Shown here piece by piece: positions 1 through 64,000 of a stretch of DNA of 64,000 nucleotides. The position numbers were made by a program, and so were the translations under genes. Positions within the stretch are counted from its first letter, which is position 1; the number at the start of each line of letters is the position of its first letter. Source of the stretch: an uncultured Akkermansia sp. (lineage in GTDB: Bacteria; Verrucomicrobiota; Verrucomicrobiia; Verrucomicrobiales; Akkermansiaceae); NCBI GenBank assembly GCA_947589295.1, contig CANQBZ010000002.1, positions 59,981 to 123,980 on the forward strand. The letters run 5' to 3'. The notes below the pieces were generated by a model. That model was not told the origin of the DNA, did not search any database, and saw only the letters and a program-made list of their open reading frames with translations.

Positions 1-3000
1 TTGCGAGCGCAGAGCATCCCGCTGGGCTGTGCCCAGAATGGGCGCAGCGCTGCCCGCAACCCCGGCGAGCGTCTGGGCCACCTTTTCCGGGTTGGATTGC
101 AGGTTGTTGGCGGCCCACACCATCATCTTGAGCATCTCCGTCTGAGAGGTCATGGGGGCAGTTTGTCTGGCGGCCCAGAGCATATCCGCCCCGGCCAGAG
201 AATTCTGCTTGTTCGCGGCGGCGCCGGAGAAGATGTTGTCGAAGTTGGCCTCCGCACTGAGCACAACCCCTCCCCGGTCTGACAGGTAGGTTGCTTTCAC
301 ATTCTTCCAGTAAATGAGGAAGGACCCTCCCAACTCCAATTCCAACTCCTGGCCGTCCTCTAAACCTTCAATGTCCCAACCTTCACCCCGATCTTTAATT
401 ATCACGCTGTCCAGGTTTTTCTGGTTACTCACTCCGTACGGATCAAACCCCATGGTTCCCACAAAAAGTTTGGCGCCCTCCCCCCATGCGAATTTGTCCG
501 TAACGATGGCGGGGCCTACATTCGTGAAATCACCACCCACTGCTGCCAAGTTGTAGAGCACCTCCAGGGTACCGCTTTTGCTCACGCTGACGCTGTCCGC
601 GTTCAACTGGGTGACAGTCGCATAATCCGCGCCGTAGCCGTTCGCCTGCACCGCCAATGTGCTGCCCTCTCTCACGGAGACCGTCCCGTACCGGGCCTCT
701 TGCACATGATCTGTCTTCTCGGCTCCTCTACCGGCAAGCGCGAGATAGCCTCCATTTTGCACAGTTAGACCGATTCCGTCACCCCCCTCACTGCGCAACA
801 TTTGGCAGGTGACGGAACCCGTCACGACGATACCGCCGCCAGCGCTGGTCTCATCAAACGTGCCGTAGAAATCCGCCATACGAACATTTGAACCAGTGCT
901 GTCGATTGTGAGGGTGGCTTTCAATTTCACCATGCCATCGTTCACCTCTCCTGACGCAAGAGTTTGATCCGCGCTGTAATCGCCGCTGAACAGCCCGCTG
1001 ATTTTATCGCTCTTGCCCAGGACAATTGTTCCGTAGCCCTCCTCATTTTTATCCAGCCACACGGCCACGCCATCCAGCCTGTTGTCATGCATCTCCAACT
1101 TGTTCTTCACAATCAAGATGCCGGAGCCGGATATGGTTCCGTTCCCTCCGGGGGTAGATGCATCCGTTATAGTTAGCGCCCCATTGATAACCAGTTCCGC
1201 CTCACTCTCCCCGTTGCCGAAATCACCGAGCTTGGCAATGGAACTTTCCCAGCCGTTCACGACGATCTTTCCCTCGGACACCTCGACTTCACCCACATCT
1301 TTTATGTTCCCCTGGATGTCCAGCTCGCCCGCAGTCACTGTCACCTCCTTCGCGTCTTTCAAATCTCCTCCGACGTACAGCTTGCCTTCAGCCACCTCCA
1401 CCTTACCCTTGCTTGTGAAGTCACCCCAGATGAGCAGGTCCTGATCCCCTTCCTTGATCACGGTGATGGTATCGTCCTCCACCGTCAGCCCCCTCAAGCC
1501 GGATGCAACGTTTCCTCTCTTTTCTTGGTCGATTCTCACAACGAGGTCGTAGGACAGAGGTTCTCCTTCTTCTGGCGCAGCCCGGTCATCCCTGATGGTG
1601 AGAACACCGCCTTCACCCGCTGCATCGATGCCCGCGCTCAGATCGACCAGTGTCACCTCTTTAACAGAATCAGGAGGTGATAACTGATCGTCGGTGAAGG
1701 ACAACGCCATATCCTTGTCCACAATCACCCGCGCCCATTTCTTCGCGCCAGTGTCGAGAGTCTCTTCCAACTGGTATCTCTTAATGTCCCCCAACGAGCT
1801 GGCCATCCAAATGCCGTCCGCACTGAGAACGAGTCGCAAAATACCACTATCACCGGAAAGGATGTCGTAAAAATCTTTTTGATTCTTTGTTCCCCCCATC
1901 TGGATGCCCTCCGAAAAAGAGAAATGACTCTCGAACCATTCTTGAAGTTCGAGGGCGCTCATTCCTTCCAAGTCCGAGAAGCTGCCGTTGCTGAACCAGA
2001 GATCGACATAGCTGCTGTCTCTTTTGTCTTGCAGTTGCTTGATGACATCATTCGTCAGGTAGAGTTCGACTTTAGCGCCCTCTTCAAAATCCAGCTTGCC
2101 ATCCGCACCATTAAACCGCAGCAAGTAGGCGCCACCGGAAGGGGCAGACCCCTGGCTGGCGGTCGTGATGTTCCCGGTCCCCACCACAAATTTGAAAGCA
2201 TTTGTGCCATCCTCCTGAGTTGTGAACTGAACTGTCGTCTCATTCGCAAGTCCGGTCACGCTGCGTGACACCCACGTCTCGTCCTTATTGTTAGGATTCT
2301 GCGGAGAGGGATCATATTTGCCCGCATATGTCATGTCCACCCCCCCGAGATAATCTCCCCTCAACCCACCTAGGTCGGAACTCCCCGATTTTCCGCTCAT
2401 GAACACCTGTACGGATGCCGTCAGCTCCCCGGCGTTGGCTAGATTACTGCCGTCGTACAAGAAGACTGTTCGTCCTTCTCCTCCTTCTTCTGAGGGCTCC
2501 TGGAGGTTCTTGCCGCCTAGGTCAAACGTGGTGCCGCCCGAGGAACTGGGGCCGGGTGAAAAGGGGTTGCTCCAATCCATCCCCGCATACACATAAATAT
2601 CCCCACTGGAGCCAAAGATGGTCTCGTCTGTAATCCGTACCGTACCGCCACCGGACAAGTCCGCTCCCGAAACATTCTCACCTTTACCCTTCAGCACAAG
2701 GGTCTTACCGGCGGCTACATAGAGTTTGACGGAATTGCCTTCCTTTCCCCAATCGATGACGCCGACGGGGTCATCGGCGCCATCGCCCTTAGCTTGCAGA
2801 GTAAAGGTGCTGGATCCGCCGCTATTCATGCGGATGGCATCATCGGCATCTTCCAAACCGCCAAAGAAAAAATTGGGGGCGATAAGCGTGTAGTTCCCCG
2901 TATTTTTGCTCACCACGATTCCGCCGAGGTACATGTTGAAATCGGCCGTCACGTCCCCGGCCTGGCCTACCGCGGCGTTTCCCACCCGAACCTCCTCAGG

Positions 3001-3999
3001 ATCCGGCTCCAGACCATCAGGATCGCCATCGGGCTTGAATTGATCCGGATTACCCAAGCTCTCCTGAAAGCGCCTCTGCGTGCCCTCAGCCATAAAACAC
3101 AGTTTATTCCAGTCCTCCCCATGCTGCTCTCCGTACAACTGTCCCACGGTGGCTCCGTAATCGTCCCCCACGCCGTACTGGTCGGCTACACATAACTCCG
3201 TCCCATCGTAGTCATCCGAATCGGACCTGTAAAGTTCATACAGTCCCGGTCCTCCCTCTTCCAAGCCATTTGTGTCTGCCAGCAGCTCCCCCTTGCCACC
3301 CACCACATACTCGTTTTCGTGGATGACCTCATAAGAGTATGACACCGTGACCTGCAGCCAACTTGTATCTTCCGTATCCTGTGTAGATGCGTAGAGGTCT
3401 GTCAGCCCCTGCCATGTCTCATCCGGGCCAAGGGAATCTGTGGCAGTACGATAGAACATTGTCCCAGAATCGCCCGAGGCATTCGCCGTGCCGCTCCAGA
3501 AAAAACCGACCTTATCACGAATGTCCCCGTACCTTTCGCTGTTGAGGTAACCATCGGGATTCCACACCAAATCATAACCCTTCGAGGGATACAGCGTATA
3601 GTTGAACCATTTCCAACCAGAACCTTCACCCCAACCGTAACCGTTCACATCGAGTCTTCTCCCCCCCGAGTCGCGCGGGTTGATGCGGACGGAGAAATTA
3701 GTCCGATCATCAACACCGGCCCAGTCGTCAGTCCGCTTGTCTGAGCCGAATCTAAGAGCATCTTCGTGATTCTTGATGACGAAATTAACAACCCACGTCA
3801 TTTCTGCCGACAACCCGTTAGGCAACCCCGGCAACTGCCTCAGGTCAAGGTGCAGCCAACCGTCATCAACTTCATCTTTTTCCCATAAACCCGTGATATT
3901 GACATTTTCTCTGGTGAACGTCTTAGTTTTCGCCCCTTGGGCAATCGGCATGGCAGCCATGAGAGCCATAAGAAGACCTAACGGAAGGTGTAGTTTCAT
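1..3999 (-). CDS. Autotransporter-like outer membrane protein, paralogue of 4483..9306; 3' end (barrel) lies beyond the window start
   Basis: Minus-strand ATG at 3999 gives MKLHLPLGLLMALMAAMPIAQGAKTKTFTRENVNITGLWEKDE...; frame reads through to ...GTAQRDALRSQ at base 1 (3999 nt = 1333 codons). Absent from the ORF track, presumably because no stop lies inside the window. Protein closely parallels the plus-strand neighbour. Confidence 0.85.
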   Translation of the reverse strand, partial: MKLHLPLGLLMALMAAMPIAQGAKTKTFTRENVNITGLWEKDEVDDGWLHLDLRQLPGLPNGLSAEMTWVVNFVIKNHEDALRFGSDKRTDDWAGVDDRTNFSVRINPRDSGGRRLDVNGYGWGEGSGWKWFNYTLYPSKGYDLVWNPDGYLNSERYGDIRDKVGFFWSGTANASGDSGTMFYRTATDSLGPDETWQGLTDLYASTQDTEDTSWLQVTVSYSYEVIHENEYVVGGKGELLADTNGLEEGGPGLYELYRSDSDDYDGTELCVADQYGVGDDYGATVGQLYGEQHGEDWNKLCFMAEGTQRRFQESLGNPDQFKPDGDPDGLEPDPEEVRVGNAAVGQAGDVTADFNMYLGGIVVSKNTGNYTLIAPNFFFGGLEDADDAIRMNSGGSSTFTLQAKGDGADDPVGVIDWGKEGNSVKLYVAAGKTLVLKGKGENVSGADLSGGGTVRITDETIFGSSGDIYVYAGMDWSNPFSPGPSSSGGTTFDLGGKNLQEPSEEGGEGRTVFLYDGSNLANAGELTASVQVFMSGKSGSSDLGGLRGDYLGGVDMTYAGKYDPSPQNPNNKDETWVSRSVTGLANETTVQFTTQEDGTNAFKFVVGTGNITTASQGSAPSGGAYLLRFNGADGKLDFEEGAKVELYLTNDVIKQLQDKRDSSYVDLWFSNGSFSDLEGMSALELQEWFESHFSFSEGIQMGGTKNQKDFYDILSGDSGILRLVLSADGIWMASSLGDIKRYQLEETLDTGAKKWARVIVDKDMALSFTDDQLSPPDSVKEVTLVDLSAGIDAAGEGGVLTIRDDRAAPEEGEPLSYDLVVRIDQEKRGNVASGLRGLTVEDDTITVIKEGDQDLLIWGDFTSKGKVEVAEGKLYVGGDLKDAKEVTVTAGELDIQGNIKDVGEVEVSEGKIVVNGWESSIAKLGDFGNGESEAELVINGALTITDASTPGGNGTISGSGILIVKNKLEMHDNRLDGVAVWLDKNEEGYGTIVLGKSDKISGLFSGDYSADQTLASGEVNDGMVKLKATLTIDSTGSNVRMADFYGTFDETSAGGGIVVTGSVTCQMLRSEGGDGIGLTVQNGGYLALAGRGAEKTDHVQEARYGTVSVREGSTLAVQANGYGADYATVTQLNADSVSVSKSGTLEVLYNLAAVGGDFTNVGPAIVTDKFAWGEGAKLFVGTMGFDPYGVSNQKNLDSVIIKDRGEGWDIEGLEDGQELELELGGSFLIYWKNVKATYLSDRGGVVLSAEANFDNIFSGAAANKQNSLAGADMLWAARQTAPMTSQTEMLKMMVWAANNLQSNPEKVAQTLAGVAGSAAPILGTAQRDALRSQ

Positions 4000-4080
4000 A
4001 ACAGAGAATGGGTCGGTGACAATGACAGCACAGCTCAGGCGGCGGCAACACGAGCAGTCGCGCCCTTGGAGACTTTCCGT

Positions 4081-4109
4081 AGTCTATCTCTTTTCAAAAG
4101 CGATATACC
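4081..4109 (-). promoter_or_regulatory. Sigma70-like promoter with palindromic spacer for autotransporter 1
   Basis: Minus strand GGTATA-[TCGCTTTTGAAAAGAGA, 17 nt]-TAGACT; spacer palindrome shared with two other autotransporter promoters. Confidence 0.6.
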
Positions 4110-4364
4110 CATGAATTCCATGTAAATGATTCATGATCAATTTTTCAATATTATTTCAAGTTAGAGAAAAATGAAATTTCGCCCTTGTTATCTGCTCTCA
4201 AGAGGTGCACGTTCGGGAGCGTTTCAATTCGTGTTCCTTCTCAGTCTTTTTCAAACGAGATGCGTGGAGTAGTTTTTTTGTATCAGTCTGTTGAGAGAAA
4301 TGAGGGGGAAGGAAGAGAGGGAGAATAAGTGCAAGATTTTTTTTGCAAAATGCGAAAAAAATAG

Positions 4365-4393
4365 TGGACATCTCTTTTGAAATGAGATAGACT
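4365..4393 (+). promoter_or_regulatory. Sigma70-like promoter with palindromic spacer for autotransporter 2
   Basis: TGGACA-[TCTCTTTTGAAATGAGA, 17 nt]-TAGACT, about 90 nt upstream of ATG 4483. Confidence 0.65.
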
Positions 4394-4482
4394 GCAAGAA
4401 GTCTGCGAAAAGACCGGTTTGCGTACGCGCATCCTGCAGTGTCTTGGGCTGTGCCACCATTACCCCTGAATCATTCTGCGTT

Positions 4483-7400
4483 ATGAAACTACACCTTCCG
4501 TTAGGGCTTCTTGCGGCTCTCATGGCTGCCATGCCGATTGCCCAAGGGGCGAAAACTAAGACGTTCCACAGAGAAAATGTCAATATCACGGGTTTATGGG
4601 AAAAAGATGAAACTCGGGACGGTTGGCTGCACCTTGACCTGACGCAGTTGCCGGGATTGCCCAACGGGTTGTCGAGAAATGTGGCGTGGGTTGTTAACTT
4701 TGTCATCAAGAATCACGGAGACAATTTTACATTCGGCTCAGTAAAGTCGCTTGTTTTTGACCAAACGACCCAGATCTATGATCGGGATAATTTCTCTGTC
4801 AGCGTCAATCCGAACGCCGTGTTGGGAGAACTCGAAGTGGGCGGTTACGGTTGGAGTAACGGTTCTAGTCACTCCTGGGACGGCTATACGCTGTATCCCT
4901 CGAAGGGCTATGATTTGGTGTGGAATCCCGATGGTACGCTCAACAGCAAAAGGTACGGGGACGTCCGTGACAAGGTCGGTTTTTTCTGGAGCGGCACCGC
5001 CAATGCCTCGGGCGATTCTGGGTCAATGTTCTATCAGACTGCCACACGTTCCCTTGGCCCGAGTGATTCATGGCAGGGGCTGACGGACCTCTACGCATCT
5101 ACACAGGATACGGAAGATACAAGTTGGCTGCAGGTCACGGTGTCGTACGCCTACGTGGTCACCCAGGTCAACGAGTATGTAGTGGGCGGCGCAGGCAAGT
5201 TGAAGAGCGGGAACAACGGGGGGCAGAAAGCCGGCGGACCGGGACTGTACGAGGTTTTCAGCTCGGATAAAGACGATCCGGATAATGGGGAACTTGTCGT
5301 GGCCGACCAATACGGCGTTGTTGGGGATGAGAAGAACAAGACGGTGGGGGATTTGTACGGATCGGAGCATGGGACCACATGGAACAAGCTGCGCTTCATG
5401 GCCGCCGGTACACAGCGCCGCTTTGACGGTCCTGATCTTCCGGAACCTCCCCCGGCTGATGCCAGCAACAAAAAGTGGGAGCAGTACCGGGAAGATCGCG
5501 AAAAAGCTATAGCGGATTACAATGCCACCATGGAAGGCAGTTCGACCGTGGGAGCCGCCGGAGTTGTGGAGGCGGATTTCGCCATGTACCTCGGCGGAAT
5601 CGTGGTGGGCAAAAATACGGGGAATTACACCCTTGTCGCCCCCAGTTTCACCTTTGGCGACCTGGAAGAAGAGGACGACTATGCCATCCGCGTGGACGGA
5701 GGCACGCGCAGCTTTACCCTGCGGGCCGGGGACAACGGCGACGGTGTCATCGATTGGGGAGAAGAAACATCCCACCTCAACCTCAGCGTGGCTGCCGGCG
5801 GAACCCTCCTGCTGGAGGGTGCGGGGGGAGAAGGGAGAGAGTTGGAGGAGGTGCGCCTGCACGGCGGCGGCACGGTAAAGATTACAGATAAGACCATCTT
5901 TGGCTCCAGTGGGGACATTTATGTGGAGAGGGAATGGAATGTCTTGCCCCCCGACCCCGATACCCCGAACAACATCTCGGGTGGCAGCACGTTGGATCTG
6001 AACCACAATAACCTTTCGGGCGCCGCAGATCGAACGATATACCTGAAAGACAGCGCTTGCTTGGCCAACGCCGAGGAGTTGACGGCCAGTGTGGAAGTGA
6101 GCGCGGGACGTTCTCACCTGGGCGGGTTGGATGGGCAGCGTCTCAAGAAAGTCGTGTTGACACAGACGCTCCACGAAGACGATGAGGATGGCTATCAATC
6201 GGGCTGGGTGCATGGGATCGGGGAGGGGAGTACCGTCACGTTCACTGGCTCGGGGGATCAATTTGCTTTTGTGGTGGGGACTGAGAACATCACGTCCGCC
6301 AGCCAGGGGGCTGCCCCATCGCCGGGCGGCACCTACCTGCTGCAATTTAACGGTTCGGGGGGAAGCTTGTCTTTTGGTTCGGAAGACGCCAATGCCCAAG
6401 TGAAGTTCTACTTGACAAATGACCTGATTGCGACGCTGAAGGATGAGGATTACGTGGGAGGCTACGTTGACCTCTGGTTCAGCAACGGAAGTTTCTCGGA
6501 CTTGGACGAAGCCACACTCGGCGACGCAGCCAAACTGCAAGCCTGGTTCGAGAGCCACTTCAAGTTTGGTGACGGCGTCCTGGCCGAGATTGATCGCGAG
6601 GGGCTTCTTTGCGACATCGTCTCCGGCAATATGAGCGAGAAGAACGGCGGTATACTGCGTTTACTCATCAACACAGATGGCATTTGGCTGGGCAGCTTGT
6701 ACGGCGATGTGCGGGCGGATCAGCTGGAAGAGACACTCGATTCTGGCGAGAAGAAATGGAAGCGGGTGATTGTGGACAAGAATATGACGCTCTCCTTCAC
6801 TGATGATGGCAAGACCGCAGAGGGTGAGACGACTACCGGTGTGACGCTGACCAATCTGAGCTCCGGTATCGGTACCGTGGACGGCGGGGTGCTCACCATC
6901 GACGACCGGCGCGCCGATCCGGGGGAGCAGGACCTCACCGTAACGCTCCAACAAGAGGAAGACGAAGAGGACCCGGACATGGTGTACAATTTGGGTGGGT
7001 TGGATGTGAAAAACAACACTATTACCGTGGTCAAGGACAGAGCTGCGGATTTGCGCATCTTGGGGAACTTAACAAGCGCAGGTGAAGTCAAGGTGTCCGA
7101 GGGAAAGCTTGTCGTGAACGGCTGGGAAAGCTCCATTGCCAAGCTCGGTGATTTCGGCGACAAGGAGAGTGAGGCGGAACTGGTTATCAACGGGGCGTTG
7201 GCCGTAACAAGCGCATCTGACCCCAGAGGGAACGGAACCATATCCGGCTCCGGCATCCTGATTGTGAAGGACAGTTTGGACGTGAGGGAGAACAAGCTGA
7301 ATGGCGTGGCCGTGTGGTTGGATAAGAAGAGTGAGTCAAGTGAGGACTACGGCAGCATTACTTTGGGTAGCAACTTTAAGGGCGATAGCGACCTAATCAG

Positions 7401-9306
7401 CGGACTGTTCAGCGGCGATTACAGTGCGGACCAGGCTCTTGCGTCGGGAGAGACGGGAGGCCACGTGAAGTTGGATGGAAACCTCACGATCGACAGCACA
7501 GATTCAAATGTCCGCATGGCGAACTTCTACGGCACGTTTGATGAGAGCAGCAAAGGCGTCATAGCCGTGACGGGTCCTGCGACCCGCCAGGTGTTGCGTA
7601 GTACGGGGGATGATGGGGTCGATCTGGCCGTAGAGGGCGGCGCCTGTCTCGCGCTCACTGGCCTTGGTGACTCTCTGGAGAAATATGTGCAAAAAGTCAA
7701 CTACGGCATGGTCTCCGTGAGCGAGGGCAGCACATTGGCGGTGCAGGCGAGCGACTACGGCGCGGATTGTGCGGCTGTCACCCAGTTGAACGCGGACAGA
7801 GTCAGAGTGAGCGAAAGCGGTACCCTGGAGGTGCTCTACAACTTGGCGGCAGTCAACGATGATTTAGCGAAAGCGGGCGCCGCCGTTGCCACAGAAAACT
7901 TCGCATGGGAAGAGGGCGCTAAACTCTTTGTGGGAACCGTGGGGAGCAATCCCTACGCGGTGAATAACCCCCAGGACGTGAAGGACTACGTGATCATTGA
8001 AGATCAGTACATTGAAGGTTTAGAGCTCAACCAGGAGCTGGAATTGGAGCTGGGAGGGTCCTTCCTCATTTACTGGAAGAACGTGGAAGCAACCTACCGG
8101 CCGGGCACGGGGATTGTTCTCAATGCGGAGGCCAACTTCGACAACATCTTCTCCGGCGCCGCCGCGAACAAGCAGAATTCTCTGGCCGGGGCGGATATGC
8201 TCTGGGCCGCCAGACAAACTGCCCCCATGACCTCTCAGACGGAGATGCTCAAGATGATGGTGTGGGCCGCCAACAACCTGCAATCCAACCCGGAAAAGGT
8301 GGCCCAGACGCTCGCCGGGGTTGCGGGCAGCGCTGCGCCCATTCTGGGCACAGCCCAGCGGGATGCTCTGCGCTCGCAAATGCTGCGCATGCGCGACCGG
8401 GCCGGCATGATGGGGCTGGATGAGAGCTACGCCTACGAATCCCTGCCTTACACGCATTTCTGGGTGGAGGCCACGGGGGACTTCATCAATGTGCAAGATG
8501 GGGATGATTACGAGCCCGGCTACACGTACAACGCCTGGGGAGGAACCCTTGGGCTGGAGATGGATGTGACCGAGAATGCGAGTGTGGCCGCCGGCATCAC
8601 CGCCCTGTACGGCAATTTGGATGGAGGCTGCGCCGACACGGCCGACGGCAACCTAGACAGCTATTACTTGAGCCTCATGGGCCGATTCACCCGGCGGCGC
8701 TGGGGCCACACCCTGGTGGGCGTGCTCGGGCTCAACCAGGCCAAACTCACCCGCACGGTGAACTACGGAGACGGTTTCTACCGGGCTCATGGGAGCACGA
8801 GCGGCTGGGTGGCCGGTTTGCTCTACGAGGCGACCTATGACATTCCCTTGGACATGGAGCAGACCAGGATTGTGCAGCCGCTGTTTGCAGCGTCCGTCAT
8901 GAAGACGAACATGAGAGGCTACGAGGAGAGCGGGCTGGAGGGCCAGGGGGTGGGCCTGAATGTCGGCGAGCAAGATTGGACGACGACCACCTTGGCCATA
9001 GGCGCGAGGTATATCACCAGCGTGGGCGAGGAGGCGTTCAACCGGACGGCGCAACTGGAGCTGCGTGCGAATATCGCGCAGGACTTCGGGGATTCGCAGG
9101 GAGAGGTGAGCACGTCGCTGCAAGCGCTTCCATCGCTGACGCGCTCGGTGAAGGGGGCTGAGGTGGGCAAGACTGCGCTCCAGCTAGGGGCGTCGCTGCG
9201 CGTTCCCATCTCGGATCAGACGCTCATCTACTTCAATGCGGGCGCAGATATCCGCGATGCGATGACGGCGTGGAACCTCGGCGTGGGCGCTCGATACGAC
9301 TTCTAG
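4483..9306 (+). CDS. Autotransporter outer membrane beta-barrel protein
   Basis: Long ORF (track start 4444; the ATG at 4483 gives a signal peptide MKLHLPLGLLAALMAAMPIAQGA); repetitive beta-helix-like passenger; C-terminal barrel ending ...LGVGARYDF with terminal Phe. Confidence 0.9.
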   Translation: MKLHLPLGLLAALMAAMPIAQGAKTKTFHRENVNITGLWEKDETRDGWLHLDLTQLPGLPNGLSRNVAWVVNFVIKNHGDNFTFGSVKSLVFDQTTQIYDRDNFSVSVNPNAVLGELEVGGYGWSNGSSHSWDGYTLYPSKGYDLVWNPDGTLNSKRYGDVRDKVGFFWSGTANASGDSGSMFYQTATRSLGPSDSWQGLTDLYASTQDTEDTSWLQVTVSYAYVVTQVNEYVVGGAGKLKSGNNGGQKAGGPGLYEVFSSDKDDPDNGELVVADQYGVVGDEKNKTVGDLYGSEHGTTWNKLRFMAAGTQRRFDGPDLPEPPPADASNKKWEQYREDREKAIADYNATMEGSSTVGAAGVVEADFAMYLGGIVVGKNTGNYTLVAPSFTFGDLEEEDDYAIRVDGGTRSFTLRAGDNGDGVIDWGEETSHLNLSVAAGGTLLLEGAGGEGRELEEVRLHGGGTVKITDKTIFGSSGDIYVEREWNVLPPDPDTPNNISGGSTLDLNHNNLSGAADRTIYLKDSACLANAEELTASVEVSAGRSHLGGLDGQRLKKVVLTQTLHEDDEDGYQSGWVHGIGEGSTVTFTGSGDQFAFVVGTENITSASQGAAPSPGGTYLLQFNGSGGSLSFGSEDANAQVKFYLTNDLIATLKDEDYVGGYVDLWFSNGSFSDLDEATLGDAAKLQAWFESHFKFGDGVLAEIDREGLLCDIVSGNMSEKNGGILRLLINTDGIWLGSLYGDVRADQLEETLDSGEKKWKRVIVDKNMTLSFTDDGKTAEGETTTGVTLTNLSSGIGTVDGGVLTIDDRRADPGEQDLTVTLQQEEDEEDPDMVYNLGGLDVKNNTITVVKDRAADLRILGNLTSAGEVKVSEGKLVVNGWESSIAKLGDFGDKESEAELVINGALAVTSASDPRGNGTISGSGILIVKDSLDVRENKLNGVAVWLDKKSESSEDYGSITLGSNFKGDSDLISGLFSGDYSADQALASGETGGHVKLDGNLTIDSTDSNVRMANFYGTFDESSKGVIAVTGPATRQVLRSTGDDGVDLAVEGGACLALTGLGDSLEKYVQKVNYGMVSVSEGSTLAVQASDYGADCAAVTQLNADRVRVSESGTLEVLYNLAAVNDDLAKAGAAVATENFAWEEGAKLFVGTVGSNPYAVNNPQDVKDYVIIEDQYIEGLELNQELELELGGSFLIYWKNVEATYRPGTGIVLNAEANFDNIFSGAAANKQNSLAGADMLWAARQTAPMTSQTEMLKMMVWAANNLQSNPEKVAQTLAGVAGSAAPILGTAQRDALRSQMLRMRDRAGMMGLDESYAYESLPYTHFWVEATGDFINVQDGDDYEPGYTYNAWGGTLGLEMDVTENASVAAGITALYGNLDGGCADTADGNLDSYYLSLMGRFTRRRWGHTLVGVLGLNQAKLTRTVNYGDGFYRAHGSTSGWVAGLLYEATYDIPLDMEQTRIVQPLFAASVMKTNMRGYEESGLEGQGVGLNVGEQDWTTTTLAIGARYITSVGEEAFNRTAQLELRANIAQDFGDSQGEVSTSLQALPSLTRSVKGAEVGKTALQLGASLRVPISDQTLIYFNAGADIRDAMTAWNLGVGARYDF

Positions 9307-9400
9307 GAGAAACGGGAGGGAGCGAGAGACAAGCCCCCGCGAGGTGAGCCTCCCGCGCAGATGTGCCTCAGCCTCCGCAATCGCGCGGCGCCTCTCAACA

Positions 9401-11089
9401 TCAACCCGGCAAGGGGAAGTTGCGATTAAATTGGCTCACCTCATCGCGCAGAGCATCGTAAGCGCCGGGAGTGGGCTGTTTTTTCTGCTCAATGAGGAGG
9501 GCGAGGCAACGGTCGATGAAGGAAGCGACCTGGCAGACATCCTGCTCTTTCATGCCACGGGTGGTGACGGCAGGAGTGCCGATGCGAATGCCGGAGGGGG
9601 TTGAAGTGCTGCCTTTATCGAAAGGAATCGCGTTTTTGTTGACGGTGATGCCGACTTGATCGAGAGCGACCTGAGCCTCGGCGCCATTGAGGCCTTTCAC
9701 ACTGAGGTCAACGAGGAAGCAATGATTATCTGTGCCGCCGGCAACGATACGGTAACCGAGCTCGGCGAGCCGGTCGGCCATAGCCTTCGCATTTTTCACA
9801 ATCTGGGCGGCATAGGTGCGGAATTCAGGTCTGAGCGCCTCGCCCAAGCAAGCGGCTTTGGCAGCGATGACGTGCATGAGAGGCCCGCCCTGCAAGCCGG
9901 GGAAAGTGGCGCTGTTGAGTTTTTTAGCCCATTTTTCCTTGCACATGACCAGCCCGCCGCGCGGCCCGCGCAAGCTCTTGTGTGTGGTGGTGGACACAAA
10001 GTCGGCGTACGGCACGGGGGAGGGATGCACGCCCGCGGCCACAAGACCGGCAATGTGCGCCATGTCCACAAACATGATGGCGCCCACCTCGTCGCAAATT
10101 TGGCGGATGCGGGCAAAGTCGATAGTGCGCGAGTAAGCGGAGGCTCCGGCGAGGATGAGCGCGGGCTTCACCTCGCGCGCTTTGGCGGCCAGAGCATCGT
10201 AGTCGATGCACTCGGTATCAGGATTGACGCCGTAGTGTTCCACTTTGTAAAGTTTGCCGGAGAAGTTGGCAAAGAAGCCGTGGGAGAGGTGTCCGCCGTG
10301 GGCCAAGTCCATGCTCAGGATGGTGTCGCCGGGCTGCAAGCAAGCCAGGTACACGCTCATGTTGGCCTGAGAGCCGGAGTGCGCCTGCACATTCACATGC
10401 TCACAGCCAAAGAGAGCTTTCGCGCGGTCAATGGCAAGCTGCTCCACTTTGTCCACCACCTCGCAGCCGCCGTACCAGCGTTTGCCGGGGTAGCCCTCGG
10501 CGTACTTGTTGGTGAGCACGGAACCCTGCGCCTCCATGACGGAGGGGGAAGCAAAGTTTTCGGAAGCAATCAGCTCAATGTTGTTGTTTTGTCGGCGGCG
10601 TTCCTCCTCGATGTAGCCGGCGAGCTCCGGGTCAGTCACGGCCAAGGGAGAACCACTTGCTTTCAGCAACCGTTGGACATGTCGGCCCCCCTCAAACTCG
10701 GCAATGAGCCATGCGTGCAGGATGTCATCCAAATCATCCGGCGTGATGAAAGCCGAGGCCAGGCACATGACATTGGCGTCGTTGTGCTGACGGGAGAGCG
10801 CGGCAATCTGCGGCGTGCGTACGAGAGTGGCCCGCACACCGCGCCAGCGGTTGGCCGCAATGCTCATTCCCAATCCGGAAAAGCAGATAAGGATGCCGCG
10901 ATCCGCCCGACCATCCACCACGCGCCGACACACCTCATTCGCATAGTCGGAGTAGTCGCAAGATTCCTTGCTCATCGTCCCCACATCCTCGACCGTATAC
11001 CCCCACTCTCTGAGCATTTCGACCGCTGCTTGCTTCAAATCCACCCCTTTGTGATCCGCCCCAATGGCTATGCTCTGTTTGGTATCCAT
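9401..11089 (-). CDS. Fusion protein: ribose-5-phosphate isomerase B (N-term) - serine hydroxymethyltransferase (C-term)
   Basis: N-term [13 protein letters not shown]...[11 protein letters not shown]...[17 protein letters not shown]...[14 protein letters not shown] (RpiB); C-term [49 protein letters not shown]...[13 protein letters not shown] (GlyA); one continuous frame. Confidence 0.93.
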
Positions 11090-11098
11090 ACGCCCAAC

Positions 11099-11126
11099 AT
11101 TATAGGGAGCAGGCGGAAAATGTCAA
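11099..11126 (-). promoter_or_regulatory. Promoter of rpiB-glyA, predicted leaderless
   Basis: Minus strand TTGACA-16-TATAAT, only 9 nt before ATG at 11089. Confidence 0.7.
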
Positions 11127-11145
11127 CAAAAGACATCGGGGAATC

Positions 11146-11175
11146 AGGGCAAACGCACGAGAAAATGCGTTTGCC
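11146..11175. repeat. Inverted repeat GGCAAACGCA-cgagaaaa-TGCGTTTGCC
   Basis: 10-bp arms, short loop; same arms flank the ISAs1-like element near 44.75/46.05 kb and a related copy lies at 11810-11839. Confidence 0.75.
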
Positions 11176-11208
11176 ATTTACGATCCGGGGAGTCTGCAGC
11201 CGGGAATC

Positions 11209-11556
11209 GTGCTTATCGATGAGGTGGAGACGCATCTGCACCTCGAATTGCAGCGGCTTGTGATGCCCATTCTCACCTCTCTTTTCCCGAAAATACAGTT
11301 TATTGTCACCACGCATTCTCCTTTCGTTCTTTCGTCGATTGGCAATGCTGTGGCATTTGATTTGGAGAAGCACGAAGCGCTGATCGAGGGATATTTTGGA
11401 GTTCAGGACACACCGGCCGCCATCACGGGTAGACTCCGCCGTGTCCGTGAACTTATCCGGACGGGAAACAACCTCGCCGCCAAGCTTAGCTTGCTTCGTG
11501 ACTGTCCCGCCCTCCTGGAGGATTTTCGGCAGGAGACAATTTGGAATCGCTCCTAG
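11209..11556 (+). pseudogene. C-terminal fragment of an AAA/ABC-type ATPase (Walker B and H-loop region only)
   Basis: [42 protein letters not shown] is typical of AAA_15/AAA_21/OLD-like ATPases; the open frame extends upstream to about 11165 ([14 protein letters not shown]) but no P-loop half is present. Confidence 0.7.
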
Positions 11557-11858
11557 GTGGCCGGGATTGCAGCGCCAAGCAGACGGAGTCTGCCTATTGA
11601 CGATTTGCGACACGCCTGACAGACCTATGAGGAGAGCTCGCGTCAGCGCGGTTAGTAACAGCGTACGGGTAGCGCAAAGGCTCTGCCTCGGAAGAGTTTG
11701 ACCTGATCGGGGAATGACGAACTGGAATGATGCGGGCTTGAGCGTGAGCTCGCGCAGCAAACGAGGGAGCGGAGCCGTCCTCCAGGCCTTGCCGACGAGC
11801 ATTCGCAGTGGCAGACGCATTTTCTCATGCACTTGTCCCGTGGAGATAGGCGAAAACA

Positions 11859-11887
11859 TTGACAAAATCGGGAGGTACGGTTATGCT
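11859..11887 (+). promoter_or_regulatory. Promoter of znuA-like gene, predicted leaderless
   Basis: TTGACA-17-TATGCT, 6 nt before ATG 11894. Confidence 0.65.
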
Positions 11888-11893
11888 CAGGCC

Positions 11894-12760
11894 ATGCGTT
11901 TTATCATGCTCATAGCGCTGTTTGCCGCCCAGATTGCGTGGGGGGGAGCTGTGCGCGTGGCAAGCCTGCACCCGCTGCTCAGTGAAATGGCCCGGCGCGT
12001 GGGCGGAGAGGATGTGGAGGTTGTGGACTTGTTCCCACCGCATGGTGAACTGCACCGTTTTGAACCCGGCGCGCAGGAGCTGGCGGCGGCGGTGCGGAGT
12101 CGGCTGATCCTGGCCTGCGGCAAGGGAGTGGAGCCGTACTTGGGAGCGCTGCGCGAGGTTTTTTCCGCGGCCAACCCGCCGGTGCGCGTGCTGGAGCTGG
12201 GAGACGCGGCGCCGGAGGTGATGACCCCTGAGGGCAGCCTTGATCCGCACTGGTGGAATGCACCGGAGAACATGAAACGGGCCGCTTTTGGGCTGGCCCT
12301 GGCCCTGTCGGAAGAATTGCCGGAGCAACAAGAAGCGATCCGCGCACGACTGACAGCCTATGCGCAGGCTATGGACGAACTTACTCGCGAGGCACGACTG
12401 GCGCTGGCTCATGTGCCGGAGGAGCGCCGCACGCTTGTGACCGAGCATGCCGCCATGTGCCATTTTTGTGCGGCGTTTCGTTTGCATCCCATCGCGGTGC
12501 AAGGAGCGGCAGCAGAGGGCGAAGGGGATATGGCGAGCGTAGCGCAGTTGACCCGCGAGCTGAGGCGGCGGGGGGTGCGGCGAGTGTACGCCGAGCTGCG
12601 CGAGGCTCCGCGTTTTTTGCAGAATATAGCGGCGGCTGCCGGCGCCGAAGTGGGGGAACTCTCCATGGATGGAGTAGCGCCCGGCCAGCCGACGTACGAA
12701 ACCCTGTTTCGCAACAACCTGCGCGCCGTGTGCGAAGGATTTTTGTGTGAAAAGAAATGA
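11894..12760 (+). CDS. znuA: Metal (Zn/Mn) ABC transporter substrate-binding protein
   Basis: Signal peptide MRFIMLIALFAAQIAWG; RVASLHPLLSEMARRVGGEDVEVVDLFPPHGELHRFEPGAQE; followed by ATPase and permease. Confidence 0.8.
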   Translation: MRFIMLIALFAAQIAWGGAVRVASLHPLLSEMARRVGGEDVEVVDLFPPHGELHRFEPGAQELAAAVRSRLILACGKGVEPYLGALREVFSAANPPVRVLELGDAAPEVMTPEGSLDPHWWNAPENMKRAAFGLALALSEELPEQQEAIRARLTAYAQAMDELTREARLALAHVPEERRTLVTEHAAMCHFCAAFRLHPIAVQGAAAEGEGDMASVAQLTRELRRRGVRRVYAELREAPRFLQNIAAAAGAEVGELSMDGVAPGQPTYETLFRNNLRAVCEGFLCEKK

Positions 12761-13206
12761 CGATGAACCACCCCATTGCTGTGATAGGCTACACCCTGCT
12801 GGGAGTGATGGCGGCGGGGGCGCCGCTGATCTACTTCGCAAAGGGGCCAACGCCCGAAGCGGAACAAAAGCCGACAGACGTTCCGAGGGAAATCACTGCG
12901 CCCACCCCCGTGCTGGTGCGTTACGCGGACCAACCCGTGGAAATCTGCATACGCCGCACGGGCAAAGAGCTGCTGCGGCTCAAACCTGATCGCAGTGGGA
13001 CGTGGTACGGCACGCTTTCGTTGCCCGTGATCTCGCCGGGGAGAACGCTGGAGCTCGAGGTGCAGACACGGTGGCCCGGCGCGCCCACCACCAACCAGGC
13101 CGTTACCCTGGAAATCATGCCCGCAGGACTGCGCACAAGCGCCGACACGCAGTGGAGCCACAGCGGCGAGAGCGAGTTGCACACCACTTTCATCTTCCGA
13201 TGGTAA
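12757..13206 (+). CDS. Hypothetical membrane-anchored protein within the metal-transport operon
   Basis: N-terminal hydrophobic segment; overlaps the stop of the upstream gene and the start of the downstream gene. Confidence 0.7.
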   Translation: MTMNHPIAVIGYTLLGVMAAGAPLIYFAKGPTPEAEQKPTDVPREITAPTPVLVRYADQPVEICIRRTGKELLRLKPDRSGTWYGTLSLPVISPGRTLELEVQTRWPGAPTTNQAVTLEIMPAGLRTSADTQWSHSGESELHTTFIFRW

Positions 13207-13964
13207 GCCCAGAAGACCACATTTGCTGGGGAGCGGCCAACCCCAACCACCACCCGCACGAGCTGCAGGTGCGCGAGCTGAGCGCCGCCTACCCCCGGGC
13301 CGCCCAACCGACGCTCGACAGACTGCACTTCAGCATCCACTGCGGGCACACGCTGGCAGTGATGGGGCCCAACGGAGCGGGCAAATCCACGCTGCTCAAT
13401 GTGCTGGCGGGATTGATGGGCACGATGAACGGCGAAGTGCTTTGGGATGGCAGAGCGCTGCACCACACGCGGCGCGAGGTGGCCTGGCTCCCGCAGCGCA
13501 GCCAGGTGGACCTTTCCTTCCCCATCACCGTGCGCGAGCTGGTGGAGATGGGTCGCTACCCCGCGCTCGGTCCCTGGCGGGCAGCGGGTGAGCACGATGC
13601 GCTCATGGTCGATAAGGCCATGCACACGCTGCACATCGCCGATTTGCAGCGCCGACAGATACGCGAACTTTCCGGCGGGCAGCTGCAACGCGTTTTCCTG
13701 GCGCGAGCGCTGGCGCAAGAGGCGCATATCCTGCTGCTGGACGAGCCCTTCACCGGGCTGGATGCTCCGGGCGCGGGCGCACTGGGCGAGCTGCTGGGCG
13801 AGCTTGCACACGAAGGGCGATTGGTCATCGCGAGTTACCACGATGTGGACCATGCCGCGAGCTACTTCGACTACGCACTTCTGCTACGCAAGGGGAAGCA
13901 GATGGGCTTCGGCCCCTGCGCGCAGACGCTCACTCGGGAAAATCTTCAGTGCACGTACTCATGA
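13200..13964 (+). CDS. znuC: Metal ABC transporter ATP-binding protein
   Basis: Walker A GPNGAGKST, signature LSGGQLQRV, Walker B ILLLDEPF. Confidence 0.88.
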   Translation: MVSPEDHICWGAANPNHHPHELQVRELSAAYPRAAQPTLDRLHFSIHCGHTLAVMGPNGAGKSTLLNVLAGLMGTMNGEVLWDGRALHHTRREVAWLPQRSQVDLSFPITVRELVEMGRYPALGPWRAAGEHDALMVDKAMHTLHIADLQRRQIRELSGGQLQRVFLARALAQEAHILLLDEPFTGLDAPGAGALGELLGELAHEGRLVIASYHDVDHAASYFDYALLLRKGKQMGFGPCAQTLTRENLQCTYS

Positions 13965-14779
13965 AGGACTTTCTCCAGTATCTGGCCGAACCCATTGCGC
14001 TGCGCACGCTATGGGCCTGTGCCGTGATCGGCTTTGTGGATGGTTATGTGAGCGCGCTGGTGGTGCTGAGGCGCTCGTCCCTGCAAATTGGTGCGGTGAG
14101 CTGCGCGCTGCTGCCCGGCATAGCCGTGGGCATCCTGCTTTTCGGGCTGGGACAATGGAGCGCCCTGGCAGGAGCAGTGGTGGCGGGACTGCTGGTGGGA
14201 CTCAGCTCACTTTTTGTGGCGCGCAGCACAGTGCTGCACCACGATGCCGCGCTCTCGATCATTCACTCCGCCGCCTTTGCGCTCGGTTACGTTATTCTCG
14301 TACGCCTCGGTCTGCAACAGAGGGTGGATGACTGGCTCTTCGGCAACATCATGAGCATGAGCTTTGCCGATCTCTGCATAGCCTACGGCATTGGCGCCAC
14401 GGCCCTGCTTGGACTCACCCTCTTCCAACGACCGCTACTGCTCTGGCTCTTTGACGCGCGCACTGCGACCAGTCTTGGACTGCCGACCCGCGGCATCAGC
14501 TACGCTGTGTACGCTCTCATTGTGATGGCGCTTGTTTCCTCCCTCCAGGCAGTTGGGGCGTTGCTCACGCTGGGACTACTGGTGGCGCCCGGTGGAATTA
14601 TGCGCCTGCTCAGCAACCGAGCTTCCACGATGTTTTGGGGCGGTGGTTGCATAGGAGCCGGGTGCTCCGTGCTGGCCTTCTTCATCTCTTACCCGCTGAA
14701 TCTGCACTTGGGCGCCACTATCATCTTGCTGCTTGGCGTCGTGTTCTGTGTGGCTTGGTTTTTCGGGAAGAGGAAGTAA
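13961..14779 (+). CDS. znuB: Metal ABC transporter permease
   Basis: Multi-TM ABC-3 family protein (GFVDGYVSALVVLRRSSLQIGAVSCALLPGIAVG...). Confidence 0.83.
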   Translation: MKDFLQYLAEPIALRTLWACAVIGFVDGYVSALVVLRRSSLQIGAVSCALLPGIAVGILLFGLGQWSALAGAVVAGLLVGLSSLFVARSTVLHHDAALSIIHSAAFALGYVILVRLGLQQRVDDWLFGNIMSMSFADLCIAYGIGATALLGLTLFQRPLLLWLFDARTATSLGLPTRGISYAVYALIVMALVSSLQAVGALLTLGLLVAPGGIMRLLSNRASTMFWGGGCIGAGCSVLAFFISYPLNLHLGATIILLLGVVFCVAWFFGKRK

Positions 14780-15325
14780 TCAGAGCGGACAGTAGCAAAT
14801 GCGCAAAGGGATGGAGAGAATTCCCGCCGCATGCAAGTCGGCCATCGTGGAGCAAAAGGTGCGCCAAGCGGCTGCATCCGGGGTGGAAATGCAGCCTTCC
14901 GACCCATAACGCTCCGCAAAATGAAGCATCAGAAATGTGCGACCGGCGCCGGGCGGATCCGGCACGCGAAAACCGCGAAGATTGCCGGTTCGTTCGGTGC
15001 CCAGCCTGGTGCTGCCGATATCCGGGAAGCAGGTATCGGGGAAATCGGCAGGATTGTAGGCGCCCCAAGCTGCGTTCGCCGGGAAGAGCCCCGCCCGGGC
15101 AAAGGGACTGTTCGCGCTCATCCAACCGCCCGTTTGCACAGACATTTCGAGCAGCAAACGGTGCAACAAAGCGGAGCGCAAACGCAGCACGCCGAGCCGC
15201 ACGCAACCGGAGGCGCACAGGGAGTTGCGCTGTTCCTCGCGCCGTACGGGGGCAGCTCCCACGGCGTAGAAAACAACCTCTGCATGAGGAGAAGCGTTGT
15301 GGAGCGCGGCAGCCGACATGGGCAT
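14780..15325 (-). CDS. Hypothetical protein with L,D-transpeptidase-like H...GSxGCI motif
   Basis: C-term LMLHFAERYGSEGCISTPDA resembles the YkuD-type signature; downstream of the dynamin-like gene. Confidence 0.5.
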   Translation of the reverse strand: MPMSAAALHNASPHAEVVFYAVGAAPVRREEQRNSLCASGCVRLGVLRLRSALLHRLLLEMSVQTGGWMSANSPFARAGLFPANAAWGAYNPADFPDTCFPDIGSTRLGTERTGNLRGFRVPDPPGAGRTFLMLHFAERYGSEGCISTPDAAAWRTFCSTMADLHAAGILSIPLRICYCPL

Positions 15326-15338
15326 GAGGGATGCGGAT

Positions 15339-17237
15339 TTATTGCAGGGCCTTGAGACGGCGCGCGGTGAGCAGCGTGGGCGCCAGGCTTTTGCGCAGCG
15401 TATTCACCATCTCGATATCCGCCTGAGCGGTGGCAATGCTGCGCCCAATTTGCTCGGATTGCTCAAAACCCTCCAGCTCCGCAAGCAGGCATGTCTCCAG
15501 CGCGGCAATGCGGCTCGATACAAAGCGATCCAGAGCCTCGCCAACCTTCTTTTTCCACGCCTCCAGACGAGCGGCTATGTTTTCGCGACCGACACGACGC
15601 CACTCCGGGACCGTTTTGTTGTAGCTGCAGGAGCGGTTGATCATACCCAGGAACGTGGTTTCTCGCAGCGCTCCCAGAGGGATGGGGCTGCAATCCAGCG
15701 GCACGTGCTCCCATGCGTTGAGCACGGCCTTCACATAATCTTTCTCAATTTCTGCGGCCGAGCGGCGTTTGAGGATATCTGCACATTGAGCAATTTTCTC
15801 CTTTTCCAACTCGGTGAGCTCGCAGATTTTAGCGGGGGAGAGCACATGCGTTTCCTGCTCGGCAGCCAAGTCTCCCAAGTCGTTTTCGGCCTTGGCACGG
15901 ATACGGTTGAGCGGCTGAGCGAGCATATCATGCGTCATCCAATCCGGGGGGAAATAGCCATCCACCGCTAAGTCGAGAATGGCATCCAGGCGAGTGTTGA
16001 GGGTCTGCCGCGCCTGGTCCGCCAAATAACCACAGCGCAGGCGACCTTCGTGCAGATTGCTGCTTTCAATGGATTCGCGCAGGCGAGCAGCGTCCATAAG
16101 GCGATGCACCGATGCTTGGATTTCGTGCACATGAGAGATGTGGGAGCGGCTTTGCGCAGAGAAGTTTTTAAGACGCAGGTCAAGTCCCTCCAGAGTTTTG
16201 AGCAAGTAATCCGCCGAGTTGCGCCGCAGCGTGATCTCCGGGTGACTCAAGTCGGCAAGCACCTCCTCTTCTAACGTATCAAGATTGGAATCGCGGCGCG
16301 AGGGGGTATCGGCCGAATCGGGGGGAAGGCCCTTCTCCTGGCAACGCAAATCAAGCTGCCACCAGGCCAGGCCGGCGTTGACCCACGAGCCCGGAATGAC
16401 TTTGCGAATAAAGTCGCCGAGCTGTTTTTGAGTGGTGACTTGCTGAACTTGCTGCTGTTGCTCCTGATCGGCCGGCGAGAGCCAGAATTGGGCCTCGATG
16501 CGATTCTGCACCACACGAATGGGGCGCTGCGAGCGCTCCATGGCAGCGCGGAGGTAGTCGCGCGTGTCCGGTGTGAGCGCGGCGAACGAACTCTGCACCA
16601 GCAAGAAATAGTCTGCGTTTTCATTCATCCACTCGTGCAGCTCCTCATCGTGCCAGTTGGAGGTGAGGCCATCCATGCCGGGCATGTCGATGATGCCGAT
16701 ACCTGCTTGAAGGAGGCGGGCAGAGGGTTCTACCAGGAAAATGGCAGCGCAGCCGGCGCTGGTGTGACCCTGGGCCCAAGCATCCAAATTTGCCTGGGTG
16801 ATGTTACGGCGATCCACGGAGATTTTTTCATGGAACTCGGGAGGGGCAATATGGCGCAGGTAGTCAATCACCAGCTCAAAGAGGTCCTGCTCGCTCAGAG
16901 AATCCGCCGCCAGCGGGGAAAAGAGTTCCATGCGCTCAGTGCCGTCATCGCTCGCCAGGATAATCATGGGAAGGCGCGTGGTTTCCACCCCCAATTTGGT
17001 AGCGCAGAGATTGCGACGAGTCAGGCAGTTGGTGAGTGTGGATTTGCCGCTCTTCACCGAGCCGATCGTAGCCATGAGCAGCAACTTGGATTCAAAACGC
17101 GCCAGACTGCGCCTCACCTCCTTGCTCCCGCGCGTCAGCACCGCACGCAGCTCGGGACTCGCTTCGCGCACGCCCTCTATCTTGTCGGCATACCCTCGCG
17201 CTTCCTCGCACAGGGCATTGAGTTGCTCATCCATCAT
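15339..17237 (-). CDS. Dynamin-like GTPase family protein
   Basis: P-loop GSVKSGKSTLTN, ETTRLPMI, IIDMPGMDG; 632 aa. Confidence 0.82.
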   Translation of the reverse strand: MMDEQLNALCEEARGYADKIEGVREASPELRAVLTRGSKEVRRSLARFESKLLLMATIGSVKSGKSTLTNCLTRRNLCATKLGVETTRLPMIILASDDGTERMELFSPLAADSLSEQDLFELVIDYLRHIAPPEFHEKISVDRRNITQANLDAWAQGHTSAGCAAIFLVEPSARLLQAGIGIIDMPGMDGLTSNWHDEELHEWMNENADYFLLVQSSFAALTPDTRDYLRAAMERSQRPIRVVQNRIEAQFWLSPADQEQQQQVQQVTTQKQLGDFIRKVIPGSWVNAGLAWWQLDLRCQEKGLPPDSADTPSRRDSNLDTLEEEVLADLSHPEITLRRNSADYLLKTLEGLDLRLKNFSAQSRSHISHVHEIQASVHRLMDAARLRESIESSNLHEGRLRCGYLADQARQTLNTRLDAILDLAVDGYFPPDWMTHDMLAQPLNRIRAKAENDLGDLAAEQETHVLSPAKICELTELEKEKIAQCADILKRRSAAEIEKDYVKAVLNAWEHVPLDCSPIPLGALRETTFLGMINRSCSYNKTVPEWRRVGRENIAARLEAWKKKVGEALDRFVSSRIAALETCLLAELEGFEQSEQIGRSIATAQADIEMVNTLRKSLAPTLLTARRLKALQ

Positions 17238-17244
17238 GCCTGCA

Positions 17245-17273
17245 AGGATAGAGCATCAGCACCGGTATGTCAA
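17245..17273 (-). promoter_or_regulatory. Promoter of dynamin-like gene, predicted leaderless
   Basis: Minus strand TTGACA-17-TATCCT, 7 nt before ATG 17237. Confidence 0.65.
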
Positions 17274-17387
17274 GAGAATGTGCGAGATAGAGGAGTGCGA
17301 TGGAGCGAAGTTGGAAATGCGACTCGCACCCGGGCGCGCCAAGGCGTCAGCCGGACGGGGCGGCCATTGCCCACGACAAACGTCTGT

Positions 17388-18446
17388 TCACGGAGCATCG
17401 AGTTCTCGCCTGTGGGGAGGGAGAATGCCCAGTTGCAAGGCATTGGTGACATAAGCACACGAACGGGCATAAGCGGGCTCTGCGAATGCGTACGAACCGC
17501 CTGCGCCGGCATGACCAAACCCACCCCTACCGAATAAAACAACAGGTTCGCACATGGCGCCGCAGCTGAAGGCTGTGTGGCAGAGAAGTGTGAGGTCCTG
17601 CCCGGAAATCACCGGGTGAGACATCCACCCGAGCACCTGAGGGGAGAAGGGCGAGTCGGGAAGCTGCCCGAGCAATGCCTGGTAAAACAGCGCCAGCCCG
17701 CGCGCCGAAGCGATGCCGCCGCGCGCAGGGCAGGCGCAGGAGAGGCCGAAAGGGGTGTTCATGTGACGCGGGGAGGGCAGACCGGTCACGCAGTTGAAAG
17801 CACGATAAACCGACGAGGAAGGATCGAAGTATGCGCGGTAAAAGGGGGTATCCGGCAGGCGTCCATGGACACGCGGGGGCTGTAGAACGGCCACGCGTTC
17901 GGCGAGATGCAGAGGGAGGCCGATGTAGAAGTCAAGCCCGAGCGGGCGACGCACGCGCTTTTCCCAAAAGTCGGCGATGCGCATGCCGGTGAGGGCACGC
18001 ATGAAGATATCGAGCATGGGGCCGAGGGTGTGCGGATGGTAGCCATGCTGCGGCGGCGCCCACAGCGGCAAGCTGCGCTCCACTACCGCGCGGCAGGCTT
18101 CTAAATCATCAATAGGGGCAGATTCGCCCCAGGCAGCGAGACCGACTTGATGCGAAAGCAGGTGCTCGACAGTGCAATGCGGCGCGGGGAAATGCGGCCA
18201 AAGTTCGCCGAGCTGGAGAGCCGGGCTGCTCCCCTGCTCTTCCAGCGCTTGTAAGAAGCACGCAGCAGCTGCCGCTTTGGTGGCAGAGAAGACAGGTACG
18301 AGAGTCGAATCAGTCCACGGCACGCCGGGGGCCTGCTCCCCGCGCACGCTGGAGCGTACTATTTGCCCGGCGCAACAGATGCACACTGCCTCGCCCGCAC
18401 CGCGGCGCGGCGCACCGGGAGACGAAGGCTGGACAGGCGCATTCAT
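17388..18446 (-). CDS. Serine hydrolase, beta-lactamase family (class C/esterase-like)
   Basis: SATK (SxxK) motif, LLSHQVGLAAWG context. Confidence 0.75.
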   Translation of the reverse strand: MNAPVQPSSPGAPRRGAGEAVCICCAGQIVRSSVRGEQAPGVPWTDSTLVPVFSATKAAAAACFLQALEEQGSSPALQLGELWPHFPAPHCTVEHLLSHQVGLAAWGESAPIDDLEACRAVVERSLPLWAPPQHGYHPHTLGPMLDIFMRALTGMRIADFWEKRVRRPLGLDFYIGLPLHLAERVAVLQPPRVHGRLPDTPFYRAYFDPSSSVYRAFNCVTGLPSPRHMNTPFGLSCACPARGGIASARGLALFYQALLGQLPDSPFSPQVLGWMSHPVISGQDLTLLCHTAFSCGAMCEPVVLFGRGGFGHAGAGGSYAFAEPAYARSCAYVTNALQLGILPPHRRELDAP

Positions 18447-19102
18447 GGCAAACGGCGGATGGCTGATACGCGCAGCACGCCCTGCGATACGGTGAAGTCG
18501 AGTTCACAGGGGGTGAAAACCATGTGGTACACCCGGTCGGGATCATCTTGGTAGGCGGGACGCGGGTCCTGGGCCAGAGATTCACAAAGAGCCTCCCGGT
18601 AGCCCGGTGGAAGGTCCTGCGGCAAACGCTCGGGCAACTCAACAGCGAGCAGAGCGCGAGGAACGCTGTCCACAAAACCGGAGCTCGCGCCGGGAATGCT
18701 GTCAGCATATGGCAGGTAGGGCTTGATATCGTAAATGGGGGTGCCATTCACCAAATCCGCCCCGGCGATACGCAGCAGGGGCCCTGGCTCCACTGCCAAA
18801 AGCCGCACGGCGGACAGCCCGATGGGATTTGGGCGAAAAGGCGAACGCGAGGCAAAGACGCCCATGCGCGTATTTCCCCCAAGCCTCGGCGGGCGCACAG
18901 TGGGATGCACATGCCCCGCTTCCACTTCGTGAAATCCCCAAATGAGCCAAATGTGCGAAAAACTCTCCAAACCGCGTACGTGCTCGTGGGTGATCTGGGG
19001 AGTGAAGACGATGCTCGCCTGTGCATGCGGGGCGAGACCGCTCTGGCGCGGCACGCCGAATTTTTCTGCATACGGCGAACGAATGTGAGCGATGGGCTGC
19101 AT
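18443..19102 (-). CDS. trmO: tRNA (N6-threonylcarbamoyladenosine(37)-N6)-methyltransferase TrmO-like
   Basis: PIAHIRSPYAEKFGVPRQSGL...FSHIWLIWGFHE...GVFASRSPFRPNPIGLSAVRL. Confidence 0.88.
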   Translation of the reverse strand: MQPIAHIRSPYAEKFGVPRQSGLAPHAQASIVFTPQITHEHVRGLESFSHIWLIWGFHEVEAGHVHPTVRPPRLGGNTRMGVFASRSPFRPNPIGLSAVRLLAVEPGPLLRIAGADLVNGTPIYDIKPYLPYADSIPGASSGFVDSVPRALLAVELPERLPQDLPPGYREALCESLAQDPRPAYQDDPDRVYHMVFTPCELDFTVSQGVLRVSAIRRLP

Positions 19103-19145
19103 GTTTTGGAGGGGAAGTGTCACCCGTCGCCGGGTCAGGTATGCT

Positions 19146-19622
19146 CTACGACTTTTCTACCCCAAAAAAGTCGCGCAGCACCTGGCGGTACACCTCGCGC
19201 TTGAAGTCCGGAAGCCAATTGAGGTCGAATTCCTCCGGCTGCACCCATCGGAAGGAGCAAAATTCTTTGTAATCCAGCCAGGGCTCGGCGTTATCATCGC
19301 GCATGAGACACAGGAAATAGTGTTGCTCCTGGCCGGCGTAGGGGATGCCGCGCTTGCGCAACACCCGTTCGCGCTCGGTCGGCGGGTAGTCGTAGCGGTA
19401 AGGGCCGTGCTCTGCCACGATGTCATACTCATTTGGGCGGAATCCCGTTTCCTCCATTCCCTCGCGGCAAGCGGCATCCCTAGGCGATTCTCCTTTCTTG
19501 ACTCCCCCCTGTGGGAACTGCCACGCACCCGATGGCTTTACCCGTTCGCACACCAGAACCTGCCCATTGCTGCGGCGGTAGATGATGGCGGCATTCGGGC
19601 GATACAATTCAGCGGAGAACAT
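19146..19622 (-). CDS. rppH: NUDIX hydrolase, RNA pyrophosphohydrolase-like
   Basis: YRPNAAIIYRRSNGQVLVCER...WQFPQGGVKKGESPRDAACREGMEETGF. Confidence 0.85.
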   Translation of the reverse strand: MFSAELYRPNAAIIYRRSNGQVLVCERVKPSGAWQFPQGGVKKGESPRDAACREGMEETGFRPNEYDIVAEHGPYRYDYPPTERERVLRKRGIPYAGQEQHYFLCLMRDDNAEPWLDYKEFCSFRWVQPEEFDLNWLPDFKREVYRQVLRDFFGVEKS

Positions 19623-19637
19623 GGACGGGATTTCAGC

Positions 19638-20711
19638 TCAGAAAAACTTGCGCTTACTCAGGCGGGAGCGCAGCTCCTCCGCCTCACGCTTGAGCGCCTG
19701 CATGGCCTTGAGCGCCTCCGGCAATTTGCGAAGCGCAGCGGCCTGTTTCATGGCCTCTTTGAAAGGGGCGCTGGGCGAACCCCAGTAAGGCTGCCCGCCC
19801 TGCAGGTCGGCCATCACCCCCGTGCGGGCGGCGAGAATTGCCTGGTCGCCAATGTGCAGATGCCCGGCAATGCCGCACTGAGCAGCTACAGTCACATAAT
19901 TGCCCAGATGGGAACTGCCCGCAATACCGCTTTGTGAGACGATGACAGTATGCTTGCCGATAGTGACATTGTGACCGATTTGGACGAGATTGTCAATTTT
20001 TGAACCCTCGCCGACGACTGTGCGGCCGAACCGCGCGCGATCAATGGTGGTGTTGGCGCCGATATCCACATGGTCCTCAATGACAACAATGCCCACCTGA
20101 TCCACCGTTTCATAGCGACCAGTCTCTTTGTTGAGGAGGAAACCAAAGCCATCTGACCCGATGACGGCCCCCGGCTGCACCACCACATCATTGCCCAAGA
20201 TGCAGCGCTCGCGCACAACGACCCGAGCGTACAAACGGCAACGATCGCCGATACGCACATGCTTGCCTATCACGCATCCCGGGCCAATATCCGTCCCCGC
20301 ACCAACACTCGCCCCGGCCTCAATGACAGCCCCGGCCTGCACGCGCACCTGGGAGGCATCCACCTGCGCCGTGGGGTCAACAATGGCGCTGGGATGTATG
20401 CCCGGCTTAAAATCGTTGCCCACCTTCAGGAAAACATCCACCAGAGCGTTGAATGCCAGCGATGGATTCTCGACTTCGACAAGCGCAACGCCCTGAGGCT
20501 TATCGGGCACTCCCGGCGGCACCAAAACGAGCGACGCATTCGTGGCCACGTAATCCTTGTAATACTTCTCGTTGCCAAGGAAGGAAGCCTCTCCCGGGCC
20601 GGCATCAGCCAAGGGCGCAACCCCGGCGATAGTCGGCACCTCATCCACACGGGAAGGCTGCACCAAGACGCCCCCGGTGAGTTGCAAGATATCCGCTGCG
20701 GAGAGAGTCAT
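19638..20711 (-). CDS. lpxD: UDP-3-O-acylglucosamine N-acyltransferase
   Basis: Hexapeptide repeats, QIGHNVTIGKHTVIVSQSGIAGS, SDGFGF. Confidence 0.92.
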   Translation of the reverse strand: MTLSAADILQLTGGVLVQPSRVDEVPTIAGVAPLADAGPGEASFLGNEKYYKDYVATNASLVLVPPGVPDKPQGVALVEVENPSLAFNALVDVFLKVGNDFKPGIHPSAIVDPTAQVDASQVRVQAGAVIEAGASVGAGTDIGPGCVIGKHVRIGDRCRLYARVVVRERCILGNDVVVQPGAVIGSDGFGFLLNKETGRYETVDQVGIVVIEDHVDIGANTTIDRARFGRTVVGEGSKIDNLVQIGHNVTIGKHTVIVSQSGIAGSSHLGNYVTVAAQCGIAGHLHIGDQAILAARTGVMADLQGGQPYWGSPSAPFKEAMKQAAALRKLPEALKAMQALKREAEELRSRLSKRKFF

Positions 20712-20790
20712 GCGCGGGACTTGTTATGCACCACAAGAGGGACGACGAAAAACCAAACTCACAGGATTTCCCGCCGCCCCCACTTAAAAA

Positions 20791-21486
20791 TCACTCTTTG
20801 GCGGCAGGGGCCTCGGGCTGCGGGGCAACATCCTCGCCAGCAGAGGGGGCAGCAGCGCCCTGCTGCACAGCGCTGCGGAACTTCTGCAACTCGGCCTGAG
20901 CATCAAACCCTGCCGGAGCGTCCGCATTCAACCGCTTAATGACCTTTTCGGAGATGTCCATACTCGGCTTCACGTACGGGAAGACGCGACCGCCCGGGGC
21001 CTGGCTGATGGCCGAGGAGTCAATCACGATGTCGACCCCCTCCTCTGCTGCCACTGCCTGCACAACCTCATGCATCTCCCGAGACAGCAACGTACTCATA
21101 CGCAAGCGCATATCGCTGATTGCGAGCTGGCGGCGCTTTACAAAAGTTTCGTACTCTTGGCGCTCAGCATCGTACTCGTTTTTCACCGAGGAAAACTGCT
21201 CGCGCAGCTTCTTGACAGCGGCCTCCGAAAGCGTGGGATCCACCTGCTTTTGAATACCCATCAGCTGCTGCTCGAGCGCTTTCACCTTCTCTTGGCGCGT
21301 GGTAATCTCTTCGCGGATAGCGTCCACCTGCTTGCGCAGGTCGTTTTCTGCATCCACACGCTTGTAAAACATGACGTGCAGCTCACTCATATTCACAGAG
21401 GCCACTTTCACCTCCGCCGCGGCTGTCGCCACCAGAGAGCTGATAACAACTGCAAATACCGACAATGTAGTAGCGAACTTCTTCAT
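20791..21486 (-). CDS. OmpH/Skp family periplasmic chaperone
   Basis: Signal peptide, VASVNMSELHVMF, long coiled coil, upstream of lpxD. Confidence 0.8.
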   Translation of the reverse strand: MKKFATTLSVFAVVISSLVATAAAEVKVASVNMSELHVMFYKRVDAENDLRKQVDAIREEITTRQEKVKALEQQLMGIQKQVDPTLSEAAVKKLREQFSSVKNEYDAERQEYETFVKRRQLAISDMRLRMSTLLSREMHEVVQAVAAEEGVDIVIDSSAISQAPGGRVFPYVKPSMDISEKVIKRLNADAPAGFDAQAELQKFRSAVQQGAAAPSAGEDVAPQPEAPAAKE

Positions 21487-21612
21487 AATGGTGCGAAAGA
21501 TCGTTGAACGGCTTTATTTTACACTAAAAGCACCTGATCGGTCAAGCCCGGCCTGCGAAAGTTGTCCAAAAATACGTCATACGAACGCAGGCGGCGTTCC
21601 GTCAACTGCACT

Positions 21613-22272
21613 CTATGACTCCGCCACTTGCCCGTCGCGAATCATGAGCACGCGATCGCCACGGGTCGCAATTTGGGCATCGTGAGTCACGATGACGAGC
21701 GTCTTGCCACGCTCATCCGCCAAAGAAAAGAGCAAGTCAAGGATTTGAGCGCCGTTACGCGAGTCGAGGTTGCCGGTGGGCTCATCGGCAAAGATGATGG
21801 CGGGGTCGTGCGCCAAGGCGCGCACGATGGCTACGCGCTGTTGCTCACCGCCGGAGAGCTCAGACGGGAGGTGGTGGAGGCGATCCGCCAGTCCCACGCG
21901 CTGCAAGAGGGCGATGACGCGCTCTGTAGCTTCCTGCCCTGCCACAGCCGTGGCCAATGAAGCATTCTCGAGAGCGGTGAGCTCGGGCATGAGCATGTAA
22001 TTCTGAAAGATGAAGCCCATCGTTTTATTACGGAACAAGGCACGCTGACGCAAGGAGAGCGCATAGATGTCCTGCCCGTCTACAAGCACACGTCCCTGCT
22101 GAGGCTGCTCCAAGCCTGCGAGCGTGTACATGAGCGTCGTTTTGCCCGCGCCGCTCGGCCCACATAGAAACACCTTTTCATTTGGGTTGATGCGCAAGTT
22201 GAGTCCATGCAACACCTCCACCCTTTTGGAGCCGATGGCGTAGCTGCGGTGCAAATCGATGGCCTGTATCAT
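21613..22272 (-). CDS. ABC transporter ATP-binding protein (LolD/MacB-like)
   Basis: [48 protein letters not shown]. Confidence 0.87.
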
Positions 22273-23129
22273 GAACGAGGGGGGATTTGGATGTTGTCGA
22301 TGAGGCGTACTTCTCCAAAGAAAACGGCAGCGGCTATGAGGGCCGCCTGCTCCCACGTAGCGTCTGACTGCAGGGTCTGCAAGGTTTGCGGGTGCACCAG
22401 CCTCACATAGTCTACCTTCACGCCCGGCAAAGCGTCCAACTGCCGCACCACTTGGGAACACACAGCGCCAACTGTCGCTCCACTGCAATAAGCATCCACA
22501 GCCTGCCGGAGTGCGGCGTGGAGCTGCGGGGCTTGGGCGCGCTGGTCGGGCGTGAGTCGCACATTGCGACTTGAGACGGCGAGACCATTCGGTTCACGAA
22601 CGATCGGGGCGGCGTGGAGAGCGATGGGGAAGTCCAGGTCGCGCACGAGTCGGCGCAGCACGGCAAGTTGCTGGTAGTCTTTCTCGCCGAAGATGGCGTC
22701 TGTGGGCTGCACCAAGTTAAAAAGTTTGGCTACAACGAGACAGACGCCATCAAAATGTCCGGGACGGCTCGCCCCGCACAACACACCGGAGAGCGCGGAC
22801 TCATGGACGCTGATGCTGCATCCCTCCCCGTACATCTGTTGAGCATCCGGCATAAAAAGGATATCGACCCCGGCATTCTCGCACAACTCGGCATCCTGCT
22901 CCGGAGTTCGCGGATAGCTCTCTAAGTCCGCAGCCTGATCAAACTGAGTAGGATTCAGAAAAACCGACGCCACCACGCACCCGGTATCACCCGCCAGCTC
23001 GCGCGCCTCGCGCAGCAGAGAGGCATGCCCGGCATGCAGCGCCCCCATAGTGGGGACCAGCACCCGAGGACTTGCCGCATTTTTAGCCAAAGCCGCGCGT
23101 AACTCCCTCTTTGATGTCACTATCCGCAT
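22269..23129 (-). CDS. panC: Pantothenate synthetase
   Basis: VLVPTMGALHAGHASLLREAR, FLNPTQF, GEKDYQQL; ATGA overlap with the downstream ABC gene. Confidence 0.93.
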   Translation of the reverse strand: MRIVTSKRELRAALAKNAASPRVLVPTMGALHAGHASLLREARELAGDTGCVVASVFLNPTQFDQAADLESYPRTPEQDAELCENAGVDILFMPDAQQMYGEGCSISVHESALSGVLCGASRPGHFDGVCLVVAKLFNLVQPTDAIFGEKDYQQLAVLRRLVRDLDFPIALHAAPIVREPNGLAVSSRNVRLTPDQRAQAPQLHAALRQAVDAYCSGATVGAVCSQVVRQLDALPGVKVDYVRLVHPQTLQTLQSDATWEQAALIAAAVFFGEVRLIDNIQIPPRS

Positions 23130-23135
23130 GCCGCC

Positions 23136-23164
23136 AGCATAGCTGCCGCGAGCCGAAATGTCAA
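23136..23164 (-). promoter_or_regulatory. Promoter of panC, predicted leaderless
   Basis: Minus strand TTGACA-17-TATGCT, 6 nt before ATG 23129. Confidence 0.7.
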
Positions 23165-23268
23165 TGAGAATATGGGGTATCTGCGGGCGCAAAGGAAATG
23201 AATCTGCTTGCCAAGTGCGCGTTTCTCTGCTAAAAAGGTCGCACGCCCCGTTTGCGCGGGGTGCGTTT

Positions 23269-24303
23269 ATGCTCCCCATGAGCTTTCCCTTTTTCAGTAA
23301 ATTGCGTCACCATAAAGAGCATCTGCGCCTTATCAAAAACGAGATGCAGCGCGTGCGCGCCAAAATTGCCTCACAGGCAACTGACTTTCAGCCGCACGTG
23401 CGCGAGTACATGACTCATCTGTGCATGGGCCGGGGCAAAATGATTCGCCCCGGACTGGTGCTTCTCACGGCTGCTGCTACGGGCGGCATCAAAGAGGAGC
23501 ATATCTCCTTTGCAGCCCTGCTTGAGATGCTTCACATGGCCTCATTGGTGCACGATGACGTGCTGGACAAGGCGGATACACGCCGCGATCGGCCGACACC
23601 TAACGCCCTGTGGGGAAATGAGTTGGCTGTGCTGCTGGGCGATACACTTCTGGCGCAAGCCATGGTGCTGGGGACGCGCATCGGCGATTTGCGCTTCAAC
23701 CAACGCATGGCCTTGGCTACGCGTGACCTTTGCGAGGGAGAAGTCGAACAATCCACCCGCTTGTGGGATGTGGCCATGACGCGGGCAGAATACTACGAGA
23801 TTATCCGTAAAAAAACGGCCACCCTCTTCGCCATGGCGATGAGCGGGGCCGCCATGCTGCAGGGAATGCAGGAGGAGATGGTGGAACACCTCAACCGCAT
23901 GGGAACGCTACTGGGTATTTCATACCAAATATACGATGATTGTCTGGACCTGCTGGGGGTGGATGCGCAAGCGGGCAAGACGCTGGGCACGGACGCGCAG
24001 AAGGGGAAGCTCACTTTGCCGATTTTTTTCCTGATGGAGTCCGACAACGAAGATATCGCCGCCGAGGTACACGACGCCGTGAAGAACCGCAGCGGCTTCA
24101 ACTTGCAGCGCCTTCGCCAAACCGAGAGTTTTCACACGGCTTTGCGGCTTTCTGCGAATGAGGCGCTTGAGCTCAATGAAGAAGCGCGGGAGGTGTTGTG
24201 GCGCCTGCCGGAATCCCCCGCACGGGAAGCCCTGGCAGAAACCACCTATCGCCTGGATGAAATGCTGCAGGAATGCTGCAACGGAATCTTTATACACTCA
24301 TGA
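23269..24303 (+). CDS. Polyprenyl (trans-isoprenyl) diphosphate synthase
   Basis: Aspartate-rich motifs LVHDDVLD and YDDCLD; GGKxxRP-like GRGKMIRPGL. Confidence 0.9.
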   Translation: MLPMSFPFFSKLRHHKEHLRLIKNEMQRVRAKIASQATDFQPHVREYMTHLCMGRGKMIRPGLVLLTAAATGGIKEEHISFAALLEMLHMASLVHDDVLDKADTRRDRPTPNALWGNELAVLLGDTLLAQAMVLGTRIGDLRFNQRMALATRDLCEGEVEQSTRLWDVAMTRAEYYEIIRKKTATLFAMAMSGAAMLQGMQEEMVEHLNRMGTLLGISYQIYDDCLDLLGVDAQAGKTLGTDAQKGKLTLPIFFLMESDNEDIAAEVHDAVKNRSGFNLQRLRQTESFHTALRLSANEALELNEEAREVLWRLPESPAREALAETTYRLDEMLQECCNGIFIHS

Positions 24304-25136
24304 CTACGACGGAAAGGTGCGCCCTGCGCCCGGAGATGATGCTCCCCAAGCTGCCCGAATCGGCAGAGGAACTTTGGGAGAAGGTGCTGGCTAATGCCTG
24401 GGAGGAAGCAGGCAAGGAACCGCGACTCGCCAAGATGCTCGAGGAGATCGTGCTTTCGCGCTCAGGGTTGCAGAATGCCATTGCTGTGCGGTTGGCGCAA
24501 CGGCTTGCATGCCCGTACTTCACGCGCGAGGAGTGGGAAGCTCTTTTCACTGCCGAGCTCGAGGAGCGCCCGCAACTGACCACTGCCATGGTGGCAGATC
24601 TGCACGCCGTAGTACACCGCGACCCGGCAAGCCACTCTCCGCTCAACCCGCTGCTCTTTTTCAAGGGATTTCATGCTTTGTGCGCCTACCGTTTTGCGCA
24701 TACACTCTGGGAACAAGGTCGACAGCTTCCTGCGCTCATGCTGCAGAGTGTCTCCAGCGAAGTTTTCGGAATCGATATTCACCCGGCGGCGCAGGTTGGC
24801 TGCGGAATCATGCTTGATCACGGTACCGGCATTGTCATCGGTGAAACCGCGATTGTGGAAAATAATGTATCCATGCTACACGAGGTGACTCTGGGCGGCA
24901 CAGGTAAGGAATTCTGCGATCGTCATCCCGTGGTGCGCACTGGCGTGATGATAGGCGCTGGAGCGAAGGTGCTGGGACGAGTTGAAATCGGCGAAGGAGC
25001 CAAGATTGCCGCATCCTCCGTGGTGCTGGACGATGTGAGCGCGCATACGACTGTGGCCGGCGTGCCTGCCGTGGTGGTAGGCTCTGCCGGGGAGGAAGAC
25101 GAACCTGCTTTTTGCATGCAGCAGGGTATCCGCTAA
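24300..25136 (+). CDS. cysE: Serine O-acetyltransferase
   Basis: DIHPAAQVGCGIMLDHGTGIVIGETAIVENNVSMLHEVTLGGTGK. Confidence 0.9.
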   Translation: MTTTERCALRPEMMLPKLPESAEELWEKVLANAWEEAGKEPRLAKMLEEIVLSRSGLQNAIAVRLAQRLACPYFTREEWEALFTAELEERPQLTTAMVADLHAVVHRDPASHSPLNPLLFFKGFHALCAYRFAHTLWEQGRQLPALMLQSVSSEVFGIDIHPAAQVGCGIMLDHGTGIVIGETAIVENNVSMLHEVTLGGTGKEFCDRHPVVRTGVMIGAGAKVLGRVEIGEGAKIAASSVVLDDVSAHTTVAGVPAVVVGSAGEEDEPAFCMQQGIR

Positions 25137-25151
25137 CCTGCATTTGCGCGC

Positions 25152-26732
25152 ATGCTTCGGGAGCTTCAGCTGCGTCTGCCTCTGCCACAGGCCGACTCGC
25201 CGGAAGCACGGCTGAGCGCGGCTGCCCGTAACCTGCGTGTTCCCAAGCGCCGCATCCGCGGACTTCGTCTGATTAAAGAGAGTATTGATGCGCGCCAACG
25301 TACCATCTACAAACAGATGAGCTGCCTCGTAGCGGTGGATGAGCCCTTGCCCGCGCCACCGTCCTTGCCCGCACCCCCAACAGCGCCTGCACAACAGGCC
25401 CCGCGTGTCATCATCGTGGGCTGCGGGCCGGCCGGACTCTTTGCAGCGCTGCGTTGTCTGGAGCTTGGGGCGAGGCCAGTGCTGCTTGAGCGGGGAAAGG
25501 ATGTGAGCGCACGCCGGTTCGATTTGAGACCCATCAACTGCGAAGGGCACGTGCCTGAAAATTCCAACTACTGTTTTGGCGAGGGAGGAGCCGGCGCATT
25601 CTCCGATGGCAAACTGTACACCCGAGCAACCAAGCGCGGGAATGTGGCGGAGGTGTACCGCTATTTTGTGGCGCACGGGGCCAATCCGGCTATCCTGACA
25701 GAGGCCCATCCGCACATAGGCTCGGATAAATTGCCGCGCATCATTCAATCCATGCGCGCAACCATCATAGCGGCAGGCGGGGAAGTGCATTTTTGCACAC
25801 GCGTAAGCGGACTTCTGCGCAGCGCAGACGGAACGCGTCTGCTGGGCGTGCGCAGCGCAGATGGGCGAGAATGGCTGGCCGATGCCGTCATTCTGGCTAC
25901 CGGGCACAGCGCGAGGGATGTTTACCGCATGCTCGCGCAAGAAGGTCTGCTGCTGGAGCGCAAAACCTTTGCTGCAGGTGTACGGATTGAGCATCCGCAA
26001 GAGCTCCTGGATGCGGCGCTTTACCATTTGCCGCTTGGGAGCTCCCGGCCAATCAACCTTCCGGCCGCACGCTACGCGCTATCCACCACGATCCGCGAGC
26101 GAGGGGTACACTCCTTCTGCATGTGCCCGGGCGGTTTTATTGTGCCGGCTGCCACAGAAAATGACGAGGTGGTGGTTAATGGAATGTCTCTTTCACGGCG
26201 CAATTCACCGCTTGCCAATTCCGGTTTTGTCGTCACCGTGACCCCGCAAGATACGGACAACTTTGCACGCGAGCACGGAGCGCTCTCCGGCATTGCCTGG
26301 CAAAAGCAGTTGGAGCAAGCCACGGCGCGGGCAGGCGGTGGACGTTTGCGTGCGCCGGCCCAACGTGTGCCGGATTTTTTGGCTCGACGAGAATCTGCCA
26401 CCTTACGTGCGTGCAACTATCGACCAGGGGTAAAGCCCTTCAACCTGTGGGAACTGCTGCCAACTGACCTCTGCACCCGCATGGCGGAAGCCCTTCGCCT
26501 TTTCGAGCGCAAGATCCCCGGCTTCACCAGTGAGGAGGCCCTACTGATCGGCACCGAAACTCGAACGAGCTCTCCCGTCCACATCCCGCGAGATGCTGCC
26601 ACCTTACAGCACCCACAGCTTATCGGGCTCTTCCCCTGTGCCGAGGGCGCCGGGTTCGCCGGGGGCATCGTATCTGCCGCATTGGATGGGCGGCTGTGCG
26701 CAGAAGCGGCGGTTGCCCACTTGAACCGCTAA
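25152..26732 (+). CDS. NAD(P)/FAD-dependent oxidoreductase (COG2509-type)
   Basis: RVIIVGCGPAGLFAALRCLELGARPVLLERG; GEGGAGAFSDGKLYTR; C-term FPCAEGAGFAGGIVSAALDG. Confidence 0.88.
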   Translation: MLRELQLRLPLPQADSPEARLSAAARNLRVPKRRIRGLRLIKESIDARQRTIYKQMSCLVAVDEPLPAPPSLPAPPTAPAQQAPRVIIVGCGPAGLFAALRCLELGARPVLLERGKDVSARRFDLRPINCEGHVPENSNYCFGEGGAGAFSDGKLYTRATKRGNVAEVYRYFVAHGANPAILTEAHPHIGSDKLPRIIQSMRATIIAAGGEVHFCTRVSGLLRSADGTRLLGVRSADGREWLADAVILATGHSARDVYRMLAQEGLLLERKTFAAGVRIEHPQELLDAALYHLPLGSSRPINLPAARYALSTTIRERGVHSFCMCPGGFIVPAATENDEVVVNGMSLSRRNSPLANSGFVVTVTPQDTDNFAREHGALSGIAWQKQLEQATARAGGGRLRAPAQRVPDFLARRESATLRACNYRPGVKPFNLWELLPTDLCTRMAEALRLFERKIPGFTSEEALLIGTETRTSSPVHIPRDAATLQHPQLIGLFPCAEGAGFAGGIVSAALDGRLCAEAAVAHLNR

Positions 26733-27433
26733 ACCGGCTTCATTGTAGCCGCAACCATCAATGTGGCGAGCCGCGAAAACTCTGCCATGTAAAGCGCCGG
26801 TTGCAGGAGAGAATCATGCCGAGCCTCTGAGAGACGACGTAGCACACCCGCTAGCAGGGGAGCTTTCTCGCTCTGCATGTCCAAGAGAGGCAGAAGCTCA
26901 CGAGCAGCGCTGTTCAAGTATTGGCGCGAGGCAACCGAGCTGCGCGTACCAGCCAATGCCGGGTTCGCCAACTGAAAATGGTGATCATGATAGTACAAGT
27001 CTTCCAGGTGAAAGTGAGCAGATGCCACATGCTCAGCATCCAGACGCAAGCATAGGTGGCAGAGCAGAATCATGAGCTCATCCATATCCTGGGCAGAAAG
27101 AAATTGACCATCGCTCTGCACCATATCCAGTGGCTCACCCTCCGGACTCTCTTTGGCCACCACCCACGTGCCCTCAGCTTCCATGACCTCCAACACGCGT
27201 ATAAGATGCTCCCCCTGAAACTCGGACTGCACCCTGGCCGTGTCCAAAAACAGCTGAACCTTGCGCGGAACGCTTGCTGCGCCTTTGCGCAACACCTCAA
27301 CCATGACCTCTCGCCGCAGCTCACGCTGCGCACCGCGGTACAGTATTGTGTCGCGCGTCTCACGCAGCACAGAGGTGAGCATGTACTGCTCTCCCACGAG
27401 CATCGGCAAATCCCATAAATCCGTCTTATCCAT
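26729..27433 (-). CDS. Protein kinase-like (probable pseudokinase) protein
   Basis: N-lobe-like pattern YMLTSVLRETRDTILYRGAQRELRREVMVEVLRK...; expected VAIK Lys, HRD and DFG residues not seen. Confidence 0.5.
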   Translation of the reverse strand: MDKTDLWDLPMLVGEQYMLTSVLRETRDTILYRGAQRELRREVMVEVLRKGAASVPRKVQLFLDTARVQSEFQGEHLIRVLEVMEAEGTWVVAKESPEGEPLDMVQSDGQFLSAQDMDELMILLCHLCLRLDAEHVASAHFHLEDLYYHDHHFQLANPALAGTRSSVASRQYLNSAARELLPLLDMQSEKAPLLAGVLRRLSEARHDSLLQPALYMAEFSRLATLMVAATMKPV

Positions 27434-27437
27434 GCGG

Positions 27438-28325
27438 TTATTGCGCGTTGATGAGTTTGATGACCGGCATGCCCTCCACCGCCTGATCCCACACCGCTGT
27501 CGGAATGGTAAACTGCATGAAGGCGCGCGGTTCGTCCTCACCCGGTTCTTCAACGCGTTTCACACGCACTTGCTGCTCCGGTTGTCCCAGCACCACCGGC
27601 ACAACCGTATCGATGAGATGAGCCGGAATTTTGAGCAACACATCCTCATTCGGGTGCATGACGGGCGGGAGCAGGTATGTATTTTCGTTGGGACCGACCG
27701 TGGCAGTCCATCCCTCCGGCAGTTCCAAATCAACGGTCTGCACCCGACACACCGACTCTCCATTCACGCTCATCCACCCGCCCAGACGCCGCAACACCTG
27801 CAGGCTCTTCTCTTGTGCCTTTCCCTGTGCATCCACTGGCAAATCGAGAGCCACGGCTCGCTTTCCACGCGCTATGGCAGACTGCAACTGCATGACCGCC
27901 TGTTGGGCAGTCGGCAACTCTCCGGAGGCGCCAAGATCAATGTGTTCAACATCTGCGCTATCACCTGCAACCACCATCTGAGCCTTCATCGCCTCCTTTT
28001 GCAAATCCTCAGCCACAGATTGGTCTTCCACCGCACCAAGGATGCGTACAGCACTGCAACCAGTTTCCTTGGCCAAGAGGACAATGCTATTGACGAACTC
28101 GGGACTGATGGTGCTCTTGTTGCCCTGTGCATCGTTGGCAATGCACGCCACCAAACGCAACCCATCGCATTCGTTGGCGATCTGTTCAATTTCAGCAGAA
28201 TCAGCAGCAGTCAGCCCACCGACTACACCACTGCCGCCCGCCCCACAGTTTTTTCCTTGTGAATTCACATCTGCTGCCATGACGACAGGAACAAGCATTG
28301 CAAGAATGGAGAGCGGCATCCTCAT
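27438..28325 (-). CDS. Secreted hypothetical protein with a segment resembling the C-terminal region of GH29 alpha-L-fucosidases
   Basis: Signal peptide; LQVLRRLGGWMSVNGESVCRV...EGWTATVGPNENTYLLPPV. Confidence 0.55.
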   Translation of the reverse strand: MRMPLSILAMLVPVVMAADVNSQGKNCGAGGSGVVGGLTAADSAEIEQIANECDGLRLVACIANDAQGNKSTISPEFVNSIVLLAKETGCSAVRILGAVEDQSVAEDLQKEAMKAQMVVAGDSADVEHIDLGASGELPTAQQAVMQLQSAIARGKRAVALDLPVDAQGKAQEKSLQVLRRLGGWMSVNGESVCRVQTVDLELPEGWTATVGPNENTYLLPPVMHPNEDVLLKIPAHLIDTVVPVVLGQPEQQVRVKRVEEPGEDEPRAFMQFTIPTAVWDQAVEGMPVIKLINAQ

Positions 28326-28334
28326 CTTATCAAA

Positions 28335-28363
28335 ATGCTAGCAAAGCGAATCCACGCTGTCAA
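28335..28363 (-). promoter_or_regulatory. Promoter upstream of 28325 minus-strand gene, predicted leaderless
   Basis: Minus strand TTGACA-17-TAGCAT, 9 nt before ATG 28325. Confidence 0.6.
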
Positions 28364-28381
28364 TCTGAAAAAATTGACTAT

Positions 28382-29749
28382 TCAACGCAGAAAAAAACGC
28401 AGCACGCGCTCCCTCCACACAGTGATAGGCGCGTAGCGAAATGGCAAATCGAGGAAAGTAGATCGGCGCAGGACTCCTTTAGCGTGAGAGAAAGTATTGA
28501 AGCCGGTGATGCCGTGATAGGCACCCATACCGCTCTGTCCAACTCCTCCGAACGGGAGATTGGGCACAGCCAAGTGCATGATGGTGTCGTTGACGCAAAC
28601 ACCGCCGGAGGAGATGGAAGTGAGCAGGCGCCGCTCTGTGCGGCGGTCCGAAGTGAAAATGTAGCACGCCAGCGGCTTGGGATGCGCCTGCACAAATTGC
28701 TCCGCCTCGCCCAGTGAATCAAAAGGAATCATCGGCAAAATCGGGCCGAAAATTTCTTCCTGCATGCAGGGAGCGGATGCGGGGTCCAACTCATCCAACA
28801 GTGTTGGCTCGATGCGCAGGACCTCGGCCTTAACCTCACCTCCAAAGCAAATGCGTGCGCCCTGCAGCAAGCTCGCCAAACGCTGAAAATGGCGCTCATT
28901 CACAATATGCGGATAGTTGGGATTATCTACGGGGCGTCCGCCAAGCATCATGCGGATGGCTGCGGCATATTCATCCACAAACTGCTCCTTGATACTGCGA
29001 TGAATGAGCAGGTAGTCCGGCGCCACACAGGTTTGCCCCGCATTGAGGGTTTTACCAAATGCGATACGCCGCGCCGCCAGGGGAATGTTGGCGGTAGAAT
29101 CCACGATACATGGGCTTTTTCCGCCCAATTCCAGGGTGACAGGCACAAGATTCGCGGCGGCAGCCTGCATCACCCGCTTGCCTACGCTGGGGCTGCCGGT
29201 GAAAAAAATCGTATCAAAAGGAAGTGAGAGCAACTCTGATGCAGCATCCGTACCGCCACCAACCACAGTCACATACTCCGTCGGAAAAATGGAGGAAAGC
29301 AGTTCAACAAGCGCGCGGGCAGTGTGGGGAGCGTTTCTGGAAAAACGCAGGACGCAGCAGTTGCCGGCCGCCAAGGCGAAAATGAGCGGATCTATGCTCA
29401 ATAGCACAGGGTAATTCCACGGGCTAATGATAAGTGCCACGCCGTACGGCTCCGGCATCACAGACGCAGCCGCCGGAAACTGCGCCAGAGGGACGCTCAC
29501 TCGCTTGGGGGCGGCCCACTTGTGCAAGTGCCGCAGAGCCTCACGCACAGAGGAAAGGCACAAGCCAATCTCGCACATGTAAGACTCTGCAGGTGATTTG
29601 CCTAAGTCGGCGTGCAGGGCGTCGGCCAGTCGATTTTCGTTTTTTCGCAAGGCCGCTTGCAAACGCAAAAGCGCGTCCCGGCGAAAGGAAAGCGCTCGCG
29701 TTGCTCCGCTCCTAAAAAATTGTCGTTGTTTTTCGAGTATAGTCTGCAT
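28382..29749 (-). CDS. Aldehyde dehydrogenase (ALDH3-like)
   Basis: IISPWNYPVLLSIDPL, TLELGGKSPCIV, GQTCVAPDY catalytic Cys. Confidence 0.93.
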   Translation of the reverse strand: MQTILEKQRQFFRSGATRALSFRRDALLRLQAALRKNENRLADALHADLGKSPAESYMCEIGLCLSSVREALRHLHKWAAPKRVSVPLAQFPAAASVMPEPYGVALIISPWNYPVLLSIDPLIFALAAGNCCVLRFSRNAPHTARALVELLSSIFPTEYVTVVGGGTDAASELLSLPFDTIFFTGSPSVGKRVMQAAAANLVPVTLELGGKSPCIVDSTANIPLAARRIAFGKTLNAGQTCVAPDYLLIHRSIKEQFVDEYAAAIRMMLGGRPVDNPNYPHIVNERHFQRLASLLQGARICFGGEVKAEVLRIEPTLLDELDPASAPCMQEEIFGPILPMIPFDSLGEAEQFVQAHPKPLACYIFTSDRRTERRLLTSISSGGVCVNDTIMHLAVPNLPFGGVGQSGMGAYHGITGFNTFSHAKGVLRRSTFLDLPFRYAPITVWRERVLRFFLR

Positions 29750-29770
29750 AGCTTGTAGGCAGGTATGATT

Positions 29771-30955
29771 TCAGAGTGCGCCGTGCAGCAAGTCGGCCAC
29801 CTGCTGAGCCAACATGGGACGCGGGTTCACAATAAGCGCGCCATCATTCAGCGCGGTCTCGGCAATGCGCGGAATCTGCTGCTCGTTCACTCCGACTTCC
29901 GAAAGACGCAGAGGAATGCCGGCTTTTGCATGGAGCAGCGCGAGCAAATCTTCCACCGCCTGAACCATGGCTTTTCCTCGCTCTGCAGGAGGCGTAGCTG
30001 CCGCCGGTTCCCAGCCAACCATCTCTGGCAGCAGCTGTGCGTAACCCTCGGCAGCGGCAGGCAAATTATAGCGCAACACGTGCGGCAGCAAAATGCCCAT
30101 GGCCTCCGCATGCGCCACATGGCATACTCCCCCCAACGCGTGGCCGATAGCATGCACCGCCCCCACCATGGAGTTAGAAAAGGCGATACCTGCCATTGTA
30201 GCTGCCATCGCCATGCACAATCGCGCATCGGCATTTGACCCATGCTGCACCGCCTCAATCACGTTTGCGCAAATGAGCCGGATTGCCGCACTGCAATACG
30301 CGGAGCTCAGTGGATTGCTCTGCAAGCAGGTTGCCGCCTCGATGGCATGGCAGAGAGCATCAATGCCGGTAGAAGCCGTAGCGCGCGCCGGCAAGCGCAG
30401 AGTCATGCGAGCATCGAGGACGGCGACGTCAGGCTCTACGAATGGGGAGAGAAATTCCATTTTCACCCCCTGTTGCTCGTTGCGAATGACAGCCACCCCG
30501 GTGCACTCCGAACCTGTGCCGGCAGTCGTAGGCACCACGATGAAGGGGATATGCCGACCACAGTGCAGATTTTCGATGCCTCCGATGGAAAGAATATCGT
30601 CTGACTCTTGAGAGAGGACCAAGCGAGCGCCCTTGGCGGAATCAATAACTGAGCCGCCGCCCACGGCCACAATGCTGTCGCACCCGGACTCACGGTAGAC
30701 CATGGCTATACGATTGACCGCGCCCAGCGAGGAATCCACCGGTATATCTGTGTAAACCGCTGCCGGAGCACAACCTTCTGCCACCATGATATCCTGCACC
30801 GCTGACACGATCCCCAAGCGCAGCAGCAGCGCATCTGTGAGCAACAGCGGATGTTCAGCCTTTAGGTGGCGCAGCTCATCAGGTATGCGATCCAAGGCGT
30901 TCTGGCCGCACAGCAACTTGACTGCGTTTTGGAATTCAAAATAAGCAGGTGTCAT
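29771..30955 (-). CDS. Iron-containing alcohol dehydrogenase
   Basis: VAVGGGSVIDSAKG, VPTTAGTGSECTGVAVI, DALCHAIEA, MVGAVHAIGHALGG. Confidence 0.93.
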   Translation of the reverse strand: MTPAYFEFQNAVKLLCGQNALDRIPDELRHLKAEHPLLLTDALLLRLGIVSAVQDIMVAEGCAPAAVYTDIPVDSSLGAVNRIAMVYRESGCDSIVAVGGGSVIDSAKGARLVLSQESDDILSIGGIENLHCGRHIPFIVVPTTAGTGSECTGVAVIRNEQQGVKMEFLSPFVEPDVAVLDARMTLRLPARATASTGIDALCHAIEAATCLQSNPLSSAYCSAAIRLICANVIEAVQHGSNADARLCMAMAATMAGIAFSNSMVGAVHAIGHALGGVCHVAHAEAMGILLPHVLRYNLPAAAEGYAQLLPEMVGWEPAAATPPAERGKAMVQAVEDLLALLHAKAGIPLRLSEVGVNEQQIPRIAETALNDGALIVNPRPMLAQQVADLLHGAL

Positions 30956-31449
30956 CAGTAGGCAGATTTGAGAAATCCATAAAAGATGCGAGCATAAATA
31001 CGCAGCGGGCTCACCGCAGGCCCAGGCTGCTCCGGCAAGATGCAGCGCGTGACGATGGACGGGAAAAGGTGGACTTCCGCCCGATTAACGAGGCGCGCCA
31101 GACGCATCACATCAGCGATATCACCAGACAGTGTAAAGGCGTGCTGTGCGTACGCATGCGCCAGGCCGATCTGGCCGGTGAAGAGGCGGAAGGCTATGGC
31201 AAGCGCTTTGAAACGCAGGGTGTTTTTCACCGGGTGCGACGTGTCCGAAATGCGCGACAATCTCTCCCCATCCCATCGCACAAGAAGTGAAGGTCCACAA
31301 TACCCGGCATAAATGGCATACGATATGCCGACAGGCAAGCGGCGCAACTCCTCCGCAACTGCAGGGTCCAGTTCCTGCAACTCCACGAGAGCTGCATGCA
31401 CCAAACGCAGTGCGGCAGCTATGAGCACAGCTTGCAATCGACGCTTCAT
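30955..31449 (-). CDS. Hypothetical protein
   Basis: ORF of 164 aa overlapping neighbours tsaC and Fe-ADH by a few bases. Confidence 0.6.
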   Translation of the reverse strand: MKRRLQAVLIAAALRLVHAALVELQELDPAVAEELRRLPVGISYAIYAGYCGPSLLVRWDGERLSRISDTSHPVKNTLRFKALAIAFRLFTGQIGLAHAYAQHAFTLSGDIADVMRLARLVNRAEVHLFPSIVTRCILPEQPGPAVSPLRIYARIFYGFLKSAY

Positions 31450-32504
31450 TTTGCCCGGGTTGGGGGAGGACTGCCTGTCGGACGGTCAGCAGAGGCGCGG
31501 CGCAGACGATCCATCATAGCGCACCCGAGACCGACCTCTGGCAAGGCCTCTGCTACAATGCAGTCCACATCTTCCCGCGCATCCATCGCACGCATCACGG
31601 CGAAGAGACGCACGGCGGCCTCTGCGAGCCTTGAACTGCCGGGGGAAAGCGCCATCACTTGCGTCCACCCGCCCCGCATAGCTAGCGGGGAGTCGCCCTG
31701 GTAGGTGATAAGGCCGTAGCGGACGCCCGGTTGAGGAGAGAAGTCCGCACTCGGAGAGGAGAGGATGACGGGTTTTGCAGGCGCATAGTGAGAACTTAGT
31801 TGTCCGGGCGCCGAGGGAGACGCACCGGAACGAGCTGGTTTGAGTATACGACAGACCCCGCGCAGTTTTTCGCGGGTAATTGGTCCCTCGCGCAGCAAAC
31901 GTACGGCTGGTTTGGATTTTTCATCCAAACAAGGTTGCAGAATAGTGCTCTCCAACCCTTCGGAGCAAGCGCCGGCATCCACCACAAGCGGAATTCGCCC
32001 TCCGAGTTCCTCCAGCACGGCGGCGGCAGATGTGGGAGAGATACGACCAAAACGATTTGCACTAGGGGCAGCAATCGGGTGTCCCAGCGCACGCGCCACG
32101 CCGCGCATCACCTCGTGCTGAGGCACTCGGCATGCCACGGTGGGCAGTCCGCTCGTCACGATGTCCGGAACACAGACCTTGCGCGGCAGCACCAATGTCA
32201 TTGGACCAGGCCAAAAAAGCTCGGCCAGTTTGTTCACCAACCCGCGCAGTTGCACAGGCACATCCGCTATACTGTGAATGGCTGACGACTCCGGCAGGTG
32301 GCAGATGAGCGGATCGAAGTGAGGCCTCTCCTTCGCCTCAAAAACACGCGCCACAGCCGACTCACAAAACGCATCCGCCGCCAGTCCATATACCGTCTCC
32401 GTGGGCAAGGCTGCGATCTGACCACTTGCCAGCAATTCCGCGACCTCCCGGTACACCGGGCGAGGATTGGTGGTCATATCTATGCGAATTACACGCGTCT
32501 GCAT
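31446..32504 (-). CDS. L-threonylcarbamoyladenylate synthase (Sua5/TsaC type)
   Basis: GQIAALPTETVYGLAADAF, WPGPMTLVL, APSANRFGRISPTSA, C-terminal Sua5 domain SSHYAP. Confidence 0.92.
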   Translation of the reverse strand: MQTRVIRIDMTTNPRPVYREVAELLASGQIAALPTETVYGLAADAFCESAVARVFEAKERPHFDPLICHLPESSAIHSIADVPVQLRGLVNKLAELFWPGPMTLVLPRKVCVPDIVTSGLPTVACRVPQHEVMRGVARALGHPIAAPSANRFGRISPTSAAAVLEELGGRIPLVVDAGACSEGLESTILQPCLDEKSKPAVRLLREGPITREKLRGVCRILKPARSGASPSAPGQLSSHYAPAKPVILSSPSADFSPQPGVRYGLITYQGDSPLAMRGGWTQVMALSPGSSRLAEAAVRLFAVMRAMDAREDVDCIVAEALPEVGLGCAMMDRLRRASADRPTGSPPPTRAK

Positions 32505-32513
32505 CTGCGCGGA

Positions 32514-32542
32514 ATCATACACGCGAGCCGAGCACATGTCAA
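32514..32542 (-). promoter_or_regulatory. Promoter of tsaC/sua5, predicted leaderless
   Basis: Minus strand TTGACA-17-TATGAT, 9 nt before ATG 32504. Confidence 0.65.
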
Positions 32543-32619
32543 GAAGTGTGCAAAATACGGACTTGACAATAGGGCGTAAATGGTGTATTGGGAGCCCACC
32601 AAACCCGAAAGATTGAGTT

Positions 32620-33105
32620 ATGGCACACACGAAAGTAATCCTCGCAACGAAGATAGAAGGTCTGGGCTGTGAAGCCGACCTTGTGACGGTGAGAGCCGGA
32701 TACGCGCGCAATTACCTGATCCCGCAGGGACTTGCCTTTGAGGCAACCCAAGCCAACAAGCGCTTTATTAACATGCTCAAAACGAAGCGAGCAGAGCGTG
32801 AAGCGGCTGAGCTTGCCAACTTCAAGGATGTGGCTGCGAAGATTGCCGGCATCAAGCTTGAGCTCAAATTGGAGGCCGGTGAAAAAGGCAAGGTATTCGG
32901 GGCCATCACCAACCAACAGATTGCAGAAGCTTTGGCCGAGAAGGGAGTTGAGATTGATCGCCGTACGCTGGAACTCGAAAAACCGCTGCGCAAAGGCGGA
33001 GATTATGAGATACCTGCAAAGCTGCACCCCGAGGTGACCGCCATCGTACGCGTGCATGTTGAGGTGGTGGGTGAGGCCCCTGCCGATCAAGCTGCGGAAG
33101 CATAA
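32620..33105 (+). CDS. rplI: 50S ribosomal protein L9
   Basis: GLGCEADLVTVRAGYARNYLIPQGLA. Confidence 0.96.
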   Translation: MAHTKVILATKIEGLGCEADLVTVRAGYARNYLIPQGLAFEATQANKRFINMLKTKRAEREAAELANFKDVAAKIAGIKLELKLEAGEKGKVFGAITNQQIAEALAEKGVEIDRRTLELEKPLRKGGDYEIPAKLHPEVTAIVRVHVEVVGEAPADQAAEA

Positions 33106-33147
33106 ACGGACGCTGCCAAATAAAGAAGATCTTCCCCTTTTGACCAC

Positions 33148-33181
33148 GGCGCGCATGCCTTTCGGCATGCGCGCCTTTTTT
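33148..33181 (+). terminator. Rho-independent terminator after rplI
   Basis: GGCGCGCATGCC-tttc-GGCATGCGCGCC followed by TTTTTT. Confidence 0.92.
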
Positions 33182-33193
33182 GTGGGGATCTCG

Positions 33194-33673
33194 TCAGCTT
33201 TCTTCAGGCGGCAGGATAAAACTCAGGCGGTCTACTCCGTGTTCCATGACCTCGTTCCAAATCGCCTGTTCAAGAGCATGTGTACGCATCTGCCTCTCGT
33301 CGTCAGACAGTTCATCATATTTATCCACACCAAGTGAACGCAGAAGCGATTGATCAGCGAGCCGCGTCACAAGTTCATCCCAAAAAAAGGTCTCACGAAG
33401 CTCATCCATGACCGATGAGAAAAAACACGTGTCAGCGTATTTCTCATTAAAAAAGGGAAATCGCAAATCCGGGTGCATCGTCATGAGCTTGGCAAGCTTC
33501 GGCACTTCATTTGCTTTCTCAAAGATTCGACGTCCCAGCAACTCCCACGCATTGGCATGCACGTCTTCTACCTCATTTTTTACCATGCTCAGCCCCATCA
33601 GGCAGAAACCTGCCATTTCAGCCAGCACCTGCATCTCATGCTCCGAAAACTCCATTCTCTTATTCTTCTTCAT
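33194..33673 (-). CDS. Hypothetical protein
   Basis: ORF in operon with downstream end near terminator; no recognised family. Confidence 0.6.
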   Translation of the reverse strand: MKKNKRMEFSEHEMQVLAEMAGFCLMGLSMVKNEVEDVHANAWELLGRRIFEKANEVPKLAKLMTMHPDLRFPFFNEKYADTCFFSSVMDELRETFFWDELVTRLADQSLLRSLGVDKYDELSDDERQMRTHALEQAIWNEVMEHGVDRLSFILPPEES

Positions 33674-33681
33674 GGGCGTGT

Positions 33682-34221
33682 TCACAGCATACCAAGTTGC
33701 ATTCGGGCCTCCTCCGTCATCATATCTTGGTTCCATGGAGGGTCCCACACAAACTCAATGTTCACCTCGCTCACTCCCTCAAGAGAAGCTATGCCAGCCT
33801 CCGCCTCGGCCATCAAATGCGGCCCCATCCCACAGCCAGGAGCAGTCAACGTCATGCGCACATTCACACAACAGTTTCCGTCTTTCTGTTCAATGAGCTC
33901 TACACTATAGACGAGCCCCAAGTTCACGATATCGACCGGGATTTCCGGATCATAAATAGAAGCGAGTACATCCCAGACCCTTTGCTCCAGAGTGCGGGGT
34001 TCCTGCTCCTCCTGAGAAACCTGTTGAGGTTTACAAACTCCGGCATGCTCTGCCTCAGCGCGCGTAATACGCACCATTCCTATGTCCGTGGCAGCCGTTA
34101 TTGAATTGCCAAGCATCTGCGTAATGTAAATACGCGAACCTGGCGGTAACACGACAGCATTGCCGACCGGTATTTGCACCGCTGCCAACTCGGCCTCAGT
34201 CACGATCTCTTCATTCAGCAT
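33682..34221 (-). CDS. SufT/MIP18-like (DUF59) Fe-S assembly protein
   Basis: VWDVLASIYDPEIPVDIVNLGLVYSVEL...MTLTAPGCGMGPHL...WDPPWNQDMMTEEARMQLGM. Confidence 0.88.
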   Translation of the reverse strand: MLNEEIVTEAELAAVQIPVGNAVVLPPGSRIYITQMLGNSITAATDIGMVRITRAEAEHAGVCKPQQVSQEEQEPRTLEQRVWDVLASIYDPEIPVDIVNLGLVYSVELIEQKDGNCCVNVRMTLTAPGCGMGPHLMAEAEAGIASLEGVSEVNIEFVWDPPWNQDMMTEEARMQLGML

Positions 34222-34358
34222 CCCGCTCCTCATTATCCCCAATTTTAAGCCATACGCAAGGATTATCTCGCAAACGTACATACTAAAAAATTGCCCACTT
34301 CAGCCCTAATTCAGAATTGACACTTGCGCCGCCGCTCTTTCGCGCGTAAAATGTCTGC

Positions 34359-35486
34359 ATGCCGACAGTCAGCTTAGCCCTCGGGACTCATTCGTACGAT
34401 GTGCACGTGAGCAACGGTGCACTTGATTCCGCCGGATTTTTTTCTACACGCGCCCGCTTGGGTGGCAGAGCAGCTCTCATTACCGATACAAATGTTTACC
34501 CGCAATACGGTGAACGAGTGAAGCGCAGTCTTGAAGATGCAGACTACGCTGTGAGTGTACACGTGGTAGATGCAGGCGAGAAAAGCAAGAGTCTGAATGT
34601 TATGAACCAAGTTGTTGAAGAGATGGTGAGCGCGGGACACGATCGAACCAGCTTTGTGGTGGCACTGGGTGGTGGTGTGGTAGGGGATCTGGCTGGATTT
34701 ATTGCCTCCGTTTACTACCGCGGCATCCCGTACGTGCAAATCCCCACCTCGGTCATGGCCCAAGTGGATAGCTCTGTGGGTGGAAAGACGGCCCTGAATT
34801 TGCCCAGCGGCAAAAATCTCATCGGCTCATTCCACCAACCGCGCTTTGTCGTGGCGGATCCTACGGCGCTGCTCAGTCTTCCAGAGCGCGTGCTTCGCGA
34901 AGGCATGGCAGAGATGGTGAAACATGCTGCCATTCGGCGTCCGAAAATGCTCGTCATTCTCCGTCAGTTGGCAGACGAGCTTCCCATCGGTTTTTCGCTC
35001 TCCAACATTGAGCGCTTGCCATCTCTCATTGCAGAAAATATAGAGATCAAGGCACGCATTGTAGAGAAAGATGAGCGCGAGACAACAGGTACACGCGCTT
35101 TCCTTAATTTTGGCCACACGCTGGGCCACGGTATAGAAGCAAGCGTATCCTATGGTGATTTGCTGCACGGAGAGGTGGTAAGTCTGGGGATACGCGCGGC
35201 TCTCTACCTGTCACGCAAGCTCATTGGCTTGCCGGTTCATGATGAAGCTGAGGTTTTACAAACGCTGTCGTCCCTGAAGCTCCCGCTGCAACTCCCACGC
35301 AAAGTGGATCCGGGAACTGTGCTTGCACACGCCATGACGGATAAGAAGTTCCGCGGTGGCAAGATACGCTTTGTGCTGCTCAAGCGCTTGGGTGAACCGG
35401 TGCTTTCGGATGCTGTGACAATTGATGACTTAAAGGAGGCTTTATCCGTACTAGGGACAGCTCCCCGCATACGCAAATTGCACTAA
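34359..35486 (+). CDS. aroB: 3-dehydroquinate synthase
   Basis: VALGGGVVGDLAGFIASVYYRGIPYVQIPTSVMAQVDSSVGGKTALN. Confidence 0.95.
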   Translation: MPTVSLALGTHSYDVHVSNGALDSAGFFSTRARLGGRAALITDTNVYPQYGERVKRSLEDADYAVSVHVVDAGEKSKSLNVMNQVVEEMVSAGHDRTSFVVALGGGVVGDLAGFIASVYYRGIPYVQIPTSVMAQVDSSVGGKTALNLPSGKNLIGSFHQPRFVVADPTALLSLPERVLREGMAEMVKHAAIRRPKMLVILRQLADELPIGFSLSNIERLPSLIAENIEIKARIVEKDERETTGTRAFLNFGHTLGHGIEASVSYGDLLHGEVVSLGIRAALYLSRKLIGLPVHDEAEVLQTLSSLKLPLQLPRKVDPGTVLAHAMTDKKFRGGKIRFVLLKRLGEPVLSDAVTIDDLKEALSVLGTAPRIRKLH

Positions 35487-35526
35487 GCCCTCTCCGCATT
35501 TTTCTACTCTACTTACCTGAAATACC

Positions 35527-36636
35527 ATGACAGACCCACGAACAACTCAACTGGCCCGATCTCTAGTTAATTATTCATGCCGGGTGCAAAGGGGCGAGCA
35601 TGTGCTGCTTGACCTCATTGATGCCCCGGATGAAATTGGCATTGAGCTCATCCGCGCGGTACGAGATTCTGGCGGTGTGCCCCATGTACGCCTGCGCCAT
35701 AGCCGCATCACGGCGGAGATGTTCGCGGGCGCAACTGATGTGCAGTACAGCAGCATTGCGGCCTTTGAGCTTGAGGAAATGAAAACCATGCAGGCCTACA
35801 TTGCCATCCGCGGATGCCAGAATTCCTACGAAAACTCAGCTGTTCCCGCTGAGGCCATGAAACTTACCCAAAAACATCTGAGTCCCGTGCATGAACACCG
35901 CGTATGCCACACGAAATGGTGCGTGCTACGCTGGCCTACGCCATCCATGGCGCAGGGCGCATCCATGAGCACTGAGCAGTTTGAGGACTTCTATTTCCGT
36001 TGCTGTCTGGCAGACTATGGGAAACTAAAGGAGGCGATGGATATCTTGGCCGAACGCATGATGCGCTCCGATCAGGTACACATTGTGGGCCCCGGCACCG
36101 ATCTTACGTTCTCCATCAAAGGCATGCCTGCCATTCCCTGTGCCGGGGAGATGAATATACCGGACGGCGAAGTGTTCACTGCCCCCATCCGCAATTCTGT
36201 GAACGGCGCCGTGCACTACACCGCACCCACCATCTACCAAGGTATTGCCTTTGACGGCGTCAGGCTCACTTTCCGCGACGGCAAAATCGTGGAGGCCCAC
36301 TGCAATAGCAACGAGGATGCTCTCAACCGCATACTTGACTCTGACGAGGGCGCGCGTTACATCGGCGAGTTCTCCTTCGGCGTGAATCCCGAGATTCTGC
36401 AACCCATGCGGGACATCCTTTTCGATGAAAAAATTGCGGGTTCTTTCCACTTCACTCCCGGAAATGCTTACGAAAATTGTGACAATGGCAATCGCTCGCA
36501 AGTGCATTGGGACCTTGTCTGCATCCAACGCGCTGATTATGGTGGCGGCTCTATTTTCCTGGATGGCGAGTTGGTGCGCAAGGACGGCTTCTTTACCGAC
36601 CCCGCTTTGAGTATTCTCAACCCCGCACAACACTGA
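35527..36636 (+). CDS. Aminopeptidase, M29 family
   Basis: VHIVGPGTDLTFSIKG, CAGEMNIPDGEVFTAP, EFSFGVNP, HWDLVCIQ. Confidence 0.9.
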   Translation: MTDPRTTQLARSLVNYSCRVQRGEHVLLDLIDAPDEIGIELIRAVRDSGGVPHVRLRHSRITAEMFAGATDVQYSSIAAFELEEMKTMQAYIAIRGCQNSYENSAVPAEAMKLTQKHLSPVHEHRVCHTKWCVLRWPTPSMAQGASMSTEQFEDFYFRCCLADYGKLKEAMDILAERMMRSDQVHIVGPGTDLTFSIKGMPAIPCAGEMNIPDGEVFTAPIRNSVNGAVHYTAPTIYQGIAFDGVRLTFRDGKIVEAHCNSNEDALNRILDSDEGARYIGEFSFGVNPEILQPMRDILFDEKIAGSFHFTPGNAYENCDNGNRSQVHWDLVCIQRADYGGGSIFLDGELVRKDGFFTDPALSILNPAQH

Positions 36637-36872
36637 AGGCACAACTGCTGTGTCTCATAGTTCGACCCGCTGCGAAAAAACCATGGGTCCAGTCATCGGG
36701 GTTCGGATTGGTTGACCGCCCCCGTGCAGAGAGAATTTTCATTCACTACACCTGCATTGTAATCCAAACAAACTTTTTTCAAAAATCATTCATTTTTCCG
36801 CTCATTGAGCTTGACATGACGGAGGAAATTGTTTAACTTTGCCTAAAGGTTAAGCGAACTTTAGCACTTTTC

Positions 36873-37508
36873 ATGGACGAGCGGAGAGCAGGAACGGTCT
36901 ACAAACAAATGGAACTCAATCCGCAAGCAGCGGATGGTGAGATGCATTCTCCGGACCAAGTGCGGCTACGCGTAGAACAGGCACGCAAACAAGCGGAGTA
37001 TTTTGAACAGCAGAGAATCAGCCTAGAGACTCAGCGGCGTGAGCTCGAGCTGAGCAACGAGCAGAAAGCTCTTTTTAGCGCCAACTTGAACGAGGTGGGC
37101 ATGAAGCTGCATAATGCTGTGCGGCGACTGGAACAGGAACTTGAGTCCATGGATAAGGAGCAGCGCGAGATAGAAGCAGTGAATGAGTGTTTCAAGCGCC
37201 ACTTACAGATTCTCTCAGCGCTCAAACCACAAAATTGGAGCACAGAAGGTTTTCAGGACAGATTGCGCGAGGCCCTGCCAAAGCTGGACCGCGCCGAGAA
37301 TGATTTTGACGAGGCTTACAACATGGGGCGCAGGTTCCGGCACACAGACACGTTCCGCTACAAGCCCGGCGAGTACGAGCAGAATGATCTGAACTGGAGA
37401 ACGGTGCGCGACCAGTTGGCTAAGGGACTTGCATTTCACCTTCCGCTATTCATCCTGCTGCTAATCACATGGCTTATCTACCTGTGGGTAGGGCATGTCG
37501 GCAGCTGA
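36873..37508 (+). CDS. Hypothetical coiled-coil protein with C-terminal TM helix
   Basis: Charged coiled coil then LPLFILLLITWLIYLWVG. Confidence 0.7.
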   Translation: MDERRAGTVYKQMELNPQAADGEMHSPDQVRLRVEQARKQAEYFEQQRISLETQRRELELSNEQKALFSANLNEVGMKLHNAVRRLEQELESMDKEQREIEAVNECFKRHLQILSALKPQNWSTEGFQDRLREALPKLDRAENDFDEAYNMGRRFRHTDTFRYKPGEYEQNDLNWRTVRDQLAKGLAFHLPLFILLLITWLIYLWVGHVGS

Positions 37509-37543
37509 TTCACTTTCACCACAATTTAGCTACATCACCACGT

Positions 37544-37852
37544 ATGACCCGACAAAAAGAATACGAACTCCAGGCAGCGGACGCACGCCGCAGGTGGGAA
37601 GAAGCGCGCCTCATGCGCCAACGTGCTGCTGGCTACTACAACACCACCAACCGACCTAACACCATGGGGCCACAGGAGGATGTCGTGGAATCGCGCCGCA
37701 GCAAGCGTAATTCGGTGGTGATGGCTGCTGGCCGGGCTGCGTCCACGCGCACACTCCTGCTCGAGAACCTCCTTCTTCTCATCGTGCTTGCGGCGAGTAT
37801 CTTCGGTCTGTACATGCTGAGCATTTACCTGCTCAACCAAACCACCTACTGA
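37544..37852 (+). CDS. Hypothetical small protein with C-terminal TM helix
   Basis: LLLENLLLLIVLAASIFGLYMLSIYLL; directly downstream of the coiled-coil gene. Confidence 0.6.
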   Translation: MTRQKEYELQAADARRRWEEARLMRQRAAGYYNTTNRPNTMGPQEDVVESRRSKRNSVVMAAGRAASTRTLLLENLLLLIVLAASIFGLYMLSIYLLNQTTY

Positions 37853-37861
37853 TGCAAGCCC

Positions 37862-38158
37862 ATGGAAACGCCCCGGATTGATGTTGCCTACATCGCCGAG
37901 TTGGCCAAGCTGGAGCTCAGCGATGAGGAATGCTCTCGCTTCACGCACGACTTGGAGCAAGTACTCTCGTATGTGGCGCAGCTGGAACAATGGGACACGC
38001 GAGATGTGCCGCCCATGTACCACCCGCTGGAGATGTACGACGCCCTACGCGACGACATTCCCGGGCAGAGCCTGAGCAATAAGGCTGCACTTGCTAATGC
38101 CCCGCAGGAGGTGGACGGTCAATTCCGCGTGCCGAAAGTGGTGGAGTCTGCCCATTGA
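37862..38158 (+). CDS. gatC: Asp/Glu-tRNA(Asn/Gln) amidotransferase subunit C
   Basis: IDVAYIAELAKLELSDEECSRFTHDLEQVLSYVAQL; upstream of gatA. Confidence 0.92.
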   Translation: METPRIDVAYIAELAKLELSDEECSRFTHDLEQVLSYVAQLEQWDTRDVPPMYHPLEMYDALRDDIPGQSLSNKAALANAPQEVDGQFRVPKVVESAH

Positions 38159-38176
38159 TTCAGTACTAAGCCCTGC

Positions 38177-39598
38177 GTGATGCCCATGTTCGCTAAAACT
38201 TCTCTCTCTGTCCTCCGTCGGAAGCTCATTGATCGACAAATCTCCCCCACAGAGCTTGTTCAGGAATGCGCGCGCCGCATGCAGGAACTTAACCCTGCGC
38301 TGAACGCTTTTATCTCTTGGGACACAGAGCGTGCACTGCAAGCAGCTGCACAGGCAGATATGAGTTTACCACTCGGCGGATTGCCTATCGCTATCAAAGA
38401 TAACATATGCTGTCTCGGTGAGCCCGTGCGCTGTGCCTCGCGGATGTTGGACAACTTTGTGACTCCCTACGATGCCACCTCTGTGTCGAACTTGCGCGCG
38501 GCTGGAGCCATTCCCTTTGGGCGCACCAATATGGATGAGTTTGCCATGGGTTCTGCTGGCAAAAACTCGGCATATGGAGTCACCCGCAATCCGGCAGACG
38601 AGGAACGCGTACCCGGCGGATCTTCCAGTGGGTCTGCGGCAGCCGTAGCTGCCGGTATGATCCCCGCAGCGCTGGGGTCAGATACTGGAGGGTCCGTGCG
38701 CCAGCCTGCCTCTCACTGCGGGGTCGTCGGCCTCAAGCCTACTTACGGACGCATCTCGCGCTACGGGCTGGTCGCCTTTGCCTCCTCGCTGGATCAAATA
38801 GGGACCCTCACCTCCTGCGTGGACGATGCAGCTCTCCTGCTGCAATCCCTGTGTGGGCATGATGCGATGGATTCTACTTCATCCTTAAAACCTGTACCAA
38901 ATTTTTCCGCCGATCTCCATGGAGGCGTTCGAGGCATGCGCATTGGCCTGCCAAAAGAATACGTAAGTTCCGGCAATGCTTCGGAAGTACAGAATGCGCT
39001 GAATGCTGCCATGGCTGCGCTGGAAGCACAGGGCGCAGAAATCTGCGAGATATCCCTGCCGCATGCGGAGGCCGCCGTGGCTTCCTACTACATCATTGCT
39101 TGCGCCGAGGCCTCCTCGAACCTTGCCCGCTACGATGGCGTGCGCTATGGATACCGCGCTTCCGAAGTTTCGAATGCCCCGGGTGATTTATACGCCCGCT
39201 CACGCACTGAGGGTTTCGGGGAAGAAGTGAAGCGTCGCATCATTTTGGGTACTTACGTGCTTTCCGGCGGATATTACGATGCCTACTATGCACGAGCCCA
39301 AAGGGTGCGAGCTCTCGTAGCACGCGACTTTACCCAGGCCTTCGAGAGCGGAGTGCAGCTGATCCTGGGTCCGGTGGCTCCTGCCCCTGCGCCCAAACTG
39401 CATGCCACTGACATGACGCCTCTGCAAATTTACTTGGAGGATATCTACACCGTACCGGCCAATCTTGCCGGATTACCTGCCATCTCTGTGCCTACGCCGC
39501 AAAGCGGACTCCCCGTGGGTGTCCAGCTACTTGCTCCGCACTTTGAGGAAGCTCGTCTTCTTCGAGCCGCCGCCACTCTGGAACAGTCGTGGAAATGA
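38177..39598 (+). CDS. gatA: Asp/Glu-tRNA(Asn/Gln) amidotransferase subunit A
   Basis: GGSSSGSAAAVAAGMIPAALGSDTGGSVRQPASHCGVVGLKPTYGRISRYGL. Confidence 0.95.
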   Translation: MMPMFAKTSLSVLRRKLIDRQISPTELVQECARRMQELNPALNAFISWDTERALQAAAQADMSLPLGGLPIAIKDNICCLGEPVRCASRMLDNFVTPYDATSVSNLRAAGAIPFGRTNMDEFAMGSAGKNSAYGVTRNPADEERVPGGSSSGSAAAVAAGMIPAALGSDTGGSVRQPASHCGVVGLKPTYGRISRYGLVAFASSLDQIGTLTSCVDDAALLLQSLCGHDAMDSTSSLKPVPNFSADLHGGVRGMRIGLPKEYVSSGNASEVQNALNAAMAALEAQGAEICEISLPHAEAAVASYYIIACAEASSNLARYDGVRYGYRASEVSNAPGDLYARSRTEGFGEEVKRRIILGTYVLSGGYYDAYYARAQRVRALVARDFTQAFESGVQLILGPVAPAPAPKLHATDMTPLQIYLEDIYTVPANLAGLPAISVPTPQSGLPVGVQLLAPHFEEARLLRAAATLEQSWK

Positions 39599-40428
39599 CC
39601 CCCGTTTTTCTCTCTATCGCCGGCTCCGATTCCTCGGCTGGGGCAGGTCTTCAAGCTGATCTCAAAACCGGCTTTGCCCTCGGTTGCTATCCTCTCACGG
39701 CTGTTACTTGTGTGGTGAGTGAAGTACCGGGGCACGTGGCGGACATCGCTCCCCTTCCTCCGAACATTGTCGCAAGTCAAATTCGCGAGTGCCTGTGCAC
39801 TTTTCCCGTGGCAGCTGTCAAAACCGGTATGCTCTATAGCACCGAAATTCTCCAAGCCGCCGTCAACGAACTTCCGCACGACATCCCCATCGTGGTGGAT
39901 CCCGTCATGATCGCCACGGCAGGGGACCCCCTCATGCAGGCCTCTACCTTGCAAGCATACGAGTCGAGCCTCTTTCCTCGCGCCACTCTCATCACCCCCA
40001 ACCTCGATGAACTTGCCGTCCTCTGCCGACGCGACGAAGTCCCGGACAGCGTCGATGAGCTAGCTTCCGCTGCCGTTGAACTCTCCCGTACTTACGACTG
40101 CGCCATTCTTGCCAAAGGTGGTCATCTTCCCGGCGCCACTTGCACCGATTTACTCGTTCTCCCGGATGGTTCTGTGACCCGCTTCTCTCACGCCCGCACC
40201 ACCGGCATCTCCACCCATGGCACAGGCTGCACCCTCTCCTCGGCCATCACCGCTTTCCTTGCCAGAGGAGCAGTTCTCACTAAGGCCGTTGAATCTGCAC
40301 TCGCCTACACCTCACAAGCCATCGCTTCCTCCCACAACTGGCCCCCTTCTCTCTCTGCTCTGGATCATGACGTTTGCTGTAATCGGCTTATTCCGAATGC
40401 TTCAAACAGCAGGAGACAATTGACGTGA
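39595..40428 (+). CDS. thiD: Hydroxymethylpyrimidine/phosphomethylpyrimidine kinase
   Basis: LSIAGSDSSAGAGLQADLKT; GTGCTLSSAITAFLARG. Confidence 0.92.
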   Translation: MTPVFLSIAGSDSSAGAGLQADLKTGFALGCYPLTAVTCVVSEVPGHVADIAPLPPNIVASQIRECLCTFPVAAVKTGMLYSTEILQAAVNELPHDIPIVVDPVMIATAGDPLMQASTLQAYESSLFPRATLITPNLDELAVLCRRDEVPDSVDELASAAVELSRTYDCAILAKGGHLPGATCTDLLVLPDGSVTRFSHARTTGISTHGTGCTLSSAITAFLARGAVLTKAVESALAYTSQAIASSHNWPPSLSALDHDVCCNRLIPNASNSRRQLT

Positions 40429-40599
40429 GAACAACGGTCATTGCCTCCGCGGACTTTCGGTGTTCTGAACTGTGGTTCAAAACATCTCCGGAGATGAACC
40501 TTCCCATGCTAAGACAGTCGGCGGCGCATGTTTTTCCTGCTCCATAAAATGCAGCCCCAGCTTGCTCTGAAACTCGCCAAGAGTCTTTCTTCATTTAGC

Positions 40600-40628
40600 T
40601 TGCCAAACGGCATTATCAGTGGTATTGT
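40600..40628 (+). promoter_or_regulatory. Promoter of MBL-fold gene, predicted leaderless
   Basis: TTGCCA-17-TATTGT, 6 nt before ATG 40635. Confidence 0.55.
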
Positions 40629-40634
40629 ACGCCC

Positions 40635-41267
40635 ATGGTGTCAGAGCTGATGCGATACAGCGGTGGTGCTCTGGAGTGCAATGGCTACCTAGTGGTGGGT
40701 GCTCATGGAGAATGCGTTGCTGTGGATGCGCCCGATGGTTTTACCGATTGGGCGCTCGCTCAACTTTCGGGAGGAAAGCGCATCACCCACCTGCTGCTCA
40801 CACACCAGCACTTCGACCATATTCAGGACGCTGCTTCTCTACAGCGTGCAACCGGTTGCCTCGTGCACGCTGGAGCGGCGTACGATCCCGCTCTCACTCT
40901 CGCACAAAATGCTCTGGCCTGGGGCATACCAGAGCCGGAGTCCTTTACCGTGGATGATGTGGTGCCCGCGCAGGACGTCACACTGACTCTCGCTGACATG
41001 CAGTGGAAAGCTCTCCATGTGCCGGGGCACGCACCAGATAGCCTTGCTTGGCATGCCACTGAACGAAGTGAGGTATTCACGGGTGATGCGCTTTTTGCCG
41101 GCTCCGTAGGACGCACTGATTTCCCAGGTGGCAATGCACGAACACTTGTGGAAAACATCAGGTGCAAAATCCTGACACTCGACCCGCATACCGCTGTACA
41201 CCCGGGACACGGACCCGGCACCAATGTGGGTGAGGAGCTGCTCAACAACCCCTTCGCTCACCTCTAA
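40635..41267 (+). CDS. MBL-fold metallo-hydrolase (glyoxalase II-like)
   Basis: LLTHQHFDHIQDAASL, HVPGHAPDSLAWH, FTGDALFAGSVGRTDFPGG. Confidence 0.9.
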   Translation: MVSELMRYSGGALECNGYLVVGAHGECVAVDAPDGFTDWALAQLSGGKRITHLLLTHQHFDHIQDAASLQRATGCLVHAGAAYDPALTLAQNALAWGIPEPESFTVDDVVPAQDVTLTLADMQWKALHVPGHAPDSLAWHATERSEVFTGDALFAGSVGRTDFPGGNARTLVENIRCKILTLDPHTAVHPGHGPGTNVGEELLNNPFAHL

Positions 41268-41290
41268 AATTTGACCAGAACTACATTATC

Positions 41291-42487
41291 ATGACATTTG
41301 AAGAACTAGGACTTTCTGCCAACGTGCTACAAGCCGTGAGGGACTGCGGTTACGCTGCTCCTACGCCCATCCAAGAGCAGGCTATCCCTCATGTGCTCGC
41401 CGGACGCGATGTCATCGGTGCCTCTCAAACCGGCACGGGAAAAACTGCTGCCTTTGCCCTGCCTATCCTCACCCGTCTGCAACACACTGGCCATCCACAA
41501 GCCCTCGTACTGGAACCAACCCGTGAGCTGGCCGATCAGCTTGCCGAAGCTTTCCGCACCTACGCAGCCCACACCGATATCACTGTGGGACTGCTGTACG
41601 GCGGCGTGGGCTATGGTCAACAGGCAACTGCCCTCAAAAAAGGTGTAGATGTCGTTGTGGCAACTCCCGGCCGCCTCGTGGACCACTTCTACCGTGGCAA
41701 CATGAAGTTTAAGGAAGTGAAAACTTTGGTGCTCGATGAAGTTGACCGCATGACAGATATGGGTTTTCTCCCCATTGTGCGCAAAATTGTGAACTTATGC
41801 CCATGGGAGGGGCGCCAAACACTCTTCTTTTCTGCTACCATGCCCCAGGTGCTGCAAGGCTTTGCCAAGTGGTGTCTGACCGACCCGTACGAAGTGGCAA
41901 TTGCACGGAGAGAGGTCGCAGCTACAATTTCCCACGCTTTCTACCCAGTGGGCTTGGACCAACGAGATGAACTGCTGCTCGCCCTCGTCAAACAAACTAA
42001 CTTCAGCAATATGATGATCTTCACTCGAACCCGCAAGGAAGCCGATATGGTGGCCCATATGCTCTCCCAAGCCGGGTGGGGGCACGATGTCACTGCTATG
42101 CACTCTGACATCCCACAAAAGGAACGCATGGCTGCTCTGCGCGGCTTTAAGGAGGATAAATACCGCATTCTTGTGGCTACTGATGTAGCAGCCCGAGGTA
42201 TTGACATCAACGATGTGTCACACGTTATCAACTACCGCGTACCGGAAAATCCGGAAGACTACGTGCACCGCATCGGTCGTACAGGCCGTGCCGAAGCACA
42301 GGGAGATGCTTTCACTTTGCTGACGGCTGATGAGATTGACTTCGCCAAATCGATTGAGATTTTCTTGAAGCAAAAGGTGGAGCGTCGCAAACTGGAGGGT
42401 TTCCCCTACGTTTACACAGCCCTCTTGGACGAGGGAGCCACACCGCCGCGCAGGCCGCGCCCGGCTACAGGCGGACGCCGTCGCTGA
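41291..42487 (+). CDS. DEAD-box RNA helicase
   Basis: PTPIQEQAIP, ASQTGTGKTAAF, VLDEVDRM (DEVD variant), SATMP, HRIGRTGRA. Confidence 0.94.
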   Translation: MTFEELGLSANVLQAVRDCGYAAPTPIQEQAIPHVLAGRDVIGASQTGTGKTAAFALPILTRLQHTGHPQALVLEPTRELADQLAEAFRTYAAHTDITVGLLYGGVGYGQQATALKKGVDVVVATPGRLVDHFYRGNMKFKEVKTLVLDEVDRMTDMGFLPIVRKIVNLCPWEGRQTLFFSATMPQVLQGFAKWCLTDPYEVAIARREVAATISHAFYPVGLDQRDELLLALVKQTNFSNMMIFTRTRKEADMVAHMLSQAGWGHDVTAMHSDIPQKERMAALRGFKEDKYRILVATDVAARGIDINDVSHVINYRVPENPEDYVHRIGRTGRAEAQGDAFTLLTADEIDFAKSIEIFLKQKVERRKLEGFPYVYTALLDEGATPPRRPRPATGGRRR

Positions 42488-42499
42488 TATGCCCCATCC

Positions 42500-43006
42500 A
42501 TGCGCGTGCTTTCTATAGACCCCGCTATTCGCAACACAGGCTATGCTGTGATTGAGGGCGACCATCGCTCTGCATGCGCGTTGGAATACGGTACGTTATC
42601 ACTTAAAAATACACTAACGCAGAGCGCCTGCCTGCTGGCGATCCACCGACACGTGCTCTCGCTCATTGATCAATGGCAGCCGGATGAACTGGCCATTGAA
42701 GGCATCATCTATGTGCAATCGCACCGCACAGCCATCACCATGGGGTCTGCACGCGCCTCCACCGTCATAGCTGCAGCCAGCCGTAACTTGCCCATCATGG
42801 AATACCCTCCCAGCTGCGTCAAATTGGCTGTAGTGGGACGCGGCAGCGCCCAAAAAAGTCAAGTATCCTTCATGATGCGCGCCCTGCTCGGCCTGAATGA
42901 AACCCCTGCGCCCGATGCGGCGGATGCACTTGCTATCGGGTATGCTCATCTGGCCGCAACAGATCCTCTACGCGCCCATCTCTTTGCCAAGCGCCGCTAC
43001 ATCTGA
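42500..43006 (+). CDS. ruvC: Holliday junction resolvase RuvC
   Basis: MRVLSIDPAIRNTGYAVIEG, LAIEGIIY, PDAADALAIGYAH. Confidence 0.9.
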   Translation: MRVLSIDPAIRNTGYAVIEGDHRSACALEYGTLSLKNTLTQSACLLAIHRHVLSLIDQWQPDELAIEGIIYVQSHRTAITMGSARASTVIAAASRNLPIMEYPPSCVKLAVVGRGSAQKSQVSFMMRALLGLNETPAPDAADALAIGYAHLAATDPLRAHLFAKRRYI

Positions 43007-43935
43007 CCCGTCTGTTCAATACTGAGACGCCGGTGAGCACGCCGCGCGCGAAAACCGCCCGGCAGATTGCAACAGCTTCTGATGGCCCCAGCCGAGAGAA
43101 TAGAGCAAACTTCATTCACACACGCCTCCGTGATGCCCGGTACGCCGCAGCACCGCATATAATGCAGCACTGCTGCCTTGCATAACTCTATCGGCTTGTC
43201 AGCCAAAAAAGGCAGATAAAGTCGTCCTTGAGGATCGGTGAGCGGCAACGCCTCGAGCGCAGCTGTCAAAGCAGCTCCTACCTCTCCCTGCAACCTTGCT
43301 CCGCGCAACAGGGCCGGTACAACATCTCTCCCCAGAGCCTCGTTGAGCGCGGGCAGAACACGCAACCGCAACCGGTTACGAGCTGCAGCTTCAGGGTCGG
43401 CATTGGTGGCGTCCTCCCGCCAATTTTGACCAATTTGCAAAAGCCATGCCGTGATATCTGCGCGTCGTATTCCAAGCATAGGACGCAACCATGCGATCTC
43501 GCCTTCCTGGCGCCTCAGCTGCATGCCGCGCATACCTGCCGCGCCGCGCGCCATATTAAAGAGCACAGTTTCCGCCTGATCATCTGCGTGGTGGGCGAGC
43601 GCCACCGCACGACAACCTAAACGGTGCGCGCACTCCGTTAAAATCCGGCGTCGCTCGCGGCGCGCCGCAGTTTCCATTGATTCCTTGTTGAGTTCAACGA
43701 GCTCCGGCACATTTACGCGATACTCCTCATACGGCACACCCAGCCCTGCGCACAGCTCCCGACAAAACAAGGCATCCTCATCCGCCTCGCTCCCGCGTAT
43801 CCCATGGTGCACATGGCAGGCAGACACGGACGCACCGTGCAACACCAACAACCTGAGCAGCGCCACTGAATCTCGCCCTCCACTCAGGCCGAGCACCACC
43901 GGCTCCTGCGGGGTCTCAAATGGCGCTGGCTGCAT
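42997..43935 (-). CDS. tilS: tRNA(Ile)-lysidine synthetase
   Basis: VLGLSGGRDSVALLRLL (SGGxDS), HHGIRG, ALAHHADDQAETVLFNMARGAG. Confidence 0.92.
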   Translation of the reverse strand: MQPAPFETPQEPVVLGLSGGRDSVALLRLLVLHGASVSACHVHHGIRGSEADEDALFCRELCAGLGVPYEEYRVNVPELVELNKESMETAARRERRRILTECAHRLGCRAVALAHHADDQAETVLFNMARGAAGMRGMQLRRQEGEIAWLRPMLGIRRADITAWLLQIGQNWREDATNADPEAAARNRLRLRVLPALNEALGRDVVPALLRGARLQGEVGAALTAALEALPLTDPQGRLYLPFLADKPIELCKAAVLHYMRCCGVPGITEACVNEVCSILSAGAIRSCCNLPGGFRARRAHRRLSIEQTGQM

Positions 43936-43948
43936 GACTTCCCACTAT

Positions 43949-44695
43949 CTATTTACGTTCTTTCCTCTTTCTAGTAGGAATAAGCTTTTCTGGATTTATC
44001 CTGCGAAAGAGTTTGGCAGCGTTCACTTGCTCTTCGTCGTCAATCTCGAATTGCTGCACCACCCCGCTTGCGTACGCCACCATGATGGTATTGCTATGGC
44101 GATGGAGCACTGGAAACACCATACGTTTGAAATCACTCAGGCTTGTCACGCTGAGCCCCTTTTCCGGATTTCCATCACTCAACCAAGGAAGCATATCCAA
44201 GTGTTTTTTCCCAAGTGTGCGAATCTGTGAATTGGGATTTTCCTCGTCTTCTGACCCGTCTGTCCATGATACGTATGACACACTACGCTCGGTCGCCTCC
44301 ATAAGAGTCCCGTCTTTCACCGTGCTGCGATGGTCTCCCGGACAGTGGAAGATAGTTGCAACCTTCATCTTGTGCTGACGATCAATGGGAAGAACAGTGG
44401 AATCCAGCTCCTGCGCGAGCGAAAGCCACCACCCATCTGACTCTTTCATCTCCGGAGTATCTTCATCGTCTGCCATCCCGCTGGTTGGCAGCAGATTGCG
44501 CGTAGCCATATCTTGACCGTATTTGATTCCCAACTTGGCAAGCTGGTCTATATTAGCGCGACATTTAACAATATCCCCTGAGTTCATGTAACCAAATAAG
44601 AGCGGGAAAGATATTCCCAGCAGCACCCCCAATATAGCGATCACAACAATTAACTCTATGAGCGTAAAACCGCCCTGTTTTCTCATTGCTCTCAT
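43949..44695 (-). CDS. Prepilin-type N-terminal cleavage/methylation domain protein (pseudopilin)
   Basis: MRKQGGFTLIELIVVIAILGVLLGISFPLLFGYM. Confidence 0.88.
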   Translation of the reverse strand: MRAMRKQGGFTLIELIVVIAILGVLLGISFPLLFGYMNSGDIVKCRANIDQLAKLGIKYGQDMATRNLLPTSGMADDEDTPEMKESDGWWLSLAQELDSTVLPIDRQHKMKVATIFHCPGDHRSTVKDGTLMEATERSVSYVSWTDGSEDEENPNSQIRTLGKKHLDMLPWLSDGNPEKGLSVTSLSDFKRMVFPVLHRHSNTIMVAYASGVVQQFEIDDEEQVNAAKLFRRINPEKLIPTRKRKERK

Positions 44696-44702
44696 ACCCC
44701 CT

Positions 44703-44730
44703 AATCTACCACAAGCCTCTGCCATGTCAA
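44703..44730 (-). promoter_or_regulatory. Promoter of pseudopilin gene, predicted (near-)leaderless
   Basis: Minus strand TTGACA-16-TAGATT, 7 nt before ATG 44695. Confidence 0.5.
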
Positions 44731-44747
44731 GCTTTCGTATATCGCCC

Positions 44748-46063
44748 ACAGGGCAAACGCATTAAAAAATTGGATTCATTTTAAGGAAGGAGACAAGTGG
44801 TTCATTTATGCTCTAATTCGTTGCCAAACAATATATCATCGAGTACATCCGTATCCCACGTTGCCCTCAGTCTCAGCCTCTGGAGTGGCACTTTCACCCC
44901 CTCATGACGGGCCTTGTACTGTTTGATCAGTACAAGCGCGAATCTCAAAACTCGCGAAAAGTTCTCTGCACTGTTCCCCTTCCTCTTGCGTCCTCCATCC
45001 TCGTTGAACACCACGTCCAACACCCAATGCAGACTGTTTTCTATACCCCAGTGACTCCTTATGCTCCCTGCAATCTATTGTGCGCTCGCATGCCGATTGC
45101 TCACGATGTAGAAGCGTTGTTCTCGCGTCGTCTTTCCGCTCTTTTTCTCACAGCTCTCTCTGCTCACTCTCACCACCGCCGCTAATCCCTCTCAGTTCCA
45201 TGCTCCGCTAATGTGGCTTAACTCATGGTATAGTTCATACGTACGCGTCTCCACTCGTCCGTGCTCTCCACTCGTCTCCGTGTAGATCGAGTCGGGCTTC
45301 TCCAACTTCGTTGTGTCTTCTATATCCTCCAGAAGCCTCCCCTGGTTCTTTTTCACGGCAAGCACGTAGTACGCTCCTTTCTCTATTATCCTCCTGGCTA
45401 TATCCTTCTGACATCCCATCGCATCTATCGATACCGTGTTCCCCTTCAACTCAAGCGAGTCTATCAACTTGGGAATCGCCGTCACTTCATTGCTCTTCTC
45501 TTCAACTCGAGTTTGTCCCAGCACCAGCCCGCTTTCACTCTCGTACGCACTCACCACGTACACATTGTACTCTTTCCCATACTTGCCCGCCCCACAGATC
45601 GTTTTGCCATCTATGCTGATGTTTCTTCCTGCTGCCTGCTCTCCTGTTTCTTTCTCTCTCCTCTGCCTGAATTCTTCCACCAATTCCCGAAACATACCTT
45701 CAGATCCCTCTCTACTCAACATACGAAATACCCTCGCAAAAGTGTCGGCCGATGGTACCCCTCCGGGCATTTCCGAATACTTGCTGAAGTACTCTGTGTG
45801 ATGGCTTGCGAACTCTTGTATTTCTTCCCATGTTGACATACCGGCCACAACCGCCGCTATCACCATAAAAACGATGTCCGTCAACTTATGTATCTTTGCG
45901 TTGTCGGTTCTTGGATCTTCCATCAGGCTGATTTTTGCAATGAGATGATGCCCCTTGTGTCCTATCATATTTTGTATTTAATATCAACAATTTAAATAAG
46001 TTATTGATACTAAATTCTATGCATCTAATTCTGCCCCCCAGATTTCAAATGCGTTTGCCCTGT
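44748..46063. mobile_element. Decayed ISAs1-family insertion sequence, bounded by 16-bp inverted repeats ACAGGGCAAACGCATT / AATGCGTTTGCCCTGT
   Basis: Exact 16-bp inverted repeats at 44748-44763 and 46048-46063 bracket an ISAs1-like transposase reading frame. The repeats may belong to the host palindrome rather than be the true IS ends (see findings). Confidence 0.75.
44802..45968 (-). pseudogene. ISAs1-family (DDE_Tnp) transposase with two in-frame stop codons
   Basis: MEDPRTDNAKIHKLTDIVFMVIAAVVAGMSTWEEIQEFA...ISIDGKTICGAG...VKKNQ...then in-frame TGA (45194-45192) and TAG (45077-45075), continuing SHWGIENSLHWVLDVVFNEDGGRKRKGNSAENFSRVLRFALVLIKQ in the same frame to 44802. Confidence 0.9.
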
Positions 46064-46080
46064 CCTGGGGGCGGTGGTTC

Positions 46081-46109
46081 TTGACAAGACTCAGGAGATG
46101 AGCTATGCT
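46081..46109 (+). promoter_or_regulatory. Promoter upstream of ribH
   Basis: TTGACA-17-TATGCT. Confidence 0.6.
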
Positions 46110-46156
46110 ACCCCGCGGCTGCAAAAGCGCCCTACTGTATACACCCCAAAGCTGCT

Positions 46157-46633
46157 ATGTCCAGAGAAAGCATCATGAATCCGCCGATGGAGGGACGCGA
46201 CATGCGCGTTACCATTGTGGCATCGGAATACAACAAACGCTACACGGACGCTCTGTTGGGGAGTTGCAGGGAGGAGCTGGCGAGGTTGGCTCCGAACGCG
46301 CGAGTGGACGTGCGACGCGTTCCGGGCGCATTTGAGGTGCCGGTCATGGTGAACCGGGCTCTGGCGATGGCGGAGCATTGCAGGCCGCATGTGGTGATCG
46401 CCCTCGGGGTGATCCTGCGCGGGAGTACGGCTCATGCTGACCTGATAGGCGAGGCGATCACCCGGGAGTTGCTCCATGCCGCGTGCAAGAGCCTGGTGCC
46501 CGTCATTCACGAGGTGTTGCTGCTGCAGGATGAGCAGCAGGCGGAAGAGCGTTGCCTGGGAAATTCGCTCAACCGGGGGCGCGAGGCCGCGCGTGCAGCC
46601 GTAGCCATGTTCCAAGCCACCCAGATGAATTAA
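46157..46633 (+). CDS. ribH: 6,7-dimethyl-8-ribityllumazine synthase
   Basis: VTIVASEYNKRYTDALLGSCREEL...VRRVPGAFEVPVMVNRAL...ALGVILRGSTAHADLIGEAITREL; followed by nusB. Confidence 0.85.
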   Translation: MSRESIMNPPMEGRDMRVTIVASEYNKRYTDALLGSCREELARLAPNARVDVRRVPGAFEVPVMVNRALAMAEHCRPHVVIALGVILRGSTAHADLIGEAITRELLHAACKSLVPVIHEVLLLQDEQQAEERCLGNSLNRGREAARAAVAMFQATQMN

Positions 46634-46649
46634 GCCCCGTTTCACGAAC

Positions 46650-47564
46650 ATGCTCAACCAACGAGGAATCCGCAAATCGGCATTGCTGCTGCTCTATGCG
46701 ATGGAAGCGCAGAGAGTCACTCCCGAATCGCAAGAGACCTTTCCCTTTGACGCCTATTGGACGCTCGTCTCCGAAAATGACAACAAGCGGTACGCAAGAG
46801 CGCTGGCGAAAGCTGTGCTGCACGAGATTCGCGCGTACGATGAACTGCTCACATTGCTGCAAGCCCGCACAACGGCTTTCTGCGCTGCCGCCGCCACTCT
46901 GACCAAACCGCAGACGTTACCGGCACGGGCGCAGGAGCTGCTCAACCTGCTGCAAACCCTGCCCGAGCCGATCCTCTATTTACGTCGGCAAACAGAAAAG
47001 GCGGTTGACGAACAAAGAGACGAGGAGCTTCGGCAACAGAGTGAGAAAGTGATTCACACCTGCGAAAAAATCCATGCGCTTGCGGAAGATATCTTGCCCA
47101 CCCTGGAGAGCGAAACTCGGGGGGCAACCGAGGCATACGCCGCCGCGCTGCGTCGAGTGCAGAAAGCATGCGCCGGTTGTGCACAACTTGCCCACCCGGA
47201 TCGCATCAAGCCTCGCCATGAACACGCCGACCTCGTGCACTACACAGAAACCTTGAACCAACGTCGACCGCTTACCGAACAACTTGCAAAGACCATCTAC
47301 GCCCGCCGCCAAGAATGGGAAAAACTTCTGCACGACTTGCTGCGCAATTATGTGCCCGACAGGCTCAACGTGCTGGACCGCTGCATTCTCTACATCGCTT
47401 TTTACGACCTTGTGGAGCGCGATCTCGACCCAGGCATCGTCATTTCTGAGGCCTGCCTTCTCGCGGATGAATATTCCGGCGGCAAGAGCGCTCCTTTCAT
47501 CCACGGCATCATAGCCACGGCCATCATGCAACTGAAGCCGAAGTCCTACCAATCCAAGCCCTAG
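46650..47564 (+). CDS. nusB: Transcription antitermination factor NusB with long central insertion
   Basis: N-term RGIRKSALLLLYAME and C-term LDRCILYIAFYDLVERDLDPGIVISEACLLADEYSGGKSAPFIHGIIATAI; 304 aa. Confidence 0.82.
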   Translation: MLNQRGIRKSALLLLYAMEAQRVTPESQETFPFDAYWTLVSENDNKRYARALAKAVLHEIRAYDELLTLLQARTTAFCAAAATLTKPQTLPARAQELLNLLQTLPEPILYLRRQTEKAVDEQRDEELRQQSEKVIHTCEKIHALAEDILPTLESETRGATEAYAAALRRVQKACAGCAQLAHPDRIKPRHEHADLVHYTETLNQRRPLTEQLAKTIYARRQEWEKLLHDLLRNYVPDRLNVLDRCILYIAFYDLVERDLDPGIVISEACLLADEYSGGKSAPFIHGIIATAIMQLKPKSYQSKP

Positions 47565-47579
47565 TGTCGTCCCACTGCC

Positions 47580-48428
47580 ATGGCCAACTTCTTCAACAAA
47601 CTTGTCGATAAACTACTCGGCGAACCCGTCATCGATTGGGATGCGCTGGAGGCCGATCTCATCTCGGCCGACATCGGCGCTGCACGCGTCGTGCGTATGC
47701 TCGGCGAGCTGCAGGCACGGGATGAGCACGATGCCTGCGAAATTGTCGACTACATCAAACAGCAACTGCGCTCCGCCTTCCCCGCCACCGCGCCTTCCCT
47801 CCCGGTTCCGCAAGATGGCCACCCCTGCATCATCTTGCTCATCGGAGTGAACGGCGCCGGCAAAACGACCACCTGCGCCAAGTTGGCTCACCTGCTGCAA
47901 AAACGCGGGGAGAGCGTGCTCGTGGCAGCGGCGGACACCTTCCGAGCGGCTGCCGTCGAGCAATTGGAGCGTTGGACCACGCGTCTCGGCATTTCCCTCT
48001 ACAAAGGGCAGCCCAACCAGGATCCCGCCTCCGTTTGCTACGAGGCGCATACCCGCGCCTTGGCTGAGAACGTGCATTACCTCATCTGCGACACGGCGGG
48101 ACGCCTGCACACGCGCCACAACCTCATGGAAGAGTTGGCTAAAATCCACCGCTCCCTCGCCAAACAGGATCCTGCCGCCTCACAAACCTGCTATCTCGTG
48201 GTGGATGCCACGACGGGCGGCAACGCTCTCCTGCAAGCACGCGAGTTCCACAAGGCAGCTGCCGTTACCGGTCTCATCATCACCAAACTGGACGGCTCGG
48301 GCAAGGGGGGCGTGGCCGTCGCCGTGCAGGATGAACTGGGAATTTCTCCGGTGTTTGTGGGCACCGGAGAGAGGGAGGACGATTTGCGTCCCTTTGATGC
48401 GCGGAGCTATGTGGACACCCTACTCTGA
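47580..48428 (+). CDS. ftsY: Signal recognition particle receptor FtsY
   Basis: LLIGVNGAGKTTTCAKLAHLLQ, VAAADTFRAAAVEQLERW, DTAGRLHTRHNLMEEL, TKLDGSGKGGVAVAV. Confidence 0.94.
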   Translation: MANFFNKLVDKLLGEPVIDWDALEADLISADIGAARVVRMLGELQARDEHDACEIVDYIKQQLRSAFPATAPSLPVPQDGHPCIILLIGVNGAGKTTTCAKLAHLLQKRGESVLVAAADTFRAAAVEQLERWTTRLGISLYKGQPNQDPASVCYEAHTRALAENVHYLICDTAGRLHTRHNLMEELAKIHRSLAKQDPAASQTCYLVVDATTGGNALLQAREFHKAAAVTGLIITKLDGSGKGGVAVAVQDELGISPVFVGTGEREDDLRPFDARSYVDTLL

Positions 48429-48451
48429 GACCGCCGCGATTATTTGCCGCC

Positions 48452-49534
48452 ATGCCAACCGTTCTGCCCATTCTCAGCGGATACACGCGCGCCGAGCTGG
48501 CGACCGCCCTGGCCGAGCTGGGAGAATGTCGCTCATTCCGTGCAACTCAAGTCATGGAATGGATTTGGGAAAAACGGGCGACGAGCTTTGAGCAGATGAG
48601 CAACCTGCCACCCGCCCTGCGCGCTGAACTCGCCAAACGCTACACCTTGCGCCCGCTGACCATCGTCCGGCGCTCACAATCCGGCGCGGGCAGCACGCGC
48701 AAACTGCTCTGCCAAATGCAGGACGGCGAGTTAGTAGAGATGGTGCTCATCCCCGCCGCTGAAGGTAGTGCAGGCGCGCGCAGCAGTCGGCTCACACTTT
48801 GCGTATCTTCTCAGGTAGGCTGCGCTTTTGGTTGTAAATTCTGCGCCAGCGGGCTGCACGGCTTCAAGCGCAACCTTTCCACCGGCGAAATCATCGGACA
48901 AATCTTTGCCGCAGAGCATGAAAGCGGGTAGCGCGTGGATAACCTCGTTTTCATGGGCATGGGCGAACCTCTTGCCAACACCGATCACTTGCTGCCGGCC
49001 CTGCGCCTCATCACCGATCGGCAAGCTCTGGGTCTCAGCCCGCGCCACATCACCATTTCCACCTCGGGCAATGTGCCGGGGCTGAACAAATTGATCGCAA
49101 GCGGCATCCCGGTGAGACTGGCCGTCTCCCTGCACGGGGCAACGGATGACGTGCGCTCGCGGATCATGCCGGTCAACCGGCGTTGGCCGCTCGCCGAACT
49201 CATCCCCGCCTTGGAGACTTGGCAAGCCAACTCCAAGCACATGCTCACGTTCGAATACATCCTGATCTCCGGCGTCAACGATGCACCGCAGCATGCGCAG
49301 GCTCTCAGCGAGCTCGCAAAAAAATTGCATGCCAAGGTCAATCTCATCCCCTACAACCCCGTGCAGGGGCTGGAGTGGCGGCGACCGACAGAAACTGCCT
49401 GCCGTGCGTTCCGGCGTACACTCCTCACCCTGCATATTCCCACCACGATGCGCTACGAAAAAGGCGCAGACATCAACGCCGCATGCGGGCAGCTCCGTCT
49501 GCAACACAGCGAGGAGACTCATCCGCCGGGTTAA
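48452..49534 (+). pseudogene. rlmN: 23S rRNA/tRNA adenine-C2 methyltransferase RlmN interrupted by an in-frame TAG at 48929-48931
   Basis: First half ends GCAFGCKFCASGLHGFKRNLSTGEIIGQIFAAEHESG*, second half in the same frame RVDNLVFMGMGEPLANTDHLLPALRLI...; 48452 and 48935 differ by 483 nt (161 codons). Confidence 0.9.
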
Positions 49535-49739
49535 CGCCCTGCTTGACTTTCCGAACCCTCGGGGGCTTTTTACGATTTGGGAAGTGAGTGGCGCTGCGCG
49601 CGAGAGGCGGAGCAAAAGCGTTATCTTTACGCGCGAATGTTCTGTCGCATTTCACTTTGCGATCTGCAATTTTTGTCGGTTTTCAAAAATGAGCTTGACA
49701 TGACGTAGCAATCTCTTATACTGCGGATAACCCGTCATC

Positions 49740-50075
49740 ATGAAAAAGATCCTCATCCCCGCTCTTATGATTGCAGCCACGGCACCCACCTTGGTTGCTG
49801 CGCCGGATATGACGCCCAATGATGTATCAAAGGACACGCTCAAGGGTATGGCAACTGACCGGCAAAAAGCTAGTATGGAAGCCCACGATAAAGCAACAGC
49901 TAAGGCTGAAGAGGAACGTGAGAAGGCCATCAAGGAGGCCAAGGAAGTGACGGAACGAAATGATGCAGGGCTGAAGAAGACCATTCAGAAGCGGCATCTC
50001 AACAGCATGCTGCCTCCCTGTGATCGCGAGCCGGAGGCTCCTAGGGAGCCGGGTGATTACCACATCCGCTACTGA
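49740..50075 (+). CDS. Small secreted hypothetical protein
   Basis: Signal peptide MKKILIPALMIAATAPTLVAA; promoter TTGACA-16-TATACT at 49695-49722. Confidence 0.7.
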   Translation: MKKILIPALMIAATAPTLVAAPDMTPNDVSKDTLKGMATDRQKASMEAHDKATAKAEEEREKAIKEAKEVTERNDAGLKKTIQKRHLNSMLPPCDREPEAPREPGDYHIRY

Positions 50076-50098
50076 CCTTCGCATCCATCGGAATTGAC

Positions 50099-50129
50099 AT
50101 GCGCGCCCCAACCGGACGCGCATTTTTTT
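50099..50129 (+). terminator. Rho-independent terminator
   Basis: ATGCGCG-ccccaaccgga-CGCGCAT followed by T-run. Confidence 0.75.
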
Positions 50130-50151
50130 GCGAGGCAATTCGCAGAACAAA

Positions 50152-50844
50152 TCACATCGGGCGGCAAACGAGTTCGACCGTGCCGTGCGGGCAGCGCGAT
50201 TCATCGCCCACAAACCGCCAGCGCAAACGATGCTCCCCCGCTGCCAACTTCATCAACGCCATAAGTTGCAGATTCCCGGCCTTCCCTGAACAACGCGGAC
50301 AACACATTCCACGCAGCCCCTCGACCACCAAACGACCGCGTCCACAGTCATGCAACTCGATCAGCAGCGCATAGACGCCCGCTTTGGCAGCACATAAAAC
50401 CACCTGAGAAGCATACCCATCCCGCTCTTCCCGCCAAGGCATGGGCAACGCCCCGCAGGGCGTGGGAGAAGAGGAAGGAAGAAGAGAACGTTCCGCTGGA
50501 CGCGTGGAACGAGATAAACGCAGACGTTTGGCTGCGGCAAGCAGCGTGCTGAACGTCACCCCGATGAACACAGCCACCCCAACGAGCAGCCAGACTTTCA
50601 CCGCCTCGTACGCCCACTCCTCATGTCCGGACACCATAGCCGTCAACACGCCCACACAAAATACCAGCATGACCCACAAACCAAAGCGCACCCCCAACAC
50701 CATGCTCGGAAACAGAGTAAAAAGCGCTGCGTAGCGGGCAAAAAGACCCAAATGGAGCGGCGTGTTGCTCAGGAATTCCGCCATCGTGAGCCGCGCGTAC
50801 ATGCGCTCCAGAGTCGCCTGGTCGGTTCGGGCATCCAATCTCAT
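50152..50844 (-). CDS. Hypothetical membrane protein with CxxC/Cys-rich C-terminus
   Basis: Two hydrophobic segments; GMCCPRCSGKAG; overlaps the start region of the upstream mutarotase stop. Confidence 0.6.
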   Translation of the reverse strand: MRLDARTDQATLERMYARLTMAEFLSNTPLHLGLFARYAALFTLFPSMVLGVRFGLWVMLVFCVGVLTAMVSGHEEWAYEAVKVWLLVGVAVFIGVTFSTLLAAAKRLRLSRSTRPAERSLLPSSSPTPCGALPMPWREERDGYASQVVLCAAKAGVYALLIELHDCGRGRLVVEGLRGMCCPRCSGKAGNLQLMALMKLAAGEHRLRWRFVGDESRCPHGTVELVCRPM

Positions 50845-51680
50845 AGCTCATGAACGCTCACGACCATGCGCAGCTCATGGTTCTCCCCGGCGTGCAAAAC
50901 CAGTTGTTCAGCAGGCGTCACAGCTGCTTCCACCGCCAAAAAGGAATGACTCGACCCCGGCTCTACATCGGCCATACCCGCCGCGCCCTCTTCCCCGGGA
51001 TTCCACACCACACAGGAAGCCGAACCGCGACGGTTTATCCGCAGGCAACGTCCCCACGCCTCGTCTCGAATGCCTATCTCGCGTTCAGCAGGCACGGGGC
51101 AGTAAATGCGGTCGATATGCCCGACAGGCGTCAACGGAGTCTCGCTATGCGGCGCCGCATCGGCAGCGTATTCCGTGAATGGGATGCCTTCCAGCCCGGT
51201 GACGCTCACGCGCTCATAATCACTCACCGCAAAATAGGAATGCAAAGCCGCGGAGAATGCCATGTCCGTCGGAGTTGACAGCGTGCGCAAAACTATCTCG
51301 AGCGCATCGCGGCGCATGTGCAGCTCATACTCGGCCGCCGGTTGTCCGGGCAAATGCAGCGCATACGCCAGACGCACCTCTCCCTGCGCCGATTCCTCGC
51401 CATGCACAAATTGCCACATGCTAATGCGAGCGAGACCGTGCGAGGGGTTGCTTTTGGGTTCAACCGGGCACTTGCCAAACCACGGCCAGCAAATGGGAAT
51501 GCCCCCGCGCAAAGCCTTGCCCTCGGCATACACGGCCGTTCCGCTCATGTAAAACACCGGCTTGCCGCCACGCGGCGTCCATCCCAACACATGCGCCCCG
51601 TACTGCGACACCTCCAACATGCCCAACGGCGTCTCCGCCCGCTGCACCGGAAAACCATGGCGTGTTTCTGTCGTTATCAC
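50841..51680 (-). CDS. D-hexose-6-phosphate mutarotase / aldose 1-epimerase family
   Basis: PVFYMSGTAVYAEGKALRGGIPICWPWFG...SNPSHGLARISMW; GTG start at 51680 preferred because the promoter -10 overlaps the upstream ATG (51698). Confidence 0.85.
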   Translation of the reverse strand: MITTETRHGFPVQRAETPLGMLEVSQYGAHVLGWTPRGGKPVFYMSGTAVYAEGKALRGGIPICWPWFGKCPVEPKSNPSHGLARISMWQFVHGEESAQGEVRLAYALHLPGQPAAEYELHMRRDALEIVLRTLSTPTDMAFSAALHSYFAVSDYERVSVTGLEGIPFTEYAADAAPHSETPLTPVGHIDRIYCPVPAEREIGIRDEAWGRCLRINRRGSASCVVWNPGEEGAAGMADVEPGSSHSFLAVEAAVTPAEQLVLHAGENHELRMVVSVHEL

Positions 51681-51686
51681 GCCGTC

Positions 51687-51716
51687 ATGATACCGCATCG
51701 CCCGACAAATTGTCAA
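51687..51716 (-). promoter_or_regulatory. Promoter of mutarotase gene, predicted leaderless from GTG
   Basis: Minus strand TTGACA-18-TATCAT, 6 nt before GTG 51680. Confidence 0.6.
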
Positions 51717-51860
51717 GTTTACCCTCGGGGCAAATCATGATGATGGCTCTAAAGCACCCCTGCATGCGTTCATAATTCGAATAAATCTACGCAAAGCAAA
51801 CATTATCAATAAATAAAAATTGCACATAGCAATCGCATGTCCCCATGCGGTTGCTCCGGG

Positions 51861-52397
51861 TCATTTGCTGCGCACATTGACAGAGCGCACGCAATTTTCG
51901 CCCATCGCTTCGTTGAGCGTGCGAATAAGCCCCTGACGTTGGCGGCGCAGCTCGAAGCGCACGGTGGGATGCGGCGCGCGGATGGTGGCGCATCCATCGC
52001 GCAAGGATACCAGCGTGGACTGCGATGCCACAAAGTCTCCCATGGCCCGCTTCCACACTCCCGCCAAAAACTCCGGTGCAAACTCTGCCTCCTGCAAATC
52101 CAGCCGACTCACCACCTCCGTAAGAACGGATGTGATGTCGCGCATGTTCGCGCCGGTGGACAGCGGAGCAACATCCCCGTACATATCCGCCTCAACCTGG
52201 CGTTTCATGCCGTCGCGACGTGTGGCGTGGCGCACCGGGCGCAGCGTGTCGTCCGGGTAGCGCACCATGTTGTAGCGCGGGGACCTGGCGGGTGGGGGAG
52301 GCGGGGTCTGCGGCTCAGTCGACGCGGCGCGGCGCCTGCGGCCGGTGGATGAAACACGGCGGCGGCGCGGCGCGGGGGACTGGTTTTCGCGGGGCAT
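51861..52397 (-). CDS. DUF721/DciA-like protein
   Basis: C-term FLAGVWKRAMGDFVASQSTLVSLRDGCATIRAPHPTVRFELRRQRQGLIRTLNEAMGE. Confidence 0.65.
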   Translation of the reverse strand: MPRENQSPAPRRRRVSSTGRRRRAASTEPQTPPPPPARSPRYNMVRYPDDTLRPVRHATRRDGMKRQVEADMYGDVAPLSTGANMRDITSVLTEVVSRLDLQEAEFAPEFLAGVWKRAMGDFVASQSTLVSLRDGCATIRAPHPTVRFELRRQRQGLIRTLNEAMGENCVRSVNVRSK

Positions 52398-52460
52398 GAG
52401 GATAACGAGAGACCCCGGGCGGCAAGAGCCCCCCGAGGTCATGCCACTTGATAAGTTAGA

Positions 52461-52694
52461 TTACTCGCCATCATCGCCGATCGCCTGGACGGGGCATCCC
52501 TCCAAAGCCTCGGTGCAGGTGGCCGTTTCGTCATCGGTGCCGGGTTGCTTTTTCACGTATGAAACACCTTCGTCATCATCGCGTGCAAAAAAGTCCGGCG
52601 CAGATTCACGGCACAGGTCGCAATCGATGCAGCTGCTGTCGACATAGAACTTGCCGGGTACGTTTTTCTCATTTTTTTCGTTTGGATCAGCCAT
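52461..52694 (-). CDS. Ferredoxin (4Fe-4S type)
   Basis: YVDSSCIDCDLCRESAPDFFARDDDEG...CTEALEGCPVQAIGDDG. Confidence 0.88.
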   Translation of the reverse strand: MADPNEKNEKNVPGKFYVDSSCIDCDLCRESAPDFFARDDDEGVSYVKKQPGTDDETATCTEALEGCPVQAIGDDGE

Positions 52695-52763
52695 AATGTG
52701 CAGGGCTCATCTCGGCCCGCAGATATTGTTTCCGATTTTTTTGCCAAATGCAACCCTTTTTTG

Positions 52764-52792
52764 TTGCAAGATAGGTTTTTTCACGGCAGAAT
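52764..52792 (+). promoter_or_regulatory. Candidate promoter of lnt, predicted leaderless
   Basis: TTGCAA-17-CAGAAT, 6 nt before ATG 52799. Confidence 0.45.
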
Positions 52793-52798
52793 GTGGAC

Positions 52799-54715
52799 AT
52801 GAACGCGCGGCGGCAGGAGCAGGTAGACCCTCCAACATCTTCAGTTTCCATGATCCCCGCTACCACATGCCGGACTTGGTGGATCGATGCGCTCATTGCC
52901 CTGACAGGTGGAGTTGTCATGGCTTTTGCCTTCCCGCCGTACGACTGGGGCAACCTGGTGTGGGTAGCGCTGCTGCCCTTGCTCAGCGTGCTTTGGCGGG
53001 GGAAAATCGGGTGGAAGCGCGGTTTTGCCATGGGGTGGCTGTACGGCATGGGCTGGTATGGGGTAAGTTTTTGGTGGATTCACGAGGTGGGATACGTCTT
53101 TGGCATTCCCCAAGCCCTATTCATGGCCGTGGCGTATGTACCGCTCATGGCGGTGTATGCCTGCCTGCCGGGACTGTGGGCGAGCTTGGCCGGCACGCTT
53201 TTGCGCCCGCGCTTGGCTCCCGCTCCCATCGACAATGCCGCCCCCCAACCCGAACGCAAAAAAAAGTGGGCCGACTGGGCGGGGGCGGATCTGCGTTCCA
53301 CCCTCCGCTGCTCCATCGGATTGGGCGCCCTCTGGGTGTGCATCGAGTGGCTTCGCGCGCACGGCACTCTAGGCTTCAGCTGGAACAGCCTCGGCTCCGC
53401 CCTGTACGGCGGTCTCTCTTTCGTCCAATGGGCGGAGTTTGTCGGCAGCTCGGCTCTCTCCTTCATCCCCGTGGCCACCTCGGTCATCATCTGGTGCGCC
53501 GTGCGACGCACGGTGATGCACTTCAAGGGCGCCGGGGTCGGCTGTCGTCCCTGGGACTTTTACGGAGCGGTGATCATGCTCTTCATGCTATTCAGCGGCG
53601 GGCTGTGGATGGCGCGACAATACGCTCCCAACACGATGCTGCGGCGACCGGAAGTTCTGCCCCTACCCGTGCTTGCCGTGCAGATCAACAAGGACCAAAC
53701 GGAGCACATCACCGAACCACGCTCCCCCGGTCAATACCGCCTCTACTTGGATTCCACCGTGCAGGCCATCGATGAGATCGCACGCGACACCATGCGCCGG
53801 GCCCAGCAGAACGAAGACATCGGCCTTACCCTGCAACTGCCCGTGTGGGTGGTCTGGCCGGAAAGCGCCCTGCCCTTCCCCTTCCTGCGGCGGGAAGACA
53901 CCTTGCAGCGTCTGCCCGACCGCATGAACGACCAATACTTGCTCACGGGCGACGCCCTTCCATTGGCACGCCAGCGCGTGCGGGAGCTGGGCGGGCAGGA
54001 TTTCGTCCTCTTCACGGGGGTGGATGAGGTCCTGCTGCAAATTGAAGGCGATGAGGTGCGCTACAGAGGCCTGCTCAATTCGCTGGCTTGCATACCAAGC
54101 GGCTTCGAGAGCATCCGCACAGCATCCAAACAGCACCTCATGCCTTTCGGCGAGTACATCCCCCTGGCGCAGGACGTCCAATGGATCGGCGAAGCCTACT
54201 CACGCATCACCGGCACCCAGGTGGGCGAGGGAATTCGCCCCGGTCGCGGCACGCAACCCATCCCCACGCCCCTGCCCGGTACGCAACAGACAATCGGGGT
54301 CATCCCGGCGGTGTGCTACGAGGACACCGTGGGCGACCTGCTGCGTCTCTTTGCGCGTCCCGGAGCTCAGGTCATCGTCAATGTCACCAATGACGGCTGG
54401 TTTCGGGAGTCCGCCTGCGGGGTGCAGCAAGCGCGCGCTGCCGCCCTGCGCTGCATCGAACTGCGCCGTTCCATGGTGCGCGCCGCCAACATGGGAGTGT
54501 GCTGCTCGATCGCGCCGAACGGTGGGGTCATCCACGCGTTGCTGAAAGGCGATGGCGCCCCGCACCTGCCGGGCTCCAGCTACGCGGTTCTTCCGGTGGA
54601 TACGCGGGCCGGTCTCACCCTTTACGCACGTTTCGGCGACTGGGCCGTCGGGCTCTGTGCGCTGCTGGTCCTGCTAGCCGCGCTGCTTCCCCGGCTGAGA
54701 CGGCACGAGGCGTAA
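52799..54715 (+). CDS. lnt: Apolipoprotein N-acyltransferase
   Basis: FPPYDWGNLVWVALLPLL; GTLGFSWNSLG; VVWPESALPFPF; LMPFGEYIPLA; VCYEDTVGDL. Confidence 0.92.
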   Translation: MNARRQEQVDPPTSSVSMIPATTCRTWWIDALIALTGGVVMAFAFPPYDWGNLVWVALLPLLSVLWRGKIGWKRGFAMGWLYGMGWYGVSFWWIHEVGYVFGIPQALFMAVAYVPLMAVYACLPGLWASLAGTLLRPRLAPAPIDNAAPQPERKKKWADWAGADLRSTLRCSIGLGALWVCIEWLRAHGTLGFSWNSLGSALYGGLSFVQWAEFVGSSALSFIPVATSVIIWCAVRRTVMHFKGAGVGCRPWDFYGAVIMLFMLFSGGLWMARQYAPNTMLRRPEVLPLPVLAVQINKDQTEHITEPRSPGQYRLYLDSTVQAIDEIARDTMRRAQQNEDIGLTLQLPVWVVWPESALPFPFLRREDTLQRLPDRMNDQYLLTGDALPLARQRVRELGGQDFVLFTGVDEVLLQIEGDEVRYRGLLNSLACIPSGFESIRTASKQHLMPFGEYIPLAQDVQWIGEAYSRITGTQVGEGIRPGRGTQPIPTPLPGTQQTIGVIPAVCYEDTVGDLLRLFARPGAQVIVNVTNDGWFRESACGVQQARAAALRCIELRRSMVRAANMGVCCSIAPNGGVIHALLKGDGAPHLPGSSYAVLPVDTRAGLTLYARFGDWAVGLCALLVLLAALLPRLRRHEA

Positions 54716-54809
54716 CGGGTTGTTTACATACTCATTGTAAACAACTTACATTTATTTTCCGAAAATTTTACTAGCAAAGCAGGCGGGTACGTGGTAGAAT
54801 AACCGCGCT

Positions 54810-56480
54810 ATGTTGTCGGACAGAACGAAAGCGGGAATCGAGAGGGCGCCGCATCGCAGTTTGATGCGCGCCACGGGAATGACGGATGAGGACATCAAGA
54901 AGCCCTTTATCGCTATTTGCAACTCCTTTAACGAAGTGATACCGGGACACGTGCACCTCAACAAGGTGGCGGAACTCATCAAGGACGAAGTACGCAAGGC
55001 CGGGGGCACCCCCATTGAGTTCAACCTCATCGGCGTGTGCGACGGGATCGCCATGGCGCACCAGGGGATGAAGTTTTCCCTCGCCAGCCGCGAACTGATC
55101 GCCGACAGCGTTGAAACCATGCTGAGCGCCCACGCATTCGACGCCTGCATCTGCATCCCGAACTGCGACAAAATTGTGCCGGGCATGCTGATGGGCGCCA
55201 TCCGCTGCAACATCCCCACGATCTTCTGCTCCGGCGGGCCCATGGCCGTCGGCAAGGGGCGCAACGGCGAAGACCTGGACCTCAACAGTGTGTTTGAAGC
55301 CGTGGCGGCCTGCACGGCGGGCAAGATTTCCGAGGATGAGCTGCACGATGTGGAGTGCCACGCCTGCCCGGGCGCCGGATCCTGCTCGGGCATGTTCACG
55401 GCGAACTCCATGAACTGCCTGTGCGAGGTCATCGGCATGGCTCTGCCGGGCAACGGCACCATCGGCGCTACGAGCGAGGAGCGCAAGGAACTTTGGCGCG
55501 CCGCCGCCCGCCGGGCGGTCGAAATGGCCCGACAAGGCGGTCCACTGCCCCGCGATCTCGTCACCATGGAGAGCATCGACAACGCATTCACCTGCGACAT
55601 GGCCATGGGCGGCTCCAGCAACACTGTGCTGCACACCCTCGCCTTCGCCCACGAAGCGGGTTTGAACTATGACCTGCGCCGCATTGATGAAATTTCCAAA
55701 CGCACGCCCAACATCTGCAAAGTGGCGCCCAGCTCCCGCTACCACATGCACGACGTGCTGCGCGCGGGCGGCATCATGACCATTCTGGCGGAAATCAACA
55801 AGATCCCCGGCGCGCTGCACACACAAGCGCTCACGGTGTCGGGCAAGACGATCGGGCAGCAGATCGAGGGACTTTCCACGCAGGACCCGGCCGTCATCCG
55901 TCCGGTGGAGAACGCCTATTCCAAGGACGGCGGACTGGCCGTGCTCTTCGGCAATTTAGCGGAGCAAGGCGCCATCGTAAAGAAGGCCGGCGTGTTGCCG
56001 GAAATGCTTGTGCACCGGGGTCCGGCGGTTATTTTCGAGAGCCAGGAGGAAGCTTGCGCCGGCATTTTGGCCGACAAAGTGAAGCCCGGCGATGTCGTCG
56101 TCATCCGCAATGAGGGTCCCAAGGGCGGACCCGGCATGCAGGAGATGCTCGCTCCCACCAGCTACATCATGGGCAAAGGCCTCGGCAACTCCGTCGCCCT
56201 CATCACCGACGGACGCTTCTCTGGCGCCACGCACGGCGCCTGCATCGGCCACGTCTCCCCGGAAGCGGCGGAGGGCGGTCTCATCGGCCTGCTGAAAGAC
56301 GGCGATATCATCTCGCTCGACATCCCCTCGCGCACGCTCAACGCCGAGCTCAGCGAGCAAGAGATTGCCGAGCGTCGCAAGAACTGGAAACCGACCATGC
56401 AGGACATTCCCAGTCGCTGGCTGAAACGCTACCGCAAACTCGCCATGAATGCCAGCAAGGGCGCTGTGCTGGAAGACTGA
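54810..56480 (+). CDS. ilvD: Dihydroxy-acid dehydratase
   Basis: [52 protein letters not shown]. Confidence 0.96.
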
Positions 56481-56493
56481 AATTGAAAGAGCC

Positions 56494-57984
56494 ATGAGTG
56501 AGACGACAGAAAAGGCCACGGAAAGTCGCAACCCGCTGGTGCGGTATTTTTCCGAGTTCGGCGTGCTGAAGGAATGCGGCGTCAATTTTTGGTTGACGAA
56601 CTTTATCCAATTTTTCGATGGGTTGTCGTACTTCACCCTCATCATTGTCTTTGCTCTTTTTCTGAAAGACTACTGCGGCTTTCGGGATGCGGACGCGCCG
56701 TTTTGGGTGGGCATGTACACGCTCTTCCTCTCCCTGTTCGTGTTCGCCGTCGGCACCATCTGCGATATCATCGGTCTGAAGCGCACGTATCTGGTTGGCT
56801 TCAGCATGCTCATCCTCGGTCGTCTCATCCTGGGGCTCGGCTCGGACTTCGGCATGAGCCTGCTCGACCTCTCGCAGGATCATTCGCGCTACATCGTCAT
56901 CGGCGGCATTGCCATCATGAGTTTCGGCTCGGCCTTCATGAGCCCGTGCATCTCCACCTCCATCCGCCGCTTCACCACCCTGCGCGCACGCCCCACCGGG
57001 TTCAACTTCTACTACCTCTTCATGAACATTGGAGCGCTCCTGGCGGGCGTGGCCATTGTGGACCCGATCCGCAGGTGGTTTCCCGGACCTGACGGGCTGC
57101 AGATGGTGGTCAACTTCGGCACCTGCTGCGAGGTCATCGCCTTCATCTTCACGCGCTTCGTCAACGAAAACTTTTACGCCGTCCCGGAGGAAAAGATCGC
57201 CACGTCCAAGGCGTCCTCGCGCCGTCCTTTGCAGCTCATCGGCGAAGTCATCCGCGAGCGTCCCTTCCAGAAACTGCTCATCTTCCTGGTGCTCACGCTG
57301 GGGGTGCGCCTCGTGTTCACCTTGCAATTCATGATCATGCCGCAGTACTACACGCGCACCATCGGCGACGACTTCCAGCTCGGCTTCATGAACTCGCTCA
57401 ACCCCTTCATCATCATCACCGGTCTCATTGTCATCATCCCGGTGCTCAAGTACTTCTCCACGGTGAAGCTCATGATCTGGGGCATGTCCATCTCGGCGCT
57501 CTCGCTCATCCTCATGGCCATTCCGCCGGAGTGCTACTTCATCTTCCCGGGGATCGACACGGTCAGCCAGGCCTACTTTGTCGCCATCTTTCTGCAAATT
57601 GTCATCTTTGCTTTCGGCGAATTACTCTTTTCCCCGCGCTTCACCGAGTACGTCGCGCGAGTGGCGCCCAAGGACAAAGTGGCCTCCTACATGTCGCTGG
57701 CGGGACTCCCCATGTTCATCGCCAAACCAGTAAACGGCGTGGTGGGCGGCCTGCTCGTTTCCTACATGTGCTACGATGGCATTGCGGCCAAAATCGACAC
57801 TGGTCACATCAGCTTTTGGAACTCCCCGGAGTTCATGTGGACGATCTACCTGGTCATGGCAGTGATTTCCCCGCTGGCGATCATCCTGACCAAAGGAATG
57901 TTTGTCTCCGACCATCCGGAAGATGACGCACCCGATGAAGAGGAAGAGCGCAAAGAACTCGCCACCCGCGGAGTCGAAGCATAA
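56494..57984 (+). CDS. MFS/POT-family (peptide-type) transporter
   Basis: Multi-TM protein with major facilitator motifs; GTICDIIGLKRTYLVG. Confidence 0.85.
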   Translation: MSETTEKATESRNPLVRYFSEFGVLKECGVNFWLTNFIQFFDGLSYFTLIIVFALFLKDYCGFRDADAPFWVGMYTLFLSLFVFAVGTICDIIGLKRTYLVGFSMLILGRLILGLGSDFGMSLLDLSQDHSRYIVIGGIAIMSFGSAFMSPCISTSIRRFTTLRARPTGFNFYYLFMNIGALLAGVAIVDPIRRWFPGPDGLQMVVNFGTCCEVIAFIFTRFVNENFYAVPEEKIATSKASSRRPLQLIGEVIRERPFQKLLIFLVLTLGVRLVFTLQFMIMPQYYTRTIGDDFQLGFMNSLNPFIIITGLIVIIPVLKYFSTVKLMIWGMSISALSLILMAIPPECYFIFPGIDTVSQAYFVAIFLQIVIFAFGELLFSPRFTEYVARVAPKDKVASYMSLAGLPMFIAKPVNGVVGGLLVSYMCYDGIAAKIDTGHISFWNSPEFMWTIYLVMAVISPLAIILTKGMFVSDHPEDDAPDEEEERKELATRGVEA

Positions 57985-57999
57985 CCCCCATCCCCCGCT

Positions 58000-58755
58000 A
58001 TGAATACCGAAAATCAAGCTGAAAAACGCTCCATCCACTGGGGCCCCATCGTGCAGGACATGCTCATCCTGATGGCTGTCATGGGCGTGCTCGGCTACCT
58101 GAGCAGCAAGGTTATGGAAATTTTTGAAGCTAAAACGCTGACCGATTCCCTCGTCTCGCTGATCCGAAAAGAAGACGTCAAAAACGGACGTGACCTGCCT
58201 TTTACCCGCGAACTGAAAAACGGCGTCAAAAAATACTCGGACTTTATCAACACCCGCGATAACACCGGACGCACCCCGCTCATGTGGACCGTGTACGTCA
58301 ACTACAATGACCCCGCCGAAGCTCAGAAAAAAGACCTGAAACGCCTCTTCTACCTCAATGCGTTGCTGGAAACGCCGGGCATACGTTGCAACGAGCGCGA
58401 CAACGATGGCTTCAGCGCTCTGCACTGGGCGGCGTGGAGCGGGCTGTCTGCCTGCGCCGAGCGCTTGGTTCAGGCCGGATTCGACATCAACGCCACCGAA
58501 AACTCCGGCTACACGCCGCTCATGCTCGCTGCCATGCGCGGCAATGTGCAAACGGTGCAAAAGCTCCTGCAGCTAGGGGCGGATGCTTCCCGCACGCGAG
58601 CCAACGGCGACACAGCAGCGAGCTTGGCTGCCACCCGCGCCGAGGCTTACCACAAACGCGACTCCTTTGTCTATCGCCTGCTTTACTCCAATCACAGAGA
58701 CACGGACTATTCCCAAGTGCGCAAGTTGCTGCCAACCCCGGGGCAACCGCATTAG
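58000..58755 (+). CDS. Ankyrin repeat protein with N-terminal TM helix
   Basis: DNDGFSALHWAAWSGLSACAERLVQAGFDINATENSGYTPLMLAAMRGNVQTVQKLLQLGADAS. Confidence 0.9.
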   Translation: MNTENQAEKRSIHWGPIVQDMLILMAVMGVLGYLSSKVMEIFEAKTLTDSLVSLIRKEDVKNGRDLPFTRELKNGVKKYSDFINTRDNTGRTPLMWTVYVNYNDPAEAQKKDLKRLFYLNALLETPGIRCNERDNDGFSALHWAAWSGLSACAERLVQAGFDINATENSGYTPLMLAAMRGNVQTVQKLLQLGADASRTRANGDTAASLAATRAEAYHKRDSFVYRLLYSNHRDTDYSQVRKLLPTPGQPH

Positions 58756-58887
58756 GATACGCGGTTGCTATTTACGATGTGCGCATTGCTCAGGTTTCGC
58801 AGAAATTAAGCGTGCTCAACCGATTGAAAAGTTTTCTCTACTTTCTCACTTCAGCCCAGTGCGATTGCTCTGCGATTCTTCCTTGGA

Positions 58888-60084
58888 TCAAAGCACATCT
58901 CCCCACTCCGGGAGGGGCTGGGGCTGCGAGAGTGCGCAGATATTATTCACCATGCGTTCCCATTCTTTCTGCCCCTGCAAAATTTCAATGCGAATACGCA
59001 GGAAAAAGATGGGAACATCCATCTCCTCCGGTTTCAAAAACCTCACAGCGTCTTTTTCTGTTGTCACGATGAAGTCAATGGCGCGGTCGGCGCAACGCTG
59101 CACAAAAGCATCCATCTCTGACTGGTCAAACCAATGGTGATCCGGGTAACGGCGACGTATCTCAATATGAGCGCCCTGTTGCTCCACGAGCGTTTCAAAA
59201 CTCTCCGGACGAGCAATCCCACTCAAACAGGCCACATATTTACCTTGAAGCGCCGAGAGAGGCATCCTCTCTCCGGTAAATACATTCTGCAGGTAATCCG
59301 GAGTATGATTTGTCACGATGATGTCGGCCACCTTGTTGTAGTGGCGGATCGTGGCAATGAGTTCCTCCTGGGGCTTACCTTCGCTCTTGGTCAGGATAAT
59401 GTAATCAGCCCGTGCCAGTGAGGCGCGAGGCTCACGCATCGTCCCACGCGGAAGCAGAGCGCCCGTGCCGAAGGGGAACCCGCAATCTACCAGCACCACA
59501 TCCAGCTCGTGGCGCAATTTAAGATACTGCATGCCATCGTCCAGTATCAGCGTATTACACCCCAACTGCTCAATGGCAAAAAGACTGGACTTCACACGGT
59601 CTTTGCCCACCAGTACCGCTACGCCTTCCAAATTTCGAGCCAACATGTAGGGTTCATCACCGGCATAGAGCGGAGAGAGGTAGAGGGAAGTCCCGTCACT
59701 GGCTATCTTGGGCGTATTTTTCACGCGTCGCCCCTGCGCATTCGTCCACACCTGCGGCTTGAGAGGATCGGCGCTCTTGTAACCCCGTGTCAGAATCGCG
59801 CATTTGCGTCCGCGAGCCGCTAGGGTTCCCGCAAGCAACTCGACAACCGGGGTCTTGCCGGTACCGCCTGCCGTGATATTCCCCACGCTCACCACCAACG
59901 TGCCCAAGTAGTGCACTGTACGCAACCGCCTCCGAAACAGAAAAAGGCGCACCTTGACAATCACATAAAAAACACAACTCATCACCCGCAGCGCACAGCG
60001 CATGGCCCACGCCCGAAATCCTTGCGCCCGGTTGAATATCACATCCGTTCCCCACTCCTCCAACTCATCCATGCGTGACTTCAT
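58888..60084 (-). CDS. lpxK: Tetraacyldisaccharide 4'-kinase
   Basis: [45 protein letters not shown]. Confidence 0.92.
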
Positions 60085-60093
60085 ACCACTGCC

Positions 60094-60123
60094 ATGATAC
60101 CTCATATCGCAATAAGTTGTCAA
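60094..60123 (-). promoter_or_regulatory. Promoter of lpxK, predicted leaderless
   Basis: Minus strand TTGACA-18-TATCAT, 9 nt before ATG 60084. Confidence 0.6.
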
Positions 60124-60437
60124 GTTGCGTTTGAGCCCTTCAGGGCAGCCCTTGGGACACATGCACGAAAACATGCTCCCAACTACCTACAGCTCGCCTG
60201 ACAGCTCCATGAGCAGCGCCCACGTCGGCGATCTGCAAAGACGTATGAATGACGCGCTCACTTTGCCCAAAGGATCAGTTAACAGGGTACGCTTGCGAAT
60301 CAATAGACAATTTCCTTTTGTTTGTTACGATGATGATATATATCTGATGTCCAATATCCAACATCTCATTTTGGCATCTTTATCTCAATTCTATGGCTTC
60401 GTCCAAATGCTGTTGCTCCGCCCCTTCTCTCCTCCTC

Positions 60438-60464
60438 GTACCTCTTTTTGAAAGAGATGTACAG
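60438..60464 (-). promoter_or_regulatory. Second, reverse-oriented copy of the autotransporter promoter palindrome
   Basis: Minus strand CTGTACATCTCTTTCAAAAAGAGGTAC matches 60601-60625 CTGTACATCTCTTTCAAAAGGAGAT; no good -10 follows. Confidence 0.6.
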
Positions 60465-60601
60465 CCTAAAATGCGTTAAAATTTTCTTTGTGAAGATTTT
60501 TCGTTTTTCCGTGGGCATAATAACATGCAAAAGGAGTTGAAGTTTTAATAACATTATTTTTTGTAGAAGATTTAATAATAATTTATTACAACTATACGTG
60601 C

Positions 60602-60630
60602 TGTACATCTCTTTCAAAAGGAGATATACT
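60602..60630 (+). promoter_or_regulatory. Sigma70-like promoter with palindromic spacer for autotransporter 3
   Basis: TGTACA-[TCTCTTTCAAAAGGAGA, 17 nt]-TATACT, about 40 nt before ATG 60670. Confidence 0.7.
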
Positions 60631-60669
60631 CGCCCTTGCAAATAATTGTTTTTAACCCTATTCACCCCT

Positions 60670-63600
60670 ATGAAACTTCATCTTCCTCTCCCCCTCCGTT
60701 CCGCCCTCCTCGCTGTTTGCGCTGCCATGGTGCATTCGTATGTTTGTGCTTCAGAGGGCAGTTTCTCCTCAGCAAACGATGAACATACTTATAATGGATT
60801 TGTTAACCATGGAGCATCCGGATTGGATATTGGTGTACTCACGGCTGGCAAGGGAGGCGTATTCTATTCAGATTGGCAAATTGCACCGGTAGTAGTTACG
60901 CTTCTTAACGGGACATACAACTATACGAACAACACTGCAGAAACACAGGAATACGAGAACGTTTATGGGGATATCACGACTTCCGGAGCTTATGGCGGTG
61001 CTCTTTACATAGGAACCTCCTATACTGGTGCTCGGCCGTATGAATACAACACAATTACAAATTCTATTGTCAACTTTGAAGGCAATAAGGCAATCACTGC
61101 GTCTTTAATTGAAGGTAGCTCCGCACAAGGTGGAGCTATCGATTTTGGGGGTAATACCGTGATCGTCAACAATTCCACCTTAAACTTCACAGGAAATGCT
61201 GCCATTTCTACTTCGGCAAAAAACGATGCGTATGGCGGTGCTATTACACTTAGCAACGGCAGTACGTTCTGTGGGGGGTATGATGATACTTTGCCGTCGC
61301 CAATTGGATTTCCAAATGATTCATTGCTTACTTTCACTGAAAATTACGTTGAAAGTGCAAACGCAGCATATGGGGGAGCAATATATGGTTGCACAGTGCA
61401 TAATCAATTTGATGAAAAATATCGTAATAGTCTAAGATTCAATAAAATTACTTTCATAGGCAACCATGCAAAAGGAGCAGCTATGGGAGCTGGAGGCGCT
61501 GTGTCATTAATTGGTCGTGCGTATTCTCGATTTGTTTTTTACGATTGCGATTCGATCGTCATAAAAGACAATTATGCGCAGGCTAATTCCCTAGAAAATG
61601 CGAAAGGTGGAGCATTATACGCATCGCGAGATTCTTATGGATTCGCGTTTGAAGAAAATGACTATGTCGAGATACGCGGCAACTACATCACTGATGGCAA
61701 GGATTACGTACTCAACGCATTTACCATCGAAATTCCCGCCAACAGCTCTGAATACGGGTTGGAAATTAAGACAAAAGAAGGACAAACTTTTGTCTGCTAC
61801 GATGGCGGTGTCATAGAAAAAGGAGTCCTCTACATCAATGGAGATAGAAACTATATCCCCATCCCCGGTGTCGAAAACACAAGGTACCAAGGGACAGTTA
61901 CTTTTTGCGGAAGGTACACGGAGAGTGATCTGCAAAAGCTATATAAGAATGGGACACCCAGTGAAGAAAAAATACAAGAATCAAGAACGCTCCGAGCAAC
62001 CTTTGCCACCGTATGTGACGGCACGCTTGTGTTGGATAAAATGAATCTGGAAACCTACTGGGAAAATCTCTATGCTGCTCCCGGGTCATTGGTGCAGGTG
62101 TATGATCAGGCGAAGCTTGTCATGAAGGATTCAGTCATTCGTGCTTCTCAAACAAAAAACGGCGCCGGGTATGTACCAGATGTGTCGGCATATGCCAACA
62201 TGGTATTGACCAACTGCGAGTTTACTGGTGCGAATGAGATATATGCTATGCAAGTGGTTGTTACCGGAACGTGGATATTTAATATAACCGAAACTAACCT
62301 CAAGACGCCCTTGGTGAAGCTTGGCTTTTTTCCAGATTCAGAATGGAAAGGTGATCAGTGCCTGTTGACGTCCAACAATACGGTTTTCGACATTGAGTTC
62401 GATAAAACAAAGCTGGGCAAAGGAAAGTACAAATTGTTGGAAATCGGGACGGCATACGGGGATTGGATGGGAGAGCTGCCAACAATAAGTGGCATGGCAG
62501 AATCGACAAGTATAGGCAGTGCCGGGGAAGGAGACGTGTATTTGGAAGTGGATGATGATACCTATACACTGATATATGACAAGGCGACTGGATCGGTACA
62601 ACCTGAGCGTCGGTTAAATACGACCTTAACATGGTCAGGCGGAACCGGAGTGTGGGGGAATGAAGTAGGCGGTGGGGAGAATCCGACCTGGACGGCAGAT
62701 GTGGAGGATGTCAACTTCTACACGGGAGATGGCGTTGTATTCAGGAGTGCGGCAGACGTCACCATAGAAGGAACAGTGCGACCCGGGAGCGTGCTGGTGG
62801 AAAACGCGGCGGGGCAGGATGTGACATTTGGCGGAAGCGGCCAGATCACCGATGTGGATATACCGAGCAAACAAGTGGCGCTCACGAAGAGAGGCGAGGG
62901 CAAGCTGACCATCAACACAGCCAATGCCTACACGGGCGGAACGGTGTTGGAGGCAGGCACGCTGGTGACCGGGAATGCCAATGCGCTGGGGGCGGGAGGA
63001 GTGACGCTCAATGGCGGTACGCTGGACATGGGAGGCCAGGCGGTGGGGAACACGGTGACCGTGAAGAAAGCGGCGAACATCATAAACGGCGAAGCGTATA
63101 CCGGCAAGCTGGTGCTGGATGGCGGAACGTTGAGCGGAACCGTGAATCTGGCACAGGATGCGGAATTAAAGAACGGCACGGTGGCGGGTGTATTGAGCGG
63201 CAAAGGAGGCGTAGTGGTGAGTGGCGGGGGCGTGACGTTGAGCGGCGCGAACACCTACACCGGCAAGACAACGGTGCAGAGCGGTACGCTGACGGTGAGC
63301 GGCAGCGTGGCGAGCAAGGAGATCGAGGTGCAGAGCGGTACGCTGACGGTGAGCGGCAGCGTGGCGAGCAAGGAGATCGAGGTGCAGAGCGGCGGAACCT
63401 ACAGCGGTACGCTGGCCGGCCCGGATTTGACCGTTACGCTTGCGGGTGGTACATTGAAGGGAGATGTGACACTGGATGGAGGTATCACACTGAATTCCAC
63501 GGTGGAAGGGTCCACAGTGGACGGCAAGTTAAATCTGGCGCAGGGCGGTAAGCTGGGAGTCACGGAAGGGGCAGGCCTGTCGGTGAAAGAACTGGTGGCG

Positions 63601-64000
63601 GATGGTGGTGAGTTGAGCTTGACCTCGGACAATAGCGGTCATCTCAGCGTGGACACCTTCACCACAACCACCTCGAATAAGACGACACTGAAAGTGGGCG
63701 ATGATCTTCTGGGGCTGGGGGCCGGTACGTACGAACTGCTCACCTATAAAACGCTGGGCAGCGGGAGCAGTGCGGATGCGCTCGAATTGGCGGGACTCAG
63801 TGATCTGCATACGCGCAAGACCTACACACTGACCTTGGGCGCGAACCGCATGACACTAGACGTGGAAGGAGGTCCTGAGAATCTCGTTTGGGATTCAGGA
63901 AAAACGGGTACGTGGAGCAATGGAGACACCAGCGGCGAGTGGAGCAGCGAGGCTGAGGACAAGCATTTCTATGATGGCGACTCGGTGACGTTCGACTCTG
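60670..64000 (+). CDS. Autotransporter protein with autotransporter-associated beta strand (PATR-like) repeats; truncated by window end
   Basis: MKLHLPLPLRSALLAVCAAMVHSYVCA leader; LTKRGEGKLTINTANAYTGGTVLEAGTLVTGNANALGAGGVTLNGGTLDMGG and VVSGGGVTLSGANTYTGKTTVQSGTLTVSGS repeats; absent from the ORF track, presumably because no stop lies inside the window. Confidence 0.88.
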   Translation, partial: MKLHLPLPLRSALLAVCAAMVHSYVCASEGSFSSANDEHTYNGFVNHGASGLDIGVLTAGKGGVFYSDWQIAPVVVTLLNGTYNYTNNTAETQEYENVYGDITTSGAYGGALYIGTSYTGARPYEYNTITNSIVNFEGNKAITASLIEGSSAQGGAIDFGGNTVIVNNSTLNFTGNAAISTSAKNDAYGGAITLSNGSTFCGGYDDTLPSPIGFPNDSLLTFTENYVESANAAYGGAIYGCTVHNQFDEKYRNSLRFNKITFIGNHAKGAAMGAGGAVSLIGRAYSRFVFYDCDSIVIKDNYAQANSLENAKGGALYASRDSYGFAFEENDYVEIRGNYITDGKDYVLNAFTIEIPANSSEYGLEIKTKEGQTFVCYDGGVIEKGVLYINGDRNYIPIPGVENTRYQGTVTFCGRYTESDLQKLYKNGTPSEEKIQESRTLRATFATVCDGTLVLDKMNLETYWENLYAAPGSLVQVYDQAKLVMKDSVIRASQTKNGAGYVPDVSAYANMVLTNCEFTGANEIYAMQVVVTGTWIFNITETNLKTPLVKLGFFPDSEWKGDQCLLTSNNTVFDIEFDKTKLGKGKYKLLEIGTAYGDWMGELPTISGMAESTSIGSAGEGDVYLEVDDDTYTLIYDKATGSVQPERRLNTTLTWSGGTGVWGNEVGGGENPTWTADVEDVNFYTGDGVVFRSAADVTIEGTVRPGSVLVENAAGQDVTFGGSGQITDVDIPSKQVALTKRGEGKLTINTANAYTGGTVLEAGTLVTGNANALGAGGVTLNGGTLDMGGQAVGNTVTVKKAANIINGEAYTGKLVLDGGTLSGTVNLAQDAELKNGTVAGVLSGKGGVVVSGGGVTLSGANTYTGKTTVQSGTLTVSGSVASKEIEVQSGTLTVSGSVASKEIEVQSGGTYSGTLAGPDLTVTLAGGTLKGDVTLDGGITLNSTVEGSTVDGKLNLAQGGKLGVTEGAGLSVKELVADGGELSLTSDNSGHLSVDTFTTTTSNKTTLKVGDDLLGLGAGTYELLTYKTLGSGSSADALELAGLSDLHTRKTYTLTLGANRMTLDVEGGPENLVWDSGKTGTWSNGDTSGEWSSEAEDKHFYDGDSVTFDS
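63274..63381 (+). repeat. Perfect 2 x 54-bp in-frame tandem repeat (VQSGTLTVSGSVASKEIE)
   Basis: 63274-63327 and 63328-63381 read identically; a partial third copy (gtgcagagcgg) starts at 63382. Confidence 0.92.

Follow-up and report, generated by a model that had tools for sequence, protein, structure and literature searches.

Homogenised barrels and a putative two-way promoter inverton in a head-to-head autotransporter pair of Akkermansia

Akkermansia is a major commensal of the mucus layer, and autotransporters are abundant among its outer-membrane proteins. Invertons with CGGATT..AATCCG arms are described for Akkermansia muciniphila (Jiang et al. 2019, cited by PMC13343947; inverton group 138 in PMC11892184), one of them located near two autotransporter genes. 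The autotransporter UpaE of uropathogenic E. coli is regulated by an invertible promoter under a tyrosine recombinase (PMC6083910). In Helicobacter pylori, the 3' segments of babA/babB and homA/homB are in concerted evolution by gene conversion (Pride and Blaser 2002, cited in PMC3960876). The head-to-head autotransporter pair described here probably owes its organization to two processes: its barrels would be kept alike by gene conversion, and a 265-bp promoter segment between the genes would be inverted by a recombinase, choosing either B or A.

The stretch of DNA analysed (the window, 64,000 nucleotides, G000:C2:59981-123980) is the right part of the 124-kb contig C2 of the Akkermansia draft genome under study, G000. 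Genes A and B, separated by an intergenic gap of 483 bp (Table 1), are predicted to be paralogous type Va autotransporters arranged head to head. Each protein contains a C-terminal PF03797 beta-domain in the Pfam search (residues 1360-1620 in A, E 3.4e-33, and residues 1326-1586 in B, with the same score of 115.9 bits) and ends in RYDF, with an aromatic last residue. No passenger domain was detected by Pfam in either protein, and an Rfam scan of the locus gave no matches. The window holds the first 1,333 codons of A, the end of which is located to its left, at C2:59054. The leaders, in which MKLHLPLGLL is conserved, are nearly identical, as the initial annotation had noted (93% at the nucleotide level over the first 60 codons), and the middles of the passengers have diverged as it described, nucleotide identity falling to 50–75%. 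Upstream of the 3' tract considered below, the two genes are still homologous, with a patchy nucleotide identity of 50–93%. Their passengers are 62% identical, and each is the closest relative of the other. The pair is absent from every other genome searched among 76 of the genus, none of which contains it in the opposite arrangement, and the upstream region of B matches that of a single-copy gene adjoining glyA in G063, G067 and G077. At 9401-11089, on the minus strand, there is a single ORF that appears to encode an RpiB-like sugar-phosphate isomerase fused to serine hydroxymethyltransferase (GlyA), with 88–95% identity in related species. Comparison of window 1-18500 with L069, L064, L121 and L043 reveals a gene neighbourhood rearranged between species; in G000, the autotransporter-glyA-znu-dynamin block has the opposite orientation with respect to the lpxD side, the breakpoint coinciding with the 3' end of gene A.

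Table 1. Coordinates of the features at the A/B locus (window positions unless preceded by C2).
Feature	Position	Strand	Details
Autotransporter gene A	1..3999	(-)	1,641 aa; ORF; start codon 3999
Autotransporter gene B	4483..9306	(+)	1,607 aa; ORF; head-to-head with A
A-side tract copy, window part	1..256	(-)	full copy C2:58960-60236
B-side tract copy, inverted relative to A	8124..9400	(+)	exact 8124-9359; 2 mismatches up to 9400
Left putative inverton arm	4085..4104	(+)	core TATCTCTTTTCAAAAGCGAT; extended arm 4070-4104
Right putative inverton arm	4370..4389	(-)	core TATCTCATTTCAAAAGAGAT on minus strand; extended arm 4370-4404
Putative invertible segment, 265 bp, single -35 box	4105..4369	.	between arms
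Predicted promoter TGGACA-17-TAGACT	4365..4393	(+)	-35 4365-4370, -10 4388-4393; toward B as assembled
Predicted dormant -10 box TAGACT, A side	4081..4086	(-)	paired with -35 only once segment inverted

The 3' ends of A and B share an identical inverted tract. The initial annotation had reported an exact inverted match between window positions 1-255 and 8125-8379; the match in fact comprises 1-256 and 8124-8379, and once the sequence to the left of base 1 is included the exact tract grows to 1,236 nt (C2:59001-60236 against window 8124-9359), or 1,277 nt with 2 mismatches. The two copies, 7.9 kb apart, begin 1,183 nt before each gene end and finish 93–94 nt past each stop, so that the tract contains the end of the passenger linker, the barrel, the stop codon and ~93 bp of 3' flank. 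The last 393 codons are identical between A and B, with 0 synonymous differences. As a yardstick, the barrel of the most similar related species pair, G063/G067, differs at 63 of 334 codons that specify the same amino acid; set against this figure and the divergence of the passengers, the identity of the A and B barrels is far beyond chance or shared ancestry.

Such an identity could be artificial if a short-read assembler had merged the two barrels or duplicated one of them. No 16S gene could be located in the G000 assembly, which is therefore probably a short-read MAG; it consists of 92 contigs, and an exact 1.2-kb repeat is normally not resolved by short-read assembly and should break a contig. 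The two contigs of another species that display the same pattern (G008:C25 and C64) are likewise drafts. The copies of the 3' flank, however, are told apart by 2 mismatches, beyond which each continues into unique sequence of its own, and the single-contig genomes G074 and G004 have the same kind of exact barrel tracts at distant loci. The presence of the pattern in closed genomes argues that the tract is real, and an assembly artefact is considered unlikely.

The closed genomes also indicate how the identity is maintained. In G074 (a 2.65-Mb single contig), three genes share exact barrel tracts of 934–989 nt at loci 0.3–0.8 Mb apart; in G004, an exact tract of up to 1,089 nt connects distant loci, and further exact barrel tracts between loci are found in G015. 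In G008, two head-to-head pairs carry exact inverted barrel tracts, of 1,270 and 1,024 nt. Among G074, G004 and G016, the passengers pair as orthologues, with 67–92% identity and conserved upstream and downstream neighbours, whereas in the tree of barrels the sequences of one genome fall together. The exception is a diverged barrel subtype, c5, which follows the locus and serves as an internal control. Paralogues within a genome thus resemble each other more than orthologues between genomes do, in the converted part only. Gene conversion, put forward by the initial annotation as an alternative to inversion, is therefore well supported on these comparisons as the process keeping the 3' tract identical between barrel-encoding ends across the genus. 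Homogenisation is, in the genomes compared, confined to the barrel and a short 3' flank, and it would proceed mostly by conversion without crossover, since passengers keep their 5' and 3' flanking genes while the barrels homogenise. No chimeric passengers were seen. The head-to-head arrangement alone does not force identity, as the barrels of a syntenic head-to-head pair in G069 have diverged. One consequence is that barrel sequences are unfit for tracing the orthology of Akkermansia autotransporters. A literature search on gene conversion in Akkermansia retrieved nothing relevant. In the closed genome G015, several autotransporters (L098-L110) have barrel-end tracts that are exact over 1.8–3 kb, much longer than elsewhere, in open frames of up to ~4,100 codons.

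The same pattern might be expected from a recent inverted duplication followed by fast diversifying selection on the passenger, with no gene conversion, and the fact that the A and B passengers are mutually closest fits this explanation. It is nevertheless very unlikely. Synonymous changes reach 17 of 34 in parts of the passenger against 0 of 393 codons in the barrel, a contrast implying that passenger and barrel are of different ages, and the same barrel identity occurs between old, non-tandem paralogues in the closed genomes. The species pair G063-G067 shows ~0.68 substitutions per site in the passengers and ~0.17 in the barrels, compared with ~0.63 and 0 for A and B.

The initial annotation had suggested that recombination across the inverted tract would give each passenger the barrel of its partner. 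Recombination does take place between long inverted repeats, and this one is both long and exact. A RecA-mediated inversion swapping the C-terminal modules of A and B is, however, extremely improbable, because the tract takes in the C-terminal domain as a whole and runs past the stop codon through 93 bp of 3' flank; as it spans all the rest of both genes, the recombinant proteins would equal the originals and the repeat cannot act as a coding switch. A crossover within the tract would invert ~8 kb and return the same two reading frames, leaving the encoded products unaltered; the only change would be that argD and the rpiB-glyA fusion, which flank the pair on either side, trade places relative to A and B. 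In addition, passenger and downstream flank remain linked in the closed genomes. A rare, neutral 8-kb inversion across the tract may occur. If there is an inversion switch at this locus, as is likely, it would be situated not at the barrel repeat but at the promoter segment between the genes (4085-4389).

This segment is bounded by short inverted arms, which align over 35 nt at 83% identity around a core of 24 nt with 2 mismatches, a poorer mutual match than that of many other elements of the same family; arms and segment lie within the size ranges of promoter invertons, 10–40 nt and ~100–400 bp, respectively. The predicted promoter has its -35 box inside the segment and its -10 box outside, the spacer being the arm itself, and TAGACT is present in both flanks. 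When the segment is flipped in silico, TGGACA-17-TAGACT appears on the minus strand from 4109, directed toward A, and is gone from B, so that, going by sequence consensus, the direction of the predicted promoter would depend on how the segment is oriented. A scan for the promoter consensus found 1 match against 0.9 expected in shuffles, which alone is not significant; support for the predicted A/B promoter lies instead in a geometry that is repeated throughout the family. The known CGGATT..AATCCG inverton motif has 0 matches as a unit within the window, where single CGGATT hexamers occur at chance level.

In the mechanism we propose, a tyrosine recombinase would invert the 265-bp segment bounded by the 20-nt inverted arms. 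The -35 box would move with the segment and each flank would supply a -10 box, so that B would be transcribed in the assembled state and A in the flipped state. With a single movable -35 box and one -10 box per flank, B or A would be transcribed, but never both. Flipping of the A/B copy itself, promoter activity, the restriction of expression to one gene at a time and the identity of the acting recombinase are inferred from the sequence.

The arms belong to a large family. The core TATCTCWTTTCRAAAGMGAT, with at most 1 mismatch, is found at 31 sites per strand in G000, 62 in total, against 0 for a reversed-pattern control; as the near-palindromic core causes part of the sites to be counted twice, once per strand, these correspond to ~20–30 elements. 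The motif is common in one Akkermansia clade (4–70 sites per genome), and no site was found in the closed A. muciniphila-like genomes G074, G004 and G016. Short inverted-repeat pairs are present in 21 of the 43 autotransporter upstream regions on hand, against 0.4 in shuffles. Both G008 head-to-head pairs have arms closely similar to those of A/B, and the arms between the genes of the G069 pair, TACGGATTCTAAATTCGT, resemble the known CGGATT type. The geometry was surveyed in 20 inverton pairs from G000 and in 60 pairs over five genomes. Frequently, a TGGACA or TGTACA -35 box abuts one arm on the inside, the arm forms a 17-nt spacer, and a TAnnnT -10 box is built from the outer arm end plus the flank. 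A -35 box matching at 5 or more of 6 positions is located at exactly one inner edge in 35 of the 60 invertons and at both edges in none (0/60).

Inverted pairs of this kind could also be regulator-binding palindromes or fixed promoter elements instead of recombination sites; the core itself is palindromic, and the arm makes up the -35/-10 spacer. Such a reading is unlikely, since the sites occur in inverted pairs at fixed spacings and the inner segments are found in opposite orientations when near-identical paralogues, or different species, are compared, while the flanks stay in register. Three autotransporter-like paralogues of G069 bear the element (L203, L209 and L213): the inner segment of L213 is 99% identical to those of L209 and L203 only when reversed, while the gene flank is 91% identical in register; in L203 and L209, the unflipped control, the inner segments match at 100% without reversal. 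Reversed inner segments are also found between L232 and L235 of G077 (89%) and between L162 of G000 and L211 of G069 (88%). The promoter segment of a CGGATT-type element upstream of the c2 autotransporter orthologues has one orientation in G074 and G016 and the opposite one in G004, again with the flanks in register. Both orientations are thus seen for other family members and for one CGGATT-type element, in comparisons between paralogues or species and not within a population, and by these comparisons other members of the TATCTCWTTTCRAAAGMGAT family are inverted. The ON/OFF difference between L161-type and L165-type elements in G000 was considered as flips of one segment and rejected, the inner segments being two different families.

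Several additional elements were observed. A second inverton of the family at window 60439-60626 fronts a MKLHLP-leader gene truncated by the end of the contig; TGTACA is present at both of its inner edges, so its state is unreadable. At L167 (G000:C53, 3745-4062), two MKLHLP-leader genes arranged head to head have one family inverton in common, with its -35 box toward the left gene, and this is likely a second two-way selector in G000. Family invertons at L170, L171, L174 and L177 of G000 are near nucleotidyltransferase-, acyltransferase- and glycosyltransferase-like genes, named by eye from their N-terminal sequence; surface sugars may be switched too by these elements. Several motif sites are also located within ~200 nt of contig ends (G069:C34:26419, C19:34260, C56:5 and C28:2; G000:C16:46763 and C6:63194), a placement to be expected where short-read assembly graphs are broken by mixed orientations or by near-identical elements.

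Regarding the enzyme, G000 contains 13 PF00589 genes, and three copies of a 333-aa tyrosine recombinase, one of them encoded at C9:57512-58510, provide a concrete candidate. This recombinase is found, at 83% identity or more, in 11 of the 76 genomes of the genus, and the motif is present in 11 of these 11; among the other 65, 10 or more motif sites occur only in G014 and G076. The co-occurrence is suggestive of the 333-aa protein being the recombinase of the inverton family and is confounded by phylogeny, the genomes belonging to one clade. No TATCTCWTTTCRAAAGMGAT site was found beside the recombinase genes. Identical genes for a 338-aa tyrosine recombinase are situated on different contigs of G000 (L246, G000:C6:2569; L247, G000:C41:16812).

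If the proposed mechanism holds, selection of one of two surface proteins would result in antigenically mixed clonal populations, and the arm motif makes any Akkermansia long-read data set a test of the selector. Promoter invertons in Akkermansia, one of them near two autotransporters, and the concerted evolution of 3' ends in H. pylori are already known (PMC11892184, PMC13343947, PMC3960876). The literature searched yielded no report of the TATCTCWTTTCRAAAGMGAT site motif, of the split -35/-10 layout or of the abundance of the motif in the clade, nor of a two-way selector between head-to-head autotransporters or of barrel homogenisation in Akkermansia. We lean toward the view that an Akkermansia clade has ~20–30 promoter invertons distributed genome-wide, with their own motif, a multi-copy 333-aa recombinase, an arm that doubles as spacer and a -35 box as the only movable element, and that in head-to-head autotransporter pairs, whose barrels are kept interchangeable by conversion, they act as two-way selectors.

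The proposed element resembles the CGGATT invertons of A. muciniphila in its short inverted arms, in a promoter segment of 130–280 bp upstream of surface genes, in an orientation that would be reversible and in belonging to the same genus. It differs in its arm motif, with the 62 TATCTCWTTTCRAAAGMGAT sites of G000, and in the placement of the -35 box inside and the -10 box outside one segment that would serve two divergent genes. As in UpaE, a tyrosine recombinase would control an invertible promoter element with an autotransporter as its target; unlike that system, which is described as regulating one autotransporter, in an unrelated host, the element here lies between two head-to-head autotransporters. 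The barrels parallel H. pylori babA/babB, also paralogous outer-membrane proteins whose genes are homogenised at the 3' end and divergent elsewhere, with a similarity within a genome that exceeds that between strains or species. Here, in contrast, the proteins are type Va autotransporters of Verrucomicrobiota, the shared sequence is an inverted repeat, and conversion covers the barrel together with its 3' flank.
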